DNA of 61,043 nt from a virus, in IMG/VR virus record IMGVR_UViG_3300025687_007811, positions 1 to 61,043 of that record. One strand, given 5' to 3'. Below the pieces are notes generated by a model that worked only from the letters and a program-made list of their open reading frames with translations, was not told where the DNA came from and made no database searches. Position 1 is the stretch's first letter. The number at the start of each line of letters is the position of its first letter. Shown piece after piece: positions 1 to 61,043 of this stretch. Position numbers and translations under genes: made by a program.

Positions 1-71
1 ATAAGGGAATTGGTGAATTTTCTAAACTAAAAAATGCTTGTGACAACTTAGAGGAATGGCTGAATGAATAA
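1..71 (+). CDS. 3' end of a truncated upstream gene
   Basis: An open frame enters from the window edge (codons in phase from base 3) and stops with TAA at 69-71. Only about 22 C-terminal residues are visible, ending CDNLEEWLNE. They overlap the start of the NADAR gene by 8 bases, as neighbouring phage genes do here. No family can be assigned. Confidence 0.55.
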   Translation, partial: KGIGEFSKLKNACDNLEEWLNE

Positions 72-537
72 ATCTTATCACTTTTTTTATAGAACAGCTT
101 CACCGTTTTCTAATTGGCATTATTCGCCGTTTTGGTATCGAGGCGTTCGTTATAATTGTGTCGAACAGTTTATGATGGCTCATAAAGCGAAATTGTTTAA
201 GGATAAAGAAACACTAGATGCCATTATGGAAACTGAGTCCCCAAGAGAACAGAAGCGGCTTGGTCGTAAGGTTAAAAATTTTGATCCAGAAGTTTGGGAT
301 TCTGTTTGTCAACAGATTGTTTTCACTGGATGCTGGCACAAAATTGACGAAAATGAAGACATTCGACTTGCACTCTTGAGAACCGAAGATAAAATCTTGG
401 TCGAGGCGTCACCAACCGATAGGATTTGGGGAATTGGATTCTCAGAAGAGGACGCTTTAAAAGATGGTAACATATATCGTTGGGGTCAAAACCTACTAGG
501 AATTATTTTAACAGAAATTAAAGTTGGGATATCGTAA
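64..537 (+). CDS. NADAR (YbiA/RibX-like) N-glycosidase family protein
   Basis: 157 residues, normal length for a stand-alone NADAR domain (older name DUF1768). The family signature is visible: an N-terminal SPFSNWHYSPF stretch, NCVEQFMMAHKA at about 31-42, a conserved WGIGFSEED near 122-130 and a C-terminal NLLGIILTEI helix. Family members hydrolyse N-glycosidic bonds; some act on riboflavin intermediates and others remove ADP-ribose from guanine in DNA, opposing DarT-type toxins. The gene ends TAATG, overlapping the next start by one base, and heads a run of RNA-repair genes. An anti-defence role (reversing ADP-ribosylation of nucleic acid) is inference; the family call is firm. Confidence 0.85.
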   Translation: MNKSYHFFYRTASPFSNWHYSPFWYRGVRYNCVEQFMMAHKAKLFKDKETLDAIMETESPREQKRLGRKVKNFDPEVWDSVCQQIVFTGCWHKIDENEDIRLALLRTEDKILVEASPTDRIWGIGFSEEDALKDGNIYRWGQNLLGIILTEIKVGIS

Positions 538-2087
538 TGTTTAACTTTTTTGATCCATTCAAAGATGATATTTGTTTTGAACGCCTGTTCATTACTAGTG
601 ATCTACATGCTTACCACAAGAATATTTGTGCTGGAAGCACTGACTGGGATCGTGGTGCTGATCGACAGTTTGATAATCCAATTGAAATGACCAATACGCT
701 AATTGAAAATATTAATGAGACTGTTGGTGAAAACGATCTTCTAATTAGTATGGGTGATTGGGCTTTTGGTGGTCCAGATAAGGCAAGGAAGTTTCGTAAC
801 CTGATTAATTGCCGAAACATTGCTCATATTTTTGGAAACCATGACAAGAATGCATGGAAGAATCGCGACATGTTTATTTGGACCGGACACTACAACGAGT
901 TCCGGTTTGACAAGAAGCTTATTTGTATGATGCATTACCCATTGGCAAGCTGGAATGAAAGCGGTCGTGGTAGCATCATGCTACACGGACATTGTGTAGA
1001 TAAGGAAACAGAAATTCTTACATATTCTGGATGGAAAAAACATGATCAAATTATTGTTGGTGAGCCATTACCCACATATAGTCAGCAATTGGGAAAAATT
1101 GTTGACGATACTGTAAAAGATGTATTATCATTTGATTATATTGGCGATATGTATACACATGAAGGAAAATCTATTAATCTAAGGGTTACTTCTAATCATA
1201 CAATGATTCATTTTGGTCAATCTGATCATATCGTGCATAAAATATCTGCTCAAGACTTATTTAAAAGAAAAACGGCTAAATTCAAAAGGTGTGGAATCCA
1301 CACTAATCAATCTGGCATCAAATTAAGCAATGATCTTATTAAGTTGTACGTCCTTATTTCCTCTGATGGTTCTGTAAAAAATGATACTAAATTAGTACGT
1401 ATTAGGATTAAAAAAGACCACAAACAGAAATATCTAAGATCTGTATTAAAGAAACTTGATTTAGACTTCGAGGAACTAAAGAACGACAAATATGTTTCTT
1501 TTAATTTTTATCTTCCTGAAGAACTATCGAAGTTTAAGATCAAAGGAAATGATCCACAATTAGATGATATAAATCAGGAACAATTTAAAATTCTTCTGGA
1601 AGCATATGCACATTCTGATGGTAATAAAAATGGAAAGGGTTATATTATCTATTCCTCAAAAGAGGGTGAAATTGATCAGCTTCAAATGATTGCTATTCAG
1701 AATGGATTCGGTGCAACAAAGCATGAGAGAGTTCATGGATTTAGTTCTAATCCATCATATCAGCTTTCCGTGTATCCATCTAAATTTAATAATATTCAAA
1801 AGCTAGATGAAAGACACTCTATTGAAAATGTTCAAAATGAATTTGTGTGGTGCATCAAGACTCACAACCAAAACTTTTTTATGAGAAGGATGGGCAAAGT
1901 TCATTTAACCGGCAATTGTCATAATCACCTGCATTCTGATTTTACTCGTGGTAGGATTTTTGATGTTGGCGTTGACAATCCACGATGGAATTTTCGACCA
2001 GTAGCTTTTAGTGAACTGTTCAAGATTGCCATGAATACTGATATTTTTGTAAGCGATCATCATAGTGGTGATCTGAAGGGATGGTAA
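537..2087 (+). CDS. Calcineurin-like metallophosphoesterase interrupted by an intein
   Basis: 516 codons. Residues 1-152 and 461-516 form a 208-residue metallophosphoesterase with the metal-binding motifs in order: SDLHAYH (21-27), GDWAFGG (73-79), GNHDKN (100-105), MMHYP (131-135) and, across the splice junction, LHGH-CHNHLH. Residues 153-460 are an intein sitting inside the final GHxH metal motif, so the enzyme is inactive until splicing. The gene lies just before a polynucleotide-kinase-like protein and an RNA ligase, so it may supply the phosphatase step of end healing, as the central phosphatase domain does in bacterial Pnkp. That role is inference; it could also act on nucleotides or cyclic phosphates. 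Confidence 0.88.
   Translation: MFNFFDPFKDDICFERLFITSDLHAYHKNICAGSTDWDRGADRQFDNPIEMTNTLIENINETVGENDLLISMGDWAFGGPDKARKFRNLINCRNIAHIFGNHDKNAWKNRDMFIWTGHYNEFRFDKKLICMMHYPLASWNESGRGSIMLHGHCVDKETEILTYSGWKKHDQIIVGEPLPTYSQQLGKIVDDTVKDVLSFDYIGDMYTHEGKSINLRVTSNHTMIHFGQSDHIVHKISAQDLFKRKTAKFKRCGIHTNQSGIKLSNDLIKLYVLISSDGSVKNDTKLVRIRIKKDHKQKYLRSVLKKLDLDFEELKNDKYVSFNFYLPEELSKFKIKGNDPQLDDINQEQFKILLEAYAHSDGNKNGKGYIIYSSKEGEIDQLQMIAIQNGFGATKHERVHGFSSNPSYQLSVYPSKFNNIQKLDERHSIENVQNEFVWCIKTHNQNFFMRRMGKVHLTGNCHNHLHSDFTRGRIFDVGVDNPRWNFRPVAFSELFKIAMNTDIFVSDHHSGDLKGW
993..1916 (+). mobile_element. Intein with LAGLIDADG-type endonuclease in the phosphoesterase
   Basis: The intein covers codons 153-460 (308 residues). 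It starts with Cys1 (CVDKETEILTYSGW, block A) and ends VHLTGN followed by Cys+1, the standard N-terminal Cys / C-terminal Asn / Cys+1 chemistry. The penultimate residue is Gly, not the usual His. Two degenerate LAGLIDADG helices are visible (LYVLISSDGSV and LLEAYAHSDGN), so a homing endonuclease domain is present and may be active. It interrupts the most conserved metal-binding motif of the host protein, a typical intein site. Confidence 0.88.
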
Positions 2088-2182
2088 TATGATACAATAA
2101 CCTACTCCTAAAACTTAAAATGGTGTATTTATTAATAGGCGGTTTAACCGGATTAAATATACCTTTCTGCTGGAGTAAGTTA

Positions 2183-3013
2183 ATGTTAACAAGAAAATGC
2201 CCAATATGCGAAAAAATTTTAGAATATAAGTCACAAAGCGGATACTATACAGCTAATAAAAAAAACTCAAAATGTAGAGCATGTGCTAGTCGCGATTCTG
2301 GTTTTATATCCCGTTTTGCAACAAAGGGTGAAAACACAGGAAAAAATAATGCTTTCTTTGGGAAAAATCACTCTCCAGAAGCAAAGTCAAAAATTAGTTC
2401 TTCTAAAATAGGAAGTAAGCACTCAGAAAAAACAAAAGAAAAGCTAAGGAGGCTAAACACAGGAGAAAACAACCCTATGCATGGAAAAACATTCTATGAA
2501 ATATGGGAAAAAAAATATGGCAAAAAGAAAGCCAGTCATTTATTAGACAAGAAAAAACAAAAAAATAGAGAAGCTTCAAGCGGTAAAAAAAATCCAATGT
2601 ATAATAAGCCATCCCCGAATGGGTCTGGAAATGGATACAAGGGATGGTATAAAGGAAAGTTTTTTAGATCATTACGTGAAGTATGCTACATGATCCAAAT
2701 GGATAATAATTGCATCGACTGGAAAAGTGCTGAAAATATATCAATACCATATCAATTTCATGGAAAAGATCGAACCTATAGACCAGACTTTATAATTAAT
2801 GGTTCTATAATTGTAGAAATAAAGCCAAAGAAGTTATGGGAAACCCCTAGTGTTAAAGCAAAAGTAGATGCAGCAAAAAAATATTGTGATGCAAATAATT
2901 TACAATATAGCCTAATAGATGTTCAGGTAGATCGCTCATTAATAAAAAAAAATATAGAACAAATTACTTTTATGGAAAAATATAGAAAGAGGTTTAATGA
3001 TTACGATGTATGA
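2183..3013 (+). CDS. Free-standing homing endonuclease, NUMOD3 repeats plus PD-(D/E)XK-like domain
   Basis: 276 residues from the ATG at 2183, chosen because GGAG sits at 2172-2175; an in-frame ATG at 2120 has no ribosome site. Order: a Cys4 zinc finger (CPICEKIL...CRAC, about 5-35), three NUMOD3-type DNA-binding repeats (GENTGKNNAFFGKNHS, TGENNPMHGKTF, SGKKNPMYNKPS), then a nuclease-like domain with YRPDFIINGSIIVEIKPKK, a PD-(D/E)XK core. It is A-rich compared with its neighbours and sits between the phosphoesterase and kinase genes, consistent with insertion of a selfish gene into the RNA-repair cluster. The end overlaps the kinase start by 17 bases. Confidence 0.8.
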   Translation: MLTRKCPICEKILEYKSQSGYYTANKKNSKCRACASRDSGFISRFATKGENTGKNNAFFGKNHSPEAKSKISSSKIGSKHSEKTKEKLRRLNTGENNPMHGKTFYEIWEKKYGKKKASHLLDKKKQKNREASSGKKNPMYNKPSPNGSGNGYKGWYKGKFFRSLREVCYMIQMDNNCIDWKSAENISIPYQFHGKDRTYRPDFIINGSIIVEIKPKKLWETPSVKAKVDAAKKYCDANNLQYSLIDVQVDRSLIKKNIEQITFMEKYRKRFNDYDV

Positions 3014-3491
3014 GAAAAATTTATTTATCTGTAGGGGCTTACCATCTTCTGGCAAAACCTACGCTGCTAATAAGCTACGCAAGTTTCTGCAAGTGAACAA
3101 TAGCGACTGTTTTATCTTCTCAACCGATGATCATTGGTTGGATGAAAACGGTGTCTATAATTTTCAGCCGCAATATCTTGCAAAAGCCCATAGGTGGAAT
3201 CGTGATCGTGTTGCTACGGCGATGGAAAAGCATGTTCGCAATATCGTCGTAGACAATACGAACACAACCCTAAAAGAGATGAAAGCCTATATTGATTTAG
3301 CCCGAAATAATGGTTATGGGGTAACACTTGTTTACCCGAATACCAGTTGGGCGTGGAATGTTCAGGAGTGTGCCAAACGGAATTCTCACGGGGTTCCGCT
3401 GGAAACTATCCAGAAAATGTTTGACAGATTCGAAGGACATGCTACAATTGAGGGAAAGCTTGGAGAAGTCAATTATTTAGGAATTAAGTAA
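2997..3491 (+). CDS. P-loop kinase, polynucleotide-kinase-like
   Basis: 164 residues. A Walker A motif (GLPSSGKT, about 14-21) near the N-terminus is followed by STDDHWLD and VVDNTNTT, the layout of AAA_33 / T4 Pnk N-terminal / NEDD4BP2-like kinases that phosphorylate 5' ends of nucleic acids. It has no phosphatase domain of its own, unlike T4 Pnkp. Start at 2997 or 3006 (both in frame). The stop overlaps the RNA ligase start by one base (TAATG), so the two are translationally coupled; together with the upstream phosphoesterase they give the three activities needed for RNA repair. The nucleic-acid substrate is inferred from the neighbourhood. Confidence 0.8.
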   Translation: MITMYEKNLFICRGLPSSGKTYAANKLRKFLQVNNSDCFIFSTDDHWLDENGVYNFQPQYLAKAHRWNRDRVATAMEKHVRNIVVDNTNTTLKEMKAYIDLARNNGYGVTLVYPNTSWAWNVQECAKRNSHGVPLETIQKMFDRFEGHATIEGKLGEVNYLGIK

Positions 3492-4573
3492 TGAAGATTT
3501 TGGAAATGCTTCGGTCTGGTGTAACCCTACAGGAACTTGAGTCGAAGTATGGAATTAAAAGCAACTGTCATGAAGACGGTCGAGTTATCTTAAACTATGA
3601 CCAGATCGATTCTTATAATCATCGATTTACCGATTTCGTCCGCGAGTGTCGCGGTCTAGTTACTCACAAAGATGGCTGGCCGCTAATTGCTCGTGCTTTT
3701 GATCGATTCTTCAATTTGGGTGAATACCCAAAAGAACAGAATCAGTTTGTGTGGGAGGATTGTTTAGGATACCATAAGGAAGATGGATCTTTAATCATCG
3801 TGTATCGATGGAATGATAAATGGCATCTAAACACACGTAATTCATTTGGTGATGGAGAGGTTAATAATTCCGGCATGTCTTGGCGTGATTTGTTCACAAT
3901 TGCCTTGCCGGGCTGGGAACTGAATCTACACCCACATTATACTTATTGTTTCGAACTTTGTTCTCGTTATAATAAGATTGTGCGTGATTACAAAGAGCCA
4001 ACGGCGTACCTGTTGACATGTTTTGATGGATCAAATGAATGCAGTCCTTCATTCGTTTCAAATGAGACCTCTTGGATTGGTGCTTGTCTACCAGAAGTTA
4101 ATGGTTTTGGTAACGAAGTAGATGCACAGCGTTATATTGAGGAATTGGTTAAGAACGACAAAACGTTCGAGGGTCTTGTATTGCGAGACATTCATGACCG
4201 TCGTATTAAAATCAAATCCGCAGAGTATATTGCTTTGCATCGACTAAACAATAACGGTAACATCCTTCATCCAAAGAATATTCTCCCTTTTATCTTGAAG
4301 GGCGAAGAAGATGAGGTCTTGCAGTATTTTCCAGAAATTTCAGAGCAAACGCTTGAAATCAAGGCGTTTGTTGATAAAATGAAGGAAGAGCTAGACAACA
4401 TCTGGTTTTCATATGGAGATATTAAAAATCGCAAGCGGTTCGCACTTGCAGTCAAGGATCATCCGTTGTCTGGATATTTGTTTGAGGCAAGAAAAAAAGA
4501 AAGCCATCCCGTTGAGGAAATGCTTTCAAGCCCAGAACTTCTGTTAAAACTTATCATAAGGAATAAAGAATGA
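3491..4573 (+). CDS. T4 Rnl1-type RNA ligase
   Basis: 360 residues, close to T4 RNA ligase 1 (374). The adenylated-lysine motif I is KEDGSLI with the nucleophile at K96, nearly the same place as in T4 Rnl1. Further motifs: FELCSRYNKIV (about 156-166), FEGLVLRD (about 231-238) and RIKIKSAEYIALHRL (motif V, about 243-257). Rnl1 enzymes seal RNA breaks with 3'-OH and 5'-phosphate ends and in T4 repair tRNA cut by a host anticodon nuclease. Here it follows a kinase and a phosphoesterase and precedes a huge tRNA array, so tRNA repair is a natural inference. Confidence 0.93.
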   Translation: MKILEMLRSGVTLQELESKYGIKSNCHEDGRVILNYDQIDSYNHRFTDFVRECRGLVTHKDGWPLIARAFDRFFNLGEYPKEQNQFVWEDCLGYHKEDGSLIIVYRWNDKWHLNTRNSFGDGEVNNSGMSWRDLFTIALPGWELNLHPHYTYCFELCSRYNKIVRDYKEPTAYLLTCFDGSNECSPSFVSNETSWIGACLPEVNGFGNEVDAQRYIEELVKNDKTFEGLVLRDIHDRRIKIKSAEYIALHRLNNNGNILHPKNILPFILKGEEDEVLQYFPEISEQTLEIKAFVDKMKEELDNIWFSYGDIKNRKRFALAVKDHPLSGYLFEARKKESHPVEEMLSSPELLLKLIIRNKE

Positions 4574-4818
4574 GAACCTTTGAGAACGATCATATTGTCT
4601 ACGACATTTGTGCTAAATATCACAATGGTTCACTCAATGAGTTGCAGGCTATGTATCAGCTTCAGGCAACTGGTCTGTCTCAAAAAGAGGCAGATCAGCA
4701 ACTGACCGACTTTTACCGCGTTCATATTAATCCGTCAGTTTTGCTAGTAAAGATTGTGGGCGTTTTTGTGATTGCCGTTTTAGTTCTATCCCTTTTTCTT
4801 TTCTTGATTTCACCGTAG
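4570..4818 (+). CDS. Small membrane protein
   Basis: 82 residues. The first 55 or so are soluble and helical (GSLNELQAMYQLQATGLSQ resembles a short helical-hairpin domain); residues about 56-80 form one hydrophobic transmembrane helix ending at the C-terminus (tail-anchored layout). It overlaps the RNA ligase end by 4 bases (ATGA). No family recognised; it may place a small soluble domain at the inner membrane. Confidence 0.7.
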   Translation: MRTFENDHIVYDICAKYHNGSLNELQAMYQLQATGLSQKEADQQLTDFYRVHINPSVLLVKIVGVFVIAVLVLSLFLFLISP

Positions 4819-4828
4819 GAGAATAGCA

Positions 4829-5038
4829 ATGGCGAAGTACAATACTGCTGTTAAGCATGAGGGCAAGTTGACAAAAATCACGACTCCATCAAGGTTTGGT
4901 TCACACAAATCTATGGTTGTCGAACACCTAGAAGATGGAAGAGTTGTTTGCCGCGATGATTACGGGGATTATACAACCTCCGTATCGCGTCTGGATAACG
5001 GATTGGCCGATCCCAATCGCTATTCAAGAAAAATGTAA
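4829..5038 (+). CDS. Small hypothetical protein
   Basis: 69 residues, start preceded by GGAG at 4817-4820. Charged, no membrane segment, with a likely small beta fold (KLTKITTPSRFGSHKSMVVEHLEDGRVVCRDDYG). It is the last protein gene before the tRNA region and follows its neighbour by 10 bases, so probably belongs to the same operon. Function unknown. Confidence 0.6.
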   Translation: MAKYNTAVKHEGKLTKITTPSRFGSHKSMVVEHLEDGRVVCRDDYGDYTTSVSRLDNGLADPNRYSRKM

Positions 5039-5088
5039 AAAACTCTCTACAAAATCCTCTTCTTAGGAGTATAATAATGTAGACATGA

Positions 5089-5162
5089 CGCGGAGGGCAG
5101 GTCGGTATCTGAGTTAGCCTCATAAGCTAATCCAAATATGGTTCAACTCCATACTTTCGCTA
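5089..5162 (+). tRNA. tRNA-Met(CAT), probably initiator
   Basis: Anticodon arm TTAGC-CTCATAA-GCTAA and T arm TATGG-TTCAACT-CCATA are clear. Acceptor GCGGAGG pairs with CTTTCGC. If the A before the trailing CTT is the discriminator, as in the other genes here, the outermost pair is C against T, a mismatch expected of an initiator. One base is extra in the usual numbering, so exact ends are uncertain by one. Confidence 0.75.
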
Positions 5163-5285
5163 CTTATCGGTGCGGGGATATTTAGATATAGTTCACGAGG
5201 GAGGCCCGCACAACCTCCGTGATTAAATTCTTACTGAAAAATGTGTAGAGCTATATTGTTTTTAACGTATTAAAGGTTTGTATCA
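5163..5285 (+). other. Structured leader between tRNA-Met and a small reading frame
   Basis: No gene is visible. A 7-bp stem GTGCGGG / CCCGCAC (about 5171-5211) encloses a loop containing a GAGGGAGG run; the CACG...CCTCCGTG segment can form a competing hairpin. The two alternatives resemble an attenuator or a relic of a tRNA acceptor stem. No T arm is present, so it is not a tRNA. Confidence 0.3.
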
Positions 5286-5387
5286 ATGAGTAATATAACA
5301 AGAAAACCCGAATGGCATCAAGTGTCTGAATTATCTTCAGTCATTCGCGGACTCTTTGCGTATGCCGTTGATAATGGTCCAAGCTAA
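5286..5387 (+). CDS. Possible 33-residue small protein
   Basis: ATG at 5286 to TAA at 5385-5387 gives 33 residues (MSNITRKPEWHQVSELSSVI at the start, ending VDNGPS). A weak AAAGG lies 13-17 bases upstream, too far to be a good ribosome site, so translation is uncertain. A strong terminator follows at 5411-5448, so the region is transcribed. No family recognised. Confidence 0.35.
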   Translation: MSNITRKPEWHQVSELSSVIRGLFAYAVDNGPS

Positions 5388-5410
5388 TAATACGTTCACC
5401 AAATGAGTAC

Positions 5411-5448
5411 AAGGCTAGGTGAACGAAAGTTTTCCTAGCCTTTTTTTT
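5411..5448 (+). terminator. Rho-independent terminator
   Basis: Stem GGCTAGG / CCTAGCC with a 14-base loop, followed by eight T residues (5441-5448). It separates the first tRNA and small frame from the Ala/Ser tRNA pair. Confidence 0.88.
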
Positions 5449-5470
5449 GTGTCTACGACACGATTTAAAT

Positions 5471-5542
5471 GGGATCACCAGCGGGACTGGCGACGGGTCT
5501 TGCAAATCCGTTTGTAGAAGGGTTCGACTCCCTCGGGTTCCA
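5471..5542 (+). tRNA. tRNA-Ala(TGC)
   Basis: Anticodon arm CGGGT-CTTGCAA-ATCCG reads TGC at 5511-5513. The acceptor GGGATCA / GGGTTCC contains the G3:T70 wobble pair that defines alanine tRNAs, with A73. Innermost acceptor and outermost T-stem pairs are mismatched. Ends A-CTT, no CCA encoded. Confidence 0.8.
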
Positions 5543-5549
5543 CTTAAAA

Positions 5550-5636
5550 GGCGGGTTGACAGAGAGGTAATGTGTCTGTTTCGAAAACAGAAGCCGGTTT
5601 GAAAAAGCCGAAGGCGTTCGATTCGCCTACCCGCCG
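5550..5636 (+). tRNA. tRNA-Ser(CGA)
   Basis: Perfect acceptor GGCGGGT / ACCCGCC, anticodon loop TTCGAAA (CGA at 5582-5584), long variable arm and T arm AGGCG-TTCGATT-CGCCT; G73 as expected for serine. Seven bases separate it from tRNA-Ala, so both lie on one transcript. Confidence 0.9.
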
Positions 5637-5669
5637 CTCAAAAATCTGGGAAACCAGAAAAACGATCCT

Positions 5670-5697
5670 TGACAACTGAAAAACAAGTGGTAAAATA
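5670..5697 (+). promoter_or_regulatory. Sigma70-type promoter
   Basis: TTGACA at 5670-5675 and TAAAAT at 5692-5697, spacer 16. The transcript would begin at about 5703, in a 7-bp hairpin GTGTGGA / TCCACAC (5701-5737), just ahead of tRNA-Ile(TAT). Confidence 0.7.
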
Positions 5698-5743
5698 AAA
5701 GTGTGGACAGGGCAGTAAGCGAGAAAGTCCATCCACACTACAT

Positions 5744-5816
5744 GCGGAGCGGAAGGTTGGTGATCTTAGAGCTTCTTATAAAGGTTCTCAACTGCGTTCG
5801 AATCGCAGGCTCCGTA
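5744..5816 (+). tRNA. tRNA-Ile(TAT)
   Basis: Acceptor GCGGAGC / GCTCCGT (G1:T72), A73 then CTT. T arm CTGCG-TTCGAAT-CGCAG. Anticodon loop CTTATAA reads TAT at 5777-5779, with a weaker stem (two G:T pairs). A TAT anticodon would read AUA directly. Confidence 0.75.
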
Positions 5817-5857
5817 CTTTTTTAAAAAATCGCAAATTTAACAGCTTATAAGACCTT

Positions 5858-5884
5858 TTGGCGTATATAATACTGAGACAGTAT
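5858..5884 (+). promoter_or_regulatory. Homing-endonuclease promoter with start-site hairpin
   Basis: A TTTTGGCGTATATAATAC block with TATAAT at 5866-5871, followed at once by the hairpin ATACTG-AGA-CAGTAT (5870-5884). The same layout recurs upstream of other endonuclease genes in this window. Confidence 0.6.
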
Positions 5885-5905
5885 ATTTTACACAAAGGGG
5901 TAACA

Positions 5906-6349
5906 ATGGCCAAAGAGACTAAATTTTGTAAAAAATGCAATCAAGAAAAACATGTTGACGATTTTCCCATACGGCAAGTAAGCAACTCAAGCGGAGGAAA
6001 AACTCGAAAAAGAAGACACGAGTGTCGATTATGCTACAATGAATACATCAAGAATTACTTAAAAGGAAATAGTAAGCATAAGGAACGAGTTGCAAACGGC
6101 AAACAAGCAAAAAGAAACAAGGTACGAGAAATAAAAGAAAAATCTGAATGTCAAATTTGCGGGTACAATAAAACACCAAATGCTTTACACTTTCATCATA
6201 TTGATCCTAAAGATAAAAAATTCAATATAGGATGGGCGTGTGGAGAGGGAAGAAAATGGTCTGATATTGAAAAAGAAATGAAAAAGTGTGTAATACTGTG
6301 TGCAAACTGTCATGCAGAAGTTGAAGATGGAACAACTAAGTTGGAATAA
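5906..6349 (+). CDS. HNH homing endonuclease
   Basis: 147 residues from ATG 5906, chosen for the AAAGGGG ribosome site at 5895-5900; the upstream in-frame ATG lies inside the promoter hairpin. An N-terminal zinc finger (CKKCNQEK...CRLC) is followed by an HNH domain: CQICGY, LHFHHIDPKDKKF and CANCHAE (metal and catalytic histidines plus two CxxC pairs). Stand-alone, between tRNA genes, A-rich like other endonuclease genes here. Likely a selfish gene targeting tRNA-array DNA. Confidence 0.85.
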   Translation: MAKETKFCKKCNQEKHVDDFPIRQVSNSSGGKTRKRRHECRLCYNEYIKNYLKGNSKHKERVANGKQAKRNKVREIKEKSECQICGYNKTPNALHFHHIDPKDKKFNIGWACGEGRKWSDIEKEMKKCVILCANCHAEVEDGTTKLE

Positions 6350-6355
6350 TACAAT

Positions 6356-6436
6356 GGCGAGACTTCTGAGTGGGATCAGAATTGGTCTGTAACACCAATG
6401 CTCTTGAGCTAAGCGGTTCGATTCCGTATCTCGTCA
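6356..6436 (+). tRNA. tRNA-Tyr(GTA)
   Basis: Acceptor GGCGAGA / TCTCGTC, anticodon arm TTGGT-CTGTAAC-ACCAA (GTA at 6389-6391), A73. It has a long variable arm, normal for bacterial tyrosine tRNA. Confidence 0.87.
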
Positions 6437-6490
6437 CTCGGCTAAATCTGATCAGTCCCTTTGGCTCATGACTGAAGGGTGCCGAAACCA
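6437..6490 (+). other. Possible tRNA relic with a CAT anticodon-like hairpin
   Basis: An 8-bp hairpin (CCCTTTGG / CTGAAGGG) with loop CTCATGA would present a CAT anticodon, enclosed by TCGGC / GCCGA. No T arm or acceptor partner can be found, so it looks like a decayed or partial tRNA. Confidence 0.3.
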
Positions 6491-6561
6491 CACGAATTGG
6501 TGTAACGATAGCACACTCTCCAGATAGGGGAGGAGTCGGGGTTTAATTCCTTGGTTCGTGA
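6491..6561 (+). tRNA. tRNA-like gene, loop CAGATAG (nominal GAT), lacks U33
   Basis: Good cloverleaf: acceptor CACGAAT / GTTCGTG, D stem GTG / CAC, anticodon stem CTCTC / GGGAG and T arm CGGGG-TTTAATT-CCTTG, A73 then CTT. The 7-base loop is CAGATAG, so position 33 is A instead of the near-invariant U and the nominal anticodon is GAT. A normal Ile(GAT) exists at 9978, so this copy may be non-decoding or degenerate. Confidence 0.55.
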
Positions 6562-6669
6562 CTTTATACAGAGATTACCCACAGCGTGCCTAATAAACAC
6601 GTCCACTAAAATAGTGGGAAGTTCTGGAAAGGCTCGATTTCTTGTTCCTGTATTAAAAAAATCGAAAAC
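6562..6669 (+). other. Possible degenerate tRNA
   Basis: ATACAG (6567-6572) and CTGTAT (about 6645-6650) could pair as an acceptor, and a CCAC / GTGG hairpin lies between, but the T arm is poor (CTCGATT loop with weak stem) and no proper anticodon is seen. Reported as a likely relic only. Confidence 0.25.
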
Positions 6670-6742
6670 GGCACTATGGTCTAATGGTAAGGACGTTACT
6701 CTTTCAAAGTAAAGTTGGCGGGTTCGACTCCCCCTAGTGTCA
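6670..6742 (+). tRNA. tRNA-Glu(TTC)
   Basis: Acceptor GGCACTA / TAGTGTC, anticodon arm TTACT-CTTTCAA-AGTAA (TTC at 6713-6715), T loop TTCGACT, A73 then CTT. Confidence 0.92.
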
Positions 6743-6800
6743 CTTTTTCTACAAAAACTCAAATTTTAATGTCAATTTATAACTGATTGAGGGTTCGAAT

Positions 6801-6826
6801 GGGGTATAATATCTTGGTTCAAGATA
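6801..6826 (+). promoter_or_regulatory. Homing-endonuclease promoter with start-site hairpin
   Basis: GGGGTATAAT with TATAAT at 6805-6810, then the hairpin TATCTTG-GTT-CAAGATA (6810-6826) just upstream of the ribosome site AAGGAGGGG. Confidence 0.6.
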
Positions 6827-6838
6827 AGGAGGGGATCA

Positions 6839-7555
6839 ATGCATACATACACCAAAGAAGAATTAGTAGAAGCTGTGCAACAAAGTCTGTCATATGCACA
6901 AGTATTTAAATATTTAAATCTCAGTGTTAGCGGATCTAGCTACAAATATTTAAAAGAAAACATTAAAAAATACAAGATAGACGTTTCTCATTTTAAAAAA
7001 GGAAATGCGTCTAAAAATAGATCTAACAAAAAAACTTGGCAACAAATATTGATAATAGAAACTAATGGAAGAAGAACAAAACACTCCATTCTAAAAAGAG
7101 GCTTAATTGAATACGGGAGAGAATACAAATGCGAAAGTTGTGGTAACGATGGTCAATGGAATGGTAAATCTATAACTTTACACATTGATCATATTAATCA
7201 AAACTGGCAAGACAATAGACCAAAAAATTTACGCTTTCTTTGTCCCAACTGTCATTCTCAAACTGACCAATGCAAGAAAAATAGGAAGCATAATACAGCC
7301 GGTGCCAAATATAAATGTATAAAATGTGAATCTAATGTTTGGAAAAAGGGTACATATTGTAGGCCGTGTACTATAGAACGGCAAAATAGAATTCAATGGC
7401 CTAACAAAGAAGAGTTGGAAAAGTTAGTATGGAAAAAACCCACATCGCAATTAGCTGAAGAATTTGGAGTCTCAGACAAAGCTGTAGAAAAGTGGTGTAA
7501 AAAATACAATATTAAGAAACCTACGAGGGGGTATTGGCAAAAACAACATAATTAA
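6839..7555 (+). CDS. HNH homing endonuclease with C-terminal helix-turn-helix
   Basis: 238 residues, strong ribosome site AAGGAGGGG at 6826-6834. N-terminal region (about 1-60) looks like a helix-turn-helix (YTKEELVEAVQQSLSYAQVF). The HNH core has CESCG, LHIDHINQNWQDNRPKNLRF and CPNCH. A zinc finger (CIKCESN...CRPC) and a second helix-turn-helix (TSQLAEEFGVSDKAVEKWCK) follow. Stop at 7553-7555, three bases before the next tRNA. Free-standing and A-rich, inserted between tRNA genes. Confidence 0.87.
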   Translation: MHTYTKEELVEAVQQSLSYAQVFKYLNLSVSGSSYKYLKENIKKYKIDVSHFKKGNASKNRSNKKTWQQILIIETNGRRTKHSILKRGLIEYGREYKCESCGNDGQWNGKSITLHIDHINQNWQDNRPKNLRFLCPNCHSQTDQCKKNRKHNTAGAKYKCIKCESNVWKKGTYCRPCTIERQNRIQWPNKEELEKLVWKKPTSQLAEEFGVSDKAVEKWCKKYNIKKPTRGYWQKQHN

Positions 7556-7558
7556 CAA

Positions 7559-7648
7559 TAGGCAGAGTCAGATATTGGTTTGCTGTACTAGTTTTGGAAA
7601 CTAGTGGTGAATAAAGTAGCCGTGCGGGTTCGATTCCCGTCTGCTTGA
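7559..7648 (+). tRNA. tRNA-Pro(TGG) with a long, serine-like variable arm
   Basis: Anticodon stem CTAGT / ACTAG with loop TTTGGAA gives TGG (7595-7597). The D arm (CAGATATTGGTTTGCTG) and anticodon stem closely match tRNA-Ser(GGA) at 10239, and the variable region is 19 bases. The acceptor TAGGCAG / CTGCTTG leaves G72 and A73, the bases bacterial ProRS reads. It looks like a serine tRNA converted to proline by a one-base shift of the anticodon loop. Confidence 0.72.
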
Positions 7649-7650
7649 CT

Positions 7651-7707
7651 GGTGAGTAATGGCAAGAATACCGGTTTCTTGGGTAGGTTCGATTCCTATC
7701 ATCACCG
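7651..7707 (+). tRNA. Truncated tRNA lacking the D arm (relic)
   Basis: 57 bases: GGTGA / TCACC acceptor, hairpin CAAGAA-TACCGGT-TTCTTG and T arm GTAGG-TTCGATT-CCTAT, G73 then CTT. Only five bases separate the acceptor strand from the anticodon stem, so the D arm is missing; position 33 is A. Probably a pseudogene. Confidence 0.45.
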
Positions 7708-7786
7708 CTTTAATAAAAACACCTATCTGATCAATAGGTAATTATCAACAAAATAGGTTCTGATCAAACTGATAGTTGTTGGTAAT
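7708..7786 (+). other. Structured spacer between tRNAs
   Basis: A hairpin ACCTAT-CTGATCA-ATAGGT resembles an anticodon arm; AATTATCAACA (about 7740-7750) pairs with TGTTGGTAATT (about 7777-7787). No acceptor or T arm is seen. It may be a tRNA relic or a processing structure. Confidence 0.25.
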
Positions 7787-7857
7787 TGTTTAGTGGTGTA
7801 ACGGAAACACGTCCGGCGGCAAGCCGGGAGATATGGGTTCGAATCCCATCTAAATGA
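7787..7857 (+). tRNA. tRNA-like gene, loop CGGCAAG (nominal GCA), lacks U33
   Basis: Acceptor TGTTTAG / CTAAATG (two wobble pairs at the end), D stem GTG / CAC, anticodon stem TCCGG / CCGGG, T arm ATGGG-TTCGAAT-CCCAT, A73 then CTT. The loop puts G at position 33. Nominal anticodon GCA would be Cys, but a canonical Cys tRNA with T73 lies at 26473 and this one has A73, so its decoding role is doubtful. Confidence 0.55.
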
Positions 7858-7867
7858 CTTCGTATAA

Positions 7868-7958
7868 AGCCAGATACGCTAATTAGGTAAGCGACGAAGC
7901 TGTTAACTTCGTGTAGTCCGTCTAGAACGGTATGGGAGTTCGAGTCTCTCTCTGGCTG
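7868..7958 (+). tRNA. tRNA-Asn(GTT) with a long variable arm
   Basis: Perfect acceptor AGCCAGA / TCTGGCT, D stem CGC / GCG, anticodon arm CGAAG-CTGTTAA-CTTCG (GTT at 7902-7904), T arm GGGAG-TTCGAGT-CTCTC, G73. The variable region is 22 bases with a CCGT / ACGG stem, a class II feature unexpected for asparagine. A class I Asn(GTT) is at 12541. Confidence 0.8.
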
Positions 7959-7966
7959 CTAAACAC

Positions 7967-8040
7967 ACCCGATCAGCAGGTGGGTACTGCGAAAAGTCTC
8001 CAAAACTTTTGCTTAGAGAGTTCGATTCTCTCGTCGGGTG
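7967..8040 (+). tRNA. tRNA-Trp(CCA)
   Basis: Acceptor ACCCGAT / GTCGGGT, D arm GCAG / CTGC, anticodon arm AAAGT-CTCCAAA-ACTTT (CCA at 8000-8002), T arm GAGAG-TTCGATT-CTCTC, G73 as in bacterial tryptophan tRNAs. Confidence 0.9.
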
Positions 8041-8052
8041 CTTTTTTTACAT

Positions 8053-8135
8053 GCCGTCGTGGTATAATTGGTTGTACACCGGTCTCTTAAACCGGGGGAG
8101 AAATCCCAATGCAGGTTCGAGTCCTGTCGGCGGTA
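8053..8135 (+). tRNA. tRNA-Lys(CTT) with a long, leucine-like variable arm
   Basis: Acceptor GCCGTCG / CGGCGGT (G1:T72 like the leucine tRNAs here), A73. The anticodon stem CCGGT / ACCGG is perfect and its 7-base loop CTCTTAA reads CTT (8086-8088). The variable arm GGGA-GAAA-TCCC is 4 bp with a GNRA loop. The body is leucine-like but the anticodon is lysine. A normal Lys(TTT) is at 10833. Confidence 0.75.
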
Positions 8136-8162
8136 CTGAAGCTGAATTTCCCGAGAAAACGA

Positions 8163-8190
8163 TTGACAAAGCTGGTCAGTAAGTTAGAAT
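8163..8190 (+). promoter_or_regulatory. Sigma70-type promoter
   Basis: TTGACA at 8163-8168 and TAGAAT at 8185-8190, spacer 16. It would start a short transcript ending at the terminator 8287-8324. Confidence 0.68.
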
Positions 8191-8324
8191 GATTTTGTCG
8201 CAAGCAAAATTGATTCAAGTATCGGATAAGAAATATGTCACTAGACCCCTCTATGGGCCAGAGCCGGTTTAAAATTCTGGAAAGAACCAGCATGTGTAGT
8301 AGTTGCTGGCAGCTTCTTTTTTTT
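8191..8324 (+). ncRNA. Candidate small RNA between promoter and terminator
   Basis: A promoter (8163-8190) and a terminator (8287-8324) bracket about 130 bases with two further hairpins: TTTTGTCGCAAGCAAAA, and CCAGA / TCTGG. A 27-codon frame starts at 8189, but it begins inside the -10 box and has no ribosome site, so an RNA product is more likely. No known RNA family recognised. Confidence 0.42.
8287..8324 (+). terminator. Rho-independent terminator
   Basis: Stem CCAGCA / TGCTGG followed, after CAGCTTC, by eight T residues ending where tRNA-Asp begins. Confidence 0.7.
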
Positions 8325-8395
8325 GGCGTATTGGTGTAATGGAAGCACGCGAGACTGTCGATTTCGAAGCAGGGGTTCGATTCCCCTATACGCTG
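8325..8395 (+). tRNA. tRNA-Asp(GTC)
   Basis: Acceptor GGCGTAT / ATACGCT, anticodon arm CGAGA-CTGTCGA-TTTCG (GTC at 8357-8359), T loop TTCGATT, G73. The last 10 bases overlap the stop end of the convergent endonuclease gene. Confidence 0.88.
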
Positions 8396-9018
8396 CTTAG
8401 TTTTTCGTTTATTATGCTTAAAATGATTTCTAAAAATTTATCAGAGCTTTTTTGTTTGAAATATTTTTGATGTGAAGTGTCTATTATACACAAAGCAATG
8501 TTATTTTCTATACATGCCTGAAATTTTCTTTGATCATTAGTTTGCGTTTTACTTAACTTATCTTCCCCAAATATAGGCTCATAATGAAATATCCCGTTAA
8601 GCTCAAAAGCTAAACATAAAGAGGGAATGTAAATATCGAGTTCAGAACCTATTGCGGAAATATCGTTATACAAAATTTCTAAATTAGGATATTGGTTAGT
8701 TAATTGGTTTTGTATGTATAATTCTAACTTAGATCTTTTTGATCCATGTTTTTTATTCGCGTTATGGTATTTGCCCATACAAGATCTGTTGCAAAAAACC
8801 TTACCGCTTTTACTTTTTTTAACCTCGTTTTTCTGTTTTATAAGAAGTTTGTTACAAAACCCACAATTAATTTCAACGCTTCCTTCTTTTGATCTTTTTT
8901 TGCTAAAACACTTGTGGGAGCAATAAATGTTTTCCCTTTGACCTGTTTTAAATTTATGTGAATCACTATCTGTTCTTGTAAATTCTTTTCCACAAAAATT
9001 ACAAATAAAAGCTTTCAT
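8386..9018 (-). CDS. Homing endonuclease, zinc fingers plus VSR/EDxHD-like nuclease
   Basis: 210 residues, antisense to the surrounding tRNA genes. Two zinc fingers (CNFCGKEF...CSHKC and CGFCNKLL...CNRSC) precede a nuclease domain with SELDIYIPSLCLAFELNGIF followed by HYEP, the EDxHD/VSR-like PD-(D/E)XK variant found in phage homing enzymes of the I-Bth0305I type. Its stop lies inside tRNA-Asp. The promoter is at 9068-9080 on the minus strand. Probably a selfish gene inserted in the tRNA array. Confidence 0.8.
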   Translation of the reverse strand: MKAFICNFCGKEFTRTDSDSHKFKTGQRENIYCSHKCFSKKRSKEGSVEINCGFCNKLLIKQKNEVKKSKSGKVFCNRSCMGKYHNANKKHGSKRSKLELYIQNQLTNQYPNLEILYNDISAIGSELDIYIPSLCLAFELNGIFHYEPIFGEDKLSKTQTNDQRKFQACIENNIALCIIDTSHQKYFKQKSSDKFLEIILSIINEKLSSV

Positions 9019-9059
9019 TTTTAAACCCTCAAAATTGATTTTCAGTACCTGTATACGTC

Positions 9060-9080
9060 GTCACATTATTATACACCAAG
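9060..9080 (-). promoter_or_regulatory. Homing-endonuclease promoter, minus strand
   Basis: Read on the minus strand: CTTGGTGTATAATAATG, with TATAAT at 9073-9068. It shares the TTGGTGTATAAT core with the promoters of the endonuclease genes at 15551 and 52242. Confidence 0.6.
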
Positions 9081-9098
9081 TTATGAGAAATTAATTAA

Positions 9099-9281
9099 AT
9101 GCATCAAATAAAAAACAAGTTTTATCATACAATCTCTGGAGCTACAACGCTCCAAGAACTGATTGATGAAGTAAACAGATTAGAACTAGATCCAAAAGAT
9201 TGCAAATTCGAGTTTTCAACTGATTATACTGAAAGTTTAGGAAATCCATATACAGTTGTTAAGCTTATTTGCGAGACATAA
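9099..9281 (+). CDS. Small hypothetical protein
   Basis: 60 residues; no strong ribosome site before ATG 9099. Probably a compact alpha/beta fold (TTLQELIDEVNRLELDPKDC, then a strand-rich end). The stop is five bases before tRNA-Leu(TAG). No family recognised. Confidence 0.5.
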   Translation: MHQIKNKFYHTISGATTLQELIDEVNRLELDPKDCKFEFSTDYTESLGNPYTVVKLICET

Positions 9282-9286
9282 CAAAT

Positions 9287-9368
9287 GCCGGGGTGATGGA
9301 ATTGGCAGACATGCGAGTCTTAGAAACTCGTGCCTTATGGCGTGGGAGTTCAAATCTCCCTCCCGGTA
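9287..9368 (+). tRNA. tRNA-Leu(TAG)
   Basis: Acceptor GCCGGGG / TCCCGGT (G1:T72), anticodon arm CGAGT-CTTAGAA-ACTCG (TAG at 9321-9323), variable arm, T arm GGGAG-TTCAAAT-CTCCC, A73. Confidence 0.92.
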
Positions 9369-9374
9369 CTATAA

Positions 9375-9456
9375 GCCCATGTGGTGGAATTGGCAGACAC
9401 GCTGGACTCAAAATCCGGTGCCGTAAGGCGTATCGGTTCGAATCCGATCTTGGGTA
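9375..9456 (+). tRNA. tRNA-Leu(CAA)
   Basis: Acceptor GCCCATG / CTTGGGT (G1:T72), anticodon arm CTGGA-CTCAAAA-TCCGG (CAA at 9409-9411), variable arm, T arm ATCGG-TTCGAAT-CCGAT, A73. Confidence 0.92.
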
Positions 9457-9482
9457 CTAATTTCAATAAGAAAGGAAATGCA

Positions 9483-9851
9483 ATGGATATTTCAACGTTA
9501 ATCGGAAAGAAGATTGATCAGGTTCGGCAGTATGATGACGAGGTAATTTTCGTATGTGGAAATGAAGCATACAATATGTATCATATGCAGGATTGCTGTG
9601 AGCGTGTTTATGTCTGGGATATTATCGGGGATTTAGAGTCATTGATTGGAAGCACTGTGTTAGCAGTTAGTGAGGACGACGATGATCCAGTAGACGTTGA
9701 TTATACTCCACACGAATCATATACTTGGACTATCTATACTCTAGTTACTGACAAGGGAACTGTGGTAATTAGGTGGCTTGGAGAGTCAAACGGATATTAT
9801 TCAGAGCGTGTTCATTTTGGAATTACCCATGTTCCTATGTATATGAGATAA
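9483..9851 (+). CDS. DUF7448-like phage protein
   Basis: 122 residues from ATG 9483 with AAAGGA upstream; an apparent longer frame reading back into tRNA-Leu is spurious. The pattern YNMYHMQDCCERVYVWDIIGD, followed by ESYTWTIYTLVTDKGTVVIRW and ESNGYYSERV, matches a conserved phage family I recall as DUF7448. Function unknown. Lies between two tRNA clusters on the same strand. Confidence 0.75.
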   Translation: MDISTLIGKKIDQVRQYDDEVIFVCGNEAYNMYHMQDCCERVYVWDIIGDLESLIGSTVLAVSEDDDDPVDVDYTPHESYTWTIYTLVTDKGTVVIRWLGESNGYYSERVHFGITHVPMYMR

Positions 9852-9861
9852 GATGGATTCT

Positions 9862-9947
9862 GGAAGCGAGGCGAATATTGGTTTGTCGCGGTTGTTTGCT
9901 AAACAACTCCGGGTAAAACCGGTGCAAGTTCAATTCTTGTCGTTTCC
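9862..9947 (+). tRNA. tRNA-Ser(GCT)
   Basis: Acceptor GGAAGCG / CGTTTCC, anticodon arm GTTGT-TTGCTAA-ACAAC (GCT at 9898-9900), variable arm with CCGG / CCGG, T arm GCAAG-TTCAATT-CTTGT, G73. Confidence 0.9.
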
Positions 9948-9977
9948 GCTCAAATTGAACCATAAGGGTGATATAAT

Positions 9978-10051
9978 TACCCCTGTCCGTCTGGTTTGGC
10001 GGGTTAGTCCTGATAAGACTAATGTATTCAGTTCGAATCTGAAAGGGGTAA
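9978..10051 (+). tRNA. tRNA-Ile(GAT)
   Basis: Acceptor TACCCCT / AGGGGTA, anticodon arm TAGTC-CTGATAA-GACTA (GAT at 10022-10024), T arm TTCAG-TTCGAAT-CTGAA, A73 then CTT. Confidence 0.9.
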
Positions 10052-10060
10052 CTTTAAACT

Positions 10061-10132
10061 GCGTTCTTGGTGAAATTGGTATCACGCTGGCTTGCCATGT
10101 CAGTGTTAGGGGTTCGAGTCCCCTAGATCGCA
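10061..10132 (+). tRNA. tRNA-Gly(GCC)
   Basis: Anticodon arm CTGGC-TTGCCAT-GTCAG (GCC at 10094-10096), T arm AGGGG-TTCGAGT-CCCCT. Acceptor GCGTTCT / AGATCGC has a single T4:T69 mismatch. A73 then CT. Confidence 0.85.
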
Positions 10133-10155
10133 CTGGTAAAGAAAAAAGGTTAGGA

Positions 10156-10251
10156 ATGCTCGAAAAAATAAAAACTGTCATACTGCTCTCAATTACTATT
10201 TGGTCTTGGTATTTAATAGTTCTTACGGGTCAACAATTGGTGGGTAGGTAG
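10156..10251 (+). CDS. Possible 31-residue membrane peptide
   Basis: ATG 10156 follows TTAGGA. The peptide (MLEKIKTVILLSITIWSWYL, then IVLTGQQLVGR) is one transmembrane helix with charged ends. Its stop at 10249-10251 lies 13 bases inside tRNA-Ser(GGA), so translation would run into the tRNA precursor. No homologue recognised. Confidence 0.4.
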   Translation: MLEKIKTVILLSITIWSWYLIVLTGQQLVGR

Positions 10252-10326
10252 ATATTGGTTGGCTACACTAGTCTGGAAAACTAGGGGTCTTAATTGGCCT
10301 TGCGGGTTCAATTCCCGTGCCCACCG
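10239..10326 (+). tRNA. tRNA-Ser(GGA)
   Basis: Acceptor GGTGGGT / GCCCACC, D stem GTAG / CTAC, anticodon arm CTAGT-CTGGAAA-ACTAG (GGA at 10275-10277), long variable arm, T arm GCGGG-TTCAATT-CCCGT, G73. Closest relative of the unusual tRNA-Pro at 7559. Confidence 0.92.
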
Positions 10327-10347
10327 CTTCTCAAGAAAGGATAGAAA

Positions 10348-10785
10348 GTGGACAAAGACTTAACTAAGCTGATTTACTATACATCCATTGGTATACATAA
10401 TAACATTATTGTTTATGATAATGATGCGTTAATTGATGATATAACAGCTAGACTATTCCATCTAATAAAACGAGCATTTAAAGAAACGTATGATGTTTAC
10501 CCAGACCGTTTTCTGATTAATGAAGAAGATTTTGAATTTTTTTATGATAAACAGGCTGTCTTTAACTACAGAAATCTAAAAGAAATGAGAACTGCAAGAC
10601 TGTTGGGAATCAAAACATGTGTCATGCAAGTATACGGTATCGATGTTGAAACATTTTCTCCCGAGTATTCGAAAAAAATAGTACAGTTCTTTGAAGACGT
10701 TGATGGCGTTTTGCCATCATATGATGAAAAAATTATGTTTGCGGTTTCTGACAAACCTGAAAAAATTATGCTTGGAAGCTATTAA
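10348..10785 (+). CDS. Hypothetical protein
   Basis: 145 residues, starting with GTG at 10348 behind AGAAAGG (10334-10340). Acidic and helical, with several Phe/Tyr-rich stretches (INEEDFEFFYDK); no membrane segment, zinc site or known motif. Lies between tRNA-Ser(GGA) and tRNA-Lys(TTT) on the same strand. Not recognised. Confidence 0.65.
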   Translation: MDKDLTKLIYYTSIGIHNNIIVYDNDALIDDITARLFHLIKRAFKETYDVYPDRFLINEEDFEFFYDKQAVFNYRNLKEMRTARLLGIKTCVMQVYGIDVETFSPEYSKKIVQFFEDVDGVLPSYDEKIMFAVSDKPEKIMLGSY

Positions 10786-10832
10786 CATGTCCCGGCATCG
10801 GATTCAGCGGCGATAGCCGCAGATGACCACAA

Positions 10833-10904
10833 GCCCTTATAGTTTAACTGGCAGAACATGGAGCTTTTAACTCTTCGGTCGGGGTTCGAGTCCTCGTGGG
10901 GGCA
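10833..10904 (+). tRNA. tRNA-Lys(TTT)
   Basis: Acceptor GCCCTTA / TGGGGGC, loop CTTTTAA reads TTT (10866-10868), T arm CGGGG-TTCGAGT-CCTCG, A73, short variable loop. Upstream (10805-10825) a GCGGC-GATA-GCCGC hairpin is present. Confidence 0.85.
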
Positions 10905-10906
10905 CT

Positions 10907-11016
10907 CAGTACGTGGCGAAAATAGGGGATGCGAATCCTCTCGGAAAACGCAGCGGCCTATTAGCCGCCGTCATAATGCAATAAAGACAATGCGGGTTCG
11001 AATCCCGTCGTACTGA
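10907..11016 (+). tRNA. tRNA-like RNA with a GNRA hairpin inserted in the D loop
   Basis: Perfect acceptor CAGTACG / CGTACTG, A73 then CTT, and a perfect T arm GCGGG-TTCGAAT-CCCGT. The D stem GCG / CGC encloses an extra 7-bp hairpin AGGGGAT-GCGA-ATCCTCT. The anticodon stem GCGGC / GCCGC closes a 6-base loop (CTATTA), and the variable region is long. 110 bases in total. It may not decode; amino acid not assigned. Confidence 0.6.
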
Positions 11017-11022
11017 CTTCAT

Positions 11023-11093
11023 GGCCCATTCGTATAATGGTAATATATCTGGCTTACATCCAGAAGACGTTGGTTCGATTCCATCATGGGCTA
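11023..11093 (+). tRNA. tRNA-Val(TAC)
   Basis: Acceptor GGCCCAT / ATGGGCT, anticodon arm TCTGG-CTTACAT-CCAGA (TAC at 11055-11057), T loop TTCGATT, A73. Confidence 0.9.
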
Positions 11094-11116
11094 CTCTATT
11101 ATGAGGAATGCAAAGA

Positions 11117-11371
11117 ATGAAAAATTATCCAAAACGTGAGAAGAAAAAGAGGGGCGACAAATCAAAATACTGTTCTTTTACTGGTAGTGTCGCCACCAAC
11201 ATTAAAGAATCAACTCCCAAAATTAAAGATGTACTAAAGACTAAAGTTAAGTGCCCAGAATGCGGGAGGAAACTAATTCCCGATATATCATGCTGTACTG
11301 GGGGCAGAGAAGATGTTGATTGGGCATGTTGTGTCCATTTTAGTCTAAAGAGACATAGAAGAAAAAAATAA
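11117..11371 (+). CDS. Small zinc-ribbon-like protein
   Basis: 84 residues from ATG 11117 (GAGGA at 11103-11107 gives good spacing; an ATG at 11108 is also in frame). Very basic N-terminus (KRGDKSKYCS), then CPECGRKL and a CC...CC pair that could complete a zinc site, ending in a basic tail HFSLKRHRRKK. Possibly nucleic-acid binding. Its stop abuts the start of the tmRNA acceptor segment. Confidence 0.65.
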   Translation: MKNYPKREKKKRGDKSKYCSFTGSVATNIKESTPKIKDVLKTKVKCPECGRKLIPDISCCTGGREDVDWACCVHFSLKRHRRKK

Positions 11372-11713
11372 GCATGTAGACGTTATTGTCAAAGCAATGC
11401 AACACGGCGGTTCGACTCCGCCCGCTTCCACTTGAGATTAATATATGGGAGCGTAATGGTATCGATTGGTTGTCTAGGTAATAACTGCATGTACTGGTTT
11501 GTCGAAGGGCCAGTTAAAAAATCGACAAAATGTAAATGCAGAAAGAAATTTCGCTTTGGCTGTTTAAGTCACGGGGCTTCTAATTGCCTTGTTACCAAAA
11601 ATTAGCGTGACTGACTCTAGGATAGTTTCCATGTTATTCTTAGCATGGTGAGTGGGCACAGCGATATGGTGTCGTCGGATACATAACCGACTTCTAAGCT
11701 TTCAGCTTTAAAA
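11372..11713 (+). ncRNA. ssrA: Circularly permuted (two-piece type) tmRNA
   Basis: The acceptor segment comes first: T arm GGCGG-TTCGACT-CCGCC (11406-11422), CGCTTCC (11423-11429), A73. After a 16-base spacer the coding segment begins with GGGAGCG (11447-11453), the exact partner of CGCTTCC, then a GTAATGGTATCGA block typical of tmRNA. P2 can form between the two segments (GTTG/CAAC, TAATAAC/GTTATTG, TGCATG/CATGTA). A pseudoknot (ACTGG/CCAGT with TTTGTCGA/TCGACAAA) precedes the tag frame GCA...TAA at 11538-11567, encoding AERNFALAV. A later helix AGTCACG/CGTGACT fits P5. tmRNA rescues stalled ribosomes. The 3' end is approximate. Confidence 0.9.
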
Positions 11714-11729
11714 GGAAAGGATTTGGAAA

Positions 11730-12209
11730 ATGAAGAAACCATATAAACCACAAAAGCCAACAAAACCATCAAAAACAATAAAACAATATTCTAATATTGA
11801 TCTATACGAAGGTATAACCAAAAAAGAACTACTTAAACTAATAAAAGATCTTCCAGAAGACGCTATGTTAAGTCAACATATTTACGATGTTTATGGCGAT
11901 ACCGTCTGTGAAATATATTTTCAGGCATGTAAGATAGTAGAAAACCCGCGTTATGAATCAGAAATGACTAAGTACAAAATAAAGCTTAATCAGTACAATC
12001 AAAAAATGTCTAAGTACAAAGTAGAAATGTCGGCGTATGAGGATTACGAAGCTGAAAAAGAAAAGAAAAGGCTTGACAAGCTGAATCGGGATGCTAAAAT
12101 GAAGGAGTTAAAGGAACTAAAAAAGAAACTTGAGGTTCTGGAAAAAGAGTCACCGGAAGCTATTCGCAAGAAAATCCAAGAAATGGAGAAAGAAAGGGTT
12201 TTTAAGTAA
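11730..12209 (+). CDS. Coiled-coil hypothetical protein
   Basis: 159 residues, ribosome site AAAGGA before ATG 11730. The N-terminus is Pro/Lys-rich (KPYKPQKPTKPSK); a small folded segment follows (LLKLIKDLPEDAMLSQHIYD), then a long charged coiled coil (about 85-155, EAEKEKKRLDKLNRDAK). No family recognised. TAATG overlap with the next small frame. Confidence 0.65.
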   Translation: MKKPYKPQKPTKPSKTIKQYSNIDLYEGITKKELLKLIKDLPEDAMLSQHIYDVYGDTVCEIYFQACKIVENPRYESEMTKYKIKLNQYNQKMSKYKVEMSAYEDYEAEKEKKRLDKLNRDAKMKELKELKKKLEVLEKESPEAIRKKIQEMEKERVFK

Positions 12210-12307
12210 TGACTATTACCGCAGCTATTTGCTTTCTAGCAGTAAGTATCTTGATTCATGGTGGTTTAAACTTCGTGCGAAGTATGATGTGGTACAAAAA
12301 GGTATAA
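12209..12307 (+). CDS. Small membrane peptide, 32 residues
   Basis: ATG overlaps the preceding stop (TAATG). MTITAAICFLAVSILIHGGL starts a hydrophobic helix, followed by a basic tail ending YKKV. Likely translated by coupling with the upstream gene. No family recognised. Confidence 0.5.
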   Translation: MTITAAICFLAVSILIHGGLNFVRSMMWYKKV

Positions 12308-12540
12308 AGTCTCTTGGTCGAGGCTAGTATAGTTCCCATCTATATGAATAGGGGGTTAACCATCCCCACTGAAACTTAGTAGAGACCCTTACTCTCGAAC
12401 GGTGGATGAAACGGGTCTGGACTGAGGTGCAGGCGTTGCGACGACAACGTATTGGGTTATGTGTAAGTTTAGCAGCAATGCTAAATGAGTCGGTGAGTTT
12501 ATCACATTTACTGAGATACCGGCACCCAAATCGTCACTTT
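12308..12540 (+). other. Structured non-coding region
   Basis: No convincing gene. It holds a closed domain GTCTCT / AGAGAC with inner hairpins TATAG-TTCCCAT-CTATA and GGGGG / TCCCC (about 12310-12388). A second domain (about 12411-12532) is bounded by GGGT / ACCC, with hairpins CGTTG-CGACGA-CAACG, TTTAGCA-GCAA-TGCTAAA and GTGA / TCAC. Possibly decayed tRNAs plus an unknown structured RNA. Confidence 0.4.
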
Positions 12541-12612
12541 GGCTGGTTAGCAATCTGGTGATGCAACGGTCTGTTAAACCGTAAGAGATGGGATCGAAAC
12601 CCATGCCAGCCT
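12541..12612 (+). tRNA. tRNA-Asn(GTT), class I
   Basis: Acceptor GGCTGGT / GCCAGCC, D stem GCA / TGC, anticodon arm ACGGT-CTGTTAA-ACCGT (GTT at 12573-12575), T arm ATGGG-ATCGAAA-CCCAT. The discriminator is T, not the usual G for Asn, and the T loop begins with A, so charging may be poor. Confidence 0.82.
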
Positions 12613-12620
12613 CTTTAAAA

Positions 12621-12692
12621 GCTTTCGTGGTGAAACTGGTATCATATTTGGCTTCCAACCAAAAGTTCTCGGTTCGAGTCCGTGCGATTGCA
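12621..12692 (+). tRNA. tRNA-Gly(TCC)
   Basis: Anticodon arm TTTGG-CTTCCAA-CCAAA (TCC at 12654-12656), T loop TTCGAGT, A73. The acceptor GCTTTCG / CGATTGC has two adjacent T:T mismatches at pairs 3-70 and 4-69. Confidence 0.78.
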
Positions 12693-12709
12693 CTTAGTTA
12701 GGATTTAGT

Positions 12710-13357
12710 ATGGAATTGCAGAAACAACTTATCGATCTTCATTCTCTGGTTTATAAGGGGGATATCTCAACCTCTGAATATCAGACTAAACTGGACGAAC
12801 TACAAGAAAATAACAAAGATGTTATTAAGAAAAAATTAGGGCGGCGACTTGATAGGAGAACCCTTGGAGAATGGGGGGTTGAACTTCTAAACAATGAGTC
12901 TGTAGAACAAAAAATTGCTAAGTTTTGGTTTCCCAAATACGCAAGGAAACATTTTCCCGGCTATGAAAGCCATGAATGTATTGGTGTTGATCAATCCGGG
13001 ATTATTTATTTAGATGGATCTAAAACTACAGAGGTTGATTATATTCTAAATACAGGAGATAGAGTTGAAATTAAAGACTGTCCTTCTCTTAAAAAGGCTA
13101 CTTACAAAGTCAAAAATATTAAGCATTACCTCAAAATTTCGGCATGGGTTTTAACAATTCACAAAAAAGGTGGAATTCCAAGCTTTTACACCTTGATTTC
13201 ACCGGAAGGTCTTGCTAAAATGGTTGAAGAAGTTGGAATAAGTAACCGCTGGGAAATGGGACATAAGCCCTGCTATCAGTTTTATTTCAAGAAAAAAGAA
13301 AATGTATCGGAATTGGCGGTTCCTTTTGGCGGGTACGGAAAAGTTTATCAATGCTGA
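12710..13357 (+). CDS. Possible PD-(D/E)XK nuclease-like protein
   Basis: 215 residues. A helical N-terminus (about 1-60) precedes a domain with TEVDYILNTGDRVEIKDC (about 106-123). The spacing D-x9-E-I-K fits a PD-(D/E)XK catalytic core. No zinc finger or NUMOD repeat, so it need not be a homing enzyme. The TGA stop lies inside the first bases of tRNA-Phe. Function inferred from one motif only. Confidence 0.55.
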   Translation: MELQKQLIDLHSLVYKGDISTSEYQTKLDELQENNKDVIKKKLGRRLDRRTLGEWGVELLNNESVEQKIAKFWFPKYARKHFPGYESHECIGVDQSGIIYLDGSKTTEVDYILNTGDRVEIKDCPSLKKATYKVKNIKHYLKISAWVLTIHKKGGIPSFYTLISPEGLAKMVEEVGISNRWEMGHKPCYQFYFKKKENVSELAVPFGGYGKVYQC

Positions 13358-13425
13358 CTGAGCAGGTGTGGTCATTGCGTCGGTCTGAAAAACCGAAGAA
13401 GCTGGTTCGATCCCAGCAGTCAGCA
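13353..13425 (+). tRNA. tRNA-Phe(GAA)
   Basis: Perfect acceptor GCTGACT / AGTCAGC, anticodon arm TCGGT-CTGAAAA-ACCGA (GAA at 13387-13389), T arm GCTGG-TTCGATC-CCAGC, A73. The first five bases overlap the stop of the preceding gene. Confidence 0.92.
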
Positions 13426-13438
13426 CTTAGGTATTATT

Positions 13439-13588
13439 ATGAATGGTGAAAATCTAAAAGTTGGCGAATCCAGCATTGGTTATGCGGCATGGTGTAATAA
13501 ATACTTTGAATTAAAAAGACTGAAAGATGGTAAAGAACCGTTTGTGAAAAGGTTTTCTTTAAAGGAAGTGAAGTGTCCGGCAAAATAA
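13439..13588 (+). CDS. Small hypothetical protein, 49 residues
   Basis: ATG 13439 to TAA 13586-13588. Basic, with GYAAWCNKYFELKRLKDGK near the middle; no recognised domain. It overlaps the cupin-like gene start by 16 bases, the usual spacing in this genome, which supports it being real. Confidence 0.5.
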   Translation: MNGENLKVGESSIGYAAWCNKYFELKRLKDGKEPFVKRFSLKEVKCPAK

Positions 13589-13992
13589 GCAAAATATATC
13601 ACAGCAAATGGTTTCCGCGAATTTTCTATACTAAACCGGATGGTGGTAAAAACTCTGGAGTAACGGGGTATTTCCTAATAGAGTGGAAGCCTGTATTTTC
13701 CATAGGAATTCTTCATTTTAAAAAGGGTTCACGGGAAGCATATCATAGTCATGCATTTAATGCGGTAACTTTTTGGTTGCATGGATCAGTAACGGAAGAA
13801 AAAATTGATGGGACGAATAAAAACTTCAAAGGGTCTATACGGCCAAAGCATACGGCTCGAACAAACTGTCATAAAGTTATAGCTCATAAAGATACATACG
13901 CTTTAACTTTTCGCGGCCCTTGGTTAGATTATTGGTACGAAATTGTTAATGGTTGTCAGATAAACCTTACTCATGGTAGGAAAATACTATGA
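13573..13992 (+). CDS. Cupin-like phage protein
   Basis: 139 residues from a GTG at 13573 behind AAAGGAAG. The core has GILHFKKGSREAYHSHAFNA, then WLHGSVTEE and a later TYALTFRG strand, resembling the metal-binding HxH...G motifs of a single-domain cupin. The ligand or reaction is unknown. It overlaps its downstream neighbour by 4 bases (ATGA), so it is part of a small operon. Confidence 0.6.
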   Translation: MSGKISKIYHSKWFPRIFYTKPDGGKNSGVTGYFLIEWKPVFSIGILHFKKGSREAYHSHAFNAVTFWLHGSVTEEKIDGTNKNFKGSIRPKHTARTNCHKVIAHKDTYALTFRGPWLDYWYEIVNGCQINLTHGRKIL

Positions 13993-14426
13993 AATACAAA
14001 ATAAGGGTTGAAAAAAGTTGCCGAATTGGTTCTGAAAACTCCTATTCCAACAAGCCGTATACTGGTTATAGTCATGAAGTTTATGAGGATCACAAGTTCA
14101 TCGTATCAACCGGGGAAGCTGAAAAGTGGCCGGATGTAACGGTAGAAACTGATTTAGAAGATCCGATTTTTGTGTTTGTGATTTATTCTTCCGGTAGCAC
14201 GTTTGGTAGAACCGATGGATGTGACGAACTTGTCGGGGTTATTGAAAGAAATCTCGTTTCCAAAGTTGATGATCTTATTTGGAAAAGCACTTCTAAGGAA
14301 GAAAGAGCTTCCGCAGTGTCTGCATTGGGAGATACAATTGGTGAAGATGTTTACGATTGCTGGAACGGATACTTCGAGCATTTACAAGATGTTAAGTTTG
14401 TTGATAAGTATGGGTTTACGTCATGA
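13989..14426 (+). CDS. Hypothetical protein
   Basis: 145 residues, coupled to both neighbours by 4-base overlaps. An N-terminal strand-rich part (KIRVEKSCRIGSENSYSNKP) is followed by PIFVFVIYSSGSTFGRTDG and a helical end. No motif assigned; conserved phage-type small protein. Confidence 0.65.
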   Translation: MKYKIRVEKSCRIGSENSYSNKPYTGYSHEVYEDHKFIVSTGEAEKWPDVTVETDLEDPIFVFVIYSSGSTFGRTDGCDELVGVIERNLVSKVDDLIWKSTSKEERASAVSALGDTIGEDVYDCWNGYFEHLQDVKFVDKYGFTS

Positions 14427-14920
14427 TTTATACACCAGAAACCAACACCGAAGACAGAAATTCATATAAGCTATTCTTGGCTGGGTCAATCGAAAACGGT
14501 AAAGCTGAAGATTGGCAAGACATTATCTGCGATCAATTCAAAGATTGTGATGATTTTGATATCTATAATCCGAGGCGTAAAAACTGGAATGCGGACGCCA
14601 CAGAAGAACAAGTTAGACAGCAAATTAGATGGGAGCAAGATGCTCTCTATAAGTCTGATTTTGTTTCATTCTATTTTGACCCAAACACTATTAGTCCGAT
14701 AACACTATTAGAACTTGGATTATACATCGATAAGGCTTTTTGTATTTATTGTCCACCGGAATATTTTAGATACACCAATGTTTGCGAAACGGTAAAATGG
14801 TATAATACTAAAAAGAACCGGCATATAACTATTACTGATTCAATAGGTATTTTAATCGAGAAAATTCAAATACTGGTCAATAGATGTGCTATATTGAACA
14901 AAAACAAGGATCTTATTTAA
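14423..14920 (+). CDS. Nucleoside 2-deoxyribosyltransferase-like protein
   Basis: 165 residues. LFLAGSIENGKAEDWQ (about 17-32), YNPRRKNW and QIRWEQDALYKSDFVSFYFD, then PITLLELGLY, fit the NDT / DUF4406 Rossmann-like fold (nucleotide-binding GSI loop, conserved D, and the E in LLELG as nucleophile). Members exchange or hydrolyse the base of (deoxy)nucleosides. In a phage it may salvage or modify nucleotides; the substrate is unknown. Confidence 0.75.
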   Translation: MIYTPETNTEDRNSYKLFLAGSIENGKAEDWQDIICDQFKDCDDFDIYNPRRKNWNADATEEQVRQQIRWEQDALYKSDFVSFYFDPNTISPITLLELGLYIDKAFCIYCPPEYFRYTNVCETVKWYNTKKNRHITITDSIGILIEKIQILVNRCAILNKNKDLI

Positions 14921-15066
14921 TGAATCGAGACGAGTTGTTGTTCAGGTGCGTAAAAGTATTAAGAGGAATTGGCGACGGTATTCAAGATGATTATCCTGAA
15001 GATTGTACTGCTTTGCTTGATTTGATCGAAGAGTTGTTTGTATTTGTTCTAAATGCCGGTGCATAG
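14920..15066 (+). CDS. Small acidic protein, 48 residues
   Basis: ATG 14920 overlaps the preceding stop and has AAGGA at 14906-14910. Acidic helix (DYPEDCTALLDLIEELFVFV). The last 12 bases lie within the following tRNA-Met gene. No family recognised. Confidence 0.55.
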   Translation: MNRDELLFRCVKVLRGIGDGIQDDYPEDCTALLDLIEELFVFVLNAGA

Positions 15067-15123
15067 GGCTATGGATCTGCTCTCATAAGGCAGAATCTGC
15101 TGGTTCAACTCCAGCCTCCGGTA
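15055..15123 (+). tRNA. tRNA-Met(CAT), elongator type
   Basis: Acceptor GCCGGTG / CTCCGGT (one mismatch), anticodon arm CTGCT-CTCATAA-GGCAG (CAT at 15084-15086), T arm GCTGG-TTCAACT-CCAGC, A73. The D arm is very short (CATAG / CTATG with almost no loop). It could alternatively be a lysidine-type Ile(CAT). Confidence 0.78.
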
Positions 15124-15142
15124 CTTTTTTGAAAGGAATGTA

Positions 15143-15385
15143 ATGAGTAAAGAATGGCGTATTGTGAAAAAGCATATGGACCCAGTACACGGATTAGTTT
15201 ATATTACTGTGTATGCAAGTAATTATAGCGATACTCATCCAGAATCGCCTTATACGCTTAATCTTATGGAAAAGCTCGTAAGGGAACACGGGTCTGATAA
15301 CCTGATAGTGTTTAAAGAAATACCAATCAAAGTAGATGTTATCTGTTCACCACTCAGGAGTGATGAAAATACTTTGGATTCTTAA
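15143..15385 (+). CDS. Small hypothetical protein
   Basis: 80 residues, ribosome site GAAAGGA before ATG 15143. Mixed alpha/beta (GLVYITVYASNYS, then NLMEKLVREHGSDNLIVFKE). Not recognised. Lies between tRNA-Met and the next small frame. Confidence 0.6.
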   Translation: MSKEWRIVKKHMDPVHGLVYITVYASNYSDTHPESPYTLNLMEKLVREHGSDNLIVFKEIPIKVDVICSPLRSDENTLDS

Positions 15386-15405
15386 AAAAGATTGGAGTGA
15401 AAAAT

Positions 15406-15519
15406 ATGGAAACTTTGAGTAATGGTGGATTTGCTAAGGTTGACGAGAATAACAAGCTTGTCATGTATGTTTCACCAAGTGGTAAAACTTGGACCAGAGG
15501 TATTGGTTGGGAAAAGTAG
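15406..15519 (+). CDS. Small hypothetical protein, 37 residues
   Basis: ATG 15406 to TAG 15517-15519, GGAG 9 bases upstream. Likely a beta-hairpin peptide (GGFAKVDENNKLVMYVSPSG). It is followed at once by a tRNA 3' fragment. Not recognised. Confidence 0.5.
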   Translation: METLSNGGFAKVDENNKLVMYVSPSGKTWTRGIGWEK

Positions 15520-15523
15520 TTTT

Positions 15524-15548
15524 GTAGGTTCGAATCCTGCCTCCCCCA
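15524..15548 (+). tRNA. Isolated tRNA 3' fragment (T arm and acceptor strand)
   Basis: GTAGG-TTCGAAT-CCTGC followed by CTCCCCC, A73 and CTT. No partner GGGGGAG is found nearby on either side. Very similar to the 3' half at 27370-27394. A minus-strand endonuclease gene ends 3 bases downstream, so insertion or deletion may have removed the rest. Confidence 0.55.
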
Positions 15549-15550
15549 CT

Positions 15551-16042
15551 TTATGATCCGTGATTAAACTCCCAATGACAATTGGGGCAAAGCGGACGAA
15601 GGTTGGATGGATCGTTTATGATAGACAGTTTGGTGGATTCGTCAAATTCGCAAATAGGTTTAATGTGATCTATTTCAACATGTTTGTCATATCCGCAATT
15701 AGAACATGACTTCCATCCCAAACTTTTAGCAATGGCTCTAGCTCTAGACCTCACTAATGCAAAGGCTGAACTCTTGTGATGTCTTGTATAGATAGCCTCT
15801 TTTAGAGTTGGGTCATTAGGAAATTTCTTTGTCTTGCATTTTGAGCAATAGGTTTTATAACTTTGTACAGGTGTTGAACAGATTTTACATTTTCCTTGCG
15901 GCTGTAAATAAGTTGTTTTGTTGCGAATTTTATTACTATGTTGTCCAGCACAGCTTTTACAACAATAGTTATGCTTGGTTCTTTTAATATCAGCTAGTTT
16001 TTTTTCAAATTCTTTGTCACAATTATCGCATTTTACTTTCAT
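15551..16042 (-). CDS. HNH homing endonuclease
   Basis: 163 residues, minus strand. Start at 16042, chosen for the AAGGAG site 7 bases upstream; a longer frame would begin inside tRNA-Arg. Zinc fingers (CDNCDKEF...CCKSC and CKICSTPV...CSKC) precede an HNH domain: CSNCGYDKHVEIDHIKPIC, then NLRPLCPNCHWEFNHGS. It lies antisense between a tRNA fragment and tRNA-Arg(TCT), so the insertion site was a tRNA locus. Confidence 0.85.
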   Translation of the reverse strand: MKVKCDNCDKEFEKKLADIKRTKHNYCCKSCAGQHSNKIRNKTTYLQPQGKCKICSTPVQSYKTYCSKCKTKKFPNDPTLKEAIYTRHHKSSAFALVRSRARAIAKSLGWKSCSNCGYDKHVEIDHIKPICEFDESTKLSIINDPSNLRPLCPNCHWEFNHGS

Positions 16043-16056
16043 ATTAAGCTCCTTAA

Positions 16057-16144
16057 GCTCTGGTGTAGCCGACATTCGCCTTCTAAGCGAATTCCCATTA
16101 AAATTGTTGGATGGAGGGTTAGGGTTCGATTCCCCACCGGAGTA
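16057..16144 (+). tRNA. tRNA-Arg(TCT) with long variable arm and short D region
   Basis: Acceptor GCTCTGG / CCGGAGT perfect with G1:T72, A73; anticodon arm TTCGC-CTTCTAA-GCGAA (TCT at 16082-16084); T loop TTCGATT. The D region is only 11 bases and the variable region about 28, with CCAT / ATGG. It may be damaged by the adjacent endonuclease insertion. Confidence 0.65.
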
Positions 16145-16153
16145 TTTTTAGAT

Positions 16154-16217
16154 TGGTAGATTATCTACCACACCTTATTATACACCAAAAAGTCAAAATT
16201 ATACACCAAAAAGTCAA
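16154..16217 (-). promoter_or_regulatory. Palindrome and repeated promoter elements upstream of the endonuclease
   Basis: TGGTAGAT-T-ATCTACCA is a perfect 8-bp palindrome (16154-16170). Upstream of it on the minus strand are two copies of TTGACTTTTTGGTGTATAAT (16177-16217), each ending in a TATAAT box. The palindrome would sit at the 5' end of the transcript, as hairpins do for other endonuclease genes here. Confidence 0.55.
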
Positions 16218-16251
16218 AGAATAAAACAAAGCGGACCAAAGTCTGCTGCAA

Positions 16252-16323
16252 GCCGGATTAGTGTAATGGCAATCACGTCGCTCTCGTAAAGCGAAAATAT
16301 GGGTTCGACTCCCTTATCCGGCC
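16252..16323 (+). tRNA. tRNA-Thr(CGT)
   Basis: Perfect acceptor GCCGGAT / ATCCGGC, anticodon arm TCGCT-CTCGTAA-AGCGA (CGT at 16285-16287), T loop TTCGACT. The discriminator is C, followed by CC, unlike the usual CT ending here. Confidence 0.85.
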
Positions 16324-16341
16324 CCTTTAGAAAGGATAGAT

Positions 16342-16818
16342 ATGGACTACAAAGCTACCAAGAAAAACCCTCAATGGAAGTGGATTAAAAGATGGCTTGA
16401 TCTAGCTGAACACTATGCGTCTTGGTCAAAAGATCCCAGCACTAAGGTTGGTGCCGTTATTGTTGATGACAAGAACCGCTTAGTTAGTATTGGCTACAAC
16501 GGTATGCCTCAAGGATTGAAAAACGAGGACTCCTACCTAAACGACCGCGAGCTAAAGTATAAGACGATTATTCATGCCGAAATTAACGCATTGATCTTTG
16601 CCCAAAAAACCCACGCCGATCTGAGTAAGTGTACCCTATACACTTTTCCTTTCTTGCCATGCAGTAACTGCATGAGTATATTTCTGCAAAGCGGCATCAA
16701 GACGTTCATAACGCTTAAAAACGATTCAGAAAGATGGAAGGATTCATTTGAGATTAGCAGAAATCTAGCTCTTGATATGAATGACGTTTCCGTTATGGAG
16801 GTTGAATGGTATGACTAA
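16342..16818 (+). CDS. Deoxycytidylate (dCMP) deaminase
   Basis: 158 residues, ribosome site AAAGGA. The zinc-dependent deaminase signature is complete: HAEINAL (about 79-85, zinc His and catalytic Glu) and PFLPCSNCMSIF (zinc cysteines, about 101-112), preceded by DPSTKVGAVIVDD and GYNGMP. It converts dCMP to dUMP, feeding dTMP synthesis, and fits with the dUTPase and ribonucleotide reductase further on. It overlaps the next gene by 8 bases. Confidence 0.93.
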   Translation: MDYKATKKNPQWKWIKRWLDLAEHYASWSKDPSTKVGAVIVDDKNRLVSIGYNGMPQGLKNEDSYLNDRELKYKTIIHAEINALIFAQKTHADLSKCTLYTFPFLPCSNCMSIFLQSGIKTFITLKNDSERWKDSFEISRNLALDMNDVSVMEVEWYD

Positions 16819-17017
16819 AAAGCTTTTTGAAGTTAAGTGGTCTTATGAAAAGTGGGGCATGTATATCTCTCAGGTGACGGTTGTTTATGCCGAGAACGCA
16901 ACACATGCTAAAAATCTTGTTCAGGAAGTTTATGCAAATAAGAAGGATTTTTTTATCCACGAGATACTTCAATCCGATTTGGAGATTATTTATACTTTCG
17001 AGGAGGCACCGTTTTAA
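16811..17017 (+). CDS. Small hypothetical protein
   Basis: 68 residues from ATG 16811, with GGAGG at 16798-16802. Beta-alpha-beta look (LFEVKWSYEKWGMYISQVTV, then AENATHAKNLVQEVYANK), like small phage proteins that pair with larger enzymes. Coupled to both neighbours. Not recognised. Confidence 0.6.
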   Translation: MTKKLFEVKWSYEKWGMYISQVTVVYAENATHAKNLVQEVYANKKDFFIHEILQSDLEIIYTFEEAPF

Positions 17018-17379
17018 TGAAAAACATTTATGTTGTAATGGCTGCGGTTGAAACTGAAGAAGAGACTTTTCCTCCTGCTGCAATTGGGCTTTTTACATCA
17101 ATGAAGCGTGCAGACGAGTATATTGATGAATTAGAAAAATCTGATTATTGGTCTAGCTCAGTAAAGTCGGTAGTATATCATGTTGAAAAACATGAAGTGA
17201 ATAAAGGAATGATTACAAAACACAGCAAACCTTTATTTAGCCAAGATGATCTTGAACATGAAATTGAAGAATTAATCAAACGGGGTTCAGTCGAAGCACT
17301 TATTGGTGAAGACGGGAATTTTTATTATCAGTTGACAGAACAAGGACAAAAGGAACTCGAAGATGGGATGGAACTTTAG
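17017..17379 (+). CDS. Hypothetical protein
   Basis: 120 residues, start overlaps the previous stop by one base. The N-terminal half has a small alpha/beta pattern with an AIGLFTSMKRADEYIDELEK helix; the C-terminal half is acidic and helical (LFSQDDLEHEIEELIKRGSV). No motif recognised. Confidence 0.6.
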   Translation: MKNIYVVMAAVETEEETFPPAAIGLFTSMKRADEYIDELEKSDYWSSSVKSVVYHVEKHEVNKGMITKHSKPLFSQDDLEHEIEELIKRGSVEALIGEDGNFYYQLTEQGQKELEDGMEL

Positions 17380-17455
17380 TCAATTTGAAGATCTAAGAAA
17401 TAGGTTTCCAGAAATGGGTGAACCAAAAATCCAACTTAGGTATTCAATAAGTTAG
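17363..17455 (+). CDS. Possible 30-residue peptide
   Basis: ATG 17363 with AAGGA at 17349-17353, reading MGWNFSQFEDLRNRFPEMGE and ending RYSIS. It overlaps the preceding gene by 17 bases and ends 3 bases before tRNA-Thr(GGT). Evidence is only the ribosome site and spacing. Confidence 0.4.
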   Translation: MGWNFSQFEDLRNRFPEMGEPKIQLRYSIS

Positions 17456-17458
17456 TTT

Positions 17459-17530
17459 GCCGACATAGTATAGTGGCATTATGAAACATTGGTACTGTTT
17501 AGACGGTGAGTTCGATTCTCCCTGTTGGCT
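17459..17530 (+). tRNA. tRNA-Thr(GGT)
   Basis: Acceptor GCCGACA / TGTTGGC, anticodon arm AAACA-TTGGTAC-TGTTT (GGT at 17491-17493), T loop TTCGATT, T73 followed by a T run rather than CT. Confidence 0.87.
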
Positions 17531-17547
17531 TTTTTAGGAGTAAAATA

Positions 17548-17691
17548 ATGAGTCATTATGGATACTGTCCCATTTGTAGAGCACCCGGATGTAAAAGAGA
17601 ACGAAGACTGAATGGAAATGATAAGTGCGAAAATGGTCATATTTATCCTTCGAAAGAACGACTAAATAAACCAATAAACAAAAGGCAATAG
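17548..17691 (+). CDS. Small zinc-binding protein
   Basis: 47 residues from ATG 17548 with AGGAG upstream; a longer frame starting inside the tRNA is spurious. CPICRAPGCKRERR, then KCENGHIY, gives a possible C-C-C-C/H zinc knuckle. Function unknown. Confidence 0.6.
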   Translation: MSHYGYCPICRAPGCKRERRLNGNDKCENGHIYPSKERLNKPINKRQ

Positions 17692-17707
17692 AAAATGAGG
17701 ATTAAAT

Positions 17708-18187
17708 ATGATAATCGCAGGAACTGGACATAGACCAAAGTATTGTCCGTGTAAGTACAAAGAAGATCATCCTTGGTTGATTGAGCTAAAAAGTCGTTTA
17801 AATCAGCAGTTGAGGTCTTACGATTTCGATTCTGTAATCAGCGGAATGGCTCTTGGGTGGGATTTGTGGCTCGCAGAAGAGGCAATGAAAGTTGGAATCC
17901 CCGTCTGTGCATACGTACCTTTTGAGGGGCAGGGAGAAGCTTGGCCAACAAAATCTCGGGAAAGGTACAAAAAAGTCCTTGACAAATGCGAAACAGTTTT
18001 GTATCTTAGCACTGACTACCACGAAAGAGTTTTTCTTGATCGTGACGACAAGATGATCGAGGATTGTGATACAGTTTTCGCCCTTTACAATCCAGTTGTT
18101 AAAAGCGGCGGAACTTATTATACGTACAAAAAGGCATTGAAGTCAAAAAAGAATGTTATAAACTTTTGGTATGAGGATGACAAATGA
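17708..18187 (+). CDS. SLOG-family (YpsA/DUF1273-like) protein
   Basis: 159 residues. MIIAGTGHRP at the N-terminus and ISGMALGWDLWLAEEAMKVG (about 45-64) match the nucleotide-binding Rossmann-like SLOG fold of YpsA/YoqJ proteins, common in phages. The fold senses or cleaves nucleotide-derived ligands in several defence and metabolism systems; the ligand here is unknown. Confidence 0.8.
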   Translation: MIIAGTGHRPKYCPCKYKEDHPWLIELKSRLNQQLRSYDFDSVISGMALGWDLWLAEEAMKVGIPVCAYVPFEGQGEAWPTKSRERYKKVLDKCETVLYLSTDYHERVFLDRDDKMIEDCDTVFALYNPVVKSGGTYYTYKKALKSKKNVINFWYEDDK

Positions 18188-18214
18188 AAGACCTAGAGAA
18201 TTGGAGTGGTTACT

Positions 18215-18448
18215 ATGAAACTGAGTGAATACATTTCTGAGCTACAAGAATTTCTAAAAGAGCATGGAGATATTGAGTGCTATTATGCGTCTGATGACGA
18301 AGGAAACAGCTATCAAAGTGTTGGATATGCTGGATCACTTATGTATAAAATGATGGACGACAACGACTATCATCCAAGTCTATACTGCGAAGAAGATTTG
18401 GAAGAATATGAAGACGACGAATTTGAAAAGGTTTGTGTGGTGAATTAA
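18215..18448 (+). CDS. Small acidic hypothetical protein
   Basis: 77 residues from ATG 18215, with TTGGAG at 18201-18206. Starts MKLSEYISELQEFLKEHGDI, a helix often seen in small phage proteins, then an acidic C-terminus (EEDLEEYEDDEFEK). Not recognised. Confidence 0.6.
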   Translation: MKLSEYISELQEFLKEHGDIECYYASDDEGNSYQSVGYAGSLMYKMMDDNDYHPSLYCEEDLEEYEDDEFEKVCVVN

Positions 18449-18823
18449 ATGGTAACAATAAAATCTTTTTCAAACGAAATGTTGTCTGCTGGAGACCCAT
18501 TATCATTTATCGGTTATGCCAATGGATGTATAGAGGTTGCTAAGTACAATGGCTCTAACTATATTGGTATTTCGAACTGTAATATTGTAAAACTAGATCT
18601 AACTAAGAGTCCACCGCGACATAATGAGGTTTCTGTTGGTAGCTTCATTTTTGCTATTAGAAGTGGAACTGTTTTCATTCCGTCTCTAAAAGGTGAGATG
18701 TTACAATATATTCAACCAACAGAAGGTAGTCAAAATTGGAAAGTAACGTATGGGAGAAAAAAGAGGTCTATTGGACAAATCATAGACGTTCGTGAAAATG
18801 GATGTAGAGTTCATCTGTTATAG
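18449..18823 (+). CDS. Hypothetical protein, beta-rich
   Basis: 124 residues, starting directly after the preceding stop. Strand-rich, with repeated Ile/Val alternation (SFIGYANGCIEVAKYNGSNY, VSVGSFIFAIRSGTVFIPSL); probably a small beta barrel. No motif recognised. It ends 9 bases before tRNA-Arg. Confidence 0.6.
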   Translation: MVTIKSFSNEMLSAGDPLSFIGYANGCIEVAKYNGSNYIGISNCNIVKLDLTKSPPRHNEVSVGSFIFAIRSGTVFIPSLKGEMLQYIQPTEGSQNWKVTYGRKKRSIGQIIDVRENGCRVHLL

Positions 18824-18831
18824 TTATGTTT

Positions 18832-18903
18832 GGCCTGCCCGGTGGATTCCGGCATCGAGTCTACGAAACTTGAATGGGTTGGGTTCGATTCCCCCGTGGG
18901 CTA
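18832..18903 (+). tRNA. tRNA-Arg(ACG)
   Basis: Acceptor GGCCTGC / GTGGGCT (several G:T pairs), D arm CCGG / CCGG, anticodon arm CGAGT-CTACGAA-ACTTG (ACG at 18863-18865), A73. A34 would need deamination to inosine by a host TadA-like enzyme. Confidence 0.82.
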
Positions 18904-18905
18904 CT

Positions 18906-18992
18906 CAGTTTGAGTCCGATACTGGTTTAGCGGAGCAAGTCTGTGAAATTTGTGGTGTAAAAGCCTTGCGGGTTCGATTCCCGTCAAACTGC
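18906..18992 (+). tRNA. tRNA-His(GTG) with a long, serine-like variable arm
   Basis: Perfect acceptor CAGTTTG / CAAACTG, D stem TCCG / CGGA, anticodon arm CAAGT-CTGTGAA-ATTTG (GTG at 18943-18945), T arm GCGGG-TTCGATT-CCCGT. The discriminator is C73, the bacterial histidine identity base. No G-1 is encoded (T precedes). The variable region is 15 bases with GGT / GCC pairing, and the body resembles the serine tRNAs. Confidence 0.75.
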
Positions 18993-19002
18993 TTGAATAG
19001 AT

Positions 19003-19072
19003 AGCGTGGCTGCTGGATGCAGGCAGAGGTCTCTGAAACCTCTCGCTTTGGGTTCGATTCCCTAACACGCTA
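19003..19072 (+). tRNA. tRNA-Gln(CTG)
   Basis: Anticodon arm GAGGT-CTCTGAA-ACCTC (CTG at 19033-19035), T loop TTCGATT, acceptor AGCGTGG / ACACGCT with one mismatch at the inner end, D arm CTGC / GCAG with a short loop, A73. Confidence 0.83.
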
Positions 19073-19094
19073 CTTTTTTTTGAAAGGAAGTATC

Positions 19095-20024
19095 GTGAAA
19101 ATAGCATACTCTTTGTGCGGTGAAGGACTGGGGCATTGTACCAGAGCCATAGCACTTATGGAGTCATTACCTGCCGACTATACATTCTATACGTATGGTG
19201 ATGCGTATGAGTATATGAGCCTGTTAGGTTATGATGTCCGTAATATAAACGGGTTAAGTTTTCATTTTGATAAAAACGGAAACATTAATAACCTAAAAAC
19301 CGCAATATCTGGAGCTAAATTTCTTTCAAAAAACAGGCCGGAAATGAGTGGGAGACCGGATCTTTGTATTTCGGATTGGGAACCCACCATCTATAGGTTT
19401 GCAAAATCAATAAATGTTCCGTGCATCAGTATTACGTCGCAGCACAAGTTTAGATTCCATAAAGGAATAGCAAACTACAAAATGTATTCTATAGGTATGA
19501 GTCTACTTTGTAGATTATTCCGTGCCGATCATTATGTGGTATCATCTTTTCAGTATGGACTGGTTAAACAGCTAGACAACGTAACTCCGGTATATGGATT
19601 CATAAATAGTAAAATACAAGAAAAAGAAAAAGATCCGCAAGTTTTAGTGGTTTATTCAAAACACCCGCGAATAACAACTGAAATAAAAAGAAGATTCTCA
19701 AAAGCTTATGATGATATTCGGGTCTTTACGGGATCTAGTGATTTTTATGACCACCTATGTATTGCTGATAGGGTTGCCTCAACATCCGGCTGTCAATTGA
19801 TCTCAGAGTGTGGTCACTTAGGAACTCCGCTACATCTATTTCCAATATTCAAACAGTACGAACAAATCATAAATGCTATTGACGCGGAAAAATTCGGAAT
19901 AGCAAAGTACGAAAAATTCGGAGATAAGATCTACACAAAGAAAACGCTACCAAACATGGGTAAACCATTTCATTTAGAGAATGGTATAAATAAAACAGTT
20001 GAAATTGTTAGGGCGTTCTTATGA
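19095..20024 (+). CDS. GT28/MurG-like glycosyltransferase
   Basis: 309 residues from a GTG at 19095 (GAAAGGAAG upstream; the frame extending into tRNA-Gln is spurious). Begins KIAYSLCGEGLGHCTRAIAL, the G-x-G-H-x-x-R glycine loop of GT-B transferases in the MurG/GT28 group; a later ASTSGCQLISECGHLGTPLH is the typical nucleotide-sugar binding and catalytic segment. It overlaps an LpxH-like phosphoesterase by 4 bases. The pair recalls lipid-A or glycolipid enzymes (LpxB is a GT-B enzyme, LpxH a phosphoesterase), so modification of a host or virion glycolipid is plausible but inferred. Confidence 0.78.
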   Translation: MKIAYSLCGEGLGHCTRAIALMESLPADYTFYTYGDAYEYMSLLGYDVRNINGLSFHFDKNGNINNLKTAISGAKFLSKNRPEMSGRPDLCISDWEPTIYRFAKSINVPCISITSQHKFRFHKGIANYKMYSIGMSLLCRLFRADHYVVSSFQYGLVKQLDNVTPVYGFINSKIQEKEKDPQVLVVYSKHPRITTEIKRRFSKAYDDIRVFTGSSDFYDHLCIADRVASTSGCQLISECGHLGTPLHLFPIFKQYEQIINAIDAEKFGIAKYEKFGDKIYTKKTLPNMGKPFHLENGINKTVEIVRAFL

Positions 20025-20716
20025 AGAAACATAAAATCAAAAGCCTGTTTATATCTGACATACATATAGGGTGTGGTCACAATAATATAAGCAGCGTTTT
20101 AAGTGTGCTCAATCACTACAAGTATGATAATCTTTATCTTCTTGGTGACATAGTGGATGGATGGAGACTGAGAAAAAAGTGGCGATGGAAACCAGAATAC
20201 GGGGACTTTATAGAAAAACTAACGGAACTAAAAGCGGACGGCGTAAATGTTGTATACATAACCGGAAATCATGATGATTTTTTAAGAAAGTTTTGCCCGC
20301 TTGAATTAAATCTTTGCACCATAAAAAACGAACACATTAGAGACGGAATCTTAATGATTCACGGGGATATCTTTGATAGGTATATCTACAACAAAAAATG
20401 GATCTACTTTTTCGGGGATTTTGCATACAATATCTTGATTTTTGGCGACCGACTTCTTAGAATGGGTGGAACGGTTTCGAAAAGAATCAAGAAGATAGTA
20501 AAGTCAAAAGTAAACTATCTGAACGACTTCTATTCCGCCGCAAACGCATACACTAAATCAAAAAAGTGCCACACACTAATCTGTGGACACACTCACATGC
20601 AGGAATATCGGGAACTAAAGGACATAAAGTATTTTAACTGCGGCGATTTTAGAGAAGATGCGGAATACATAATAGAAACAGAAAACGGAAATTTACTGAC
20701 TTTAAGGTGGAAGTGA
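20021..20716 (+). CDS. LpxH-like metallophosphoesterase
   Basis: 231 residues. Motifs in order: FISDIHIGC, LLGDIVDGW, YITGNHDDF, LMIHGDIFDR and CGHTHMQEY, with a family-specific insert (WIYFFGDFAYNILIFGDRLL) like that of UDP-2,3-diacylglucosamine diphosphatases. These membrane-surface enzymes release lipid X from UDP-diacylglucosamine. Operonic with a GT28-like transferase. The exact substrate is not proven; the phosphoesterase call is firm. Confidence 0.82.
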   Translation: MKKHKIKSLFISDIHIGCGHNNISSVLSVLNHYKYDNLYLLGDIVDGWRLRKKWRWKPEYGDFIEKLTELKADGVNVVYITGNHDDFLRKFCPLELNLCTIKNEHIRDGILMIHGDIFDRYIYNKKWIYFFGDFAYNILIFGDRLLRMGGTVSKRIKKIVKSKVNYLNDFYSAANAYTKSKKCHTLICGHTHMQEYRELKDIKYFNCGDFREDAEYIIETENGNLLTLRWK

Positions 20717-20934
20717 TGTTTGAGCTAAATAGACAATACAGATGTAAGAGAAGCGGAGCGGTTGGAACCTGCATCATTATCCTTGGAGGGTCTAGCGAAG
20801 GAAAGGCTCTTATTACCGATCCTGTAGCAACCAAGGAAGAAAGATTGAGGGTTGCAAAGCTTTCTCCCCATTTGGATCAAGAAAAAGTAAATATATCAAT
20901 GGTGCGGGACTTCGATCAGGTCGAGCCGATTTAA
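20716..20934 (+). CDS. Small hypothetical protein
   Basis: 72 residues from ATG 20716, overlapping the previous stop (TGATG), AAGG just upstream. Basic N-terminal strand region (LNRQYRCKRSGAVGTCIIIL) and charged helices. Last gene before a terminator. Not recognised. Confidence 0.6.
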   Translation: MFELNRQYRCKRSGAVGTCIIILGGSSEGKALITDPVATKEERLRVAKLSPHLDQEKVNISMVRDFDQVEPI

Positions 20935-20948
20935 AAAATCTCAACCCA

Positions 20949-20974
20949 AGCCCCTTGACAACAGGGGCTTTTTT
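20949..20974 (+). terminator. Rho-independent terminator overlapping a promoter
   Basis: Stem AGCCCC / GGGGCT with six T residues. The loop contains TTGACA, the -35 box of the promoter at 20955-20982. Confidence 0.82.
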
Positions 20975-20982
20975 AGTATGAT
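20955..20982 (+). promoter_or_regulatory. Sigma70-type promoter within the terminator
   Basis: TTGACA at 20955-20960, 16-base spacer, TATGAT at 20977-20982, driving the deaminase gene at 20989. The ATG is only 7 bases after the -10 box, so a leaderless or very short leader transcript is expected. Confidence 0.6.
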
Positions 20983-20988
20983 GAAATC

Positions 20989-21411
20989 ATGAAAAACATA
21001 GACAAGTCAATCGAAATTGCGAGAGCAATGTTTCCGGGAGAGTATGACAGTGAGTACGGTTATCGTACTTACCATTTTGCTTTCTTGTGGAGACGTAATA
21101 ATTTGCGATCTGTTGGGGTTAATGATCCGTCTAACAAGTCTATTAAGGCAATCAACTTTGCCCACAAGTTTAGAGTTAGTGGGCTGATTAGGTTTCCTTA
21201 TCTTCACGCCGAAGTTGATGCCATTTCGAAGCTTTGGGGTAGAGAAAAGGTAGACTCGTCGCTGACGATGATTGTTATTCGCCTGAATAAGTACATGCAG
21301 CTAATGCCGAGTAAGCCATGCTGTAAGTGTCATAAGATTATTGAGAGTCTTGGTCTAACTAGTAAGCTTTATTATTCTGTAAATGAGGACATTGTAAGAT
21401 ATGCTATTTGA
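20989..21411 (+). CDS. Cytidine-deaminase-fold protein
   Basis: 140 residues. HAEVDAISKLWG (about 73-84) and PSKPCCKCHKII (about 107-118) supply the zinc ligands and catalytic Glu of a CDA-fold deaminase. It is distinct from the dCMP deaminase at 16342 and looks like a phage-type deaminase whose substrate (free base, nucleotide, or nucleic acid) cannot be read from sequence. Overlaps the PcfJ-like gene by 11 bases. Confidence 0.75.
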   Translation: MKNIDKSIEIARAMFPGEYDSEYGYRTYHFAFLWRRNNLRSVGVNDPSNKSIKAINFAHKFRVSGLIRFPYLHAEVDAISKLWGREKVDSSLTMIVIRLNKYMQLMPSKPCCKCHKIIESLGLTSKLYYSVNEDIVRYAI

Positions 21412-22813
21412 CATTGAGTTTACTGATAGAGAAAATGGTTTCACTATTACAAACAAAAATGGTGGAGCTAGTATTACTCTTACATTCGATGACTATGGAG
21501 TGAGTGTACCTACATCTAGTCATTTTTCATATTCTGATTACATGAACTTATATTTAAGGTGTTGTGATACCCTGATTTACGATAAGTATCGACAACCTCT
21601 TAAATTTGAGAAAGCTGAAAAGGCTTGTAGGGCGTTTTATGAGAAAATGTATAGTAAAAATCCGTTTTATCAATATGATGGTTATCAATATCGATATGTC
21701 GGTAAAATTAAACAATGGATGGTTAAAAAATGCGGACAAGCAATGAATAAAGGGTTCGTTGAACGCTGGCATAGATATATGGACAAATGTGCCAATCCGC
21801 TCATAAGACAGGCACAAAAAAGACTGGTAAATATTCTTGGTTTTCGACATGATGTTGACATTCGTGAGTTAATGGCGATATTTAATAAATTTCCGTATTT
21901 TCAGAAGGATTTTTTCAAGTATAACGCCTGTGCTTATTTGTTGTGTAAGGATATCGTTCCACTTTCTCGTTATCAGGTTCTTCAGCAGTCGAAAGATTTA
22001 GACTTTAACAACTGGATGAATGATTTTTACCATTGTAATCAGTACAACAAAAACTACCGTAAAACAATTATGAACCTTCCAACAAGGCTAGGATTGAATT
22101 TTTACTGGCAGATGATTCCGTCTGGCACCACAGATGCATCTATTGACTTCGTTAACAAAAAAATGAATAGACCACTTGAAAAACGTTCTGAGGTTGTTTT
22201 CTTTTTTCTTGGGGTCCAGTCAAGGACTTACAGGAGTTGTACAAATGTTATACTTCAATCAAAACATGCGGAAATTGCAAAGGTTGCAAAGTTTATGCGT
22301 GGGAACGGATTTGAATTTTCATTAAACTCATTGACAAAAATAAATAATCTATTCGCCTATTTAAATGATTATCCAGAAACATACAATGGTGATCTAATGG
22401 GGTTGGCTAGACGTAGTTTGGATTGGCACAATAATCACAATTACTATTATAGTTCATCACGTCAATATTCGCCAGAAACCAAACTGCCAACTCCACCTTG
22501 GGGTGATTTAGAGGATGAAAACATTGTGTATCTCTCCACGGTTGGAGATTTGCAAGCTGAATCAAAAAAGATGCATCACTGTGTTTCATCTTATGACAGT
22601 CGATGTATCCAAGGACATTCGTTCATTTATCACGTAAAAAAGGATAAAGAAAAAGCAACAATTGAGGTTAATCCAGAAGGACGTATTGTGCAGGCCCAAG
22701 GTCCATGCAATAAGCCAAACAATGCCGCCAAGTGGGGTAAACGACGTATTCAAAGCTTGTTAAAGAAAAAAGAATTCGATATTATTGAACCACTAACCCA
22801 AATTCCATTTTAA
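21401..22813 (+). CDS. PcfJ-like protein
   Basis: 470 residues. The C-terminal part has LQAESKKMHHCVSSYDSRCI, then HSFIYHVKKDKEKATIEVN and RIVQAQGPCNKPNN, the hallmark of PcfJ-domain proteins first described on conjugative plasmids and common in large phages. The N-terminal two-thirds is helical and aromatic-rich, without motif. Biochemical role unknown; no signal peptide or membrane segment. Confidence 0.72.
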   Translation: MLFDIEFTDRENGFTITNKNGGASITLTFDDYGVSVPTSSHFSYSDYMNLYLRCCDTLIYDKYRQPLKFEKAEKACRAFYEKMYSKNPFYQYDGYQYRYVGKIKQWMVKKCGQAMNKGFVERWHRYMDKCANPLIRQAQKRLVNILGFRHDVDIRELMAIFNKFPYFQKDFFKYNACAYLLCKDIVPLSRYQVLQQSKDLDFNNWMNDFYHCNQYNKNYRKTIMNLPTRLGLNFYWQMIPSGTTDASIDFVNKKMNRPLEKRSEVVFFFLGVQSRTYRSCTNVILQSKHAEIAKVAKFMRGNGFEFSLNSLTKINNLFAYLNDYPETYNGDLMGLARRSLDWHNNHNYYYSSSRQYSPETKLPTPPWGDLEDENIVYLSTVGDLQAESKKMHHCVSSYDSRCIQGHSFIYHVKKDKEKATIEVNPEGRIVQAQGPCNKPNNAAKWGKRRIQSLLKKKEFDIIEPLTQIPF

Positions 22814-22822
22814 GGACTTATT

Positions 22823-22987
22823 ATGATCTTACAAATTTGCGGACTAACTTGTGTTTTCTTGTCACTAATCTGTGCCTATTATTCCAAAATGTGCTATGAT
22901 TATGGCCGCTCAAAGGCTAGTTCAAGGCTTATGGTGACTGGTTTTATTCTTGCCGTTATTGCCTCTATTGTAGGGATTTTAACATAA
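22823..22987 (+). CDS. Small membrane protein, 54 residues
   Basis: ATG 22823 behind AAGGA. Two transmembrane helices (about 2-22 and 36-54) joined by a charged loop (SKMCYDYGRSKASSR). Ends TAATG, overlapping the next start. No family recognised. Confidence 0.6.
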   Translation: MILQICGLTCVFLSLICAYYSKMCYDYGRSKASSRLMVTGFILAVIASIVGILT

Positions 22988-23868
22988 TGCCATCTTTGAC
23001 TCAAGAACTTATGTCTCAAAAAGTTGTTGACGCACCAAGCTTTCTTAAAAACAACGTCATGTACGAATGTTATATGGGAAGTGTTGCATATGGTGTGTCT
23101 GGCGACATGTCTGATATCGACGTATACGGTTTTGCTATTCCGTCTAAAGAATGTCTATTTCCGCATCTTTATGGATACATTCATGGTTTTGGTCCTAATC
23201 CGCCAAAATTCGATCAATACATAAAGCACGGAATTCAATACAAAGAAAAAGAGTATGACATTACAATATACAACATCGTAAAATACTTTAATCTTGTTGC
23301 TGGCGGAAATCCAAATATGATTGACTCTGTGTTTGTTCCATACAATATGATCAGACATAGTACCCGAGTTGGTGAAATGGTCAGAGAGAATAGACATATG
23401 TTTTTGAGCAAACTATGCTATCCAGCCTTTAAGGGGTATGCCTATCGTCAGCTTCATAAAGCCAAGCATAAAAAGCCCGAACCGTGTAGCAAAAGATACG
23501 AATCTTATATGACTCATGGATTCGACGTTAAGTATGCCTATCACCTTATTAGGCTTATTGATGAAATTGATCAGATTCTAAGCACCGAAGACCTAGATCT
23601 CCAAAGAAATCGCGAAGAACTTAAAGCTATTCGTCGTGGAGATCTTACGCTGCAAGAAATCGAAAATCTTGCAGAAATTAGGGAAACTAGGCTTGAAAAG
23701 CTGTTTGCAAATAGTAAAATGCGGGAGAAGCCGGATTATGAAGCACTTAAAAACCTTCTAATGCGGTGTATCGAAGAGCATTATGGAAAAATCGATAACG
23801 CTATTGTCAATCCAGACAAATACTTCAAAATGGTCCAAGAGATTAGAAAGATTGTCGATGCACACTAA
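22987..23868 (+). CDS. RlaP-like nucleotidyltransferase
   Basis: 293 residues. MGSVAYGVSGDMSDIDVYGF (about 31-50) is the G-S-x-G/DxD nucleotidyltransferase motif of the polymerase-beta superfamily, and the helical remainder (FKGYAYRQLHKAKHKKP) matches PF10127/RlaP (RNA-ligase-associated predicted nucleotidyltransferase). Since this phage also has an RNA ligase and kinase, a role in RNA end processing or repair is a reasonable inference. The activity of the family is not well defined. Confidence 0.78.
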   Translation: MPSLTQELMSQKVVDAPSFLKNNVMYECYMGSVAYGVSGDMSDIDVYGFAIPSKECLFPHLYGYIHGFGPNPPKFDQYIKHGIQYKEKEYDITIYNIVKYFNLVAGGNPNMIDSVFVPYNMIRHSTRVGEMVRENRHMFLSKLCYPAFKGYAYRQLHKAKHKKPEPCSKRYESYMTHGFDVKYAYHLIRLIDEIDQILSTEDLDLQRNREELKAIRRGDLTLQEIENLAEIRETRLEKLFANSKMREKPDYEALKNLLMRCIEEHYGKIDNAIVNPDKYFKMVQEIRKIVDAH

Positions 23869-24274
23869 GCACACAACTTCGTTTACGGTCTATCCAGAAG
23901 ACTGCAATTATATGACGGCATCTGATACCAATAGACCAATGGTTCATGGTGGATATATGCTTATGCGGATGGATCGGGTTGCAGCGGAATGTGCTCGCAG
24001 AGCACTTTATTCAAGCGTGTGCGATTCCGCACTAACCGTAAAGGTAGAAGGTGTGACTTTTTATGTAGGTGCTTCTCTTGGTGACATTATTTTTCTTGAA
24101 GCCGAATTAACGAAAGTTGGTATTAAATCAATGAACATTAATGTTGTTGGGTTCAGAGAAGATTCTAGCGGTAAAAAAGAAAAAATCTGTGATGGAACGT
24201 TTGTTTTTGTGTCTAAGTATGGAGACAAGACGTTTCCACACGGACTCAAAATAACAAAGGAACAAGAAAAATGA
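23858..24274 (+). CDS. Hotdog-fold acyl-CoA thioesterase-like protein
   Basis: 138 residues from ATG 23858. GGYMLMRMDRVAAECARRAL (hotdog helix), LTVKVEGVTFYVGASLGDII and VVGFREDSSGKKEKICDGTF match acyl-CoA thioesterases of the YciA/BFIT type. Such enzymes hydrolyse acyl-CoA. Unusual in a phage, but consistent with lipid-related genes nearby (GT28/LpxH). Overlaps both neighbours by a few bases. Confidence 0.75.
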   Translation: MHTKHTTSFTVYPEDCNYMTASDTNRPMVHGGYMLMRMDRVAAECARRALYSSVCDSALTVKVEGVTFYVGASLGDIIFLEAELTKVGIKSMNINVVGFREDSSGKKEKICDGTFVFVSKYGDKTFPHGLKITKEQEK

Positions 24275-24987
24275 AAAATAGAAACCACGCCGGAAAAGCG
24301 GCTAGAGAAGTAGTTGGTCGTTATGACGACGACGTTACGAGAAAAAGAGATAAGATTAAAGCGGTTGATGAAGATGCACCAACTCGTGAAAAAATGAAGC
24401 CGAATTATAGCTGGAAATATACATCAACCAGACTTTGGGGAGTTATGTCTAACTTCCTTGACTCTCGTGTTGGTCGTCGCTGGGATAACGTTTACTCAGA
24501 GATCAACGCAAAGTTTACAACGGAAATTCGTAAGCAGGGGCATTCTTCTAACAAAGAGTTTCTTTCAAACTATGTTGAAGAGAATATCATCATCAACGAC
24601 GAAGGTGAAATTTTCGATAGTAGAGGAATGCGGATCGATAGAGGGTTTTGGGTACAGTTTTATGTTGACAAAGAGGGGATTCTCCAAAAGGTTTCAAAAA
24701 TTCGAACGAATTACAGCAAACCAAAACATGGAGCAAACCTTAAAACAATTGATGGGACCGACTTCTTCTTTCACGACGAATTGTGGTGGAGAGTTAGATT
24801 GCGAAAACTGCCAGAACGCAAAAGTCTCGGAAGGGGGAGTTACGGCGGTTTTCAGGATGACGTTTTTTTTGGCCCGATTTATCGCCACGCCGACTACTTT
24901 TTTGTTGACAAGTACGGGAAGCCTTGTTATGCTGAGTGGAAACAGCAGGCAAATTCAAAGGAAATCAAGAAACTGAAAGGAAAGTAA
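24271..24987 (+). CDS. Hypothetical phage protein
   Basis: 238 residues. Basic N-terminus, then a TSTRLWGVMSNFLDSRVGRR motif and a C-terminal region with VDKYGKPCYAEWKQQANSKE. Conserved-looking in style but not assigned. It overlaps the thioesterase by 4 bases and ends one base before the band-7 protein. Confidence 0.65.
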   Translation: MKNRNHAGKAAREVVGRYDDDVTRKRDKIKAVDEDAPTREKMKPNYSWKYTSTRLWGVMSNFLDSRVGRRWDNVYSEINAKFTTEIRKQGHSSNKEFLSNYVEENIIINDEGEIFDSRGMRIDRGFWVQFYVDKEGILQKVSKIRTNYSKPKHGANLKTIDGTDFFFHDELWWRVRLRKLPERKSLGRGSYGGFQDDVFFGPIYRHADYFFVDKYGKPCYAEWKQQANSKEIKKLKGK

Positions 24988-26313
24988 ATGGTTGGAAAGG
25001 TTACACTGAGTATTGCGTTGGTATTTTTGGCAATGGTTTTTGATAGTGTCGTTACTAATCAGGTTTTGCCACAGTATCAAGAGGAAGTGGGTGTGAATCA
25101 ACTACACTCAAATGAGGTAGCGGCTTTGACACGTAGTGATGATTGGTTGCAGCATGTTCCTGTATTGGGATATCTTGTTGCTTTTGTTGGGATTTTTCTT
25201 TTGTTTAGGAGGTCGTTGATGGGATTGTTGAAAAGTGTTGGTATTCTTGGGATTGTTCTGTTTATGAGTGGTTGTCGGCCATATATGGAACCAATCTATG
25301 TGGAGATTGACACAAACGAAGTACCATTTGTTATGAATCTTGAAGAAGTTACTGATACAGATAGTCAGGAAAGTATCACAACGCAAGACAAACAAGAAAT
25401 GTTGAAGAAGCAGTTGGTACAATCTCGACGCATTGAGATCGGTCAAAAGTGGAAGAGTACAGGTCGAATGTGGTTCAGCGGCGAATACATTCCAAATCAG
25501 CGAGTAGTTGTAGTTAATACAACTCCTGAAACACGAGAGTGGCGACCAAGTAACGCAAAGGGTACTGGTGGAGATCAGGGGATTTGGGTAGAGTCTAGTG
25601 ATTCGGTTGGCTTTTCTACGGGAATTAGTGTAACGGCCAGAATTGAGGACTTTGATGCATCAGTGCTATTCCTTAGTAATTACGCCCCTCAAGAACGTAG
25701 GGTTGTAAACAAAGCGGGCAGTCAAGAAAAACTTTTCGAAGTCCATGTAACAAGTCTTGAACAGATTATGGATCAGGAGATCCGAACAAAGGTTCAAGAG
25801 ATTTTTGCGGATGAAGCGGCTAAGTACCCAATGGATGAACTACGAACTATGAAGAATGAGATTATGGCCACTGTCCGTAAAGAAGTCGTACCATATTTCG
25901 AAGAACGCGGAGTTAGTATTACAACCATTGGACAGTTTGGTGGATTTACTTATGAGAATCCACGTATCCAAGAGGCGATTGATGAAGTGTTTGCGGCTCA
26001 GCAGGATGAGGAAGTCGCTAAGGCTGAAGCAAAGGCGGCAGAACAGCGTAAGTCTGCCCTACAGCTTGAAGGTGAAGGTGAAGCCGCTAAGATTCTTGAG
26101 GCACGTCGTGGAGAAGCTGAAGGTATCAAGCTTGTAGCAGACGCCAAAGAGTACGAGCTACAGAAGCTGAACGAAAATCCAGAAGCGTATATTAAGCTTA
26201 AACAGCTTGAATTGCTAAGCGAAGTTGTTGAGAAGTGGCAGGGTGAAGTACCACGGGCAATCTTTGGTGGACAAGCTGAACTGCTTGTAAATCCAGAAAG
26301 CTTGTTGAAATGA
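24988..26313 (+). CDS. SPFH/band-7 (prohibitin-like) membrane protein, possible internal lipoprotein start
   Basis: 441 codons. Residues 1-77 contain two hydrophobic segments. From residue 78 (ATG 25219) a perfect AGGAGG site precedes MGLLKSVGILGIVLFMSGC, a lipoprotein signal with lipobox FMSGC. The rest is a band-7 domain (about 150-330) followed by a coiled coil rich in A, E and K (DEEVAKAEAKAAEQRKSALQ). SPFH proteins form membrane rings or platforms. Either one fused protein is made, or the lipoprotein (364 residues) is the main product and the upstream part a separate short membrane frame without its own stop. Confidence 0.82.
   Translation: MVGKVTLSIALVFLAMVFDSVVTNQVLPQYQEEVGVNQLHSNEVAALTRSDDWLQHVPVLGYLVAFVGIFLLFRRSLMGLLKSVGILGIVLFMSGCRPYMEPIYVEIDTNEVPFVMNLEEVTDTDSQESITTQDKQEMLKKQLVQSRRIEIGQKWKSTGRMWFSGEYIPNQRVVVVNTTPETREWRPSNAKGTGGDQGIWVESSDSVGFSTGISVTARIEDFDASVLFLSNYAPQERRVVNKAGSQEKLFEVHVTSLEQIMDQEIRTKVQEIFADEAAKYPMDELRTMKNEIMATVRKEVVPYFEERGVSITTIGQFGGFTYENPRIQEAIDEVFAAQQDEEVAKAEAKAAEQRKSALQLEGEGEAAKILEARRGEAEGIKLVADAKEYELQKLNENPEAYIKLKQLELLSEVVEKWQGEVPRAIFGGQAELLVNPESLLK
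25207..25221 (+). promoter_or_regulatory. Strong internal ribosome site
   Basis: AGGAGG at 25207-25212, six bases from an in-frame ATG (25219) that begins a lipoprotein signal. Evidence for an internal start of the band-7 protein. Confidence 0.65.
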
Positions 26314-26326
26314 TACGATAGTGTTA

Positions 26327-26430
26327 AAGAGGGTGATGGATAAAGACGGTGAACGTAACACAATAAGGTGCAATGGTCGCTACCATCCTGAGTCGGATGC
26401 CTGATGCGGGTTCAAGTCCCGCCCCTCTTT
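26327..26430 (+). tRNA. tRNA-like RNA with insertion before the D arm
   Basis: Perfect acceptor AAGAGGG / CCCTCTT, T arm GCGGG-TTCAAGT-CCCGC. A D-arm-like GGTGCAATGGTCGCTACC and hairpin CATCC-TGAGTC-GGATG (6-base loop) follow about 33 extra bases after the acceptor strand. T73 then T run. A GATGG / CCATC pairing could compete with the anticodon stem. Amino acid not assignable (GAG if a 7-base loop forms). Confidence 0.5.
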
Positions 26431-26450
26431 TTTAGAAAAAAATCAACAAT

Positions 26451-26467
26451 AGTCACTCGTTGTGACT
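26451..26467. repeat. Inverted repeat over a -10-like box
   Basis: AGTCAC-TCGTT-GTGACT, with TATAAT at 26467-26472 directly before tRNA-Cys. Could be an operator, or a hairpin marking the tRNA 5' end. Confidence 0.4.
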
Positions 26468-26472
26468 ATAAT

Positions 26473-26551
26473 GTTACGGGAAGCGAAATTCTTGTGGCGA
26501 GAAGTCAGACTGCAAATCTGATGCTAAGGGGTTCGAATCCTCCCTGTAACT
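26473..26551 (+). tRNA. tRNA-Cys(GCA)
   Basis: Acceptor GTTACGG / CTGTAAC, anticodon arm TCAGA-CTGCAAA-TCTGA (GCA at 26512-26514), T loop TTCGAAT, T73, which is the cysteine identity base. Slightly long D region. Confidence 0.88.
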
Positions 26552-26593
26552 CTGAATGTTAGTGTTAGGATAAGTAAAAAAGGAAGAAAAGAA

Positions 26594-27325
26594 ATGACAA
26601 AGTTAAATCAGATCATCGCTGTTGTTAATGGTAAGAAGTCACAATGCCAGAAGGAATTGACATCAACCTATAAGCGACTACAAAAGCCGGAATTGTTTGA
26701 CGGTTTGGTACGAGTTTATTCACCGGACGACGAAGAGGGTGAAACTCAACCATCTGAAACCAAGAGGGTTCAGTTTACAGTTAGTGATGCCATCCAAGAG
26801 GCGTCTGAACTGCTAACTGAAATGATGGATGCCGTTGCAACACAAGAATACGCAAACACTCAAGCGTTTGCTGATGTGGTTGTAGATGGCAAAACTGTTC
26901 TAGGCAGGGTTCCTGTCTCATACCTTCTGTTCCTAGAAAAGCAGTTGGTTGATCTGAACACGTTCGTATCCCATATTCCAACGCTGGATAATGCGGAAGA
27001 GTGGCACGATTCTGAAGAGGCTAATGTCTACAAGACCTTGCCAAAGCTTACCAATCGTACAAAAAAGGTTCCAAGGAACCACGTACTAGCAGAAGCTACT
27101 GATAAGCACCCCGCACAAGTGCAGGTGTTCACAGAAGACGTTAAGGTTGGTGTATGGAGCACCATTAAGCTTTCTGGTGCAGTTCCTTCAAAGCGGAAGA
27201 CAGAATTCCTTTCTCGCATCAAGAAGTTGCAAGAAGCTGTCAAAATGGCCCGTGAAGAGGCCAACTCAACGAAAGTTGAAAGCCAGAAGGTTGCTAAAAA
27301 TGTTTTGAGTTTTATTTTTGAATAA
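26594..27325 (+). CDS. Conserved phage protein (DUF7873-like)
   Basis: 243 residues, AAGGAAG upstream. Helical, with KLNQIIAVVNGKKSQCQKEL at the start and a RVPVSYLLFLEKQLVDLNTF motif near 110-130. I recall this pattern from large-phage and actinophage proteins grouped as DUF7873; function unknown. The stop is immediately before the permuted tRNA region. Confidence 0.65.
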   Translation: MTKLNQIIAVVNGKKSQCQKELTSTYKRLQKPELFDGLVRVYSPDDEEGETQPSETKRVQFTVSDAIQEASELLTEMMDAVATQEYANTQAFADVVVDGKTVLGRVPVSYLLFLEKQLVDLNTFVSHIPTLDNAEEWHDSEEANVYKTLPKLTNRTKKVPRNHVLAEATDKHPAQVQVFTEDVKVGVWSTIKLSGAVPSKRKTEFLSRIKKLQEAVKMAREEANSTKVESQKVAKNVLSFIFE

Positions 27326-27483
27326 AGTGTAACAGACTTAGTTTAAGACTTAGATTCAAACAGTCCTATGTAGGTTCGAATCCTACCTCCCGCTCTTTTC
27401 TTATTACACATGCGGGAGTACGCAAACGGCAAAGCGGCTACTATTAAACGTAGTGGGGATAATTAGAATTAGGTTATTACACT
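27326..27483 (+). tRNA. Permuted tRNA-like gene (3' half upstream of 5' half)
   Basis: 3' half: T arm GTAGG-TTCGAAT-CCTAC (27370-27386), CTCCCGC (27387-27393), T73, CTT. After 17 bases comes GCGGGAG (27412-27418), its perfect 7-bp partner, then TA, D stem CGC / GCG, and the hairpin CTAC-TATTAAAC-GTAG (27438-27453). The outer ends can pair through AGTGTAA (27326-27332) and TTACACT (27477-27483), as a long variable arm would. Same order as the permuted tmRNA. Anticodon uncertain (8-base loop; TAA possible). Confidence 0.65.
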
Positions 27484-27484
27484 A

Positions 27485-27660
27485 GTCTAAAAACGTACTG
27501 TGTTGTTAAATCAAGTTCTGTTCTATAAAAAACGCATCACAAAATGCTGGTTCAAATCCGGCCCATCCCTCTTTCGACAAAGCTACATTAAGGGATGGTG
27601 GTCCAATGGAAAGACGTGTGATTGATAGACTAAAGGACAGATTAAACGTAGACGGTTAGC
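27485..27660 (+). ncRNA. Second permuted tRNA/tmRNA-like RNA
   Basis: 3' part: T arm GCTGG-TTCAAAT-CCGGC (27546-27562), CCATCCC (27563-27569), T73. After 21 bases comes GGGATGG (27592-27598), perfect partner, then TG and D arm GTC / GAC. Instead of an anticodon arm, TGTGAT (27617-27622) pairs with ATCACA (27536-27541), ATAGA with TCTAT, and TAGAC with GTCTA, a long interrupted helix like tmRNA P2. No tag frame was found. Confidence 0.6.
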
Positions 27661-27708
27661 AACTATGGTAAATTCCCAGTACAATCTACCTAAAATAGAT
27701 GACACTTG

Positions 27709-27742
27709 CCCGGCAACTTGTGGTATGTTGCCGGGTTTTTTT
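27709..27742 (+). terminator. Rho-independent terminator
   Basis: Nine-bp stem CCCGGCAAC / GTTGCCGGG with seven T residues, ending the permuted-RNA region. Confidence 0.92.
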
Positions 27743-27770
27743 ATCCATCGGTTTTATGGAGTATAATACA

Positions 27771-28208
27771 ATGAGAGTATTTCTAATTCATCAAGATAAT
27801 TTTCCTCTTCGTGATCGCTTAAAAAAAGAAATAATTGATAACGATCATATTGAGGGTATTACTCAGCCAATACAAGAAGGCGTATACAAAATATTAATTG
27901 ACAAAGACATGCCAGCATATAAAGTAATCGGGTATGAACTATCAGAAAAATATGGTAAACGTTTTTGGCACAGGTTTTTACCAAAAATAAACACAAAAAA
28001 ACCTCAGAAGTGGGTCTTGTGGTTAAAACTGGTTGATATGTTAATAGCTCCTGTTTGTAAATATCAGGTGTCTGCAAGTTTTTATGCTAATCCTATTAGT
28101 ATTAACGGCGTAAGTAAAGGTCATACAATATATGAATACAAAACTTTTGGAGATACTGAAAAAGTCGATCCTAGTATTAATTGTCCTCCCGGCTTTATTA
28201 AATACTAG
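27771..28208 (+). CDS. Hypothetical protein
   Basis: 145 residues from ATG 27771; a longer frame running through the terminator is rejected. GGAG and a TATAAT (27762-27767) lie just upstream. MRVFLIHQDNFPLRDRLKKE opens the protein; a C-terminal PINGVSKG-like loop region follows. Its last 77 bases are also used, in another frame, by the start of the nuclease gene. Not recognised. Confidence 0.65.
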   Translation: MRVFLIHQDNFPLRDRLKKEIIDNDHIEGITQPIQEGVYKILIDKDMPAYKVIGYELSEKYGKRFWHRFLPKINTKKPQKWVLWLKLVDMLIAPVCKYQVSASFYANPISINGVSKGHTIYEYKTFGDTEKVDPSINCPPGFIKY

Positions 28209-28617
28209 TTTTGCGGAAGAGCCATCGTTTAATCTCTACAAGGCTAAAGTCGAAAGAGTAATTGATGGTGACACTCTAGTATGCGATATTCAGTTTGATT
28301 GGGGTGTGACCCTTGAGGACAAGCATATTAGATGTTTGGGTTACGACGCTTGGGAGGCTAGTAAACGCCGCAGATCAAGAGATGTAACAGATGAAGAGGT
28401 TGAAAAGGGTCTTAAAGCGAAAAAAGAATTAGAAGAGTTGATTGAGAAATCAGAAGCTGTATATCTATCTCCCGGTGCAACGCCTTATGATCCATACGGT
28501 AGACCACTGGCTTATGTTTTTATAAAACAGGATGGAAAAATGATAGACTTGGCTTTATGGATGTCTAAAAATGGTCATTTAAGAGTTCCTCTGGGGAGTA
28601 CAAATGAAGATGAATAG
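28132..28617 (+). CDS. Exported staphylococcal-nuclease-like protein
   Basis: 161 residues. A signal peptide (about 1-28, ILVLIVLPALLNTSFA) precedes an SNase domain: VERVIDGDTLVCDI, IRCLGYDAWE, and DPYGRPLAYVFIKQDGKMID. RVIDGDT and the later DPYGR match the calcium and catalytic regions of thermonucleases. It would act outside the cytoplasm on DNA or RNA. It overlaps both neighbouring genes (77 and 8 bases). Confidence 0.85.
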   Translation: MNTKLLEILKKSILVLIVLPALLNTSFAEEPSFNLYKAKVERVIDGDTLVCDIQFDWGVTLEDKHIRCLGYDAWEASKRRRSRDVTDEEVEKGLKAKKELEELIEKSEAVYLSPGATPYDPYGRPLAYVFIKQDGKMIDLALWMSKNGHLRVPLGSTNEDE

Positions 28618-29851
28618 AAGACTGTTCCTTAAAAAAACCGCTGCTGGATGGTTATTGTCAACTGGTAGTCTTGCATTTGCAGATTATACAAAGACTAAAT
28701 ATTCGCCAAACGAAAATGCCATCATTTATCTTTTCTTGAGTGGTGGTCCGTCACACATTGAAACATTTAATCCAATCCCTTTAGCGGCTGTAGAACGCCG
28801 ATCAGTTACTGGTGTGGCACAAACTAATGTTGCGGGAATGCAGCTAGGCGGTCTGTTTAAAGAGCTTGGAAAAAGGGGTGACAGACTATCTGTATTTAGA
28901 GGATTTGGTCACAGGGACGCAAATCATGCGTCAGCAACGCATTGGTTAATGACAGGAGAACCGGGTTTCGCAAACAACGGTCAAAAATGGCCGAGTTATG
29001 GAAGTGTTGTGTCTGGTCATTATGGAACCAACGTAGAATCAAATGGAATGCCAACATATGTTAAGGTGAATCCAATCCAGCATGACGACGCTTCATGGAT
29101 GGGTTCTAAATATATGGGTTATGATGCAAATGCGGAAGGTAGGGATGATCTTAAATTGAAGGTAGAACTGGAACGTTTTGCAAGAAGAAAAGAAATAGTA
29201 TCATCCATCGAACAGAATTCCGTAATTAAGGGGCAGCTATTTGCCCGCGAATGGACAGACCTGCGGGAGCAGGCAATCAACGTCATTACGGGTCAGGCGT
29301 CGAAGGCATTTAAAATCGAAGAGGACAGAGAGTATCAAAATTATAAAGACAACCGTCTCGGAACTGACATGTTGACGGCAATTCGATTAATTGAATCCGG
29401 CTGCAAATTCGTAACATTGAATTATGGCGGCTGGGATATGCATAACAACATAAAGACCGGCTTAGAATCACGACAAACCGTTTTAGATTCCTATCTCGGA
29501 AAGTTAATGGATTCAATAAAAGAAAGAGGTCTATATGATAACGTAATGTTGGTAATCACCGGGGAATTCGGAAGAACTCCGAAGATTAATGCTAATGCCG
29601 GAAGAGATCATTGGGCTGGATTATGCCCACTTGCTATTTCTTGCGGTGCTTATGAAATGGGAAGGGTAGTAGGAGACTCAGACGAGTATGCTACGGAGGC
29701 TATTGATGGGAAGTGTGGACCGGAGGATTTAAGATATACTGTGTTTTCACACTTGGGTATTGATAAGAACTCTATGTGGCTTTCTATAGAGGGACGACCA
29801 ATGCATTTAAATAAAGAGTCTTCTAAAAATATTCTTACGGAGTTATCATGA
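28610..29851 (+). CDS. DUF1501 family protein with Tat signal
   Basis: 413 residues from ATG 28610 (an ATG two codons earlier is also possible). NRRLFLKKTAAGWLL is a twin-arginine signal. YLFLSGGPSHIETFNPI, NHASATHWLMTGEPG and GEFGRTPKINANAGRDHWAG match DUF1501, an alkaline-phosphatase/sulfatase-like fold widespread in planctomycete and Bacteroidetes genomes. Activity not established. Likely acquired from a host and exported folded through the Tat system. Confidence 0.85.
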   Translation: MNRRLFLKKTAAGWLLSTGSLAFADYTKTKYSPNENAIIYLFLSGGPSHIETFNPIPLAAVERRSVTGVAQTNVAGMQLGGLFKELGKRGDRLSVFRGFGHRDANHASATHWLMTGEPGFANNGQKWPSYGSVVSGHYGTNVESNGMPTYVKVNPIQHDDASWMGSKYMGYDANAEGRDDLKLKVELERFARRKEIVSSIEQNSVIKGQLFAREWTDLREQAINVITGQASKAFKIEEDREYQNYKDNRLGTDMLTAIRLIESGCKFVTLNYGGWDMHNNIKTGLESRQTVLDSYLGKLMDSIKERGLYDNVMLVITGEFGRTPKINANAGRDHWAGLCPLAISCGAYEMGRVVGDSDEYATEAIDGKCGPEDLRYTVFSHLGIDKNSMWLSIEGRPMHLNKESSKNILTELS

Positions 29852-30120
29852 ACGAAAAGGTTCCCTACCTAAAAAACCCAAGCCTTGAAAAAAGAAAATC
29901 ACTTCTAGTTAACATGTCAATTGTGTGGACATGTATGATATTAGCCGGAATGTTTCTTATACCAACACTGGTTTTTGGTTTCTACATAGACGAGAAGGTT
30001 AATGACGGACTTGTTTCAATTAAAAATCTTGCGATAATTGTTGAGTCTAACACAACGGACATAAAAAAAATAAAGGAGATAAGTTTAATCAAAAACGAGC
30101 TTGATAAAGCTTTAGACTGA
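29848..30120 (+). CDS. Small membrane protein
   Basis: 90 residues, 4-base overlap with DUF1501. One transmembrane helix (about 24-50, IVWTCMILAGMFLIPTLVFG), then a coiled-coil-like tail. Possibly a partner of the PAS protein that follows. Not recognised. Confidence 0.6.
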   Translation: MNEKVPYLKNPSLEKRKSLLVNMSIVWTCMILAGMFLIPTLVFGFYIDEKVNDGLVSIKNLAIIVESNTTDIKKIKEISLIKNELDKALD

Positions 30121-30129
30121 GAGCGTACA

Positions 30130-30759
30130 ATGATGAATCTAGAAGATTGTATGCAATGGAAAGTTATTTTTGAAGAATCTCCGATTGGTATAGCGGTTGT
30201 TGACCGTGAAGGAAACTTTAAAAAAGTAAATCAAAAACTTTGCTCAATAACTGGATATTCTGAATACGAGCTTTTAAAATTAAGCTACAAAGATATTACA
30301 CACATTGCTGATTTAAATGCCGATATCGAAATGGTCAATAAATGCATTTCTGACCAATTGGACGGTTACGTAATGAGTAAGCGTTATATTACAAAAACTA
30401 ACAAAATTGTTTGGATTAAGTTAACCGTGGCGGTAATTAAAACGGATAATAAGTTCGATCATTTTCTTGTACATGTAGAGCCTATCGACGTAACTAATGG
30501 TAGCTTCAAGCACGCACTCGAAACCTTATCAATATCAAGCTCTGAAAATAGCATACTTAACAAAAAAACAATATCAGACTTTATAATAAACAACTTTAGG
30601 GCAATTATAGTTATTTTGTGCAGCTTAGTAAGCGGTGCAGTCGGTTTTGGTACTCTTATAAACTCAACAATTAATAAAATTAAAGTGTACGAAGAGACTC
30701 AAGAAGAGATGCAGAAAATAATATTAGACCTGCAAAAGAAAAATAACATAACAGAATAA
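30130..30759 (+). CDS. PAS-domain membrane protein
   Basis: 209 residues. PAS domain at about 9-120 (FEESPIGIAVVDREGNFKKV, LCSITGYSEYELL), including a PAC-like KTNKIVWIKLTVAV segment; then a transmembrane helix (about 153-178, IIVILCSLVSGAVGFGTLI) and a short coiled coil. No kinase, cyclase or other output domain, which is unusual. May sense a ligand and signal through a partner. Confidence 0.78.
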   Translation: MMNLEDCMQWKVIFEESPIGIAVVDREGNFKKVNQKLCSITGYSEYELLKLSYKDITHIADLNADIEMVNKCISDQLDGYVMSKRYITKTNKIVWIKLTVAVIKTDNKFDHFLVHVEPIDVTNGSFKHALETLSISSSENSILNKKTISDFIINNFRAIIVILCSLVSGAVGFGTLINSTINKIKVYEETQEEMQKIILDLQKKNNITE

Positions 30760-30763
30760 GAAA

Positions 30764-30792
30764 AACCCCTAGAAGTCTAGGGGTTCTTTTTT
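30764..30792. terminator. Bidirectional terminator between convergent operons
   Basis: AACCCCTAGA / TCTAGGGGTT, 10-bp stem, loop AGT-like, T run on one side and A run on the other, serving the PAS operon and the minus-strand glycan operon. Confidence 0.9.
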
Positions 30793-30794
30793 GT

Positions 30795-31808
30795 TTACTC
30801 GTTTATCATTTCAGATATCCATTTGTAAGTGACTTCCATTCCATCCCTTAGTTTTCTTGTTGGTCTCCATCCTATCATTGATTCTATGAAATCGTTTTGA
30901 GATTTTCGTCCCATTACCCCGAGTGGACCGTCAATATGTTTAAGCTCTATTTGTTTACCAGCAATGTCAGCAACCATATAAGCCAAATCATTAATTGATA
31001 TCATTTCATCAGAGCCTATGTTTACGACTTCAGTACAGTCAGACTGCATAAGTCTCTCAACGCCCTCTAAGCACTCATCAATAAAAAGAAAAGATCTGGT
31101 TTGTTTTCCGGTTCCCCATATCTCAACGACATTTGATTCATCACTGGTCATTGCAACCTTTCTGCATATTGCTGCCGGGGATTTCTCTTTGCCGTTATTC
31201 CATGATCCTTCTGGACCAAAAACATTATGAAACCTAGCAATTCTAACATCAAGTCCATAATTCCTCATGTATGCGTGGTACATTCTTTCACTAAATAGTT
31301 TTTCCCATCCGTATTCAGAATCTGGATTTGCTGGATAGGCAGAAGACTCTTCACAGTTCGGATTATCCGGGTCTAGCTGATTATGCTCAGGGTAAATGCA
31401 GGCCGATGAAGAATAAAACACTCTAGTATCACGGGAGTATTTTGTTAGTGAGTCAAGCGTGTTTAAATTGATACACGCGGAGTTATGCATAACGTCAGCA
31501 TCGTGCTCTCCGCTGAAAATGTATCCGGCACCGCCCATGTCTGCCGCAAGCTGATAAAGCCTGTAAGGTCTAAACATGTTGATAAGGTATTCGACATTTT
31601 TAGGATCTCTTAGGTCCATCAAGTAGAATCTGTCGAAATGACCTTCTAAGCGACCATATTCAGTATCTGTAATTCTAGAACTTCCATAGTCCCAGTATTC
31701 ATTTAGTTTGATGTCAACGCCGACAACATAATAGCCATCCTTTACTAATTTCTTGCAAAGATGACCTCCAATAAAACCACCCGCACCAAAAACTAAAACG
31801 TTTTTCAT
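30795..31808 (-). CDS. GDP-mannose 3,5-epimerase-like NAD-dependent epimerase
   Basis: 337 residues. FGAGGFIGGHL is the NAD Rossmann loop; AADMGGAGYIF, SSACIYPEHN, YGWEKLFSERMY (YxxxK) and RFHNVFGPEGSW with GKEKSPAA match GDP-mannose 3,5-epimerase, which converts GDP-mannose to GDP-L-galactose. Last gene of the minus-strand glycan operon. It would supply a sugar donor to transferases in the same operon, including a GT11-like enzyme. Specificity is by family resemblance. Confidence 0.85.
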   Translation of the reverse strand: MKNVLVFGAGGFIGGHLCKKLVKDGYYVVGVDIKLNEYWDYGSSRITDTEYGRLEGHFDRFYLMDLRDPKNVEYLINMFRPYRLYQLAADMGGAGYIFSGEHDADVMHNSACINLNTLDSLTKYSRDTRVFYSSSACIYPEHNQLDPDNPNCEESSAYPANPDSEYGWEKLFSERMYHAYMRNYGLDVRIARFHNVFGPEGSWNNGKEKSPAAICRKVAMTSDESNVVEIWGTGKQTRSFLFIDECLEGVERLMQSDCTEVVNIGSDEMISINDLAYMVADIAGKQIELKHIDGPLGVMGRKSQNDFIESMIGWRPTRKLRDGMEVTYKWISEMINE

Positions 31809-31809
31809 A

Positions 31810-32829
31810 TTACTTCTCCAATTGATCCATAAAGATTTTCATAAATTCATCATCAGTTTTATTTAAAAGAAATCTATTGTCTTGAGCCGCTTTTAATAGC
31901 TTATTATAGTTTAGCCCGCTCAAAATAGAGGACAGGTCAGTTCCATCAGGAACTTCAACATATTCTTTAGGCATTATCATGCTTTTCTCCCCACTTGTTT
32001 CAGTCCAGATTAAAATAGCCCCCAAAGCCATTATATCAAAGGTTCTCCAGCTTATTCTACCATGTCCGGTCGGACATAGCCCAATTTTACAATCATATAA
32101 AGCTGATAGCATATCAATATGCTTGACAGGAGAATGATTTAGGGCGGATACATCTCCAAAGATATCAGACTGAAATTCTAAGCTTAGGTTTTTTTCAGAA
32201 AAAACAAGACCTCCATAAAAACTGGTTTTAGATTTTAACAATGATAACAACCAATCTATACGTTGATTATACATATAATGCAAAATTTTATCACCGTATA
32301 TGTCAAATTTTTTGTCTGGATTTGAAAGACAGGAAATACCATCTACTGAGTTGTATACTCCACTTTTTATAGGTTCATAAAGCGATCTAAACGTCGGAGA
32401 ACAAACCAATAAAGGAGAAAAGGAAGACTGCTTAAAAAGAATATCCTGATTAGCTATATTTCTCAAGTAAGAATAAACAGGTAATGGAAACCCTATATTT
32501 TTAATCGAATCATTTCTAGTATTTTTATCAACCCAGCTCATTTTTGCATAGGCGACTACCTTGTCTTTTAATTCATAATACGCAACATCTGGATCGAAGT
32601 GGGTTGGCTGATCCTGACAGTCATAGAAGAAAATCATATCAGAATTGATTTTATCAAAAACCTCAAAAGAAACACTTGGATCAACAAATGTTAAATCAAA
32701 TTTTGAATCAGGAATATCGTCATAGGAATTACACCAAAAAACAGCATTGTTTAGATTTGAAAATCCACTAACTATTCTACTTTTAGATGACTTATCCCTT
32801 CCTTCAATTATTAATATCCTCATTCCCAT
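31810..32829 (-). CDS. Glycosyltransferase-like protein
   Basis: 339 residues (a start at 32823 is equally likely). GT-B style C-terminal block: LYDCKIGLCPTGHGRISWRT, then FDIMALGAILIWTE, as in exostosin/GT1-type transferases where a donor-sugar site sits near a conserved E/R. N-terminal part resembles a Rossmann acceptor domain. Operonic on the minus strand. Donor and acceptor unknown. Confidence 0.65.
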   Translation of the reverse strand: MGMRILIIEGRDKSSKSRIVSGFSNLNNAVFWCNSYDDIPDSKFDLTFVDPSVSFEVFDKINSDMIFFYDCQDQPTHFDPDVAYYELKDKVVAYAKMSWVDKNTRNDSIKNIGFPLPVYSYLRNIANQDILFKQSSFSPLLVCSPTFRSLYEPIKSGVYNSVDGISCLSNPDKKFDIYGDKILHYMYNQRIDWLLSLLKSKTSFYGGLVFSEKNLSLEFQSDIFGDVSALNHSPVKHIDMLSALYDCKIGLCPTGHGRISWRTFDIMALGAILIWTETSGEKSMIMPKEYVEVPDGTDLSSILSGLNYNKLLKAAQDNRFLLNKTDDEFMKIFMDQLEK

Positions 32830-33665
32830 TTAAACCATCCTCTCATTGGTATATTGCTTAGATTCTTATTTTTGTCGCCCTTCCACTGTCTCCAAGGACC
32901 GTAAACGCCGACTTTATCAGCACCACTTAAAACAGATGCCCACCAGCCCAACGTTCCATGCTCGAAAAGGATGTTTCTAAAAGATCTTATCTTGTTAAAA
33001 TCTTCTAGTATAGAACCTTTTTCAATAACTGGCGAAAATTCAGAAAACATATCAACAAAAGAATTGAAGTAGTCTACAGAGAGATTAATATCAACCCTCT
33101 CAGAATCTGGAACATTGTTGTGAAACTTCATAGACCTTAACTCGCTACTTGATACGTGTCCCCACTTTGGCATATCTGTAACTATATGAAGTCTATCAAA
33201 ATTAAATTGCCTTATTGCTTGAAGGTATTGTTTTGGACCCGGTTTTGTGAAAAACTCGTTTCTCATAAAAAGACGATCACCAGTTCTAAAATGAACAACT
33301 AAATCATTATCTTTTCTCGGCTTTACTTCTGGAAACCAAGACTTTATTAAGTCAAGATTCGGGTAATAATAGCGGTAATCTTCAAAATATCCTTCCAATA
33401 AAAGATCATCATTTCCATTATACATTTGTGCTTTATCGTAGTTACCATCGCCAACATGTATAAAATTTTTCTTAGGAAGTTTATAATCGCAAGAAATCCC
33501 AAGTTCTTTAAGAGAATCGATAGCATAATAATTTTTAGAATACGGAATAACAATAAGTTCTTCAGAATTCAATCTTTTATGAAGAAGTTTTGCGGCAACA
33601 TACTGAAAAATATTATTACCAAACCCGTTTGTTAGTTTAACATAAGTTTTCATAGTCATACCCAA
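32820..33665 (-). CDS. GT11-like fucosyl/galactosyltransferase
   Basis: 281 residues (the likely start is four codons inside, at 33653). LTNGFGNNIFQYVAAKLL matches the GT11 (alpha-1,2-fucosyltransferase) opening motif, VVHFRTGDR the donor-binding H-x-R motif, and GTLGWWASVLSGADKVGVYG the C-terminal motif. It would use GDP-fucose or, given the epimerase in the operon, GDP-L-galactose. The donor is inferred. Confidence 0.75.
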   Translation of the reverse strand: MGMTMKTYVKLTNGFGNNIFQYVAAKLLHKRLNSEELIVIPYSKNYYAIDSLKELGISCDYKLPKKNFIHVGDGNYDKAQMYNGNDDLLLEGYFEDYRYYYPNLDLIKSWFPEVKPRKDNDLVVHFRTGDRLFMRNEFFTKPGPKQYLQAIRQFNFDRLHIVTDMPKWGHVSSSELRSMKFHNNVPDSERVDINLSVDYFNSFVDMFSEFSPVIEKGSILEDFNKIRSFRNILFEHGTLGWWASVLSGADKVGVYGPWRQWKGDKNKNLSNIPMRGWFKWE

Positions 33666-34377
33666 AAGTTTCTATATCTTGCTTACATCTTTCTGCAACT
33701 ATGTCTATTAGCTCTTGATTGTAATAATTTGAGTAATGTATTTTTATAGGATCATGCCTTACAACGTCTCCACTATAATGACCAGAATGATTCAGATGTG
33801 GTAGATTCGCATCAATACCTATTTTTTCACAAATAAATTTAAACTCTTCATCAAGACGTTCAAATCTACCAACATGATCCACCATGATTTTGCCGGTTTT
33901 ATGATCTATTATATGCTCTATCTGATTTCTAATATGCCATTTATCATGCTGATACTGATGAATTGGAGCATTTTTATAACACCAATCCATCTGCTTAACA
34001 AAATCATCAAAAGAAACTCTACCATCCTCTCCGGTCCATCCCCTTGATTTCCATCCTTTTTTTGGATAGGTTTTTTCTTTTCTTGTTAACCATTTCCAGT
34101 TTGAGACATATCTGTCCCAAGGGTTCCTAACTATTGCAACCTTCCATAGTGAATTAAAAAGGTTTTCACCCAGAACGTTTTTAGTATTTTCCGTTCTAGA
34201 TAGTTTAAAATTTACAACACTCAGAAACTCATTATAAAATAATGGAGATCTTCTATAGATATCTGAATTTTCAGTTAGTACATTGTTTGGAAACTTATCT
34301 AGAACACTTTTTAAACTAGTTCCTCCGGTTTTTGGAATATGAATGTATAAACCAATTACTTCAGATTTAGCAGCCAT
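33637..34377 (-). CDS. Carbohydrate sulfotransferase
   Basis: 246 residues. LYIHIPKTGGTSLKSVL carries the 5'-phosphosulfate-binding loop and VAIVRNPWDRYVSNWKWL the 3'-phosphate-binding segment of the Sulfotransfer_2 family, which moves sulfate from PAPS to sugar hydroxyls. It suggests that the glycan made by this operon is sulfated. PAPS would come from the host. Confidence 0.87.
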   Translation of the reverse strand: MAAKSEVIGLYIHIPKTGGTSLKSVLDKFPNNVLTENSDIYRRSPLFYNEFLSVVNFKLSRTENTKNVLGENLFNSLWKVAIVRNPWDRYVSNWKWLTRKEKTYPKKGWKSRGWTGEDGRVSFDDFVKQMDWCYKNAPIHQYQHDKWHIRNQIEHIIDHKTGKIMVDHVGRFERLDEEFKFICEKIGIDANLPHLNHSGHYSGDVVRHDPIKIHYSNYYNQELIDIVAERCKQDIETFGYDYENLC

Positions 34378-35024
34378 AAATCATTCCCATCATTAATAAT
34401 TGGTTTAAAACCAAAAGCACTTAAAAAATTAATAGTCTCATTAATATCCATATATCCATCATATTCTTTTTCACCATACTCTACTATTACTAGTTTAACC
34501 TCATACAAATGATCACCACACCCCGTTAAGACCTCTTTTTCAGCACCTTGAACATCTATCCATAGTAGATCAACATAGTTGATTTTATTTTTTTCTACGA
34601 AATTAGCATAAGTATCTGTTTTCACAGTAATCTTATCTTTAATGTGCTTATAACCTTTTTTAAGAGATGAGGAACCAGAGTTATTTAGCTCTAAATTAAT
34701 ATAGTCATCCCGAGATATCCAATCGTATTTTTCAGGAACGTCAGTCTGCGACTGATAGCTTTGATAAAAATCAGCACATCCAACCCTATCCGACAAAGCT
34801 ACTTCGAACAGTTTTATCCTATCATCGCAAACGTACTTCTTAAATACAGAAATGTTTCTTGGGTCTGGTTCAAAGCAGAAAATACTAGATTCAGGAAAAG
34901 CCTCTGCAAATCTTAAAGAGTCTTCTCCATAATGAGCACCTATCTCAACTATAACCGGATCTTTTTTTGCTATTATTTCCTTTAGCTTATTGAACTTGTC
35001 GGTGTATTTTTTCATGTAGCTCAT
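34356..35024 (-). CDS. FkbM-family methyltransferase
   Basis: 222 residues from ATG 35024, which overlaps the preceding stop (ATGA). VIVEIGAHYGEDSLRFAEAF is the SAM-binding loop; IFCFEPDPRN, LLWIDVQGAEKEVLTG and VKLVIVEYGE are FkbM landmarks. Such enzymes O-methylate sugars or polyketides; here a sugar hydroxyl of the surface glycan is likely. Overlaps the sulfotransferase start. Confidence 0.85.
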   Translation of the reverse strand: MSYMKKYTDKFNKLKEIIAKKDPVIVEIGAHYGEDSLRFAEAFPESSIFCFEPDPRNISVFKKYVCDDRIKLFEVALSDRVGCADFYQSYQSQTDVPEKYDWISRDDYINLELNNSGSSSLKKGYKHIKDKITVKTDTYANFVEKNKINYVDLLWIDVQGAEKEVLTGCGDHLYEVKLVIVEYGEKEYDGYMDINETINFLSAFGFKPIINDGNDLWLLNLK

Positions 35025-35959
35025 AAATATTCTTTCATTACTTCGCAAACCTTCTTGGCCCTGCCAACCCAACAGTGCTCATTCGCCTGATTATCAATAA
35101 AATATCGAGACATCCTATTAAGTTTTTCATTATCACTTAATAGGTCCGTAATTTTTTCCTCAAAATCAGACAGGTTGTAGGAAAACTCAAGACAGTTCAC
35201 GTCTGGAATTAATATTTCCTTAAACTCTTCTGGAATTGTTGGACAGACAGGAATTGTTGAAGAGCCAAGTATCTCAAAACACCTAGCCGATATGTCACCA
35301 AACGGTGCCGGTGTACAAACCCATAATTTAGAATTAGCCATAGTTTTCGCATACAATAAATAATCATCAATAAAAGCCTTTGATGCGTCATCGCTGGCAT
35401 TCCAAAAAACATTGCAATCCATACGTGATAGTTTATCTCCTATTTTAACCCTGATATTTTCTGTCTCAAAAGCACCTTCCTTGTATAGTTTGTTTTGATG
35501 TAGGGCACCGCTAAACCCTATGTCAAAATCTCTTTGGGCTTTTCTTGAATAAAAAAATTCTGGATAATAGCCGTAGGTTAAAAGTTCTGTTCTTTTCCCT
35601 ATGATCTCGCCGTATTTTTTATACTGAGGTACAGTAGCAAATACGATGTCAACATCGTTGTTTCTACAGAACTCAAACTTTTTCTCTAAATTGTTTTGAG
35701 GTTTAAATAAGATGGCGGCGACTGGAACATCTAAGTTCTTGATGTGAATGAAGTAGTCAGAACCAAGCCACCCAAACCCAAAAATAACAAAATCGGGAAC
35801 AAAACCCGTTTCATTTATAACGGCTTTCAGGTCGTTAAATGGCTTATTGTATACAAAAACATTCGCGACTTCTTTTAAGCCATCACAAAGACCGTTGTAA
35901 TATTTATATTTATTCGATGTAGGTGAATAAACTATTGGATCAGCATACAAGATATTCAT
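35021..35959 (-). CDS. CgeB-like glycosyltransferase
   Basis: 312 residues. N-terminal DUF3880-like Rossmann part (ILYADPIVYSPTSNKYKYYN), then FDIGFSGALHQNKLYKEG and TPAPFGDISARCFEILGSST, ending in a typical GT1 C-terminal helix (FEEKITDLLSDNEKLNRMSR), as in spore-maturation CgeB glycosyltransferases. Acceptor unknown. Middle of the glycan operon. Confidence 0.75.
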   Translation of the reverse strand: MNILYADPIVYSPTSNKYKYYNGLCDGLKEVANVFVYNKPFNDLKAVINETGFVPDFVIFGFGWLGSDYFIHIKNLDVPVAAILFKPQNNLEKKFEFCRNNDVDIVFATVPQYKKYGEIIGKRTELLTYGYYPEFFYSRKAQRDFDIGFSGALHQNKLYKEGAFETENIRVKIGDKLSRMDCNVFWNASDDASKAFIDDYLLYAKTMANSKLWVCTPAPFGDISARCFEILGSSTIPVCPTIPEEFKEILIPDVNCLEFSYNLSDFEEKITDLLSDNEKLNRMSRYFIDNQANEHCWVGRAKKVCEVMKEYL

Positions 35960-36543
35960 AAATTAAAACTTCTATAAAATGGACCTATTTGCCCTCTTAA
36001 ATATATGGTTTCTTCAAATATGTCAGAAAACGCCTTAAAAACTTCTTCATCTAAGTCTGTAAATCGCGATACCCTTTCTTTCCAAGAATTCTCAATATTC
36101 AGCCGTGAATCAATTTCCAAAAAATTAAGCAAATAATTATTACATTTTAAAATATCTTCATAAGAAACTAAACAAATATTGTTTGAATTATTTGATGCTG
36201 AAATCCATTTTTTGAACAAATTATTAATTCCAAAATCCAGCCTATGCTCTAGAATATATTCTATAGAGACATATTTAGGAATTTTATCATATGGTTGATT
36301 TAAATGTTTTAGATGATTTTTTATCCAATTGGGAGATTTTTTATTTCTTTTACAAAACGAAATAACGGCATTTATTGGATTAGAATGAATAAAAACTTGC
36401 TTATCGATATCTGTATTATTTATATCTAAAAATACATGAGGATTATGATCTTTATCAAAAACGTCAATATTTGTATTGCATTTGAAAAAATTAGTTATAA
36501 ATTTTAAACCGCTTCCACCATAAGAATAAAATCTAACTTTCAT
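35956..36543 (-). CDS. Sulfotransferase-like protein, degenerate
   Basis: 195 residues. YSYGGSGLKFITNFF resembles the phosphosulfate loop, and VFIHSNPINAVISFCKRN the R/S-containing 3'-phosphate segment (with N in place of R), so a sulfotransferase fold is likely but some key residues differ. Short compared with family members. Overlaps its neighbours by 4 bases. Function uncertain. Confidence 0.55.
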   Translation of the reverse strand: MKVRFYSYGGSGLKFITNFFKCNTNIDVFDKDHNPHVFLDINNTDIDKQVFIHSNPINAVISFCKRNKKSPNWIKNHLKHLNQPYDKIPKYVSIEYILEHRLDFGINNLFKKWISASNNSNNICLVSYEDILKCNNYLLNFLEIDSRLNIENSWKERVSRFTDLDEEVFKAFSDIFEETIYLRGQIGPFYRSFNL

Positions 36544-37403
36544 TTTAATACTCCCGGTGCAATATCTTGAATATGCCTAAACTTACCTTGGTCATGGTAT
36601 CCATCAGAAACTACCGGAATCTCAGTAATTTCGGACTGAATGATGTGTGCAAAAATACTAATGATTTCATTATCACCCCATCTATACTTATAGATACCGC
36701 CACTCTTATTTACCTCATTAATCCACAATTTCCAAATATTGGTATCAAACACGGATGTATCTATAACGTATGTATCGCACCAATCAAGAAAATGAAAAAG
36801 GTATGGGTCATTTTTAAGTAGAACTTCTTGAAGCTGGCCCGAAGAAACATCTATCTTGTTGCTTTCAACGAACCTTTTAGTAAAATCAAAAAGACCAATC
36901 CTAGTGTCTAAATGGCCTTGATGTGGGTGTCCGTTCTTTAATCTTTTCCCGACAAAAAAGGCACCGATTTTATTACCGCTATCTTTTAGGATTTGTATCG
37001 GATCAAAATCAACAATCTTATTATATCCAGACTCATCATCATGAGTGATAATGTAATCGTAAATTTCTAGATTTGTGCCGGAATAGCCATAAAGATTTGA
37101 GTTAAAATTACACATGTGTAAATAGCCAAGTCGGGATTTTGGAAAACTAGACCTAACATAGCTAAGATAGTGTTTATGGTAGTATAAATCTGTCTCTTCT
37201 ATATGCTCTGGTATTTTATAATCAACTTTTTTGAATTCAACATTTTGATTATAGGTTTCTATCTTCACATTATCGTATATGTCATCAAAATAAAACACCT
37301 TAACTGGATAATCGTATTTATGATTGAAATGGTCCCACAAAGATTTTAAGCTAAGCTCTATACACTTTGTTCTTGAGGAAATGTATACTATGCATGTTTT
37401 CAT
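36540..37403 (-). CDS. GT15-like glycosyltransferase
   Basis: 287 residues. LGYLHMCNFNSNLYGYSGTN and IYDYIITHDDES, followed by WINEVNKSGGIYKYRWGDNE, mirror the GT15 family (yeast Kre2/Ktr alpha-1,2-mannosyltransferases), including the catalytic-site ERWGD-like motif. GT15 is mainly eukaryotic; phage copies are uncommon in my knowledge. Would use GDP-mannose, a precursor also used by the epimerase in this operon. Confidence 0.65.
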   Translation of the reverse strand: MKTCIVYISSRTKCIELSLKSLWDHFNHKYDYPVKVFYFDDIYDNVKIETYNQNVEFKKVDYKIPEHIEETDLYYHKHYLSYVRSSFPKSRLGYLHMCNFNSNLYGYSGTNLEIYDYIITHDDESGYNKIVDFDPIQILKDSGNKIGAFFVGKRLKNGHPHQGHLDTRIGLFDFTKRFVESNKIDVSSGQLQEVLLKNDPYLFHFLDWCDTYVIDTSVFDTNIWKLWINEVNKSGGIYKYRWGDNEIISIFAHIIQSEITEIPVVSDGYHDQGKFRHIQDIAPGVLK

Positions 37404-38215
37404 AATTCACCAAGTGCTATTTTTAAACTTTTAATACCATCGTCCAAGGTAGGTAATCTACCGCTGTTTTTAGTTTTAACAAAATTTATAAAATCATTTA
37501 ACTGTAATGCGATCTTATCTATTTTCTGATTAAGGTCTAAATTAAAACAGTCATCATTTTTAAGCTTGCCGTAAGCAAATCTCTTTGGTTTTACATGATC
37601 GTAAGAAAAGTAAGACGAGTCTATGTTAACAATATGATTACTGAAAACAAGATCTATATTACAAGTGGAGTAATTTCGTCCAAAACCAACATTGTATGAT
37701 CTAATTTCAAGAGGGTCTTCTTCTAAAACAAATCTTGCCAAATCAATGTCATGAACGGAAAGGTCTAAATTGACATCAACTCCATGATTTGAGTTTGGCG
37801 TTTTGCCAAGTCTTTGAAATCTTATAAACTTACAGTCTTTTAGTCTTTCAAGATCTTTGTTGTATCTTTCACAGTATCCAACAATTATATTGGAATATGA
37901 GGATGAGGGTATGTCATTGATTTCATTCAGTGATGAAACAACGGGCTTCTCAACAAGCATTGGAATATTGAAATGAGAATAATATCTTATTTGATTAATA
38001 TGATCTTTAGGAGGGGTGCATATTATTACAAAATCAGCATCATCGCAGTCTTTATTTACCGATATTTTGTTTGAGTATTTGTTATAAACCGGAGACTCTA
38101 ATGCGTTTTTGGGGTTTATATCTTCAATAAAAACGTGTGAAATCAAGCTATTAATGCAACACTTTTCTGCATAAATCATTCCCATTTTTCCGCCACCAAT
38201 AATTTTAGCTATCAT
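37400..38215 (-). CDS. Gfo/Idh/MocA-family sugar oxidoreductase
   Basis: 271 residues. IIGGGKMGMIYAEK is the NAD loop; FVIICTPPKDH and MLVEKPVVSS are the conserved CTP and EKP motifs. The C-terminal substrate domain is shorter than usual. With the DegT aminotransferase, overlapping by 11 bases, it forms the classic dehydrogenase/aminotransferase pair that makes amino sugars on a nucleotide carrier. Confidence 0.82.
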   Translation of the reverse strand: MIAKIIGGGKMGMIYAEKCCINSLISHVFIEDINPKNALESPVYNKYSNKISVNKDCDDADFVIICTPPKDHINQIRYYSHFNIPMLVEKPVVSSLNEINDIPSSSYSNIIVGYCERYNKDLERLKDCKFIRFQRLGKTPNSNHGVDVNLDLSVHDIDLARFVLEEDPLEIRSYNVGFGRNYSTCNIDLVFSNHIVNIDSSYFSYDHVKPKRFAYGKLKNDDCFNLDLNQKIDKIALQLNDFINFVKTKNSGRLPTLDDGIKSLKIALGEL

Positions 38216-39005
38216 TGTATGACCCCTCTTCTATTCTTCTTGCAACTTCTTCTGCGATTGGGCAATTTCCAGTAATACCCCTTTTTATGTATGCTGGCTG
38301 ATCATAAACAACCTTTGGATAGTGTCCGTTTTGAGGTCCATAAATTCCTGTTTCTGCATTTATTCCAACCGAATGTAGTTTAATTCTTTCCAAAGCTAAT
38401 AAACATAATGGTTCCGCCAATCTAAAATTGAAACCAACGTGTTCGTGATTGTATTTCCCATCTTGTCCCTGATCACATATTGATCGTATTTTTTTCGCAT
38501 CAAGTCTTGAGTGTTTTGGAATACATATCATGCCACCCTCAAAAGTTGATACGTTCTTGGTCTTATAAAATGAAAAAGTTCCGCAGTCTCCAATAGTACC
38601 GCATCGACCAACACCAAAAGCCTGTGCTGTATCTTCTATTACGGGGATATTGTATTTGAGAGATATTCTCATTATTTCATCCATGTTGCAACTTCTGCCG
38701 TATAAGTGAACCGGAATGATCGCCCTTGTTCTTTTGGTTATCTTTTTTTCTATCTCTGCCGGATCAATCAGCAATGATTTAGGGTCTATATCAGCAAATA
38801 CTGGTTTTCCGCCGGAAATAACAATAGCATTAGATGTTGCGATGAAAGTAAGTGGCGTTGTAATAACTTCATCGCCGGGTTCCAAATCCATAGACCACAT
38901 AGCCGCTATAAGTGCTGATGTTCCACTGTTTACAGCTATACAATCTTGAAGATCGAATCTGTCTATTATGTATTTTTCGAATATGTCTCTAACTATTTGT
39001 GGCAT
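38205..39005 (-). CDS. DegT/DnrJ/EryC1-family sugar aminotransferase, short
   Basis: 266 residues. AVNSGTSALIAAMWSMDLEP, EDTAQAFG and FSFYKTKNVSTFEGGMI (PLP lysine in YKTKN) define the family. Usual length is about 370; the N-terminal residues before the substrate loop and part of the C-terminus are missing, so it may be truncated or a compact form. It would aminate a keto-sugar made by the adjacent oxidoreductase. Confidence 0.82.
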   Translation of the reverse strand: MPQIVRDIFEKYIIDRFDLQDCIAVNSGTSALIAAMWSMDLEPGDEVITTPLTFIATSNAIVISGGKPVFADIDPKSLLIDPAEIEKKITKRTRAIIPVHLYGRSCNMDEIMRISLKYNIPVIEDTAQAFGVGRCGTIGDCGTFSFYKTKNVSTFEGGMICIPKHSRLDAKKIRSICDQGQDGKYNHEHVGFNFRLAEPLCLLALERIKLHSVGINAETGIYGPQNGHYPKVVYDQPAYIKRGITGNCPIAEEVARRIEEGSYNDS

Positions 39006-39894
39006 AATTTGTCCTAAAAATAAAATCTAGATAAAAATCTGATACTATATTCATATCATTTGTTGATTCGTATTTGTTTGATGTCTTTTTTGAAAAATCC
39101 AACTCGGGTGGTGAGTAAAGACGTAGCGGCTTAAAATCCCAGTCTTCTTCTGTAATTATAGTCGCTCCAAGCCCGGCCACTTCGAAAGTTCCGCCAGAAG
39201 ACGAGCATATAATATGACATCCAGCACCGCGAGCATCACAAACAACATTCGGACAATGATCAAGCCAAGCTAAGTGAATGAAATACTTTGACATTTTGTA
39301 TATCGAATAAAGTGTTTCTTGCGTGACATTACCAATATAACGTATTTTTTTATCCTTAGTTTTTTTCTCATATTCTCCGGCAATAACCAGTATATCATTG
39401 CTTGAAGAGTGTTCCTGAAAAAATCTTATATTCTCATTTAACCTCTTATGAGGTCTCCAAGACGATGCACAACACCATATATCTCCATTACACTCTAGTC
39501 TAGAACCTAAATCTGCTGTTATACTTTCAGCGGCTGCAATAGCTTCTAAATCAGCACCATTATGAATAACACAAGCGTTTGGATGCTCTGAAAAATATCT
39601 AGTAACCAATTCTTTGTTAAAATTTGATTGAAAAATTACTCCATGTGCGTTTCTGTATGTTTGCAATATAGGGTGGTTTTGTGCTACCCAGTTTTGATCG
39701 GTATTGAAGTATATGCCATCCAGTCTTTGATAAATTTCACCAGTACCTGATGATGAAAATATGAAAGATAGTTTCTTTCTAGATGACTGATCGATGGTAA
39801 CGCCTTTTCTCAGCATGTATTTCAACAATTTGTGACCAAAGGAGTTGGGTCCAGAATTAGATGCTGGAGAATAGTTTTCAATACAAAGGTTCAT
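38989..39894 (-). CDS. GT4-like glycosyltransferase
   Basis: 301 residues. GVIFQSNFNKELVTRYF, VIHNGADLEAI, WRPHKRLNENIRFF and HLAWLDHCPNVVCDARGAGC give the GT-B layout of GT4 transferases (donor site E replaced by D in the last block). Overlaps neighbours by 17 bases each side. Acceptor unknown. Confidence 0.75.
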   Translation of the reverse strand: MNLCIENYSPASNSGPNSFGHKLLKYMLRKGVTIDQSSRKKLSFIFSSSGTGEIYQRLDGIYFNTDQNWVAQNHPILQTYRNAHGVIFQSNFNKELVTRYFSEHPNACVIHNGADLEAIAAAESITADLGSRLECNGDIWCCASSWRPHKRLNENIRFFQEHSSSNDILVIAGEYEKKTKDKKIRYIGNVTQETLYSIYKMSKYFIHLAWLDHCPNVVCDARGAGCHIICSSSGGTFEVAGLGATIITEEDWDFKPLRLYSPPELDFSKKTSNKYESTNDMNIVSDFYLDFIFRTNYATNS

Positions 39895-40717
39895 ATGGCT
39901 TCCTACTTCTAATAATGTTGGCTAAATTGGTTTGCTCAACCGCATGTGTTTTATCTACATTATCCCCAAGTTTATTATACACATACAGATTCTTATCAAT
40001 ATACTTAGACCTTGATCCAGATATCTCAAGAACAGGCAGCATTATAGCTTGATCATAAGCGTATTTAAAATACGATCCATGAACCATTAGGTCAAACAAA
40101 GCAATTTCTTTCCAGATGTGGAACTTAAACGTTCTTAAATGAGACGCTCTCCATCTGTCTTGCCTGAAAGAGTTATTCTTAATTACATCCTGCGGATACT
40201 CAGAAGGTTCCACCCCCATGCGACGGTAGAGACCGTTTGCAAAATATGAATAACTTCCATACGTAGAAACACAGTCGTAATTACTGTATACATGATCAAG
40301 ATGATTTAAAACATTTGGACTTGAAAACCAATCATCACCATCAACCAGAATAACAACATCTTCATCATTGATATCACTATTTTGAATTGCATTTACTATA
40401 TTTTCTAGAGCGTATTTTCTTTCTTGGTTTGTTATGACTGAACAGTTTTCAAAATTACCCTCTTCTAAAACAGTATTAAGCATTAAGTTACTTGAATCGC
40501 AAGAGCAGTCATCTATAAAAATTACTTTAAAATTAGAGTATTTTTGGTTTAATGACACATAGGCATTGATGGCGATAAAATTCTCAATATTCCTAAACGG
40601 AGTAACTATTACAAATCTGGTATTTTCATTACTACTTTCATCAATATCAGGAAGATTTACATTCCATATATGAAATTGATTACTTAAAAAGTTTTTTACT
40701 CTATCACTTAAATTCAT
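39878..40717 (-). CDS. GT2-family glycosyltransferase
   Basis: 279 residues. FVIVTPFRNIENFIAINAYV, IFIDDCSCDSSN and VVILVDGDDWFSSPNVLNHL are the GT-A nucleotide-sugar and DxD metal motifs of family 2. No membrane segments, so a soluble transferase adding single sugars. Early in the minus-strand operon. Confidence 0.87.
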   Translation of the reverse strand: MNLSDRVKNFLSNQFHIWNVNLPDIDESSNENTRFVIVTPFRNIENFIAINAYVSLNQKYSNFKVIFIDDCSCDSSNLMLNTVLEEGNFENCSVITNQERKYALENIVNAIQNSDINDEDVVILVDGDDWFSSPNVLNHLDHVYSNYDCVSTYGSYSYFANGLYRRMGVEPSEYPQDVIKNNSFRQDRWRASHLRTFKFHIWKEIALFDLMVHGSYFKYAYDQAIMLPVLEISGSRSKYIDKNLYVYNKLGDNVDKTHAVEQTNLANIIRSRKPYEPLY

Positions 40718-41576
40718 TGTTTACTTCCTTCCAAAAAAAATCAGGTCTTCCCTTTAAATAATCCTCGGTATTTGAATTAAACCAATCTTCTGATGCGTGC
40801 TGAACATTACTGTTAATAACTAAATTTAGTCCTAAAAGTTTAGCTTCTATTGTGCATCTTGGACATGTGTCTTCTATTATTGGAAGAAAAACCATACCGG
40901 TATATTGCGAAAGTCTTTTTATATGATCATAGTATGGCTCAATTGGCAGAATGTCAAAATCTAAATTGTTTAATCTACAAAAATCAACCGCCTGATTAAG
41001 TCCTTTAGCCATACTGTGCCACCCCCCATAACCCTGAAGAATGGCATACTTATTATTCTTTGGTTCAGTTCTCAAGCGAGAAAATAAACTAAAATCATCC
41101 TTCATGAAACAGGAGCTTAATATTCTGGTTTTATCAATTTTTAATTCAATGTGCTGCAAAAATACATCTCTCTGTTTCTCTGACATAAAAAAGATTAAAG
41201 CGTCTTCTGCTATTTTGGTATAAATTTTTCTTATTATCGGAATAGCTGGACATCTGCATTGCTCTTTATTCCCTAATACAAAATGTGGAATAGTTCCTCT
41301 ATACGGACAATAATTATAGTCAAACTCTATTTTGACAATATTCTTCAGACTTAACAGGTTTTTTATCTCTTGGGAATTTAAATCAAACTGGTACAGGTGG
41401 GTTATATTGCCCAGTATCCAAACACTATCTCTGTACCTGTCTATTAAATCTGATGTAAGATCTGAACATCTAAGCATTAGCACATTTTCTAAATTAGGTT
41501 CCATTATAGCCTTATTGGTTAAACTCGTTCCACCAATCTCTATATTGGAATCATCAACAAAAACATAATCCATCAT
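40704..41576 (-). CDS. Glycosyltransferase-like protein, first gene of the glycan operon
   Basis: 290 residues. NNKYAILQGYGGWHSMAKGL and MVFLPIIEDTCPRCTIEAKL, then LGLNLVINSNVQHASEDWF, fit a GT4-like donor domain (E-x7-E replaced by D/E pattern). The N-terminal half lacks a clear motif. Start at 41576 or one codon later. Its promoter must lie in 41577-42100. Confidence 0.6.
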   Translation of the reverse strand: MMDYVFVDDSNIEIGGTSLTNKAIMEPNLENVLMLRCSDLTSDLIDRYRDSVWILGNITHLYQFDLNSQEIKNLLSLKNIVKIEFDYNYCPYRGTIPHFVLGNKEQCRCPAIPIIRKIYTKIAEDALIFFMSEKQRDVFLQHIELKIDKTRILSSCFMKDDFSLFSRLRTEPKNNKYAILQGYGGWHSMAKGLNQAVDFCRLNNLDFDILPIEPYYDHIKRLSQYTGMVFLPIIEDTCPRCTIEAKLLGLNLVINSNVQHASEDWFNSNTEDYLKGRPDFFWKEVNNEFK

Positions 41577-42101
41577 CCACCCCCTTAGACCCCCATCGAA
41601 ATTGGTTGATCTAAAAATTAAGAGAAATCAAAACTCACCGTTAAACCAGCCCAACACTGAACACTTTGCAAGAAAGGGAAAAGGGTTATTAGTCAACACT
41701 AAAACTCGTTTAAGGTAAGACATACTGTCCCCGCCACCATTCCCGGTAGCGAAGACAAACAGGTAATAAAAAATAAAACCCTAGAAGAAAAAAATCTTAA
41801 CTTTAAAGCAGGGATGATTGATGATCTACAATTATGTCTCTTGGATCAACCGTTTCCGGGAGAAGATCAACGTTGGAGGCTCTTTGGGTTTCTCATTATT
41901 AACCTACGCACACCCCTACTTCTCTTTTTTCTTGCCTTCTGTTGGCTGTAAGCCGGGAAAAGAGTAACCGACACTACACTATATCCCCAGAATCACCGAA
42001 TTTTCAGATTTTCAGAAGAATTTTCGAATCTTGCCGAGCGGTCAAGGGTATAATGGGTTAGTAATTTAATTGAGTTGACGCAAAAACGAAAGGAAAAACG
42101 A
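41577..42101. other. Divergent intergenic region
   Basis: 525 bases between the minus-strand glycan operon and the plus-strand SSB operon, the only long gap of its kind. It holds a GGTATAATGG box at 42047-42056 facing right, a possible 45-codon frame at 41814 and many short A/T tracts. No tRNA or strong hairpin is evident. Divergent promoters are expected here. Confidence 0.5.
41814..41951 (+). CDS. Possible 45-residue membrane peptide
   Basis: ATG 41814 (AGCAGGG just upstream) to TAA 41949-41951. Acidic/polar first half, then a hydrophobic end (LLLFFLAFCWL). No homologue recognised; supported only by a weak ribosome site. Confidence 0.3.
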   Translation: MIDDLQLCLLDQPFPGEDQRWRLFGFLIINLRTPLLLFFLAFCWL

Positions 42102-42407
42102 ATGACTCAAAGAGAATTTTTAGTTGCTTTAAAGAGCACGGTGAACAGTTATCGGTGGGTTTATGAGGGAAATTCACTTGTTGGTACTGCTAAGTATGGT
42201 GCTGACAGGGGCGTAACTTACAACCCAGTTACGGCGGTTGCCAGAACGTTGCGTGTCGGCAATTACCCTAACACAAAGGCAGGAACAAGTCATGCAGCAA
42301 AAGCACTTGGCTTAACTGATGGATTGGTATCGGCTGTTTTATCGCAGTCAAACAGAGGTCACGCACAAATTATTCGCGGAAAACTACTAGAAACACTTTT
42401 TAACTAA
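42102..42407 (+). CDS. Hypothetical protein upstream of SSB
   Basis: 101 residues from ATG 42102 with AAAGGA upstream. MTQREFLVALKSTVNSYRWV, GVTYNPVTAVARTL and AAKALGLTDGLVSAVLSQSN suggest a small helical regulator-like fold conserved in phages. Function unknown; probably co-transcribed with the SSB gene 10 bases downstream. Confidence 0.6.
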   Translation: MTQREFLVALKSTVNSYRWVYEGNSLVGTAKYGADRGVTYNPVTAVARTLRVGNYPNTKAGTSHAAKALGLTDGLVSAVLSQSNRGHAQIIRGKLLETLFN

Positions 42408-42417
42408 GGAACGAAGA

Positions 42418-42762
42418 ATGAAACCGAATGAAGTAAAGTTTATTGGAAACTTGGTAAAAGACCCTCAAATTTTTGAAGGTCAAGACGGAGCTAAGTTTGG
42501 TCGCATGAGAATTGCGGTCAATACAAAGATTCGTGATCTAGAGGAAACCCTATATATTGACGTTAAAATCAATGACTACGCTATGCGTGATATTGAGTAT
42601 TTTGATGTCAAGAAAGGAAACAGGGTATTTGTCTCAGGACGACTTGTTCAGGAAGAATACAATGATGCAGATGGACGTGAAATCCGCGTTGTTGTTGTTA
42701 GAGCGGACAATATCTTCAAGATCGCAACCAAGCAGGCACAAGAAGAAGGCTCTGACTTCTAA
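42418..42762 (+). CDS. ssb: Single-stranded DNA-binding protein
   Basis: 114 residues with an OB fold: NEVKFIGNLVKDPQIFEG, GRMRIAVNTKIRDLEETLYI, and KGNRVFVSGRLVQEEYND, the SSB landmarks (strand 1, beta-hairpin, GxL). It lacks a long acidic tail but ends EEGSDF, a plausible partner-binding tip. Protects single strands during replication and recombination. Overlaps its downstream neighbour by one base. Confidence 0.88.
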   Translation: MKPNEVKFIGNLVKDPQIFEGQDGAKFGRMRIAVNTKIRDLEETLYIDVKINDYAMRDIEYFDVKKGNRVFVSGRLVQEEYNDADGREIRVVVVRADNIFKIATKQAQEEGSDF

Positions 42763-43001
42763 TGAGGACTGACAAAGTATCTGTAGTTTTAAGAAATGAC
42801 AAAGAACTAACATTTATTCTTGAGCACTCAAAGGCTGGTGAATTAATGGACCAGTTCTATGAACTATGTTCTGAGGGATTACTGGATAATCTACTAGAGG
42901 TTGTTGTAGCGTCTAATGACGAAAAGGCTAACGATACAGTTCTGATTAAATGTGATGAAATTGTTTATATGCGTCGTATTAAAGTTGACGGTTATGAATA
43001 A
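42762..43001 (+). CDS. Small hypothetical protein
   Basis: 79 residues, coupled to SSB (TAATG). Alpha/beta, acidic (LMDQFYELCSEGLLDNLLEV). Not recognised. Confidence 0.6.
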   Translation: MRTDKVSVVLRNDKELTFILEHSKAGELMDQFYELCSEGLLDNLLEVVVASNDEKANDTVLIKCDEIVYMRRIKVDGYE

Positions 43002-43179
43002 GAAATCTAAAGAAAAGAAAAAGTATCAACGAAAAAATAAAGTGAAAGAAAAGCTACAAAACCGTAGAGAGAAAATTAGGGAAGAGATCAGGGTTCAAAA
43101 GCTGTTGAATAGAATGATGTTTGAATCCGAGGAAAAAATTCAACCATACAGAAAAAACACCGATGAAACTGAATCTTAA
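42994..43179 (+). CDS. Very basic small protein
   Basis: 61 residues from ATG 42994. Dominated by Lys/Arg (KKSKEKKKYQRKNKVKEKLQ), likely a nucleic-acid-binding helix. Overlaps both neighbours, 8 and 17 bases. Not recognised. Confidence 0.55.
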   Translation: MNKKSKEKKKYQRKNKVKEKLQNRREKIREEIRVQKLLNRMMFESEEKIQPYRKNTDETES

Positions 43180-44224
43180 CTGCCCAATAAATACAACGTC
43201 ATACGGTTACGTTTCGTCCTTCTTTATGAAGGAGTTGAAAGATATTGGGTGTGACCTTCGTTATATTCCAATATCTCAAAACAGTCCTGATGAAAATTTA
43301 ATAAAAGACCTAGAGCCGGTTCTTTCTCGTCAGGACTTTCATCATAATTCGCCATGTCTAAAGATATGGCACCAACACGGCCTTTTCCCATCATACGGGA
43401 AGGGGCCGTTTTTTGGCTTTCCCATATTTGAGTTAGACGAATTTAACGAAACGGAAAAGTTTTCGCTAAACTACCCGGATCATTTGATCGTTTGCTCACA
43501 GTGGGCAAAAGAGATTGTGAATAAAAACAATACACATGTTGTTCCACTTGGCTATAATGATGCCGTGTTTAAGCCAACATCAATGCCGAGCATGGACTTA
43601 ACTGTATTTGGTAATTTTGGCAAGTTTGAATTAAGAAAAGGTCATGATATACTAGCAGACGCCTTTCACAAAGCGTTTCAAAACGACAAAGACGTTCTTC
43701 TGGTTATGATGCCGCACAACTTCTTTTTAGATCAAAAAGAAACAAATGAATGGACATCAAAATATCTTCCTCTACTAGACGGTAAGATTCAGTTCGTTCC
43801 GCGACTGAAAACCCAAGATATGGTGTATAATATTATAGGGCAAATTCATTGTGGAGTATTCCCATCAAGGGCTGAAGGATGGAATCTCGAAGCCTTAGAA
43901 ACACTAGCCTGTGGAAAACACCTAATTATTACCAATTGTACTGGTCATACGGAATTCTGTAATAGTGATAATTCTCTTCTTATTGAAATGAACTCTGGAA
44001 AAGAAATCGCGTTTGACAATAAGTTTTTCAAATCCGGTGTCGGACGATGGAATTCTTTTGGTGATGACGAGTTTGATCAGCTAGTTGAACACTTGAGGTT
44101 TATACACAAGAAAAGAAAAGAAGGTAGCCTTGCGGTAAATACTGCCGGAATAAAAACGTCATTAGAATTCACTTGGGCTAAATCATCTCAAAAACTATTC
44201 AATGTAATTAAAGAGAATTCATAA
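43163..44224 (+). CDS. GT4-family glycosyltransferase
   Basis: 353 residues from ATG 43163. HVVPLGYNDAVFKP, FELRKGHDILADAFHKAF and FPSRAEGWNLEALETLACGK, a clear GT4 donor-site motif with E-x7-E, give strong support. It sits apart from the minus-strand glycan operon, next to SSB genes. Sugar and acceptor unknown; may glycosylate virion or host targets. Confidence 0.87.
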   Translation: MKLNLNCPINTTSYGYVSSFFMKELKDIGCDLRYIPISQNSPDENLIKDLEPVLSRQDFHHNSPCLKIWHQHGLFPSYGKGPFFGFPIFELDEFNETEKFSLNYPDHLIVCSQWAKEIVNKNNTHVVPLGYNDAVFKPTSMPSMDLTVFGNFGKFELRKGHDILADAFHKAFQNDKDVLLVMMPHNFFLDQKETNEWTSKYLPLLDGKIQFVPRLKTQDMVYNIIGQIHCGVFPSRAEGWNLEALETLACGKHLIITNCTGHTEFCNSDNSLLIEMNSGKEIAFDNKFFKSGVGRWNSFGDDEFDQLVEHLRFIHKKRKEGSLAVNTAGIKTSLEFTWAKSSQKLFNVIKENS

Positions 44225-44496
44225 TGTCAGAAAGAACCAGAAACGAAATAACATTTTACCTCAAAGACGATGGCAGTATTATCACTGAATATGCCTACGA
44301 GAATGTTGAAGCTTTTGCTTCTTTAATTAGTTGCTTGTTTTTAGGGGATCTGACTGAAGGTACAATCAATTATCTTATCAATCAATTTGATTTGCTTAAT
44401 GAAAAACGTGCCGTAACCCTTATGAATGAACTGTCCGTCAAATATTTTAAGAACAATCATGACGAACCCTTAATAAAGCCAAGCCAGTACAAGTGA
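44224..44496 (+). CDS. Hypothetical protein
   Basis: 90 residues, starts one base before the preceding stop. LKDDGSIITEYAYENVEAFA suggests a small strand-helix fold; the C-terminal half is helical. Not recognised. Confidence 0.6.
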   Translation: MSERTRNEITFYLKDDGSIITEYAYENVEAFASLISCLFLGDLTEGTINYLINQFDLLNEKRAVTLMNELSVKYFKNNHDEPLIKPSQYK

Positions 44497-44505
44497 GGTA
44501 CTAAC

Positions 44506-45117
44506 ATGTCAAGAAAAATAGCTTGGGAAAAATGGTGTAATGAAGAGCCGGAAGATCAAGTTCCAATGAACGATGATTTTATGGAAGATATAACAGAAGA
44601 TTTCGCTGCTGATTTTAATCTTAATTTCACTGACGCCTTTTTGTTTCAAAAAATCAATACACCTTTTGGCGAATTCCTTCCCGATGATCCAATGTGTCCT
44701 AACAACATGTTTGACTGCTGGGTTGCACATACGAACTTTCCAATAACTCAAGAGATAAGTGATATTATAGACAATCAAATTGAAGGCATTGGTGCATTCA
44801 AGGTAATGTCTAAATACAGATTCTTTATAGGCGTTGAAAGACTTTTTAGTTTTTCCGACGTTAGGCAGCAAATACAAAGGGTCTTGTGCGACGAATATGA
44901 TTTTGTAAAACTTAGTGTGGACAATCACAGTCAAATGCAGGAACTAAAAGAGACCTTTGGTTCAATTGGCGAAAATGAAAAATGGGCCGTTTTCCTTGGA
45001 CATGACAAAAAAGTACGTGTTCTAAGAATGTCTGAGTGTGTTTCCGAAGAAGATTATCAAGAAAAACTTGAGGAATTAAAATCCCTCAAAAACGGAAATA
45101 TTATCACTTGCGAATAA
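44506..45117 (+). CDS. Hypothetical protein
   Basis: 203 residues, GAGG upstream. DDPMCPNNMFDCWVAHTNFP and the repeated acidic helices do not match any family I know. It resembles small conserved proteins found upstream of structural genes in large phages. Cytoplasmic, no membrane segment. Confidence 0.6.
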   Translation: MSRKIAWEKWCNEEPEDQVPMNDDFMEDITEDFAADFNLNFTDAFLFQKINTPFGEFLPDDPMCPNNMFDCWVAHTNFPITQEISDIIDNQIEGIGAFKVMSKYRFFIGVERLFSFSDVRQQIQRVLCDEYDFVKLSVDNHSQMQELKETFGSIGENEKWAVFLGHDKKVRVLRMSECVSEEDYQEKLEELKSLKNGNIITCE

Positions 45118-45158
45118 TTAAAACGGAGTATATAAAAGTAGGATCTGGATTTTTTTGT

Positions 45159-45206
45159 TATTTTGGATATAATGGAAAATACCGATAAGTAATGGAGAAA
45201 GAATAA
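45159..45206 (+). promoter_or_regulatory. Probable promoter of a structural gene
   Basis: TATTTTGGATATAATGG, TATAAT at 45168-45173, followed by GGAG before ATG 45206. Similar to the TTTTGG-N-TATAAT elements of the endonuclease promoters. No clear -35 box. Confidence 0.5.
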
Positions 45207-45832
45207 TGGCATTACTTCCTACTGGTATTGTGGTTGGTACTAACGGAGTTTATAACTCAAGTCCAACTGAAGAAATTGGCGGCGTTTTAGTTGGTATTAC
45301 AAGTGCAACAACCGTAACTGCGGGCAATGTAATTACTCAAACTTTTCCTGTTAGCCAAAACGCAATTGATGATGGTAGAAACCGCAGGTCTGTTCCTGTT
45401 GAAGCAAGCGGTGCCGCACATGCGTTTAGCACCCAAAAAGCCTATTCCGCTGGAACATTCGCTTACGCACAGTCAGATTACATGGTTAGAACTGTAGCTA
45501 CAACTGTTAACGGTGTTGTTAACACAACTCTACTATTCGGAAACGAAGAGCACAGAGTTCATAGAAACATCGCTAACTCCCAAAAGGGTGCTTTGCTATC
45601 TACAGCATATCGTGCCGGTTACTGGCAAGCTCTTGGTGTTTCTGGTCAAAGAACTAACTGGACTACAAGTCCTACGACTGGTAACGTAACTTACAGATCA
45701 ACCACGAACAACGCTGTTACCGCATCTGATGAAGCGATTTACAAAACATACAAGTCTATTCCGGGTGAATTAACTTACATGTACGGTGCTATCGACGCAA
45801 ATCAGGATGATTACGCTGCTAGAACTCTATAA
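45206..45832 (+). CDS. Probable virion structural protein
   Basis: 208 residues rich in Thr, Ala, Val, Gly and Ser, strongly beta-type (VGITSATTVTAGNVITQTFP, TAYRAGYWQALGVSGQRTNW). Own promoter and terminator on either side suggest high expression. Start codon preceded by GGAG. No exact family; structural protein inferred from composition. Confidence 0.6.
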   Translation: MALLPTGIVVGTNGVYNSSPTEEIGGVLVGITSATTVTAGNVITQTFPVSQNAIDDGRNRRSVPVEASGAAHAFSTQKAYSAGTFAYAQSDYMVRTVATTVNGVVNTTLLFGNEEHRVHRNIANSQKGALLSTAYRAGYWQALGVSGQRTNWTTSPTTGNVTYRSTTNNAVTASDEAIYKTYKSIPGELTYMYGAIDANQDDYAARTL

Positions 45833-45861
45833 TAATCGCTTTTAAAAAACAAGAAGTTTCA

Positions 45862-45898
45862 AGGGGGTATAAGTTTCAAACTTTGCCCCCTATTTTTT
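45862..45898 (+). terminator. Rho-independent terminator
   Basis: GGGGG...AAGTTT-C-AAACTT...CCCCC followed by a T run; strong stem with an A/T-rich upper part. Confidence 0.82.
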
Positions 45899-45913
45899 AC
45901 TATAAGGTATATT

Positions 45914-46540
45914 ATGAAAATAGCATACGAAGATGCAATTAAGCTAATAGAGCATGGCGACGTTCTTCTTTTTCAGGGTAGCGGGACCATCTCATGGCTT
46001 ATCAAGACATATAACTATGGCGAATACAGCCACGCCGCAATAATAGATAATTCCGATTCAATACCAATGTGCTGTGAAATGAAGGAGTTTAAGGGAGGTA
46101 GGTGTGTTTCTCTTAAAAGTCAGGTTGACAAAGTGGGCACCGAAATTAAAAAAATTGACGTTTTCCGCCCGCTTTACAAAATTTCATACGAGGCTGTTGA
46201 ATATAATAACGGAGAGTACGAAACCGTCAAAAAAACCAAAACAATGACAAACGGTGTTAAAAACAATATCGTAAGAAGAATGCTGGAAATAACAGGCTCA
46301 GACTATGGATGGAAAAGCATTTGGAAAATCGCAAAACATTATTTGCCATTTTTAAGACTCGTAAAGCCAAAGACAAAGGATGTTACTGAAAGCGAGTTGC
46401 ATATTTGTAGTTCAGCAGTTTCATTTTGTCTACGAACTGAATTTGAAGATCCGGTTCCATACCTTCCAGACTATATGGTCACTCCTTCAGATCTATCTAG
46501 GAGTCCTCTTTTAAAATATATGTTTACGATAGAGAAATAA
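45914..46540 (+). CDS. Permuted papain-fold (YiiX/NlpC-P60-like) hydrolase
   Basis: 208 residues. GDVLLFQGSGTISWLIKTYN and GEYSHAAIID (catalytic His) with a C-terminal HICSSAVSFCLRTEFED (catalytic Cys) show the circularly permuted NlpC/P60 order seen in YiiX-like proteins. These are peptidases, amidases or acyltransferases acting on peptidoglycan peptides or lipids. Placed next to a trypsin-like protease, it may act in virion entry or release. Confidence 0.78.
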   Translation: MKIAYEDAIKLIEHGDVLLFQGSGTISWLIKTYNYGEYSHAAIIDNSDSIPMCCEMKEFKGGRCVSLKSQVDKVGTEIKKIDVFRPLYKISYEAVEYNNGEYETVKKTKTMTNGVKNNIVRRMLEITGSDYGWKSIWKIAKHYLPFLRLVKPKTKDVTESELHICSSAVSFCLRTEFEDPVPYLPDYMVTPSDLSRSPLLKYMFTIEK

Positions 46541-46541
46541 C

Positions 46542-48509
46542 ATGAATAAACTATTGTTGATAATCTCATTAATTTTTATTCCGTCAATTGCTGATGCACA
46601 GCTTTTATCTTTGGACGATATTTCGCGTGCTACGTGCAAAATTACTGTAATAAAAAACAATGTCATGGGAAGAACCTATTCTTATGGCACCGGAATAGTT
46701 GTTTCCGAAGATGAAGACGAGTATTACATAGTTACTAACGGTCATGTTGCCGGATCTGGTTCATCATCAGTTCTTGTTGAGTTTTTCTACAACGGACATA
46801 AAAGCGGTGCCGCTCAAGCACGGACCCAATGGGTTAGATTCCAAAGCGGAACAACCATAGATATGGCATTTCTTGCCGTTAAAAAAAGTGTCTTTGGTAA
46901 GATACCCCCAATCATAGTTCCTATTGCGGACAAAAATGTCCAATTAAAGCCCGGCGACTATGTATATGGTGCCGGTTGTCCAAACGGTTATTGGAATCAG
47001 TCTTGGGAAGGTCGCGTTACTAACGTTTCAGAAAATATCACGTATGTAAATATGCCTCCAGTCGAAGGCCAATCTGGATCTGCATTATTAGCCAATGTAA
47101 CAAATGCTGATGGGAGCGTAAACACTAAAGTTGTTGGCTTAGTTACTTGGAGAATTGGTAATTCGCCAAATATCTACGGCGGTGCTATTTCATTAAAAAG
47201 AATGAATCAGTTAATGGCCGGAACCGCTACGCCAGACAGGATATCTACCTCCTTTTCATATTTATTGCCAACTGGTTATAACCAAAATAAACAGTGTGAA
47301 GTTTGCTCTCTTCCGTTTTCAGAACATATGGTTATACCAGATAGAAACGGAGGTCTCGTTAGAGATAAGAATGGAAACATACAAATAATGTGTCCAAACA
47401 GCAAATCCACTATTGGCATTGGAATAAAAACAAAAGTTTTAGCTGGAGAGTGTAGCACGTGTCCTCCGGGCGGATGTCCTCTATTACCTTGGAATAATTC
47501 ACCAAATGTACCGCATCCTTCCCCTGTGCAGCCAGCACCTATATCTCCAAATGGAATCTGGAATATCCCAGACGGTGATTTAAAAGATCCAAATATAGGA
47601 TGGCAATCTAGTGATGAAAAGAAAAAGCTTGATGAAAAGCTGGAACTTCTAACACTGGAAAATGAAGAACTTAAAAAAACAATAGATTCTATTTCTAATC
47701 AGTTAAATTTGACTGAAGGCGAAAAATCTCAATTAATGATAGACTATAAAAACTCTAAAAATTTAATAGAAGACCTACAGACCAACTTAGAATCGCTTAC
47801 CGGAGAAAAGTCTTCACTGTTACAAGAAATATCATTACTATCAAGTAGTATTCAAAGTACAGAAACTCAAATAAAATCAAAGACGGAAAAATACGAGTCT
47901 TTGTTAAACGACTTTCTACACGTCACTAACAAAAAGGAGGAATTGGAGCAAGAAAATGAAAAATTAGCAGAAGACGACATGATTAAGAACGTAAGCTTTA
48001 CGGCGGCTGGAATAGCCGGTACTGCTGGAATGTGGCTGTTGAAAAGTTACGTAATCCCATCTATCGTTGGCGGGTTTTCCAGAAGAAGAAAAAATTCAGA
48101 AAAACAAAATCCAAACAATGACCAAAGAGAGTATAATAATGTTGAGTCGGGTTCTGTTCCAGAAAGTATTTCATCAAACCTAAACATGTCTGGAGATACT
48201 GGAATTTCTGATAAAACCATGATGCCGAAACACGAATTACCTCCGGGTCAATACGCTAATGAAATTAGTCAATTGCAAAACTGGAACACTTATGCCGCAT
48301 ATCAACAGCAAGTATCACCAATGATCAGAGGTTTAAGCCCCGGTGCTCCATACGGAACGCCATTTGCAAGGGGAAACCCAACAAGTGATCAGATAATGAC
48401 GGCACTAAGTGAAATATCAAATGAATACGCAGCAGACTACACAATGACTCCGGGTCACGTTACAACCCTACTAAGACAAAGACTAAAATCAAAATACGGA
48501 TACGAATAA
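46542..48509 (+). CDS. Secreted trypsin-like serine protease with membrane anchor
   Basis: 655 residues. Signal peptide (1-19, LLLIISLIFIPSIADA). Protease domain about 25-230: YIVTNGHVAG (His), TIDMAFLAVK (Asp), EGQSGSALLA (Ser). A short Cys-rich segment (CEVCSLPF...CSTCPPGGCP) and a proline-rich linker follow, then a long coiled coil (about 365-475) and one transmembrane helix (about 487-510). Possibly a prohead or host-envelope protease; exported and membrane-bound by its sequence. A structural-maturation role is inference. Confidence 0.82.
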   Translation: MNKLLLIISLIFIPSIADAQLLSLDDISRATCKITVIKNNVMGRTYSYGTGIVVSEDEDEYYIVTNGHVAGSGSSSVLVEFFYNGHKSGAAQARTQWVRFQSGTTIDMAFLAVKKSVFGKIPPIIVPIADKNVQLKPGDYVYGAGCPNGYWNQSWEGRVTNVSENITYVNMPPVEGQSGSALLANVTNADGSVNTKVVGLVTWRIGNSPNIYGGAISLKRMNQLMAGTATPDRISTSFSYLLPTGYNQNKQCEVCSLPFSEHMVIPDRNGGLVRDKNGNIQIMCPNSKSTIGIGIKTKVLAGECSTCPPGGCPLLPWNNSPNVPHPSPVQPAPISPNGIWNIPDGDLKDPNIGWQSSDEKKKLDEKLELLTLENEELKKTIDSISNQLNLTEGEKSQLMIDYKNSKNLIEDLQTNLESLTGEKSSLLQEISLLSSSIQSTETQIKSKTEKYESLLNDFLHVTNKKEELEQENEKLAEDDMIKNVSFTAAGIAGTAGMWLLKSYVIPSIVGGFSRRRKNSEKQNPNNDQREYNNVESGSVPESISSNLNMSGDTGISDKTMMPKHELPPGQYANEISQLQNWNTYAAYQQQVSPMIRGLSPGAPYGTPFARGNPTSDQIMTALSEISNEYAADYTMTPGHVTTLLRQRLKSKYGYE

Positions 48510-48530
48510 TCCAAAAACAGGAGAATTAAA

Positions 48531-49319
48531 ATGCCAGACGTAAATTTTGTTGTACCTACCCATGACGCAATTTTACCCTTTATGTTCAAGGGAATTAAGT
48601 GGGCAGTTCCAAATGTTGGTGACAATCAAGAAACTCATAACCTAGCTATTGCTAGATTGTTTGAAAAGGTGGGAGAGCACCTTCAGGCTCTATCAAATCT
48701 AAGAGATTGCTTTATGCCGGGGCCACCATCAATTACGGCCATTAAAGCACATCACAATATGTTTGTTAGGTTGAATAACCTAATCGACACAAACGTTAAG
48801 ACCTCTCAGGAAGAGCACCTAGTCGCTTCTCATGTTAATCATGAGCGACGTAAGTTCAAGATCTATCCAGTTCGTTACTATGATGTTAAGAACGACTATC
48901 TAAGACGCTGGATTGAGCTATGTTTGCAGGGTCTAAGTAACATGGCACAGCTAACTGATAATGGCTGGCAGAATGATTACAATCCCGCAACCGCAGTAGA
49001 AATGAAGAAGTTGTTCCGTGAAGCCTACAGGCTTATGGTAACTGAGTTGTTCAATGTTGATATTCAGACAGCAAAGGGTATCTTCAATGACGTTACTCCG
49101 TTCTACCTAACACCAGATCAAGTAACGGCTTATGACAACTCCCATATCCCAACAATTGAGTGGATGAAGCATCCCAACCTTGGACTAGTGCTAACTGAAG
49201 ACGAAATGCGTTCTATTAGCACTCCAAACGTACAGGTTGCACCCGGAGTAGCTGAGAATGATCCAAACACTCCACAAAGAGATATTTCAGCGGCTAATGA
49301 AGGCGTAATTGTTCCTTAA
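48531..49319 (+). CDS. Hypothetical, possibly structural protein
   Basis: 262 residues, AGGAG upstream. VGDNQETHNLAIARLFEKVG and WIELCLQGLSNMAQLTDNGW are helical; the C-terminus is proline- and acid-rich. Followed by a terminator. Position among probable virion genes suggests a structural or assembly role, not proven. Confidence 0.6.
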   Translation: MPDVNFVVPTHDAILPFMFKGIKWAVPNVGDNQETHNLAIARLFEKVGEHLQALSNLRDCFMPGPPSITAIKAHHNMFVRLNNLIDTNVKTSQEEHLVASHVNHERRKFKIYPVRYYDVKNDYLRRWIELCLQGLSNMAQLTDNGWQNDYNPATAVEMKKLFREAYRLMVTELFNVDIQTAKGIFNDVTPFYLTPDQVTAYDNSHIPTIEWMKHPNLGLVLTEDEMRSISTPNVQVAPGVAENDPNTPQRDISAANEGVIVP

Positions 49320-49338
49320 TGGTTGTTAATAACTAAAA

Positions 49339-49373
49339 GGGGCGGCTACTTGCGTAGTCGTCCCTATTTTTTT
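49339..49373 (+). terminator. Rho-independent terminator
   Basis: GGG-CGGCTAC-TTGC-GTAGTCG-TCCC stem followed by TATTTTTTT. Confidence 0.88.
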
Positions 49374-49385
49374 CGGGGATTGTAA

Positions 49386-49895
49386 ATGACAAAGACTATT
49401 AATGCTACTGCTGTTGGAAAAATAAACTATTCTTATACTGACTCAACCAGTACAAGATCTGTTGTTGATTCCAATTCAGCCGATAATAAAGCAACCTTTA
49501 CGTATGGAACTGGAAATTTACAAGTAAACATGGTTGCTAGGGCTACTGGAATTTTAAGTTCTGGAGGCACAACAACTATTGATGTTACAGCACTTTCAGT
49601 TAATCCTCTTGGAGTTGATTACAACGTTGATTTTTCTGGTATAAAATCCATAGTTATTTCAAACGACTCAACAGTTGAGGGTTATAATTTTACCGTTGCT
49701 GCAACCGGGTCAAATGGCCTAACAGATATGTTTAATGGCGGCTCTGGCAATCTATCATTGAAGCCATACGGATCTTACATATACACAGATCCGTTTGCCG
49801 GAATAACGGTTTCGCCAACCAACAAAGATATTCAACTAATTGACGGCGGAAGTGGCGTTCAGTACAGCGTCACAGTTCTTGGAATCGTGTCCTAA
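49386..49895 (+). CDS. Beta-rich probable virion protein
   Basis: 169 residues, Thr/Ser/Gly/Asn-rich with repeating strands (INATAVGKINYSYTDSTSTR, ATGILSSGGTTTIDVTALSV); likely an Ig-like or jelly-roll decoration protein. GGGG upstream at 49376-49379, close to a ribosome site. Cut off from neighbours by terminators. Family not recognised. Confidence 0.55.
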   Translation: MTKTINATAVGKINYSYTDSTSTRSVVDSNSADNKATFTYGTGNLQVNMVARATGILSSGGTTTIDVTALSVNPLGVDYNVDFSGIKSIVISNDSTVEGYNFTVAATGSNGLTDMFNGGSGNLSLKPYGSYIYTDPFAGITVSPTNKDIQLIDGGSGVQYSVTVLGIVS

Positions 49896-49911
49896 TTCAA
49901 AAAAAACACAC

Positions 49912-49939
49912 TTGACTTTCGAAAATCCTGAGCTATAAT
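49912..49939 (+). promoter_or_regulatory. Sigma70-type promoter inside a terminator hairpin
   Basis: TTGACT at 49912-49917 and TATAAT at 49934-49939, 16-base spacer. The -10 lies in the loop of the stem-loop at 49924-49962. Drives the ribonucleotide reductase gene. Confidence 0.72.
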
Positions 49940-49962
49940 TCTAAATAGCCTCGGGATTTTTT
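49924..49962 (+). terminator. Terminator overlapping the nrdJ promoter
   Basis: AATCCTGAG pairs with CTCGGGATT around a loop that itself can pair (CTAT / ATAG), followed by six T residues. It would stop read-through from the structural genes. Confidence 0.7.
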
Positions 49963-49984
49963 ATTGGAGATTGGAGATAAATAT

Positions 49985-52177
49985 ATGTCAACAAAGGGTT
50001 TAGAAAACTACACATTTACGGCTAAATATGCAAGATACTCACAAGACAAGAAAAGAAGAGAAACATGGAGAGAGTCATGCGATAGAGTCATGAACATGCA
50101 TCTTGAGTTTTACAAAGATTACGGAATAGATGATGACATTAGGTGGGCATTTGATCGTGTTAAAAAGAAGTTAGTATTAGGCTCTCAGCGTGCTTTACAG
50201 TACGGCGGTGATCCTATTTTACGTAAGCACGAGAGAATTTATAATTGTAGTTATTTGCATATCGATAAATACGAATCATTTTCACAAACAATGTTTCTAT
50301 TGCTGTGTGGCTGCGGTGTAGGATTTAGCGTACAAAAACATCATATCGAAAAACTTCCCAATTTAATCACATCAAAAGACGGTCAAGTAAAATTTGTAAT
50401 CGACGACTCTATTGAGGGCTGGGCCGATGCAATTGGTGTGTTGGTAGCCAGCTATCTAGATATTCCATCTGGACAGAAGTGGTCTGAATATTCTGGAAAG
50501 CATGTCCAGTTCGACTATACCAAAATTAGAGACAAGGGTGAACCATTATCTCATGGGTGCGGTAAAGCACCCGGTCCAGAACCTCTCAAAAAAGCTATTG
50601 CAAGCATTAGGTCGTTACTAGATAGAGCACTTGAGCAATCAGAATTTGCTTCCAAGAAGCTCAGACCTATCGTCGCTTATGATATCATTATGCATTCAGC
50701 CGATGCCGTAATTTCTGGTGGTCACAGAAGAAGTGCAACAATTGCAATCTTCTCTCCAGACGATGAAGAAATGATGAATGCAAAAACTGGTAATTGGTTT
50801 TCTGAGAATCCGCAACGTGGAAGGTCTAATAACTCGGCCTTGCTGGTTAGATCAGAAACATCTAAAGAGGCATTCTCAAAACTACTTCAACGAACTAAAG
50901 AATTCGGTGAGCCGGGCTTCATATGGGCTGATCATAGAGATGTTGGTTTCAATCCTTGCTGTGAAATTTCGTTCATGCCACATGATGAAATCACCGGAGA
51001 GACTGGTGTGGGCTTCTGTAATCTATGTGAAATTAATGGCAAAAAGATTACTAACGAAGAAATCTTCGAAGAAGCTTGTCGAGCAGCAGCAATTATTGGA
51101 ACATTGCAGGCTGGATACACCAATTTTCCATATCTTGGTGAAGCCAGTCAAAACATTGCCAAAAAGGAAGCATTGCTGGGATGTTCTATTACTGGCATGA
51201 TGGAAAACCCCGAAATCTTATTTGATCCAAAGCTTCAAAAACGTATGGCAAAACTAATCAAAACAGTGAATGCCGAAATTGCAGAAAAGATAAATATTAA
51301 TCCAACGGCTAGAGCGACTGCAATCAAACCCGCTGGTACGACAAGCTGCATTCTTGGCACATCTAGTGGCGTTCACCCACATCACGCTAAACGCTATATT
51401 CGTCGCGTACAAGCCAACAAGATGGAGAACGTGTATCAATTCTTCAAGAGGCACAACCCTCACGCATGTGAGGCTTCTGTGTGGTCCACAAACAACACGG
51501 ACGATGTTATATCATTCTGTGTTGAAGTTCCGGCAGGATCAAAAACTAAAAACCAAATAAATGCAACTGAATTGTTGGAATTAGTGAAATTGACCCAGCA
51601 AAACTGGGTAGAATATGGAACCAACGCAGAGCGATCCATTCATCCGTCTCTAAGACATAATGTATCTAATACAATTAATGTCAAGCAAGACGAGTGGGAA
51701 GATGTAGAAAACTTTATCTACAAAAACAGAAACTACTTTGCCGGTATTTCGCTTCTATCTGTAACAGGAGATAAAGATTATCCACAGGCTCCATTTAGTG
51801 CGATTTATCTTCCTCATGAAATGGTTTCATACTATGGTGATTGTGCTATGTTTGTTAGCGGTTTAATCGAAGAGGCTATGAAATTATTCGAAGACAACCT
51901 GTGGGCTGCTTGCGATGCGTTATTAGGAATGAATTTCGTTAAGGGTTCAGCTAAGCATGAATGGATTGATAGATGTAAAAGGTTTGCAAAGAAATATAAC
52001 GGTGGAGACGTTAAGAAACTCACCTACTGCATGAAAGATGTCTACAACTACAAACTTTGGTTAGATCTACAGCGTGATTGGCAAGATGTTGATTATACTG
52101 AGCTATTTGAAGAAGAAGATAATACCAAGATACAGGAGACAATCTCTTGTTCTGGTGGTGCTTGCGAAATTATTTAA
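49985..52177 (+). CDS. nrdJ: Adenosylcobalamin-dependent ribonucleoside-triphosphate reductase (class II, monomeric)
   Basis: 730 residues from ATG 49985 (GGAG upstream). NCSYLHI (first active-site Cys), LLCGCGVGFSVQ, FNPCCEISFMP (thiyl Cys and catalytic Glu), TTSCILGTSSGVHPHH, and the C-terminal CSGGACEII thiol pair are present. Reduces NTPs to dNTPs with B12, independent of oxygen. Own promoter. Fits with the dCMP deaminase and dUTPase in the same genome. Confidence 0.93.
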   Translation: MSTKGLENYTFTAKYARYSQDKKRRETWRESCDRVMNMHLEFYKDYGIDDDIRWAFDRVKKKLVLGSQRALQYGGDPILRKHERIYNCSYLHIDKYESFSQTMFLLLCGCGVGFSVQKHHIEKLPNLITSKDGQVKFVIDDSIEGWADAIGVLVASYLDIPSGQKWSEYSGKHVQFDYTKIRDKGEPLSHGCGKAPGPEPLKKAIASIRSLLDRALEQSEFASKKLRPIVAYDIIMHSADAVISGGHRRSATIAIFSPDDEEMMNAKTGNWFSENPQRGRSNNSALLVRSETSKEAFSKLLQRTKEFGEPGFIWADHRDVGFNPCCEISFMPHDEITGETGVGFCNLCEINGKKITNEEIFEEACRAAAIIGTLQAGYTNFPYLGEASQNIAKKEALLGCSITGMMENPEILFDPKLQKRMAKLIKTVNAEIAEKININPTARATAIKPAGTTSCILGTSSGVHPHHAKRYIRRVQANKMENVYQFFKRHNPHACEASVWSTNNTDDVISFCVEVPAGSKTKNQINATELLELVKLTQQNWVEYGTNAERSIHPSLRHNVSNTINVKQDEWEDVENFIYKNRNYFAGISLLSVTGDKDYPQAPFSAIYLPHEMVSYYGDCAMFVSGLIEEAMKLFEDNLWAACDALLGMNFVKGSAKHEWIDRCKRFAKKYNGGDVKKLTYCMKDVYNYKLWLDLQRDWQDVDYTELFEEEDNTKIQETISCSGGACEII

Positions 52178-52192
52178 TTCACATTCTCTCCC

Positions 52193-52223
52193 TTTTGGTG
52201 TATAATACTATGTGAAATAGTAT
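52193..52223 (+). promoter_or_regulatory. Homing-endonuclease promoter with start-site hairpin
   Basis: TTTTGGTGTATAATAC with TATAAT at 52201-52206, then the hairpin ATACTAT-GTGAA-ATAGTAT (52205-52223) and a GGGGGGAG ribosome site. Matches the other endonuclease promoters in sequence and layout. Confidence 0.65.
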
Positions 52224-52241
52224 CAACAAAGGGGGGAGTAT

Positions 52242-52796
52242 ATGAAACTTAAAAATCTAACTAATCAAAAATTTGGAAAATGGACTGTAATCAAAAGAGT
52301 TGAAGCCCATCGCAAACACACCATCTGGGAATGTCAATGTGAGTGCGGCACAGTAAAAAATGTCTACTCTACGCATCTTATACAAGGCAATAGTCGCGGC
52401 TGTTTGAACTGTATGGGTAAATCCAAACGTGGTAAAAATCATAAACAATGGACTGGCTGCGGAGACATTTGTGGAGACTACTGGAATTCAATTAAAAGAG
52501 GGGCAAGTGGTGATAAGGGACGTAGAAAATCAGTAGTTTTTGAGATTACAATTGAATTTGCATGGGACTTATTTTTAAAACAAAACAAAAAATGTGCAAT
52601 TAGCGGCATACCAATTAACATAGACTATAAACAACATAGTGGACAACACACGGCCTCGTTAGATAGAATTGATTCATCTATAGGGTATACTGAAGACAAT
52701 GTTCAGTGGGTACACAAAGATGTAAATATGATGAAACGAACTTACGATCAAGACTATTTTATTCAAATGTGTACAATTATAGCAAACAATAACTAG
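52242..52796 (+). CDS. HNH homing endonuclease
   Basis: 184 residues. An N-terminal FGKWTVIKRVEAHRKHTIWE domain with CQCECG...CLNC (zinc-ribbon-like, found in many phage HNH homing enzymes) precedes KKCAISGIPI and ASLDRIDSSIGYTEDNVQWV, the HNH-like core (D/R/N motif). Free-standing, A-rich, between nrdJ and dUTPase genes; a typical insertion next to nucleotide metabolism genes. Confidence 0.8.
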   Translation: MKLKNLTNQKFGKWTVIKRVEAHRKHTIWECQCECGTVKNVYSTHLIQGNSRGCLNCMGKSKRGKNHKQWTGCGDICGDYWNSIKRGASGDKGRRKSVVFEITIEFAWDLFLKQNKKCAISGIPINIDYKQHSGQHTASLDRIDSSIGYTEDNVQWVHKDVNMMKRTYDQDYFIQMCTIIANNN

Positions 52797-52805
52797 GAGA
52801 TTATT

Positions 52806-53327
52806 ATGACTGGGATAATGTACAACTATAGCAAAGATTTTTATAGTCCGATTTACGAATATAAATTACCAACAATAAAAGTAAAAATGCTTAATGAATT
52901 GGCGAAAATGCCAACAAAGGCAAATAGTTATGATGCCGGTTTTGACCTGTACTCAACAGAAGATGTTGTTATTCCACCGCTTGAAAGACGTGTTGTGAAA
53001 ACCGGAATCTCAATGGAGATCCTTGAAGGTTATGCCGGTTTTATTTGGCCCCGATCTGGACTTTCCGTTAAAAGCGGAATTGATGTTCTGGCCGGGGTTA
53101 TTGATAGCGGGTATCGTGGCGAGATAATGGTTTGCTTATACAACACCAGCAAATATGCTCTTTCTCTTTTTCCTGATATCACAGAATCAGAATCCGTACA
53201 TATTTCAGTTGGTGACAAAATTGCTCAAATCGTAATTCAACCAATAAGCACATACGACTTAGAACTTGCAGAAGAACTTAAAGACTCAGAGCGTGGTGAG
53301 AACGGGTTCGGAAGTTCAGGAAAGTAA
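52806..53327 (+). CDS. dut: dUTPase
   Basis: 173 residues. SYDAGFDLYSTED (motif 1), WPRSGLSVKSGIDVLAGVID (motifs 2 and 3), GYRGEIMVCLYNTS, GDKIAQIVIQP (motif 4) and the C-terminal ERGENGFGSSGK (motif 5) are complete, so an active trimeric dUTPase is expected. Converts dUTP to dUMP, keeping uracil out of DNA. AGGAG just upstream of the start. Confidence 0.95.
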   Translation: MTGIMYNYSKDFYSPIYEYKLPTIKVKMLNELAKMPTKANSYDAGFDLYSTEDVVIPPLERRVVKTGISMEILEGYAGFIWPRSGLSVKSGIDVLAGVIDSGYRGEIMVCLYNTSKYALSLFPDITESESVHISVGDKIAQIVIQPISTYDLELAEELKDSERGENGFGSSGK

Positions 53328-53330
53328 AAT

Positions 53331-55028
53331 ATGTCAAGAAATAAACAAAAAAATACAGAAGCACAGAGTCATAACCAAAATAGAGTAAAACCACTTGTTG
53401 GCAAAACAAGAAACCAAAAAACATACATACAGTCAATACTGTCTAATGACATTACTTTCTGTACTGGACCAGCAGGTTGTGGTAAAGCCCAGCCATTAGA
53501 TTCAATAGTTTATTGTAAAACTGGCCCAAAAGAAATGGGGGACATTGAAATTGGTGACATTGTTTGTACCCCCGATGGAAATTTTGCGTCTGTAACGGAT
53601 TTGCATTTTCAGGGTGAAAAAGATGTTTACATAATAATTTTCAAAAATGGACTGTCCGTAGAATGCTGCAAAGATCATTTATGGTTGGTTGAAGAATACA
53701 ATGGTAAAAATTGGCTTCCTGCTAGGGTTGTTGATACAAATTATTTGTTATCATCAAGATTAACTTATGATAGTAAATTTAGTAGATCAAAATTCAGAAT
53801 TAAACCATCCAATGTTGTAAATTTCACAAATAAAAACAATAATGAAATTGATCCATACATATTGGGATGCCTTCTTGGCGATGGCGGAATAACTAATGGG
53901 GTTAAATTAACGTGCCATGATGACGATTATGAAATAATTAAAACGATTAGCTCAAGATTGACTTCAGATCTATCAATTAATAAAAATAAAAATTTATACC
54001 AATATAGCATTACTTCTAAGCCCGGAAAAAGCAATCAGCTAAAACAAAATCTTATGAAGCTAAATTTGTTTGGACATAGGTCAGAGAATAAATTTATTCC
54101 TCACTCATATAAATATAGCGATTTTCATACAAGAGTTGATTTAATAAGGGGGCTGATGGATACTGATGGCTGCATAAGTAACGATGGAAAAATAAGCTTT
54201 TCCTCATCATCAAAAAAATTAGCATATGATGTAAAAGAAGTTTTAGAATCACTGGGTTGCATAGTTAGTATAAACACAAAAGAAACTACCCATCTTTTGC
54301 ATTACAGACTATATATTAAAGATTGTCAAAATATTGGTTTGTTTAATTTATCTAGAAAAGCATGTAGTCAAGTTCCTCAAAAAGAATATACTCAATATCA
54401 TTATATTAAAAGTATTGAGTATAAGGGGATAGAAGAATGTCAGTGCATAACTATTGATTCGCAAGATTGTCTATATCTAACTAATAACTTTATACCTACT
54501 CACAACTCTTTTGTCGCCGCTGGAATGGCTTCTGAACTACTGGCAAAAGGTTCTTGTGAAAAAATTATTGTTACAAGACCATTGATATGTACCGGAAAAG
54601 ACATTGGTTCACTTCCCGGCGAATTAAACGAAAAAATTCATCCTTATATGATGCCAATGTACGAAAACCTTAGTTACTTTTTTGGTAATCAATTCAATAT
54701 ACTCATAGAGAGAAGAAAAATTTGTTTTGAGCCACTAGAATTAATGAGGGGTATGACCTATCACAACTCTATAATGATTCTAGACGAGGCACAAAACTGC
54801 ACTATAGAACAAATTAAGATGTTTGTAACTAGAATGGGTGAAAATTCCAAATGTCTTATTAACGGCGATATTAAGCAGACCGATCTAAATAAAGACAGCG
54901 GACTATCTGAATGTATATCCCGCGTTAATTATTATGAAATACCGGGAATTGGAATATGTGAACTTGAATACTGTGATATACAAAGAAACGATATAATTAG
55001 CAGGTTCCTAATAGCTATGGAAGAATAA
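53331..55028 (+). CDS. phoH: PhoH-like ATPase interrupted by an intein
   Basis: 565 codons. Residues 1-52 and 393-565 form a 225-residue PhoH P-loop ATPase: FCTGPAGCGK joins SFVAAGMA across the splice site; IIVTRPLICTGKDIGSLPGE, NSIMILDEAQNCTIEQIKMF (Walker B) and CLINGDIKQTDL are family landmarks. PhoH proteins are common in phages; role unclear, perhaps RNA-related. The intein lies in the Walker A loop, so ATP binding needs splicing. Confidence 0.92.
   Translation: MSRNKQKNTEAQSHNQNRVKPLVGKTRNQKTYIQSILSNDITFCTGPAGCGKAQPLDSIVYCKTGPKEMGDIEIGDIVCTPDGNFASVTDLHFQGEKDVYIIIFKNGLSVECCKDHLWLVEEYNGKNWLPARVVDTNYLLSSRLTYDSKFSRSKFRIKPSNVVNFTNKNNNEIDPYILGCLLGDGGITNGVKLTCHDDDYEIIKTISSRLTSDLSINKNKNLYQYSITSKPGKSNQLKQNLMKLNLFGHRSENKFIPHSYKYSDFHTRVDLIRGLMDTDGCISNDGKISFSSSSKKLAYDVKEVLESLGCIVSINTKETTHLLHYRLYIKDCQNIGLFNLSRKACSQVPQKEYTQYHYIKSIEYKGIEECQCITIDSQDCLYLTNNFIPTHNSFVAAGMASELLAKGSCEKIIVTRPLICTGKDIGSLPGELNEKIHPYMMPMYENLSYFFGNQFNILIERRKICFEPLELMRGMTYHNSIMILDEAQNCTIEQIKMFVTRMGENSKCLINGDIKQTDLNKDSGLSECISRVNYYEIPGIGICELEYCDIQRNDIISRFLIAMEE
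53487..54506 (+). mobile_element. Ala1-type intein with LAGLIDADG endonuclease in PhoH
   Basis: Codons 53-392 (340 residues). It begins AQPLDSIVYCKTGPKE, so the first residue is Ala rather than Cys/Ser, and ends FIPTHN with Ser+1. Ala1 inteins use a non-standard first step. LAGLIDADG helices YILGCLLGDGGI and LIRGLMDTDGCI are well conserved, so homing activity is plausible. Confidence 0.9.
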
Positions 55029-55029
55029 C

Positions 55030-55248
55030 ATGAACAGACTTTTCGTATGTGTTGATTCTAGCGGTTGTTATGCGTTTTCACCAAAATATAAAGAAAGGTT
55101 TTACTCAAGCCTTGGCGATGCGAAAAACTCCATAAAAAAGTCCATCCGAATTCAAAACAAGAGAAGAAAAAAGGATGAGAAACTAAAATTTGAAGACTAT
55201 TCTATCATAGAATACGAATTAGTAGAAAAGGATACCCATAAACTATAA
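55030..55248 (+). CDS. Small hypothetical protein
   Basis: 72 residues. RLFVCVDSSGCYAFSPKYKE, then a highly basic helix (KKSIRIQNKRRKKDEKLKFE). No motif. Coupled to its neighbours (1-base overlap downstream). Confidence 0.6.
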   Translation: MNRLFVCVDSSGCYAFSPKYKERFYSSLGDAKNSIKKSIRIQNKRRKKDEKLKFEDYSIIEYELVEKDTHKL

Positions 55249-55589
55249 TGCCAATTTACACATATAGATGTGACGGTTGCGATTTCGAATTTGAAGCAAC
55301 ACAGTCCATAAAAGATAAACCATTAAGAAAGTGTCATAAGTGCAATAGAAACGCACTTCAAAGACTTTTGCACGCACCAATCTGCATTATGATGAATGAT
55401 GTTACAACAATCGGTCAGCTTGCCGAAAAAAACTCAAAGAAAATTGGTAAATACAAACTTGAAGAACTTGAGGCAAATGATCCGGGAATTCAAAAGAAGA
55501 AGAAGAACAAAGAGAAGAAAGAACTTCACGATAAGATCAACAAGATGACCCCACAACAGAAAAAGAGATACATAGAAGAAGGCAAATAA
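55248..55589 (+). CDS. FmdB-type zinc-ribbon protein
   Basis: 113 residues. MPIYTYRCDGCDFEFEATQS and LRKCHKCNRNALQRLLHAPI are the FmdB/CxxC_CxxC regulatory zinc ribbon, extended by a lysine-rich tail (KKKKNKEKKELHDK). Frequent in large phages next to replication genes; possible transcription or nucleic-acid role. Confidence 0.82.
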   Translation: MPIYTYRCDGCDFEFEATQSIKDKPLRKCHKCNRNALQRLLHAPICIMMNDVTTIGQLAEKNSKKIGKYKLEELEANDPGIQKKKKNKEKKELHDKINKMTPQQKKRYIEEGK

Positions 55590-55873
55590 TGATTAAAAAC
55601 GTAATAAAAACCGAAACAGATGAAAAACTACAATATTCAATAGACGATACTGTTTTAGCAAAAAAAGCTTCTGGTAAGTTTTTCGTACTCATGAAGGGTG
55701 GCGGAATGATAGATCCAGACTATCACAGAAAATCCGTAATTGAATCAAACGGTAATAAACTAAAGCGTGTAACTGAGCCAGTTTTTGCCAGTTATGTAAA
55801 ATATTTGGAAACCGGAGCGTATAGACACTTCGCAGTAGCTAGGAGATGTATGAATGAGCAATCCCAAATCTGA
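55589..55873 (+). CDS. Small hypothetical protein
   Basis: 94 residues, 1-base overlap. DDTVLAKKASGKFFVLMKGG is a possible small beta fold; C-terminal helix. Not recognised. Confidence 0.6.
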   Translation: MIKNVIKTETDEKLQYSIDDTVLAKKASGKFFVLMKGGGMIDPDYHRKSVIESNGNKLKRVTEPVFASYVKYLETGAYRHFAVARRCMNEQSQI

Positions 55874-56207
55874 AAGAAAAAGATTAAACAAAATTGAAAC
55901 CTGTTATATTGATAACAATTTCGAGACAATGACCTGCTCGGAACTTGCAAGGGATTTAAAACTTCCGGTCGCTCTTGTCAGGTCTAGATATAATAAGATG
56001 GTTGAACAGAAAAAAAAGAGAGAGGAAGATATTAAAAAGGCAAAACCAATAACTTCCGGCGACCTCTTAGCAAGAAAAGATAAAAGGGGCACCGTTACAA
56101 TGACTCCTGAATCCGCAATGTTATCAGATGAAACCAGAAAGACGCACAATGCCAAGAAAAAAACAAGACTCGACCGACACATCCACAAAATCAACCCCGA
56201 CAAGTAA
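55854..56207 (+). CDS. Possible helix-turn-helix protein
   Basis: 117 residues. YIDNNFETMTCSELARDLKL followed by PVALVRSRYNKMVEQKK resembles a helix-turn-helix (about 18-50); the C-terminal half is basic. It may bind DNA. Overlaps both neighbours by 20 and 59 bases. Confidence 0.6.
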   Translation: MSNPKSERKRLNKIETCYIDNNFETMTCSELARDLKLPVALVRSRYNKMVEQKKKREEDIKKAKPITSGDLLARKDKRGTVTMTPESAMLSDETRKTHNAKKKTRLDRHIHKINPDK

Positions 56208-56598
56208 AAGGCAGTACAAGTCAATTTTCAAAGAGGGGTACGTAACAGCCGGTAATTATATTACGGAAGTTATCTTCGAGAAGAGGCACAATCACTTTAA
56301 CTGCGGCAGGTTTCCCGAAAAATTCTGGACCGATAAAAAACACCAAGGTCCATATAAAGGTCAGGTTATACAGGCAAATAGACTTCTAAAGAAGTATCAT
56401 CCTGATAGTATCATTAAGGCCATCAAGTCTCCAGAAGCTAAATTTATTTTTAAACTTCAAGATAAAAAATTGATTCCGATTATTGAGAAAATCGAGTCAA
56501 GGCGGGTTGAGACCGAGATAGAATATAGCAAGCCTCAAGAAAGCGGAACGCCAATGCCGTCATTCAGCAAACACAAAAACATATTGAGGGATTTATGA
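56149..56598 (+). CDS. Hypothetical protein
   Basis: 149 residues from ATG 56149, within the end of the previous gene. Ser/Thr/Lys-rich N-terminus, then YKSIFKEGYVTAGNYITEVI and FNCGRFPEKFWTDKKHQGPY. It resembles a conserved phage protein next to recombination genes; function unknown. Confidence 0.6.
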   Translation: MPRKKQDSTDTSTKSTPTSKRQYKSIFKEGYVTAGNYITEVIFEKRHNHFNCGRFPEKFWTDKKHQGPYKGQVIQANRLLKKYHPDSIIKAIKSPEAKFIFKLQDKKLIPIIEKIESRRVETEIEYSKPQESGTPMPSFSKHKNILRDL

Positions 56599-57614
56599 GT
56601 AAAGATAAAAAGAGAAATCTAAGTAGCGAAAAAGATATAATAAAAGCTTTTGGTAAAATCATTTCAACCGGAAATGAACTCGTTAAAACAAAAGGTGATT
56701 TACAGTGCGTACCCTTTAGCCCATCTCTTGACTTGGCTTTGAATGGAGGTCTTTTAGAGGGAACTTGGACGATAATTAGCGGCAATCCTAAAACCGGAAA
56801 AACGACAAGCTGTTTACAGGTATGTAAAAACGCACAGGATTGTGGTAGGCCGGTAATATACGTTGATGGCGAGAGTCGTTTAAAAAAGTATAACCTAGAG
56901 GGAACGCAGGGTTTAGATCTTGATAAAATTCAGATCATCCATTCGCCAGAAGACGGTGAACAGTTATCAGCAGAAGACTTCCTAGATGTATGTGAGTCCA
57001 TGATACTAAAACCCGAAAACAAAGGTGCTATTTGCATTATAGATTCGTGTTCAAGTCTAGTCCCAAGGGCGGAATTAGAATCACCCGCTTCAGCCTCACT
57101 AAGAGCATCATTGCCGAAGCTATTATCACACTGGGTTAAGAAAAACGCACAGAACGTTGTGAAAAACAAGATTGTAGTAATTATTATAACTCACTACATC
57201 ACAAACACAAGCGGTTATGGAAAAGTTAAAATTCCAGACTGTGGCGTGATGGTTCAATATCAGGCTGATACAAGACTAGATATTGCCAGAATAGAAGATT
57301 GGCGAGAAGGTGGAGATAGTGGTAAAAAAATCGGTCAACTCGTACACTGGAAGGTTGATTGCTCCGCTATGGGTGCTTCTGGAAATGAGTGCGTTAGCTA
57401 TATCAGGTACGGCAAGGGTATAGATAAGGTACAAGAAATCATTGAATTAGCGGTTTCTTTTGGAATTATCGAAAAGGGCGGCTCATGGTACACTCTTTCT
57501 TTTCTTGAAGAACCCGTGAAAGTTCAGGGCATGAGCAATGTATACGACTTCTTATCAGAAAATCCAGAACAGATAAAAGTAGTTACTGAAAAAGTAATGG
57601 AAATGCTTTTATGA
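56595..57614 (+). CDS. uvsX: RecA/UvsX-like recombinase
   Basis: 339 residues. Walker A SGNPKTGKTT (about 62-71), GRPVIYVDGESRLKKYNLEG, AICIIDSCSSLVPRAELESP (Walker B) and VVIIITHYITNTSGYGK (L2 region) define a RecA-family core; size and layout match phage UvsX. Catalyses strand exchange for recombination-dependent replication and repair. Coupled to the next gene by ATGA overlap. Confidence 0.87.
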   Translation: MSKDKKRNLSSEKDIIKAFGKIISTGNELVKTKGDLQCVPFSPSLDLALNGGLLEGTWTIISGNPKTGKTTSCLQVCKNAQDCGRPVIYVDGESRLKKYNLEGTQGLDLDKIQIIHSPEDGEQLSAEDFLDVCESMILKPENKGAICIIDSCSSLVPRAELESPASASLRASLPKLLSHWVKKNAQNVVKNKIVVIIITHYITNTSGYGKVKIPDCGVMVQYQADTRLDIARIEDWREGGDSGKKIGQLVHWKVDCSAMGASGNECVSYIRYGKGIDKVQEIIELAVSFGIIEKGGSWYTLSFLEEPVKVQGMSNVYDFLSENPEQIKVVTEKVMEMLL

Positions 57615-58042
57615 CCGTTATTGGATTTGACGGCAAAGAACATAAATTCAATTACTCAAAGTATAACTACAGAAAAAATAGGGGGAATAAATCCTCTCAC
57701 CACAAAAGAGCGTACTCTGTTATAAAAGAGTTGTTCCCAAACCTATCCGTCTATGAGGAAGTAACCCTGCCCGGCTCCAAAAGGATTGGCAGAAAAACAT
57801 TGCTGTATGCCGACTTCTTCATTCCAGACCTAATGCTTGTTATTGAGGTTCATGGAAAGCAGCATTACAAATACATCCCATTCTTTCACGACACTAAGAT
57901 GAATTTCATCAAAGCAAAACAAAGGGACTCCGACAAAAAAGAATGGTGTGAAATGAACGATATTGATTTATTAGCACTACCACACTATGAGAAAGATGAA
58001 GAATGGAAACTGAAGATAATGAAGATAAGATCAAGGGATTAA
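57611..58042 (+). CDS. VSR/EDxHD-like endonuclease
   Basis: 143 residues. YADFFIPDLMLVIEVHGKQH, then YKYIPFFHDT, is the PD-(D/E)XK core variant seen in VSR-like and phage repair or homing nucleases. It has no NUMOD or zinc finger and sits between recombination genes, so a DNA-repair role (rather than homing) is plausible. Overlaps both neighbours. Confidence 0.7.
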   Translation: MTVIGFDGKEHKFNYSKYNYRKNRGNKSSHHKRAYSVIKELFPNLSVYEEVTLPGSKRIGRKTLLYADFFIPDLMLVIEVHGKQHYKYIPFFHDTKMNFIKAKQRDSDKKEWCEMNDIDLLALPHYEKDEEWKLKIMKIRSRD

Positions 58043-58488
58043 TAGAGTTCACTGAATGGGTTGATGCTTTCTGTGAAATGAATCATCTGCCAAATATTAA
58101 CTACCAAGAAGAATATAAAGATGCCCTAAACTTAGGAGCGGAAGATATTACGATGATGTCTTCTGATGAATGTCTTCAAACTTCTATAGTTCTGATGAAC
58201 TACGCCAGCTTTATACAAAAGCAAAAATCCCTTATTCAAGGAAAGCTTTTATGGTGCAATTCAGCAATTGATTATATCTGTAGTAGACAATGGACGAGCT
58301 ACGATAAATATATGCCAGCAGACATCAAAAAGAAAGCAATAATCTCTGAAAATAAATACGCTGAAGCTATTGAGAAGTGTCGTATCCGTTTAATGACCGC
58401 AAACAATACGCTTGAGGAAAACTATGTAGACTTAAAAAAAAGAGCATCTATTTTTGAATCGTTAGGAAGAAAGAGGAGTTTTGAATGA
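58003..58488 (+). CDS. Hypothetical recombination-associated protein
   Basis: 161 residues, mostly helical (IVLMNYASFIQKQKSLIQGK), with conserved CNSAIDYICSRQW. Located between the UvsX-like and helicase genes, like recombination mediators or loading proteins in T4-like phages, but no direct similarity seen. Confidence 0.6.
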   Translation: METEDNEDKIKGLIEFTEWVDAFCEMNHLPNINYQEEYKDALNLGAEDITMMSSDECLQTSIVLMNYASFIQKQKSLIQGKLLWCNSAIDYICSRQWTSYDKYMPADIKKKAIISENKYAEAIEKCRIRLMTANNTLEENYVDLKKRASIFESLGRKRSFE

Positions 58489-59000
58489 GCGTAATATCTG
58501 AAACAATGACAATTGTCGGCAAGTTAAATCAACTTATTGACGAATTAGCCGCCGGAATAGAAGAGTCCGACTGGGAAAGAATACGTTATGTATACGAGGA
58601 AGTAACTGGAGAGGAAGCTCCAGAAGTAGAGAAGCAGCCGGTTTCTGAAATTGATAGTAGCGTAGTACAGGCACTTATCAAAAGAATAGAAAACCTTGAA
58701 AAACCAAAAAAGCCCACACGTAAACGAAAAACCACGGTAAAGAAAAAAGAGGAACCCAAAACCAACAGTAACAACAAGTTTGAAGAAATGCAGTTGAGTT
58801 TAGAGAGTGAGCTAACACCGGCTGAAAGAAAGCAACTGGAATCAATTAATGACGAGGTTCCGCCAACACCAAGAACAAGACCTGCTTTTAAAAAAGTTTC
58901 CGTAGAATGTCGTCTTTGTAATAAGACATACGAAGTGCATCCGTCACTAAAAAGAGAATCATATGTTTGTGATAAATGCGTATCAAGGAGAGCGAGATAA
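58485..59000 (+). CDS. Hypothetical protein with C-terminal zinc finger
   Basis: 171 residues. Helical N-terminus, basic middle (PKKPTRKRKTTVKKKEEPK), acidic segment, then ECRLCNKTYEVHPSLKRE with YVCDKC (Cys4 finger, about 141-166). Likely DNA-binding accessory to the helicase gene that follows directly. Confidence 0.6.
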   Translation: MSVISETMTIVGKLNQLIDELAAGIEESDWERIRYVYEEVTGEEAPEVEKQPVSEIDSSVVQALIKRIENLEKPKKPTRKRKTTVKKKEEPKTNSNNKFEEMQLSLESELTPAERKQLESINDEVPPTPRTRPAFKKVSVECRLCNKTYEVHPSLKRESYVCDKCVSRRAR

Positions 59001-60503
59001 ATGAGTGAAGAAAAACTGAAGAACATAGCGTCTGAAAGGGCCGTATTAGCCGGTATTTGCCAGCATGGTAAAGACGCCTATGTTGATGTTCAGTCCTTAA
59101 TCAGTGACCACACATTTACAGTTGACTATAATAAAATTCTATGGAAGTGCCTCTCTAGAGCTATTGAAAATGATAACCATATAGATTTTCCAGCGGTTTT
59201 ATCTGCTGCTAAATCACTTGGTTTAGATGAATATATCGAGAAAAAGGAAGTTCTAAATCATATCAATGGCGTGATGAATACGCCGGTCCACTTAGAGAAT
59301 GTATATACACATGCTAAGAAAATTAAGAGACTGGAATTTGCTAGAGAAGTTCAGAATTCATTGCGAGATATTTATCGTAGTATCAACGATATATCTGGCG
59401 ACGAAAGCTTAAATTCGATCTTGTCTCTAGCGGAAGAACCGATTCAGAGGATATGCCTTAAATATATCAAAGAGGACGAATCCAATCCAAAACTTATCAG
59501 CGAAAACATTGATGACTACATAGAGCACGTCAAAAACAATAAATGTGAACAGGTAGGTATTTCGACCGGAAACCCAGCTTTTGATAAGGCAATTGGTGGT
59601 GGCTTAAGAAGAAAGTGTGTTGATGTTATTGGGGCACGCCCTAAAACCGGCAAGAGTGTATTTGCCGATAATACAGCACTTCACGTTGCATCAAATGGTA
59701 TTCCGGTATTAATGCTTGATACCGAAATGAGCCAGCAGGATCACTGGAATAGACTTCTAGCCAATATTAGTGAAATTGAAATCAATGATATCTCCACTGG
59801 TAAATTCTCAGACGATCCAGAGAATATTGTCAAAATAAACAAAGCACTTGACAAGATAAAGCAAATCCCATATTACTATATCAGTATTGCCGGTAAGCCA
59901 TTTGAGGAAACACTATCAATAGCCAGAAGATGGCTTATTAAGAATGTTGGATATGACGAAAATGGAAAGCTTAATGACTGCGTGATAATCTACGACTACC
60001 TCAAACTAATGACATCAACGAGTATTAGCAACAACTTAGCAGAGTTTCAGGTTCTTGGCTTTCAAATAACTTCTCTTCACAATTTCTGTGTTGAGCATGA
60101 TTGTGCGTGCCTTTCCTTCGTCCAGTTAAATAGAGACGGCATAACAAAAGAATCAACCGATGCTGTTTCTGGTTCTGACAGAATTATTTGGTTATGCACA
60201 AGCTTTTCCATCTTTAAAGCTAAAACCACCGAAGAAATGGCTATGGACGGAATAACAAATGGAAATAGAAAGCTGATTCCAATTGTATCAAGGCATGGAC
60301 CCGGTATTGATGATGAAGGATATATCTGCCTCAATATGATTGGAGAGCATTCAAAACTGATTGAAATAGGAACGATAAGAGAGATAAAAAGAAATGAGAA
60401 AAACGATGAAGCCGGAATCCCAGACAGAGAAGATATCGATCCTGAAGATGAAATTGATGACGACGATTTCAGAACTCTTGACAACCTTCGGAGTGACGAA
60501 TAG
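59001..60503 (+). CDS. dnaB: DnaB-like replicative helicase
   Basis: 500 residues. N-terminal DnaB domain (ERAVLAGICQHGKDAYVDVQ), then Walker A GARPKTGKSVFADN (about 211-224), LMLDTEMSQQDHWNRL, CVIIYDYLKLMTS (Walker B) and CLSFVQLNRDGITKESTDAV, all RecA-like hexameric helicase motifs. The acidic C-terminus (DREDIDPEDEIDDDDF) may bind the primase, whose gene overlaps its end. Confidence 0.92.
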   Translation: MSEEKLKNIASERAVLAGICQHGKDAYVDVQSLISDHTFTVDYNKILWKCLSRAIENDNHIDFPAVLSAAKSLGLDEYIEKKEVLNHINGVMNTPVHLENVYTHAKKIKRLEFAREVQNSLRDIYRSINDISGDESLNSILSLAEEPIQRICLKYIKEDESNPKLISENIDDYIEHVKNNKCEQVGISTGNPAFDKAIGGGLRRKCVDVIGARPKTGKSVFADNTALHVASNGIPVLMLDTEMSQQDHWNRLLANISEIEINDISTGKFSDDPENIVKINKALDKIKQIPYYYISIAGKPFEETLSIARRWLIKNVGYDENGKLNDCVIIYDYLKLMTSTSISNNLAEFQVLGFQITSLHNFCVEHDCACLSFVQLNRDGITKESTDAVSGSDRIIWLCTSFSIFKAKTTEEMAMDGITNGNRKLIPIVSRHGPGIDDEGYICLNMIGEHSKLIEIGTIREIKRNEKNDEAGIPDREDIDPEDEIDDDDFRTLDNLRSDE

Positions 60504-61043
60504 TTATCAGTGCGGCAGTCTATTGGTCTCAAATTGCCCAATCCATGATGGCGACAACATTTCCGCCTTTAATATAAATATAGATCCAGACAGCAATCAC
60601 TACGGATCTTGGTTTTGTAACACCAAGGGGTGCCACCACAAGTACGGTCAGGACGTTATTGCTCTTACTCATTGTTTTCTTGACAAGAAATATGACAAGA
60701 CTCACTCATTTGTTGAAGTTATCAAATTCTGCGAAGAGTTTACCAAAGGGGTCATTTCTATTAATGGGGACATTCCGGTTCGCCAAACAACTTTAGACGA
60801 CATTCTTTTAAAAAATAAAAAAGTCGATAACCCAAACAAAGGCTACACTAGAGACGTTGTTAGAAGTAGACTTGTATTTCCGGCTACCTATTATTTGAAT
60901 CGAGGGTTTTCTGAAACGGTTCTAAACGAGTTAGACATTGGACTGTGCAATGATCCAAAGTCAGAAATGTATAACCGAATTGTCTTTCCCGTGTATGATG
61001 AAACTGACACATACATGGTTGGATGCGTTGGTAGATCAATAAA
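60448..61043 (+). CDS. DnaG-like primase, 5' part only
   Basis: At least 198 residues, running off the window. Start at 60448 or 60457, overlapping the helicase. CPIHDGDNISAFNINID with WFCNTKGCHH is a primase zinc-binding domain; NRIVFPVYDETDTYMVGCVG begins a TOPRIM-type domain at the edge. Makes RNA primers together with the helicase. The C-terminus is not visible. Confidence 0.85.
   Translation, partial: MKLMTTISELLTTFGVTNSYQCGSLLVSNCPIHDGDNISAFNINIDPDSNHYGSWFCNTKGCHHKYGQDVIALTHCFLDKKYDKTHSFVEVIKFCEEFTKGVISINGDIPVRQTTLDDILLKNKKVDNPNKGYTRDVVRSRLVFPATYYLNRGFSETVLNELDIGLCNDPKSEMYNRIVFPVYDETDTYMVGCVGRSI

Follow-up and report, generated by a model that had tools for sequence, protein, structure and literature searches.

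Positions 11372-11611 of the window (the whole 61,043-nt stretch of viral DNA analyzed here) contain a circularly permuted (two-piece) tmRNA gene on the plus strand, identified by both ARAGORN and Rfam and located in the tRNA array of the phage. Judging from sequence comparisons, this tmRNA is outside the three known bacterial permuted lineages and belongs to a phage family with both one-piece and permuted gene orders. Because both orders occur in this family, the permutation most likely arose in that phage gene pool. We think it rather probable that the full reading holds, i.e., that a large phage here encodes a functional two-piece tmRNA, a member of a mixed-order phage family whose permutation has that origin.

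Anatomy of the tmRNA gene

ARAGORN reported a permuted tmRNA at 11338-11658 with the tag AERNFALAV, and the Rfam model RF04321 (tmRNA_permuted) matched 11372-11567 over its full length (model positions 1-213) at 75.6 bits (E = 1e-12 for the whole window), above its gathering score of 47 bits. The preliminary description had claimed that the phage encodes a permuted tmRNA and, with it, a tag of its own, and had named covariance models and a permuted-tmRNA finder as the check; both programs, as well as the intact pairing, bear this out. Every element it had listed (the T arm, CGCTTCC, A73, a 16-base gap, GGGAGCG, a P2-like helix, a pseudoknot, and AERNFALAV-stop) was present in the pairing check. 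Its span of 11372-11713 is correct at the left end, where the RF04321 match starts, but too long at the right end, since recognizable tmRNA structure stops at ~11611 and the match to RF01850 ends at 11631.

In gene order, the acceptor piece begins with the first strands of P2 (11372-11402), which pair with 11466-11492 in three segments, 11372-11378/11486-11492 (7 bp), 11383-11390/11477-11484 (8 bp), and 11394-11402/11466-11473 (8 bp with a bulge), and all 23 pairs are standard. The T stem and loop (GGCGG-TTCGACT-CCGCC, 11406-11422), recovered by RF04321 and the pairing check, form 5/5 pairs between 11406-11410 and 11418-11422. The 3' acceptor strand CGCTTCC (11423-11429) with the discriminator A73 (11430) lies upstream of the 5' acceptor strand GGGAGCG (11447-11453); the two form 7/7 pairs, with U70 opposite G3, and the intervening 16-nt spacer (11431-11446) is expected to be excised. 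CCA is not encoded in the gene. The coding piece opens with this 5' strand and a D-loop-like region (11447-11468), which were also recovered by RF04321 and the pairing check.

Pseudoknot PK1 (11493-11529) has stems of 5 bp (11493-11497/11510-11514) and 8 bp (11498-11505/11522-11529). A PK1-like double stem appeared in 0/5000 dinucleotide shuffles of its stretch, and the PK1 pairs are kept in 421/429 cells over 33 distinct relatives, with many two-sided changes, compared with 15-40% in slid controls. The resume codon GCA, preceded by UAAAU, lies 3' of PK1 and starts the tag frame AERNFALAV, which ARAGORN also called and which ends with the stop TAA (11538-11567); the tag keeps the FALA core and ends in Val instead of Ala. 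A post-tag pseudoknot (GTCACG/CGTGAC, GGGC/GCCT, and CTAATT/AATTAG; 11568-11611) was recognized by pairing, and covariation in its inner stem is seen in permuted tmRNAs of other phages. A promoter and terminator scan gave no more signal than was obtained in shuffles. Elsewhere in the window, at 10907-11017, a tRNA-Pro(cgg)-like gene with a 37-nt anticodon-arm insertion was seen only with introns allowed in ARAGORN; it could be a disrupted tRNA.

Phage relatives and the mixture of gene orders

The class II ribonucleotide reductase (RNR) of the window matched 80 IMG/VR loci at ~60% identity, many of them syntenic with its RNR-PhoH-DnaB block. Among the RNR-defined relatives, a permuted tmRNA was found in 4/40 records and a standard one-piece tmRNA above the cut-off in 9/29. 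A pattern for the window-type PK1 retrieved 58 loci with one-piece and permuted genes side by side, a family that is biased toward look-alikes by this way of gathering. Both gene orders occur in phages having a common RNR or DnaB block. The one-piece gene L195 (in G025) is nearly letter-for-letter identical to that of the window in PK1 and P2 (GTAATAACTGCATGTACTGGTT and CATGTAGACGTTRTT), and the short tags are alike across the forms (AERNFALAV, ADESLALAA, and AEETLALAA in permuted genes; AEKQFALAA and AEPSLALAA in one-piece genes). L195 (258 nt) and L209 (282 nt, in G103) are far shorter than most one-piece relatives (~340 nt or more), and they may represent either a stage before permutation or a return from it. 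The permuted genes L190, L247, L180, L213, and their relatives have unusual T loops (GGCAGTA, TGCAATT) with intact T and acceptor stems. The nearest match to the window tmRNA in phage records, LR756511.1 (31 bases), turned out to be merely a tRNA-Met.

The DnaB helicase of the window has 48-64% identity to those of 23 other phages of the set, which carry both tmRNA forms. In the DnaB tree (471 columns; 15 permuted and 9 one-piece phages), the forms interleave, and forcing either into one clade costs ~243 log units (p-AU = 2e-112 and 6e-65); the starred branches require at least three switches or exchanges. The nearest kin of the window in this tree (G105, G109, G114, G121, and G139) are all permuted, and L212 in G105 is also the nearest tmRNA. 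In maximum-likelihood trees of the tmRNA itself, the one-piece and permuted members of the family share one side of the starred branch with Escherichia coli ssrA, and most other permuted phage tmRNAs lie on the opposite side, with support of 98/93 (two long rows misplaced), 97/99 (one misplaced), and 100/100 (subset). A 24-row subset tree groups the permuted forms, without support (41/41).

A single permutation in the phage family, followed by spread through exchange between phages rather than by repeated permutations and reversions, is a variant of our preferred explanation and not exclusive of it, and we regard its probability as falling slightly short of even. Exchange of genes between phages, the tmRNA included, can mimic repeated switches. 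The RNR and DnaB trees conflict for some of the same phages (G051 and G056), indicating that gene exchange is part of this history; the tmRNA may have been permuted once and then traded, or more often. The RNR tree, in which the window sits on a long branch, serves as a side check only. AU tests on the short tmRNA alignment (~170-230 columns) did not reject the permuted members of the family as one clade (p = 0.26 and 0.24). Against a single event, the tmRNA tree needs a minimum of three changes of form, and, in PK1, the permuted alleles do not all resemble the same one-piece allele (the window and L195; L213 and L209).

Within the family, the spacer between the acceptor strands measures 5-603 nt. 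The longest, that of G114 (a DnaB sister of the window), contains a complete reading frame with a ribosome-binding-site-like AGGAG in front of it (11470-12073 of locus L310, ~51470-52073 of G114, minus strand). The encoded protein is similar to HNH/endonuclease VII-type phage endonucleases (phrog_3322, E = 3.8e-23), with no Pfam match above the Pfam cut-off, and the stop codon of the gene falls within the start of the coding piece, GGGGGTGA. G114 had been considered as a wholly split tmRNA, which was rejected when the acceptor piece was found 603 nt upstream. Two HNH genes are also present in the tRNA array of the window (5858-6349 and 6839-7555). Our guess is that endonucleases of this type invade permuted genes, or even contribute to their formation.

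Several other features of these phages were noted. A PhoH-like protein of the window (53331-55028) is split by an intein-like LAGLIDADG region, and a run of ~13 genes on the minus strand (30795-41576) resembles surface-sugar synthesis (epimerase, aminotransferase, glycosyltransferases, and sulfotransferase). A DUF1501 protein (28604-29851) is shared with several relatives, is present in two tandem copies in G051 (L263, 8778-11230), and had no match in phage records. Peptide patterns for the RNA ligase, the 537-2087 protein, and the DUF1501 protein retrieved no relatives, and for the last of these the search included a bacterial-genome scan.

Relation to known permuted tmRNAs

Among bacteria, three main clades are known to have permuted tmRNA (PMC11915505). 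The alpha_tmRNA model (RF01849) had no match in the window at E = 10, the cyano_tmRNA model (RF01851) matched partially at 39.8 bits (cut-off 70), and the beta_tmRNA model (RF01850) reached 80.6 bits (cut-off 84). The last score suggested a beta-type tmRNA, a reading that was dropped after all genes had been un-permuted and profiles built from family one-piece, beta-type permuted, and cyano-type permuted tmRNAs: the un-permuted window scored 127.9, 43.9, and 3.6 bits, respectively. The 12 other permuted sequences of the family show a like preference (13/13 with the window). In a single pattern scan of bacterial genomes, no Val-ending tag was found together with the post-tag element, and plasmids gave no match.

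It had also been claimed that there was no clear precedent in phages, which is wrong. Two-piece forms account for 53 of 133 unique tmRNA structures in phages, mostly from marine or aquatic settings, and one is carried by phage Melnitz (PMC9004378). When we scanned IMG/VR with a generic pattern for permuted tmRNAs, we obtained 87 stretches, most of them confirmed by ARAGORN, with 39 distinct stem and tag combinations including the window. The pattern fixed U70, C71, C72, A73, G1, G2, and G7 and left G3 free; the acceptor stem is fully paired in 39/39, with two-sided changes at 4-69, 5-68, and 6-67, and G3-U70 is present in 39/39. In Synechococcus phages S-CAM1 and S-CAM3, an unannotated permuted tmRNA lies beneath features labeled hypothetical protein or tRNA-Arg.

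In phages, the type of permuted tmRNA usually tracks the host lineage (PMC9004378). This speaks for ordinary capture from a host lineage that has the permuted form, the route suggested for tmRNAs of the SAR11 type and of cyanophages. Such capture would also be consistent with the RF01850 score close to its cut-off and with AU tests that leave a single origin of all permuted tmRNAs admissible (p = 0.184 and 0.235), and the donor is possibly a permuted host lineage not yet recognized. Nevertheless, we consider capture unlikely: the beta- and cyano-type profiles fall 84 and 124 bits short of the phage one-piece profile, the alpha model is without a match, and one-piece tmRNAs from phages sharing the helicase and RNR have matching PK1 and P2 elements.

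The kinship with the one-piece profile, together with mixed forms requiring at least three switches or exchanges, makes an origin of the permutation inside phages, a place of origin that we infer from sequence, likely but not proven. Given the short tmRNA alignment and AU tests that do not reject one permuted clade, an independent origin is favored, again without being proven. Whether this is a further independent origin of split tmRNA, in a phage lineage with several switches between the one-piece and permuted forms and with a mobile endonuclease gene in one spacer, appears to us evenly balanced.

Proposed function and comparison with known systems

We infer the processing, charging, and function of this tmRNA from established two-piece tmRNA biology. 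Host tRNA-processing enzymes (RNase P and 3' processing) would probably cut after A73 (11430) and before G1 (11447), so that the 16-nt spacer would be lost, and CCA would be added. The two pieces would be held together by the acceptor stem and P2. Alanyl-tRNA synthetase would charge the molecule through G3-U70, and host SmpB and EF-Tu would bring it to stalled ribosomes, where AERNFALAV would be added to the unfinished protein; SmpB was not found in the 61-kb window, itself a linear fragment. A decayed or decoy tmRNA, able to bind SmpB but not to tag, like the tag-less form known from mycobacteriophage DS6A (PMC4131195), might be read into the final Val, but it is very improbable with the reading frame, stop, resume context, G3-U70, A73, and all helices intact and with Ala-Val-ending tags in three other distinct phage permuted tmRNAs from the IMG/VR scan.

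A phage with its own rescue RNA and a Val-ending tag would have a means, open to testing, of changing how rescued proteins are degraded. From ssrA variants, a tag ending in Val may slow degradation by ClpXP. While two-piece tmRNAs of phages as such are already known, the kinship with one-piece phage tmRNAs and the mixed gene orders in one phage lineage seem not to have been described in the literature searched. In the bacterial clades with permuted tmRNA, each change to this form is ancient and fixed; the phage group, with one-piece and permuted tmRNAs among helicase-sharing relatives, provides more recent cases. Because the forms coexist among these relatives, the steps (duplication, spacer growth, endonuclease entry, and return to one piece) would be directly comparable, and an independent phage origin with repeated switches, if true, would offer a natural series of RNA-gene permutation.

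Among known systems, the beta_tmRNA family (RF01850) shares the permuted order, the tRNA-like part, and the post-tag GGGGC...GCCTTGTTACC element with the window tmRNA, but differs in the PK1 region, and the window scores below its cut-off. The one-piece tmRNAs of related phages (e.g., L195 in G025 and L198 in G031) are alike in P2, PK1, tag type, post-tag pseudoknot, and phage backbone, but differ in gene order and are mostly longer (~340 nt) with further stems, L195 being just 258 nt. The permuted tmRNAs of Melnitz and of cyanophages (PMC9004378; S-CAM1 and S-CAM3) are likewise phage-encoded, with the identical gene order, a spacer between the acceptor strands, and a tag frame, and use of host SmpB is presumed in both cases. 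While those tmRNAs are of the alpha and cyano types by the published tree (PMC9004378), that of the window has a PK1 and P2 of the one-piece type and a 9-residue tag.
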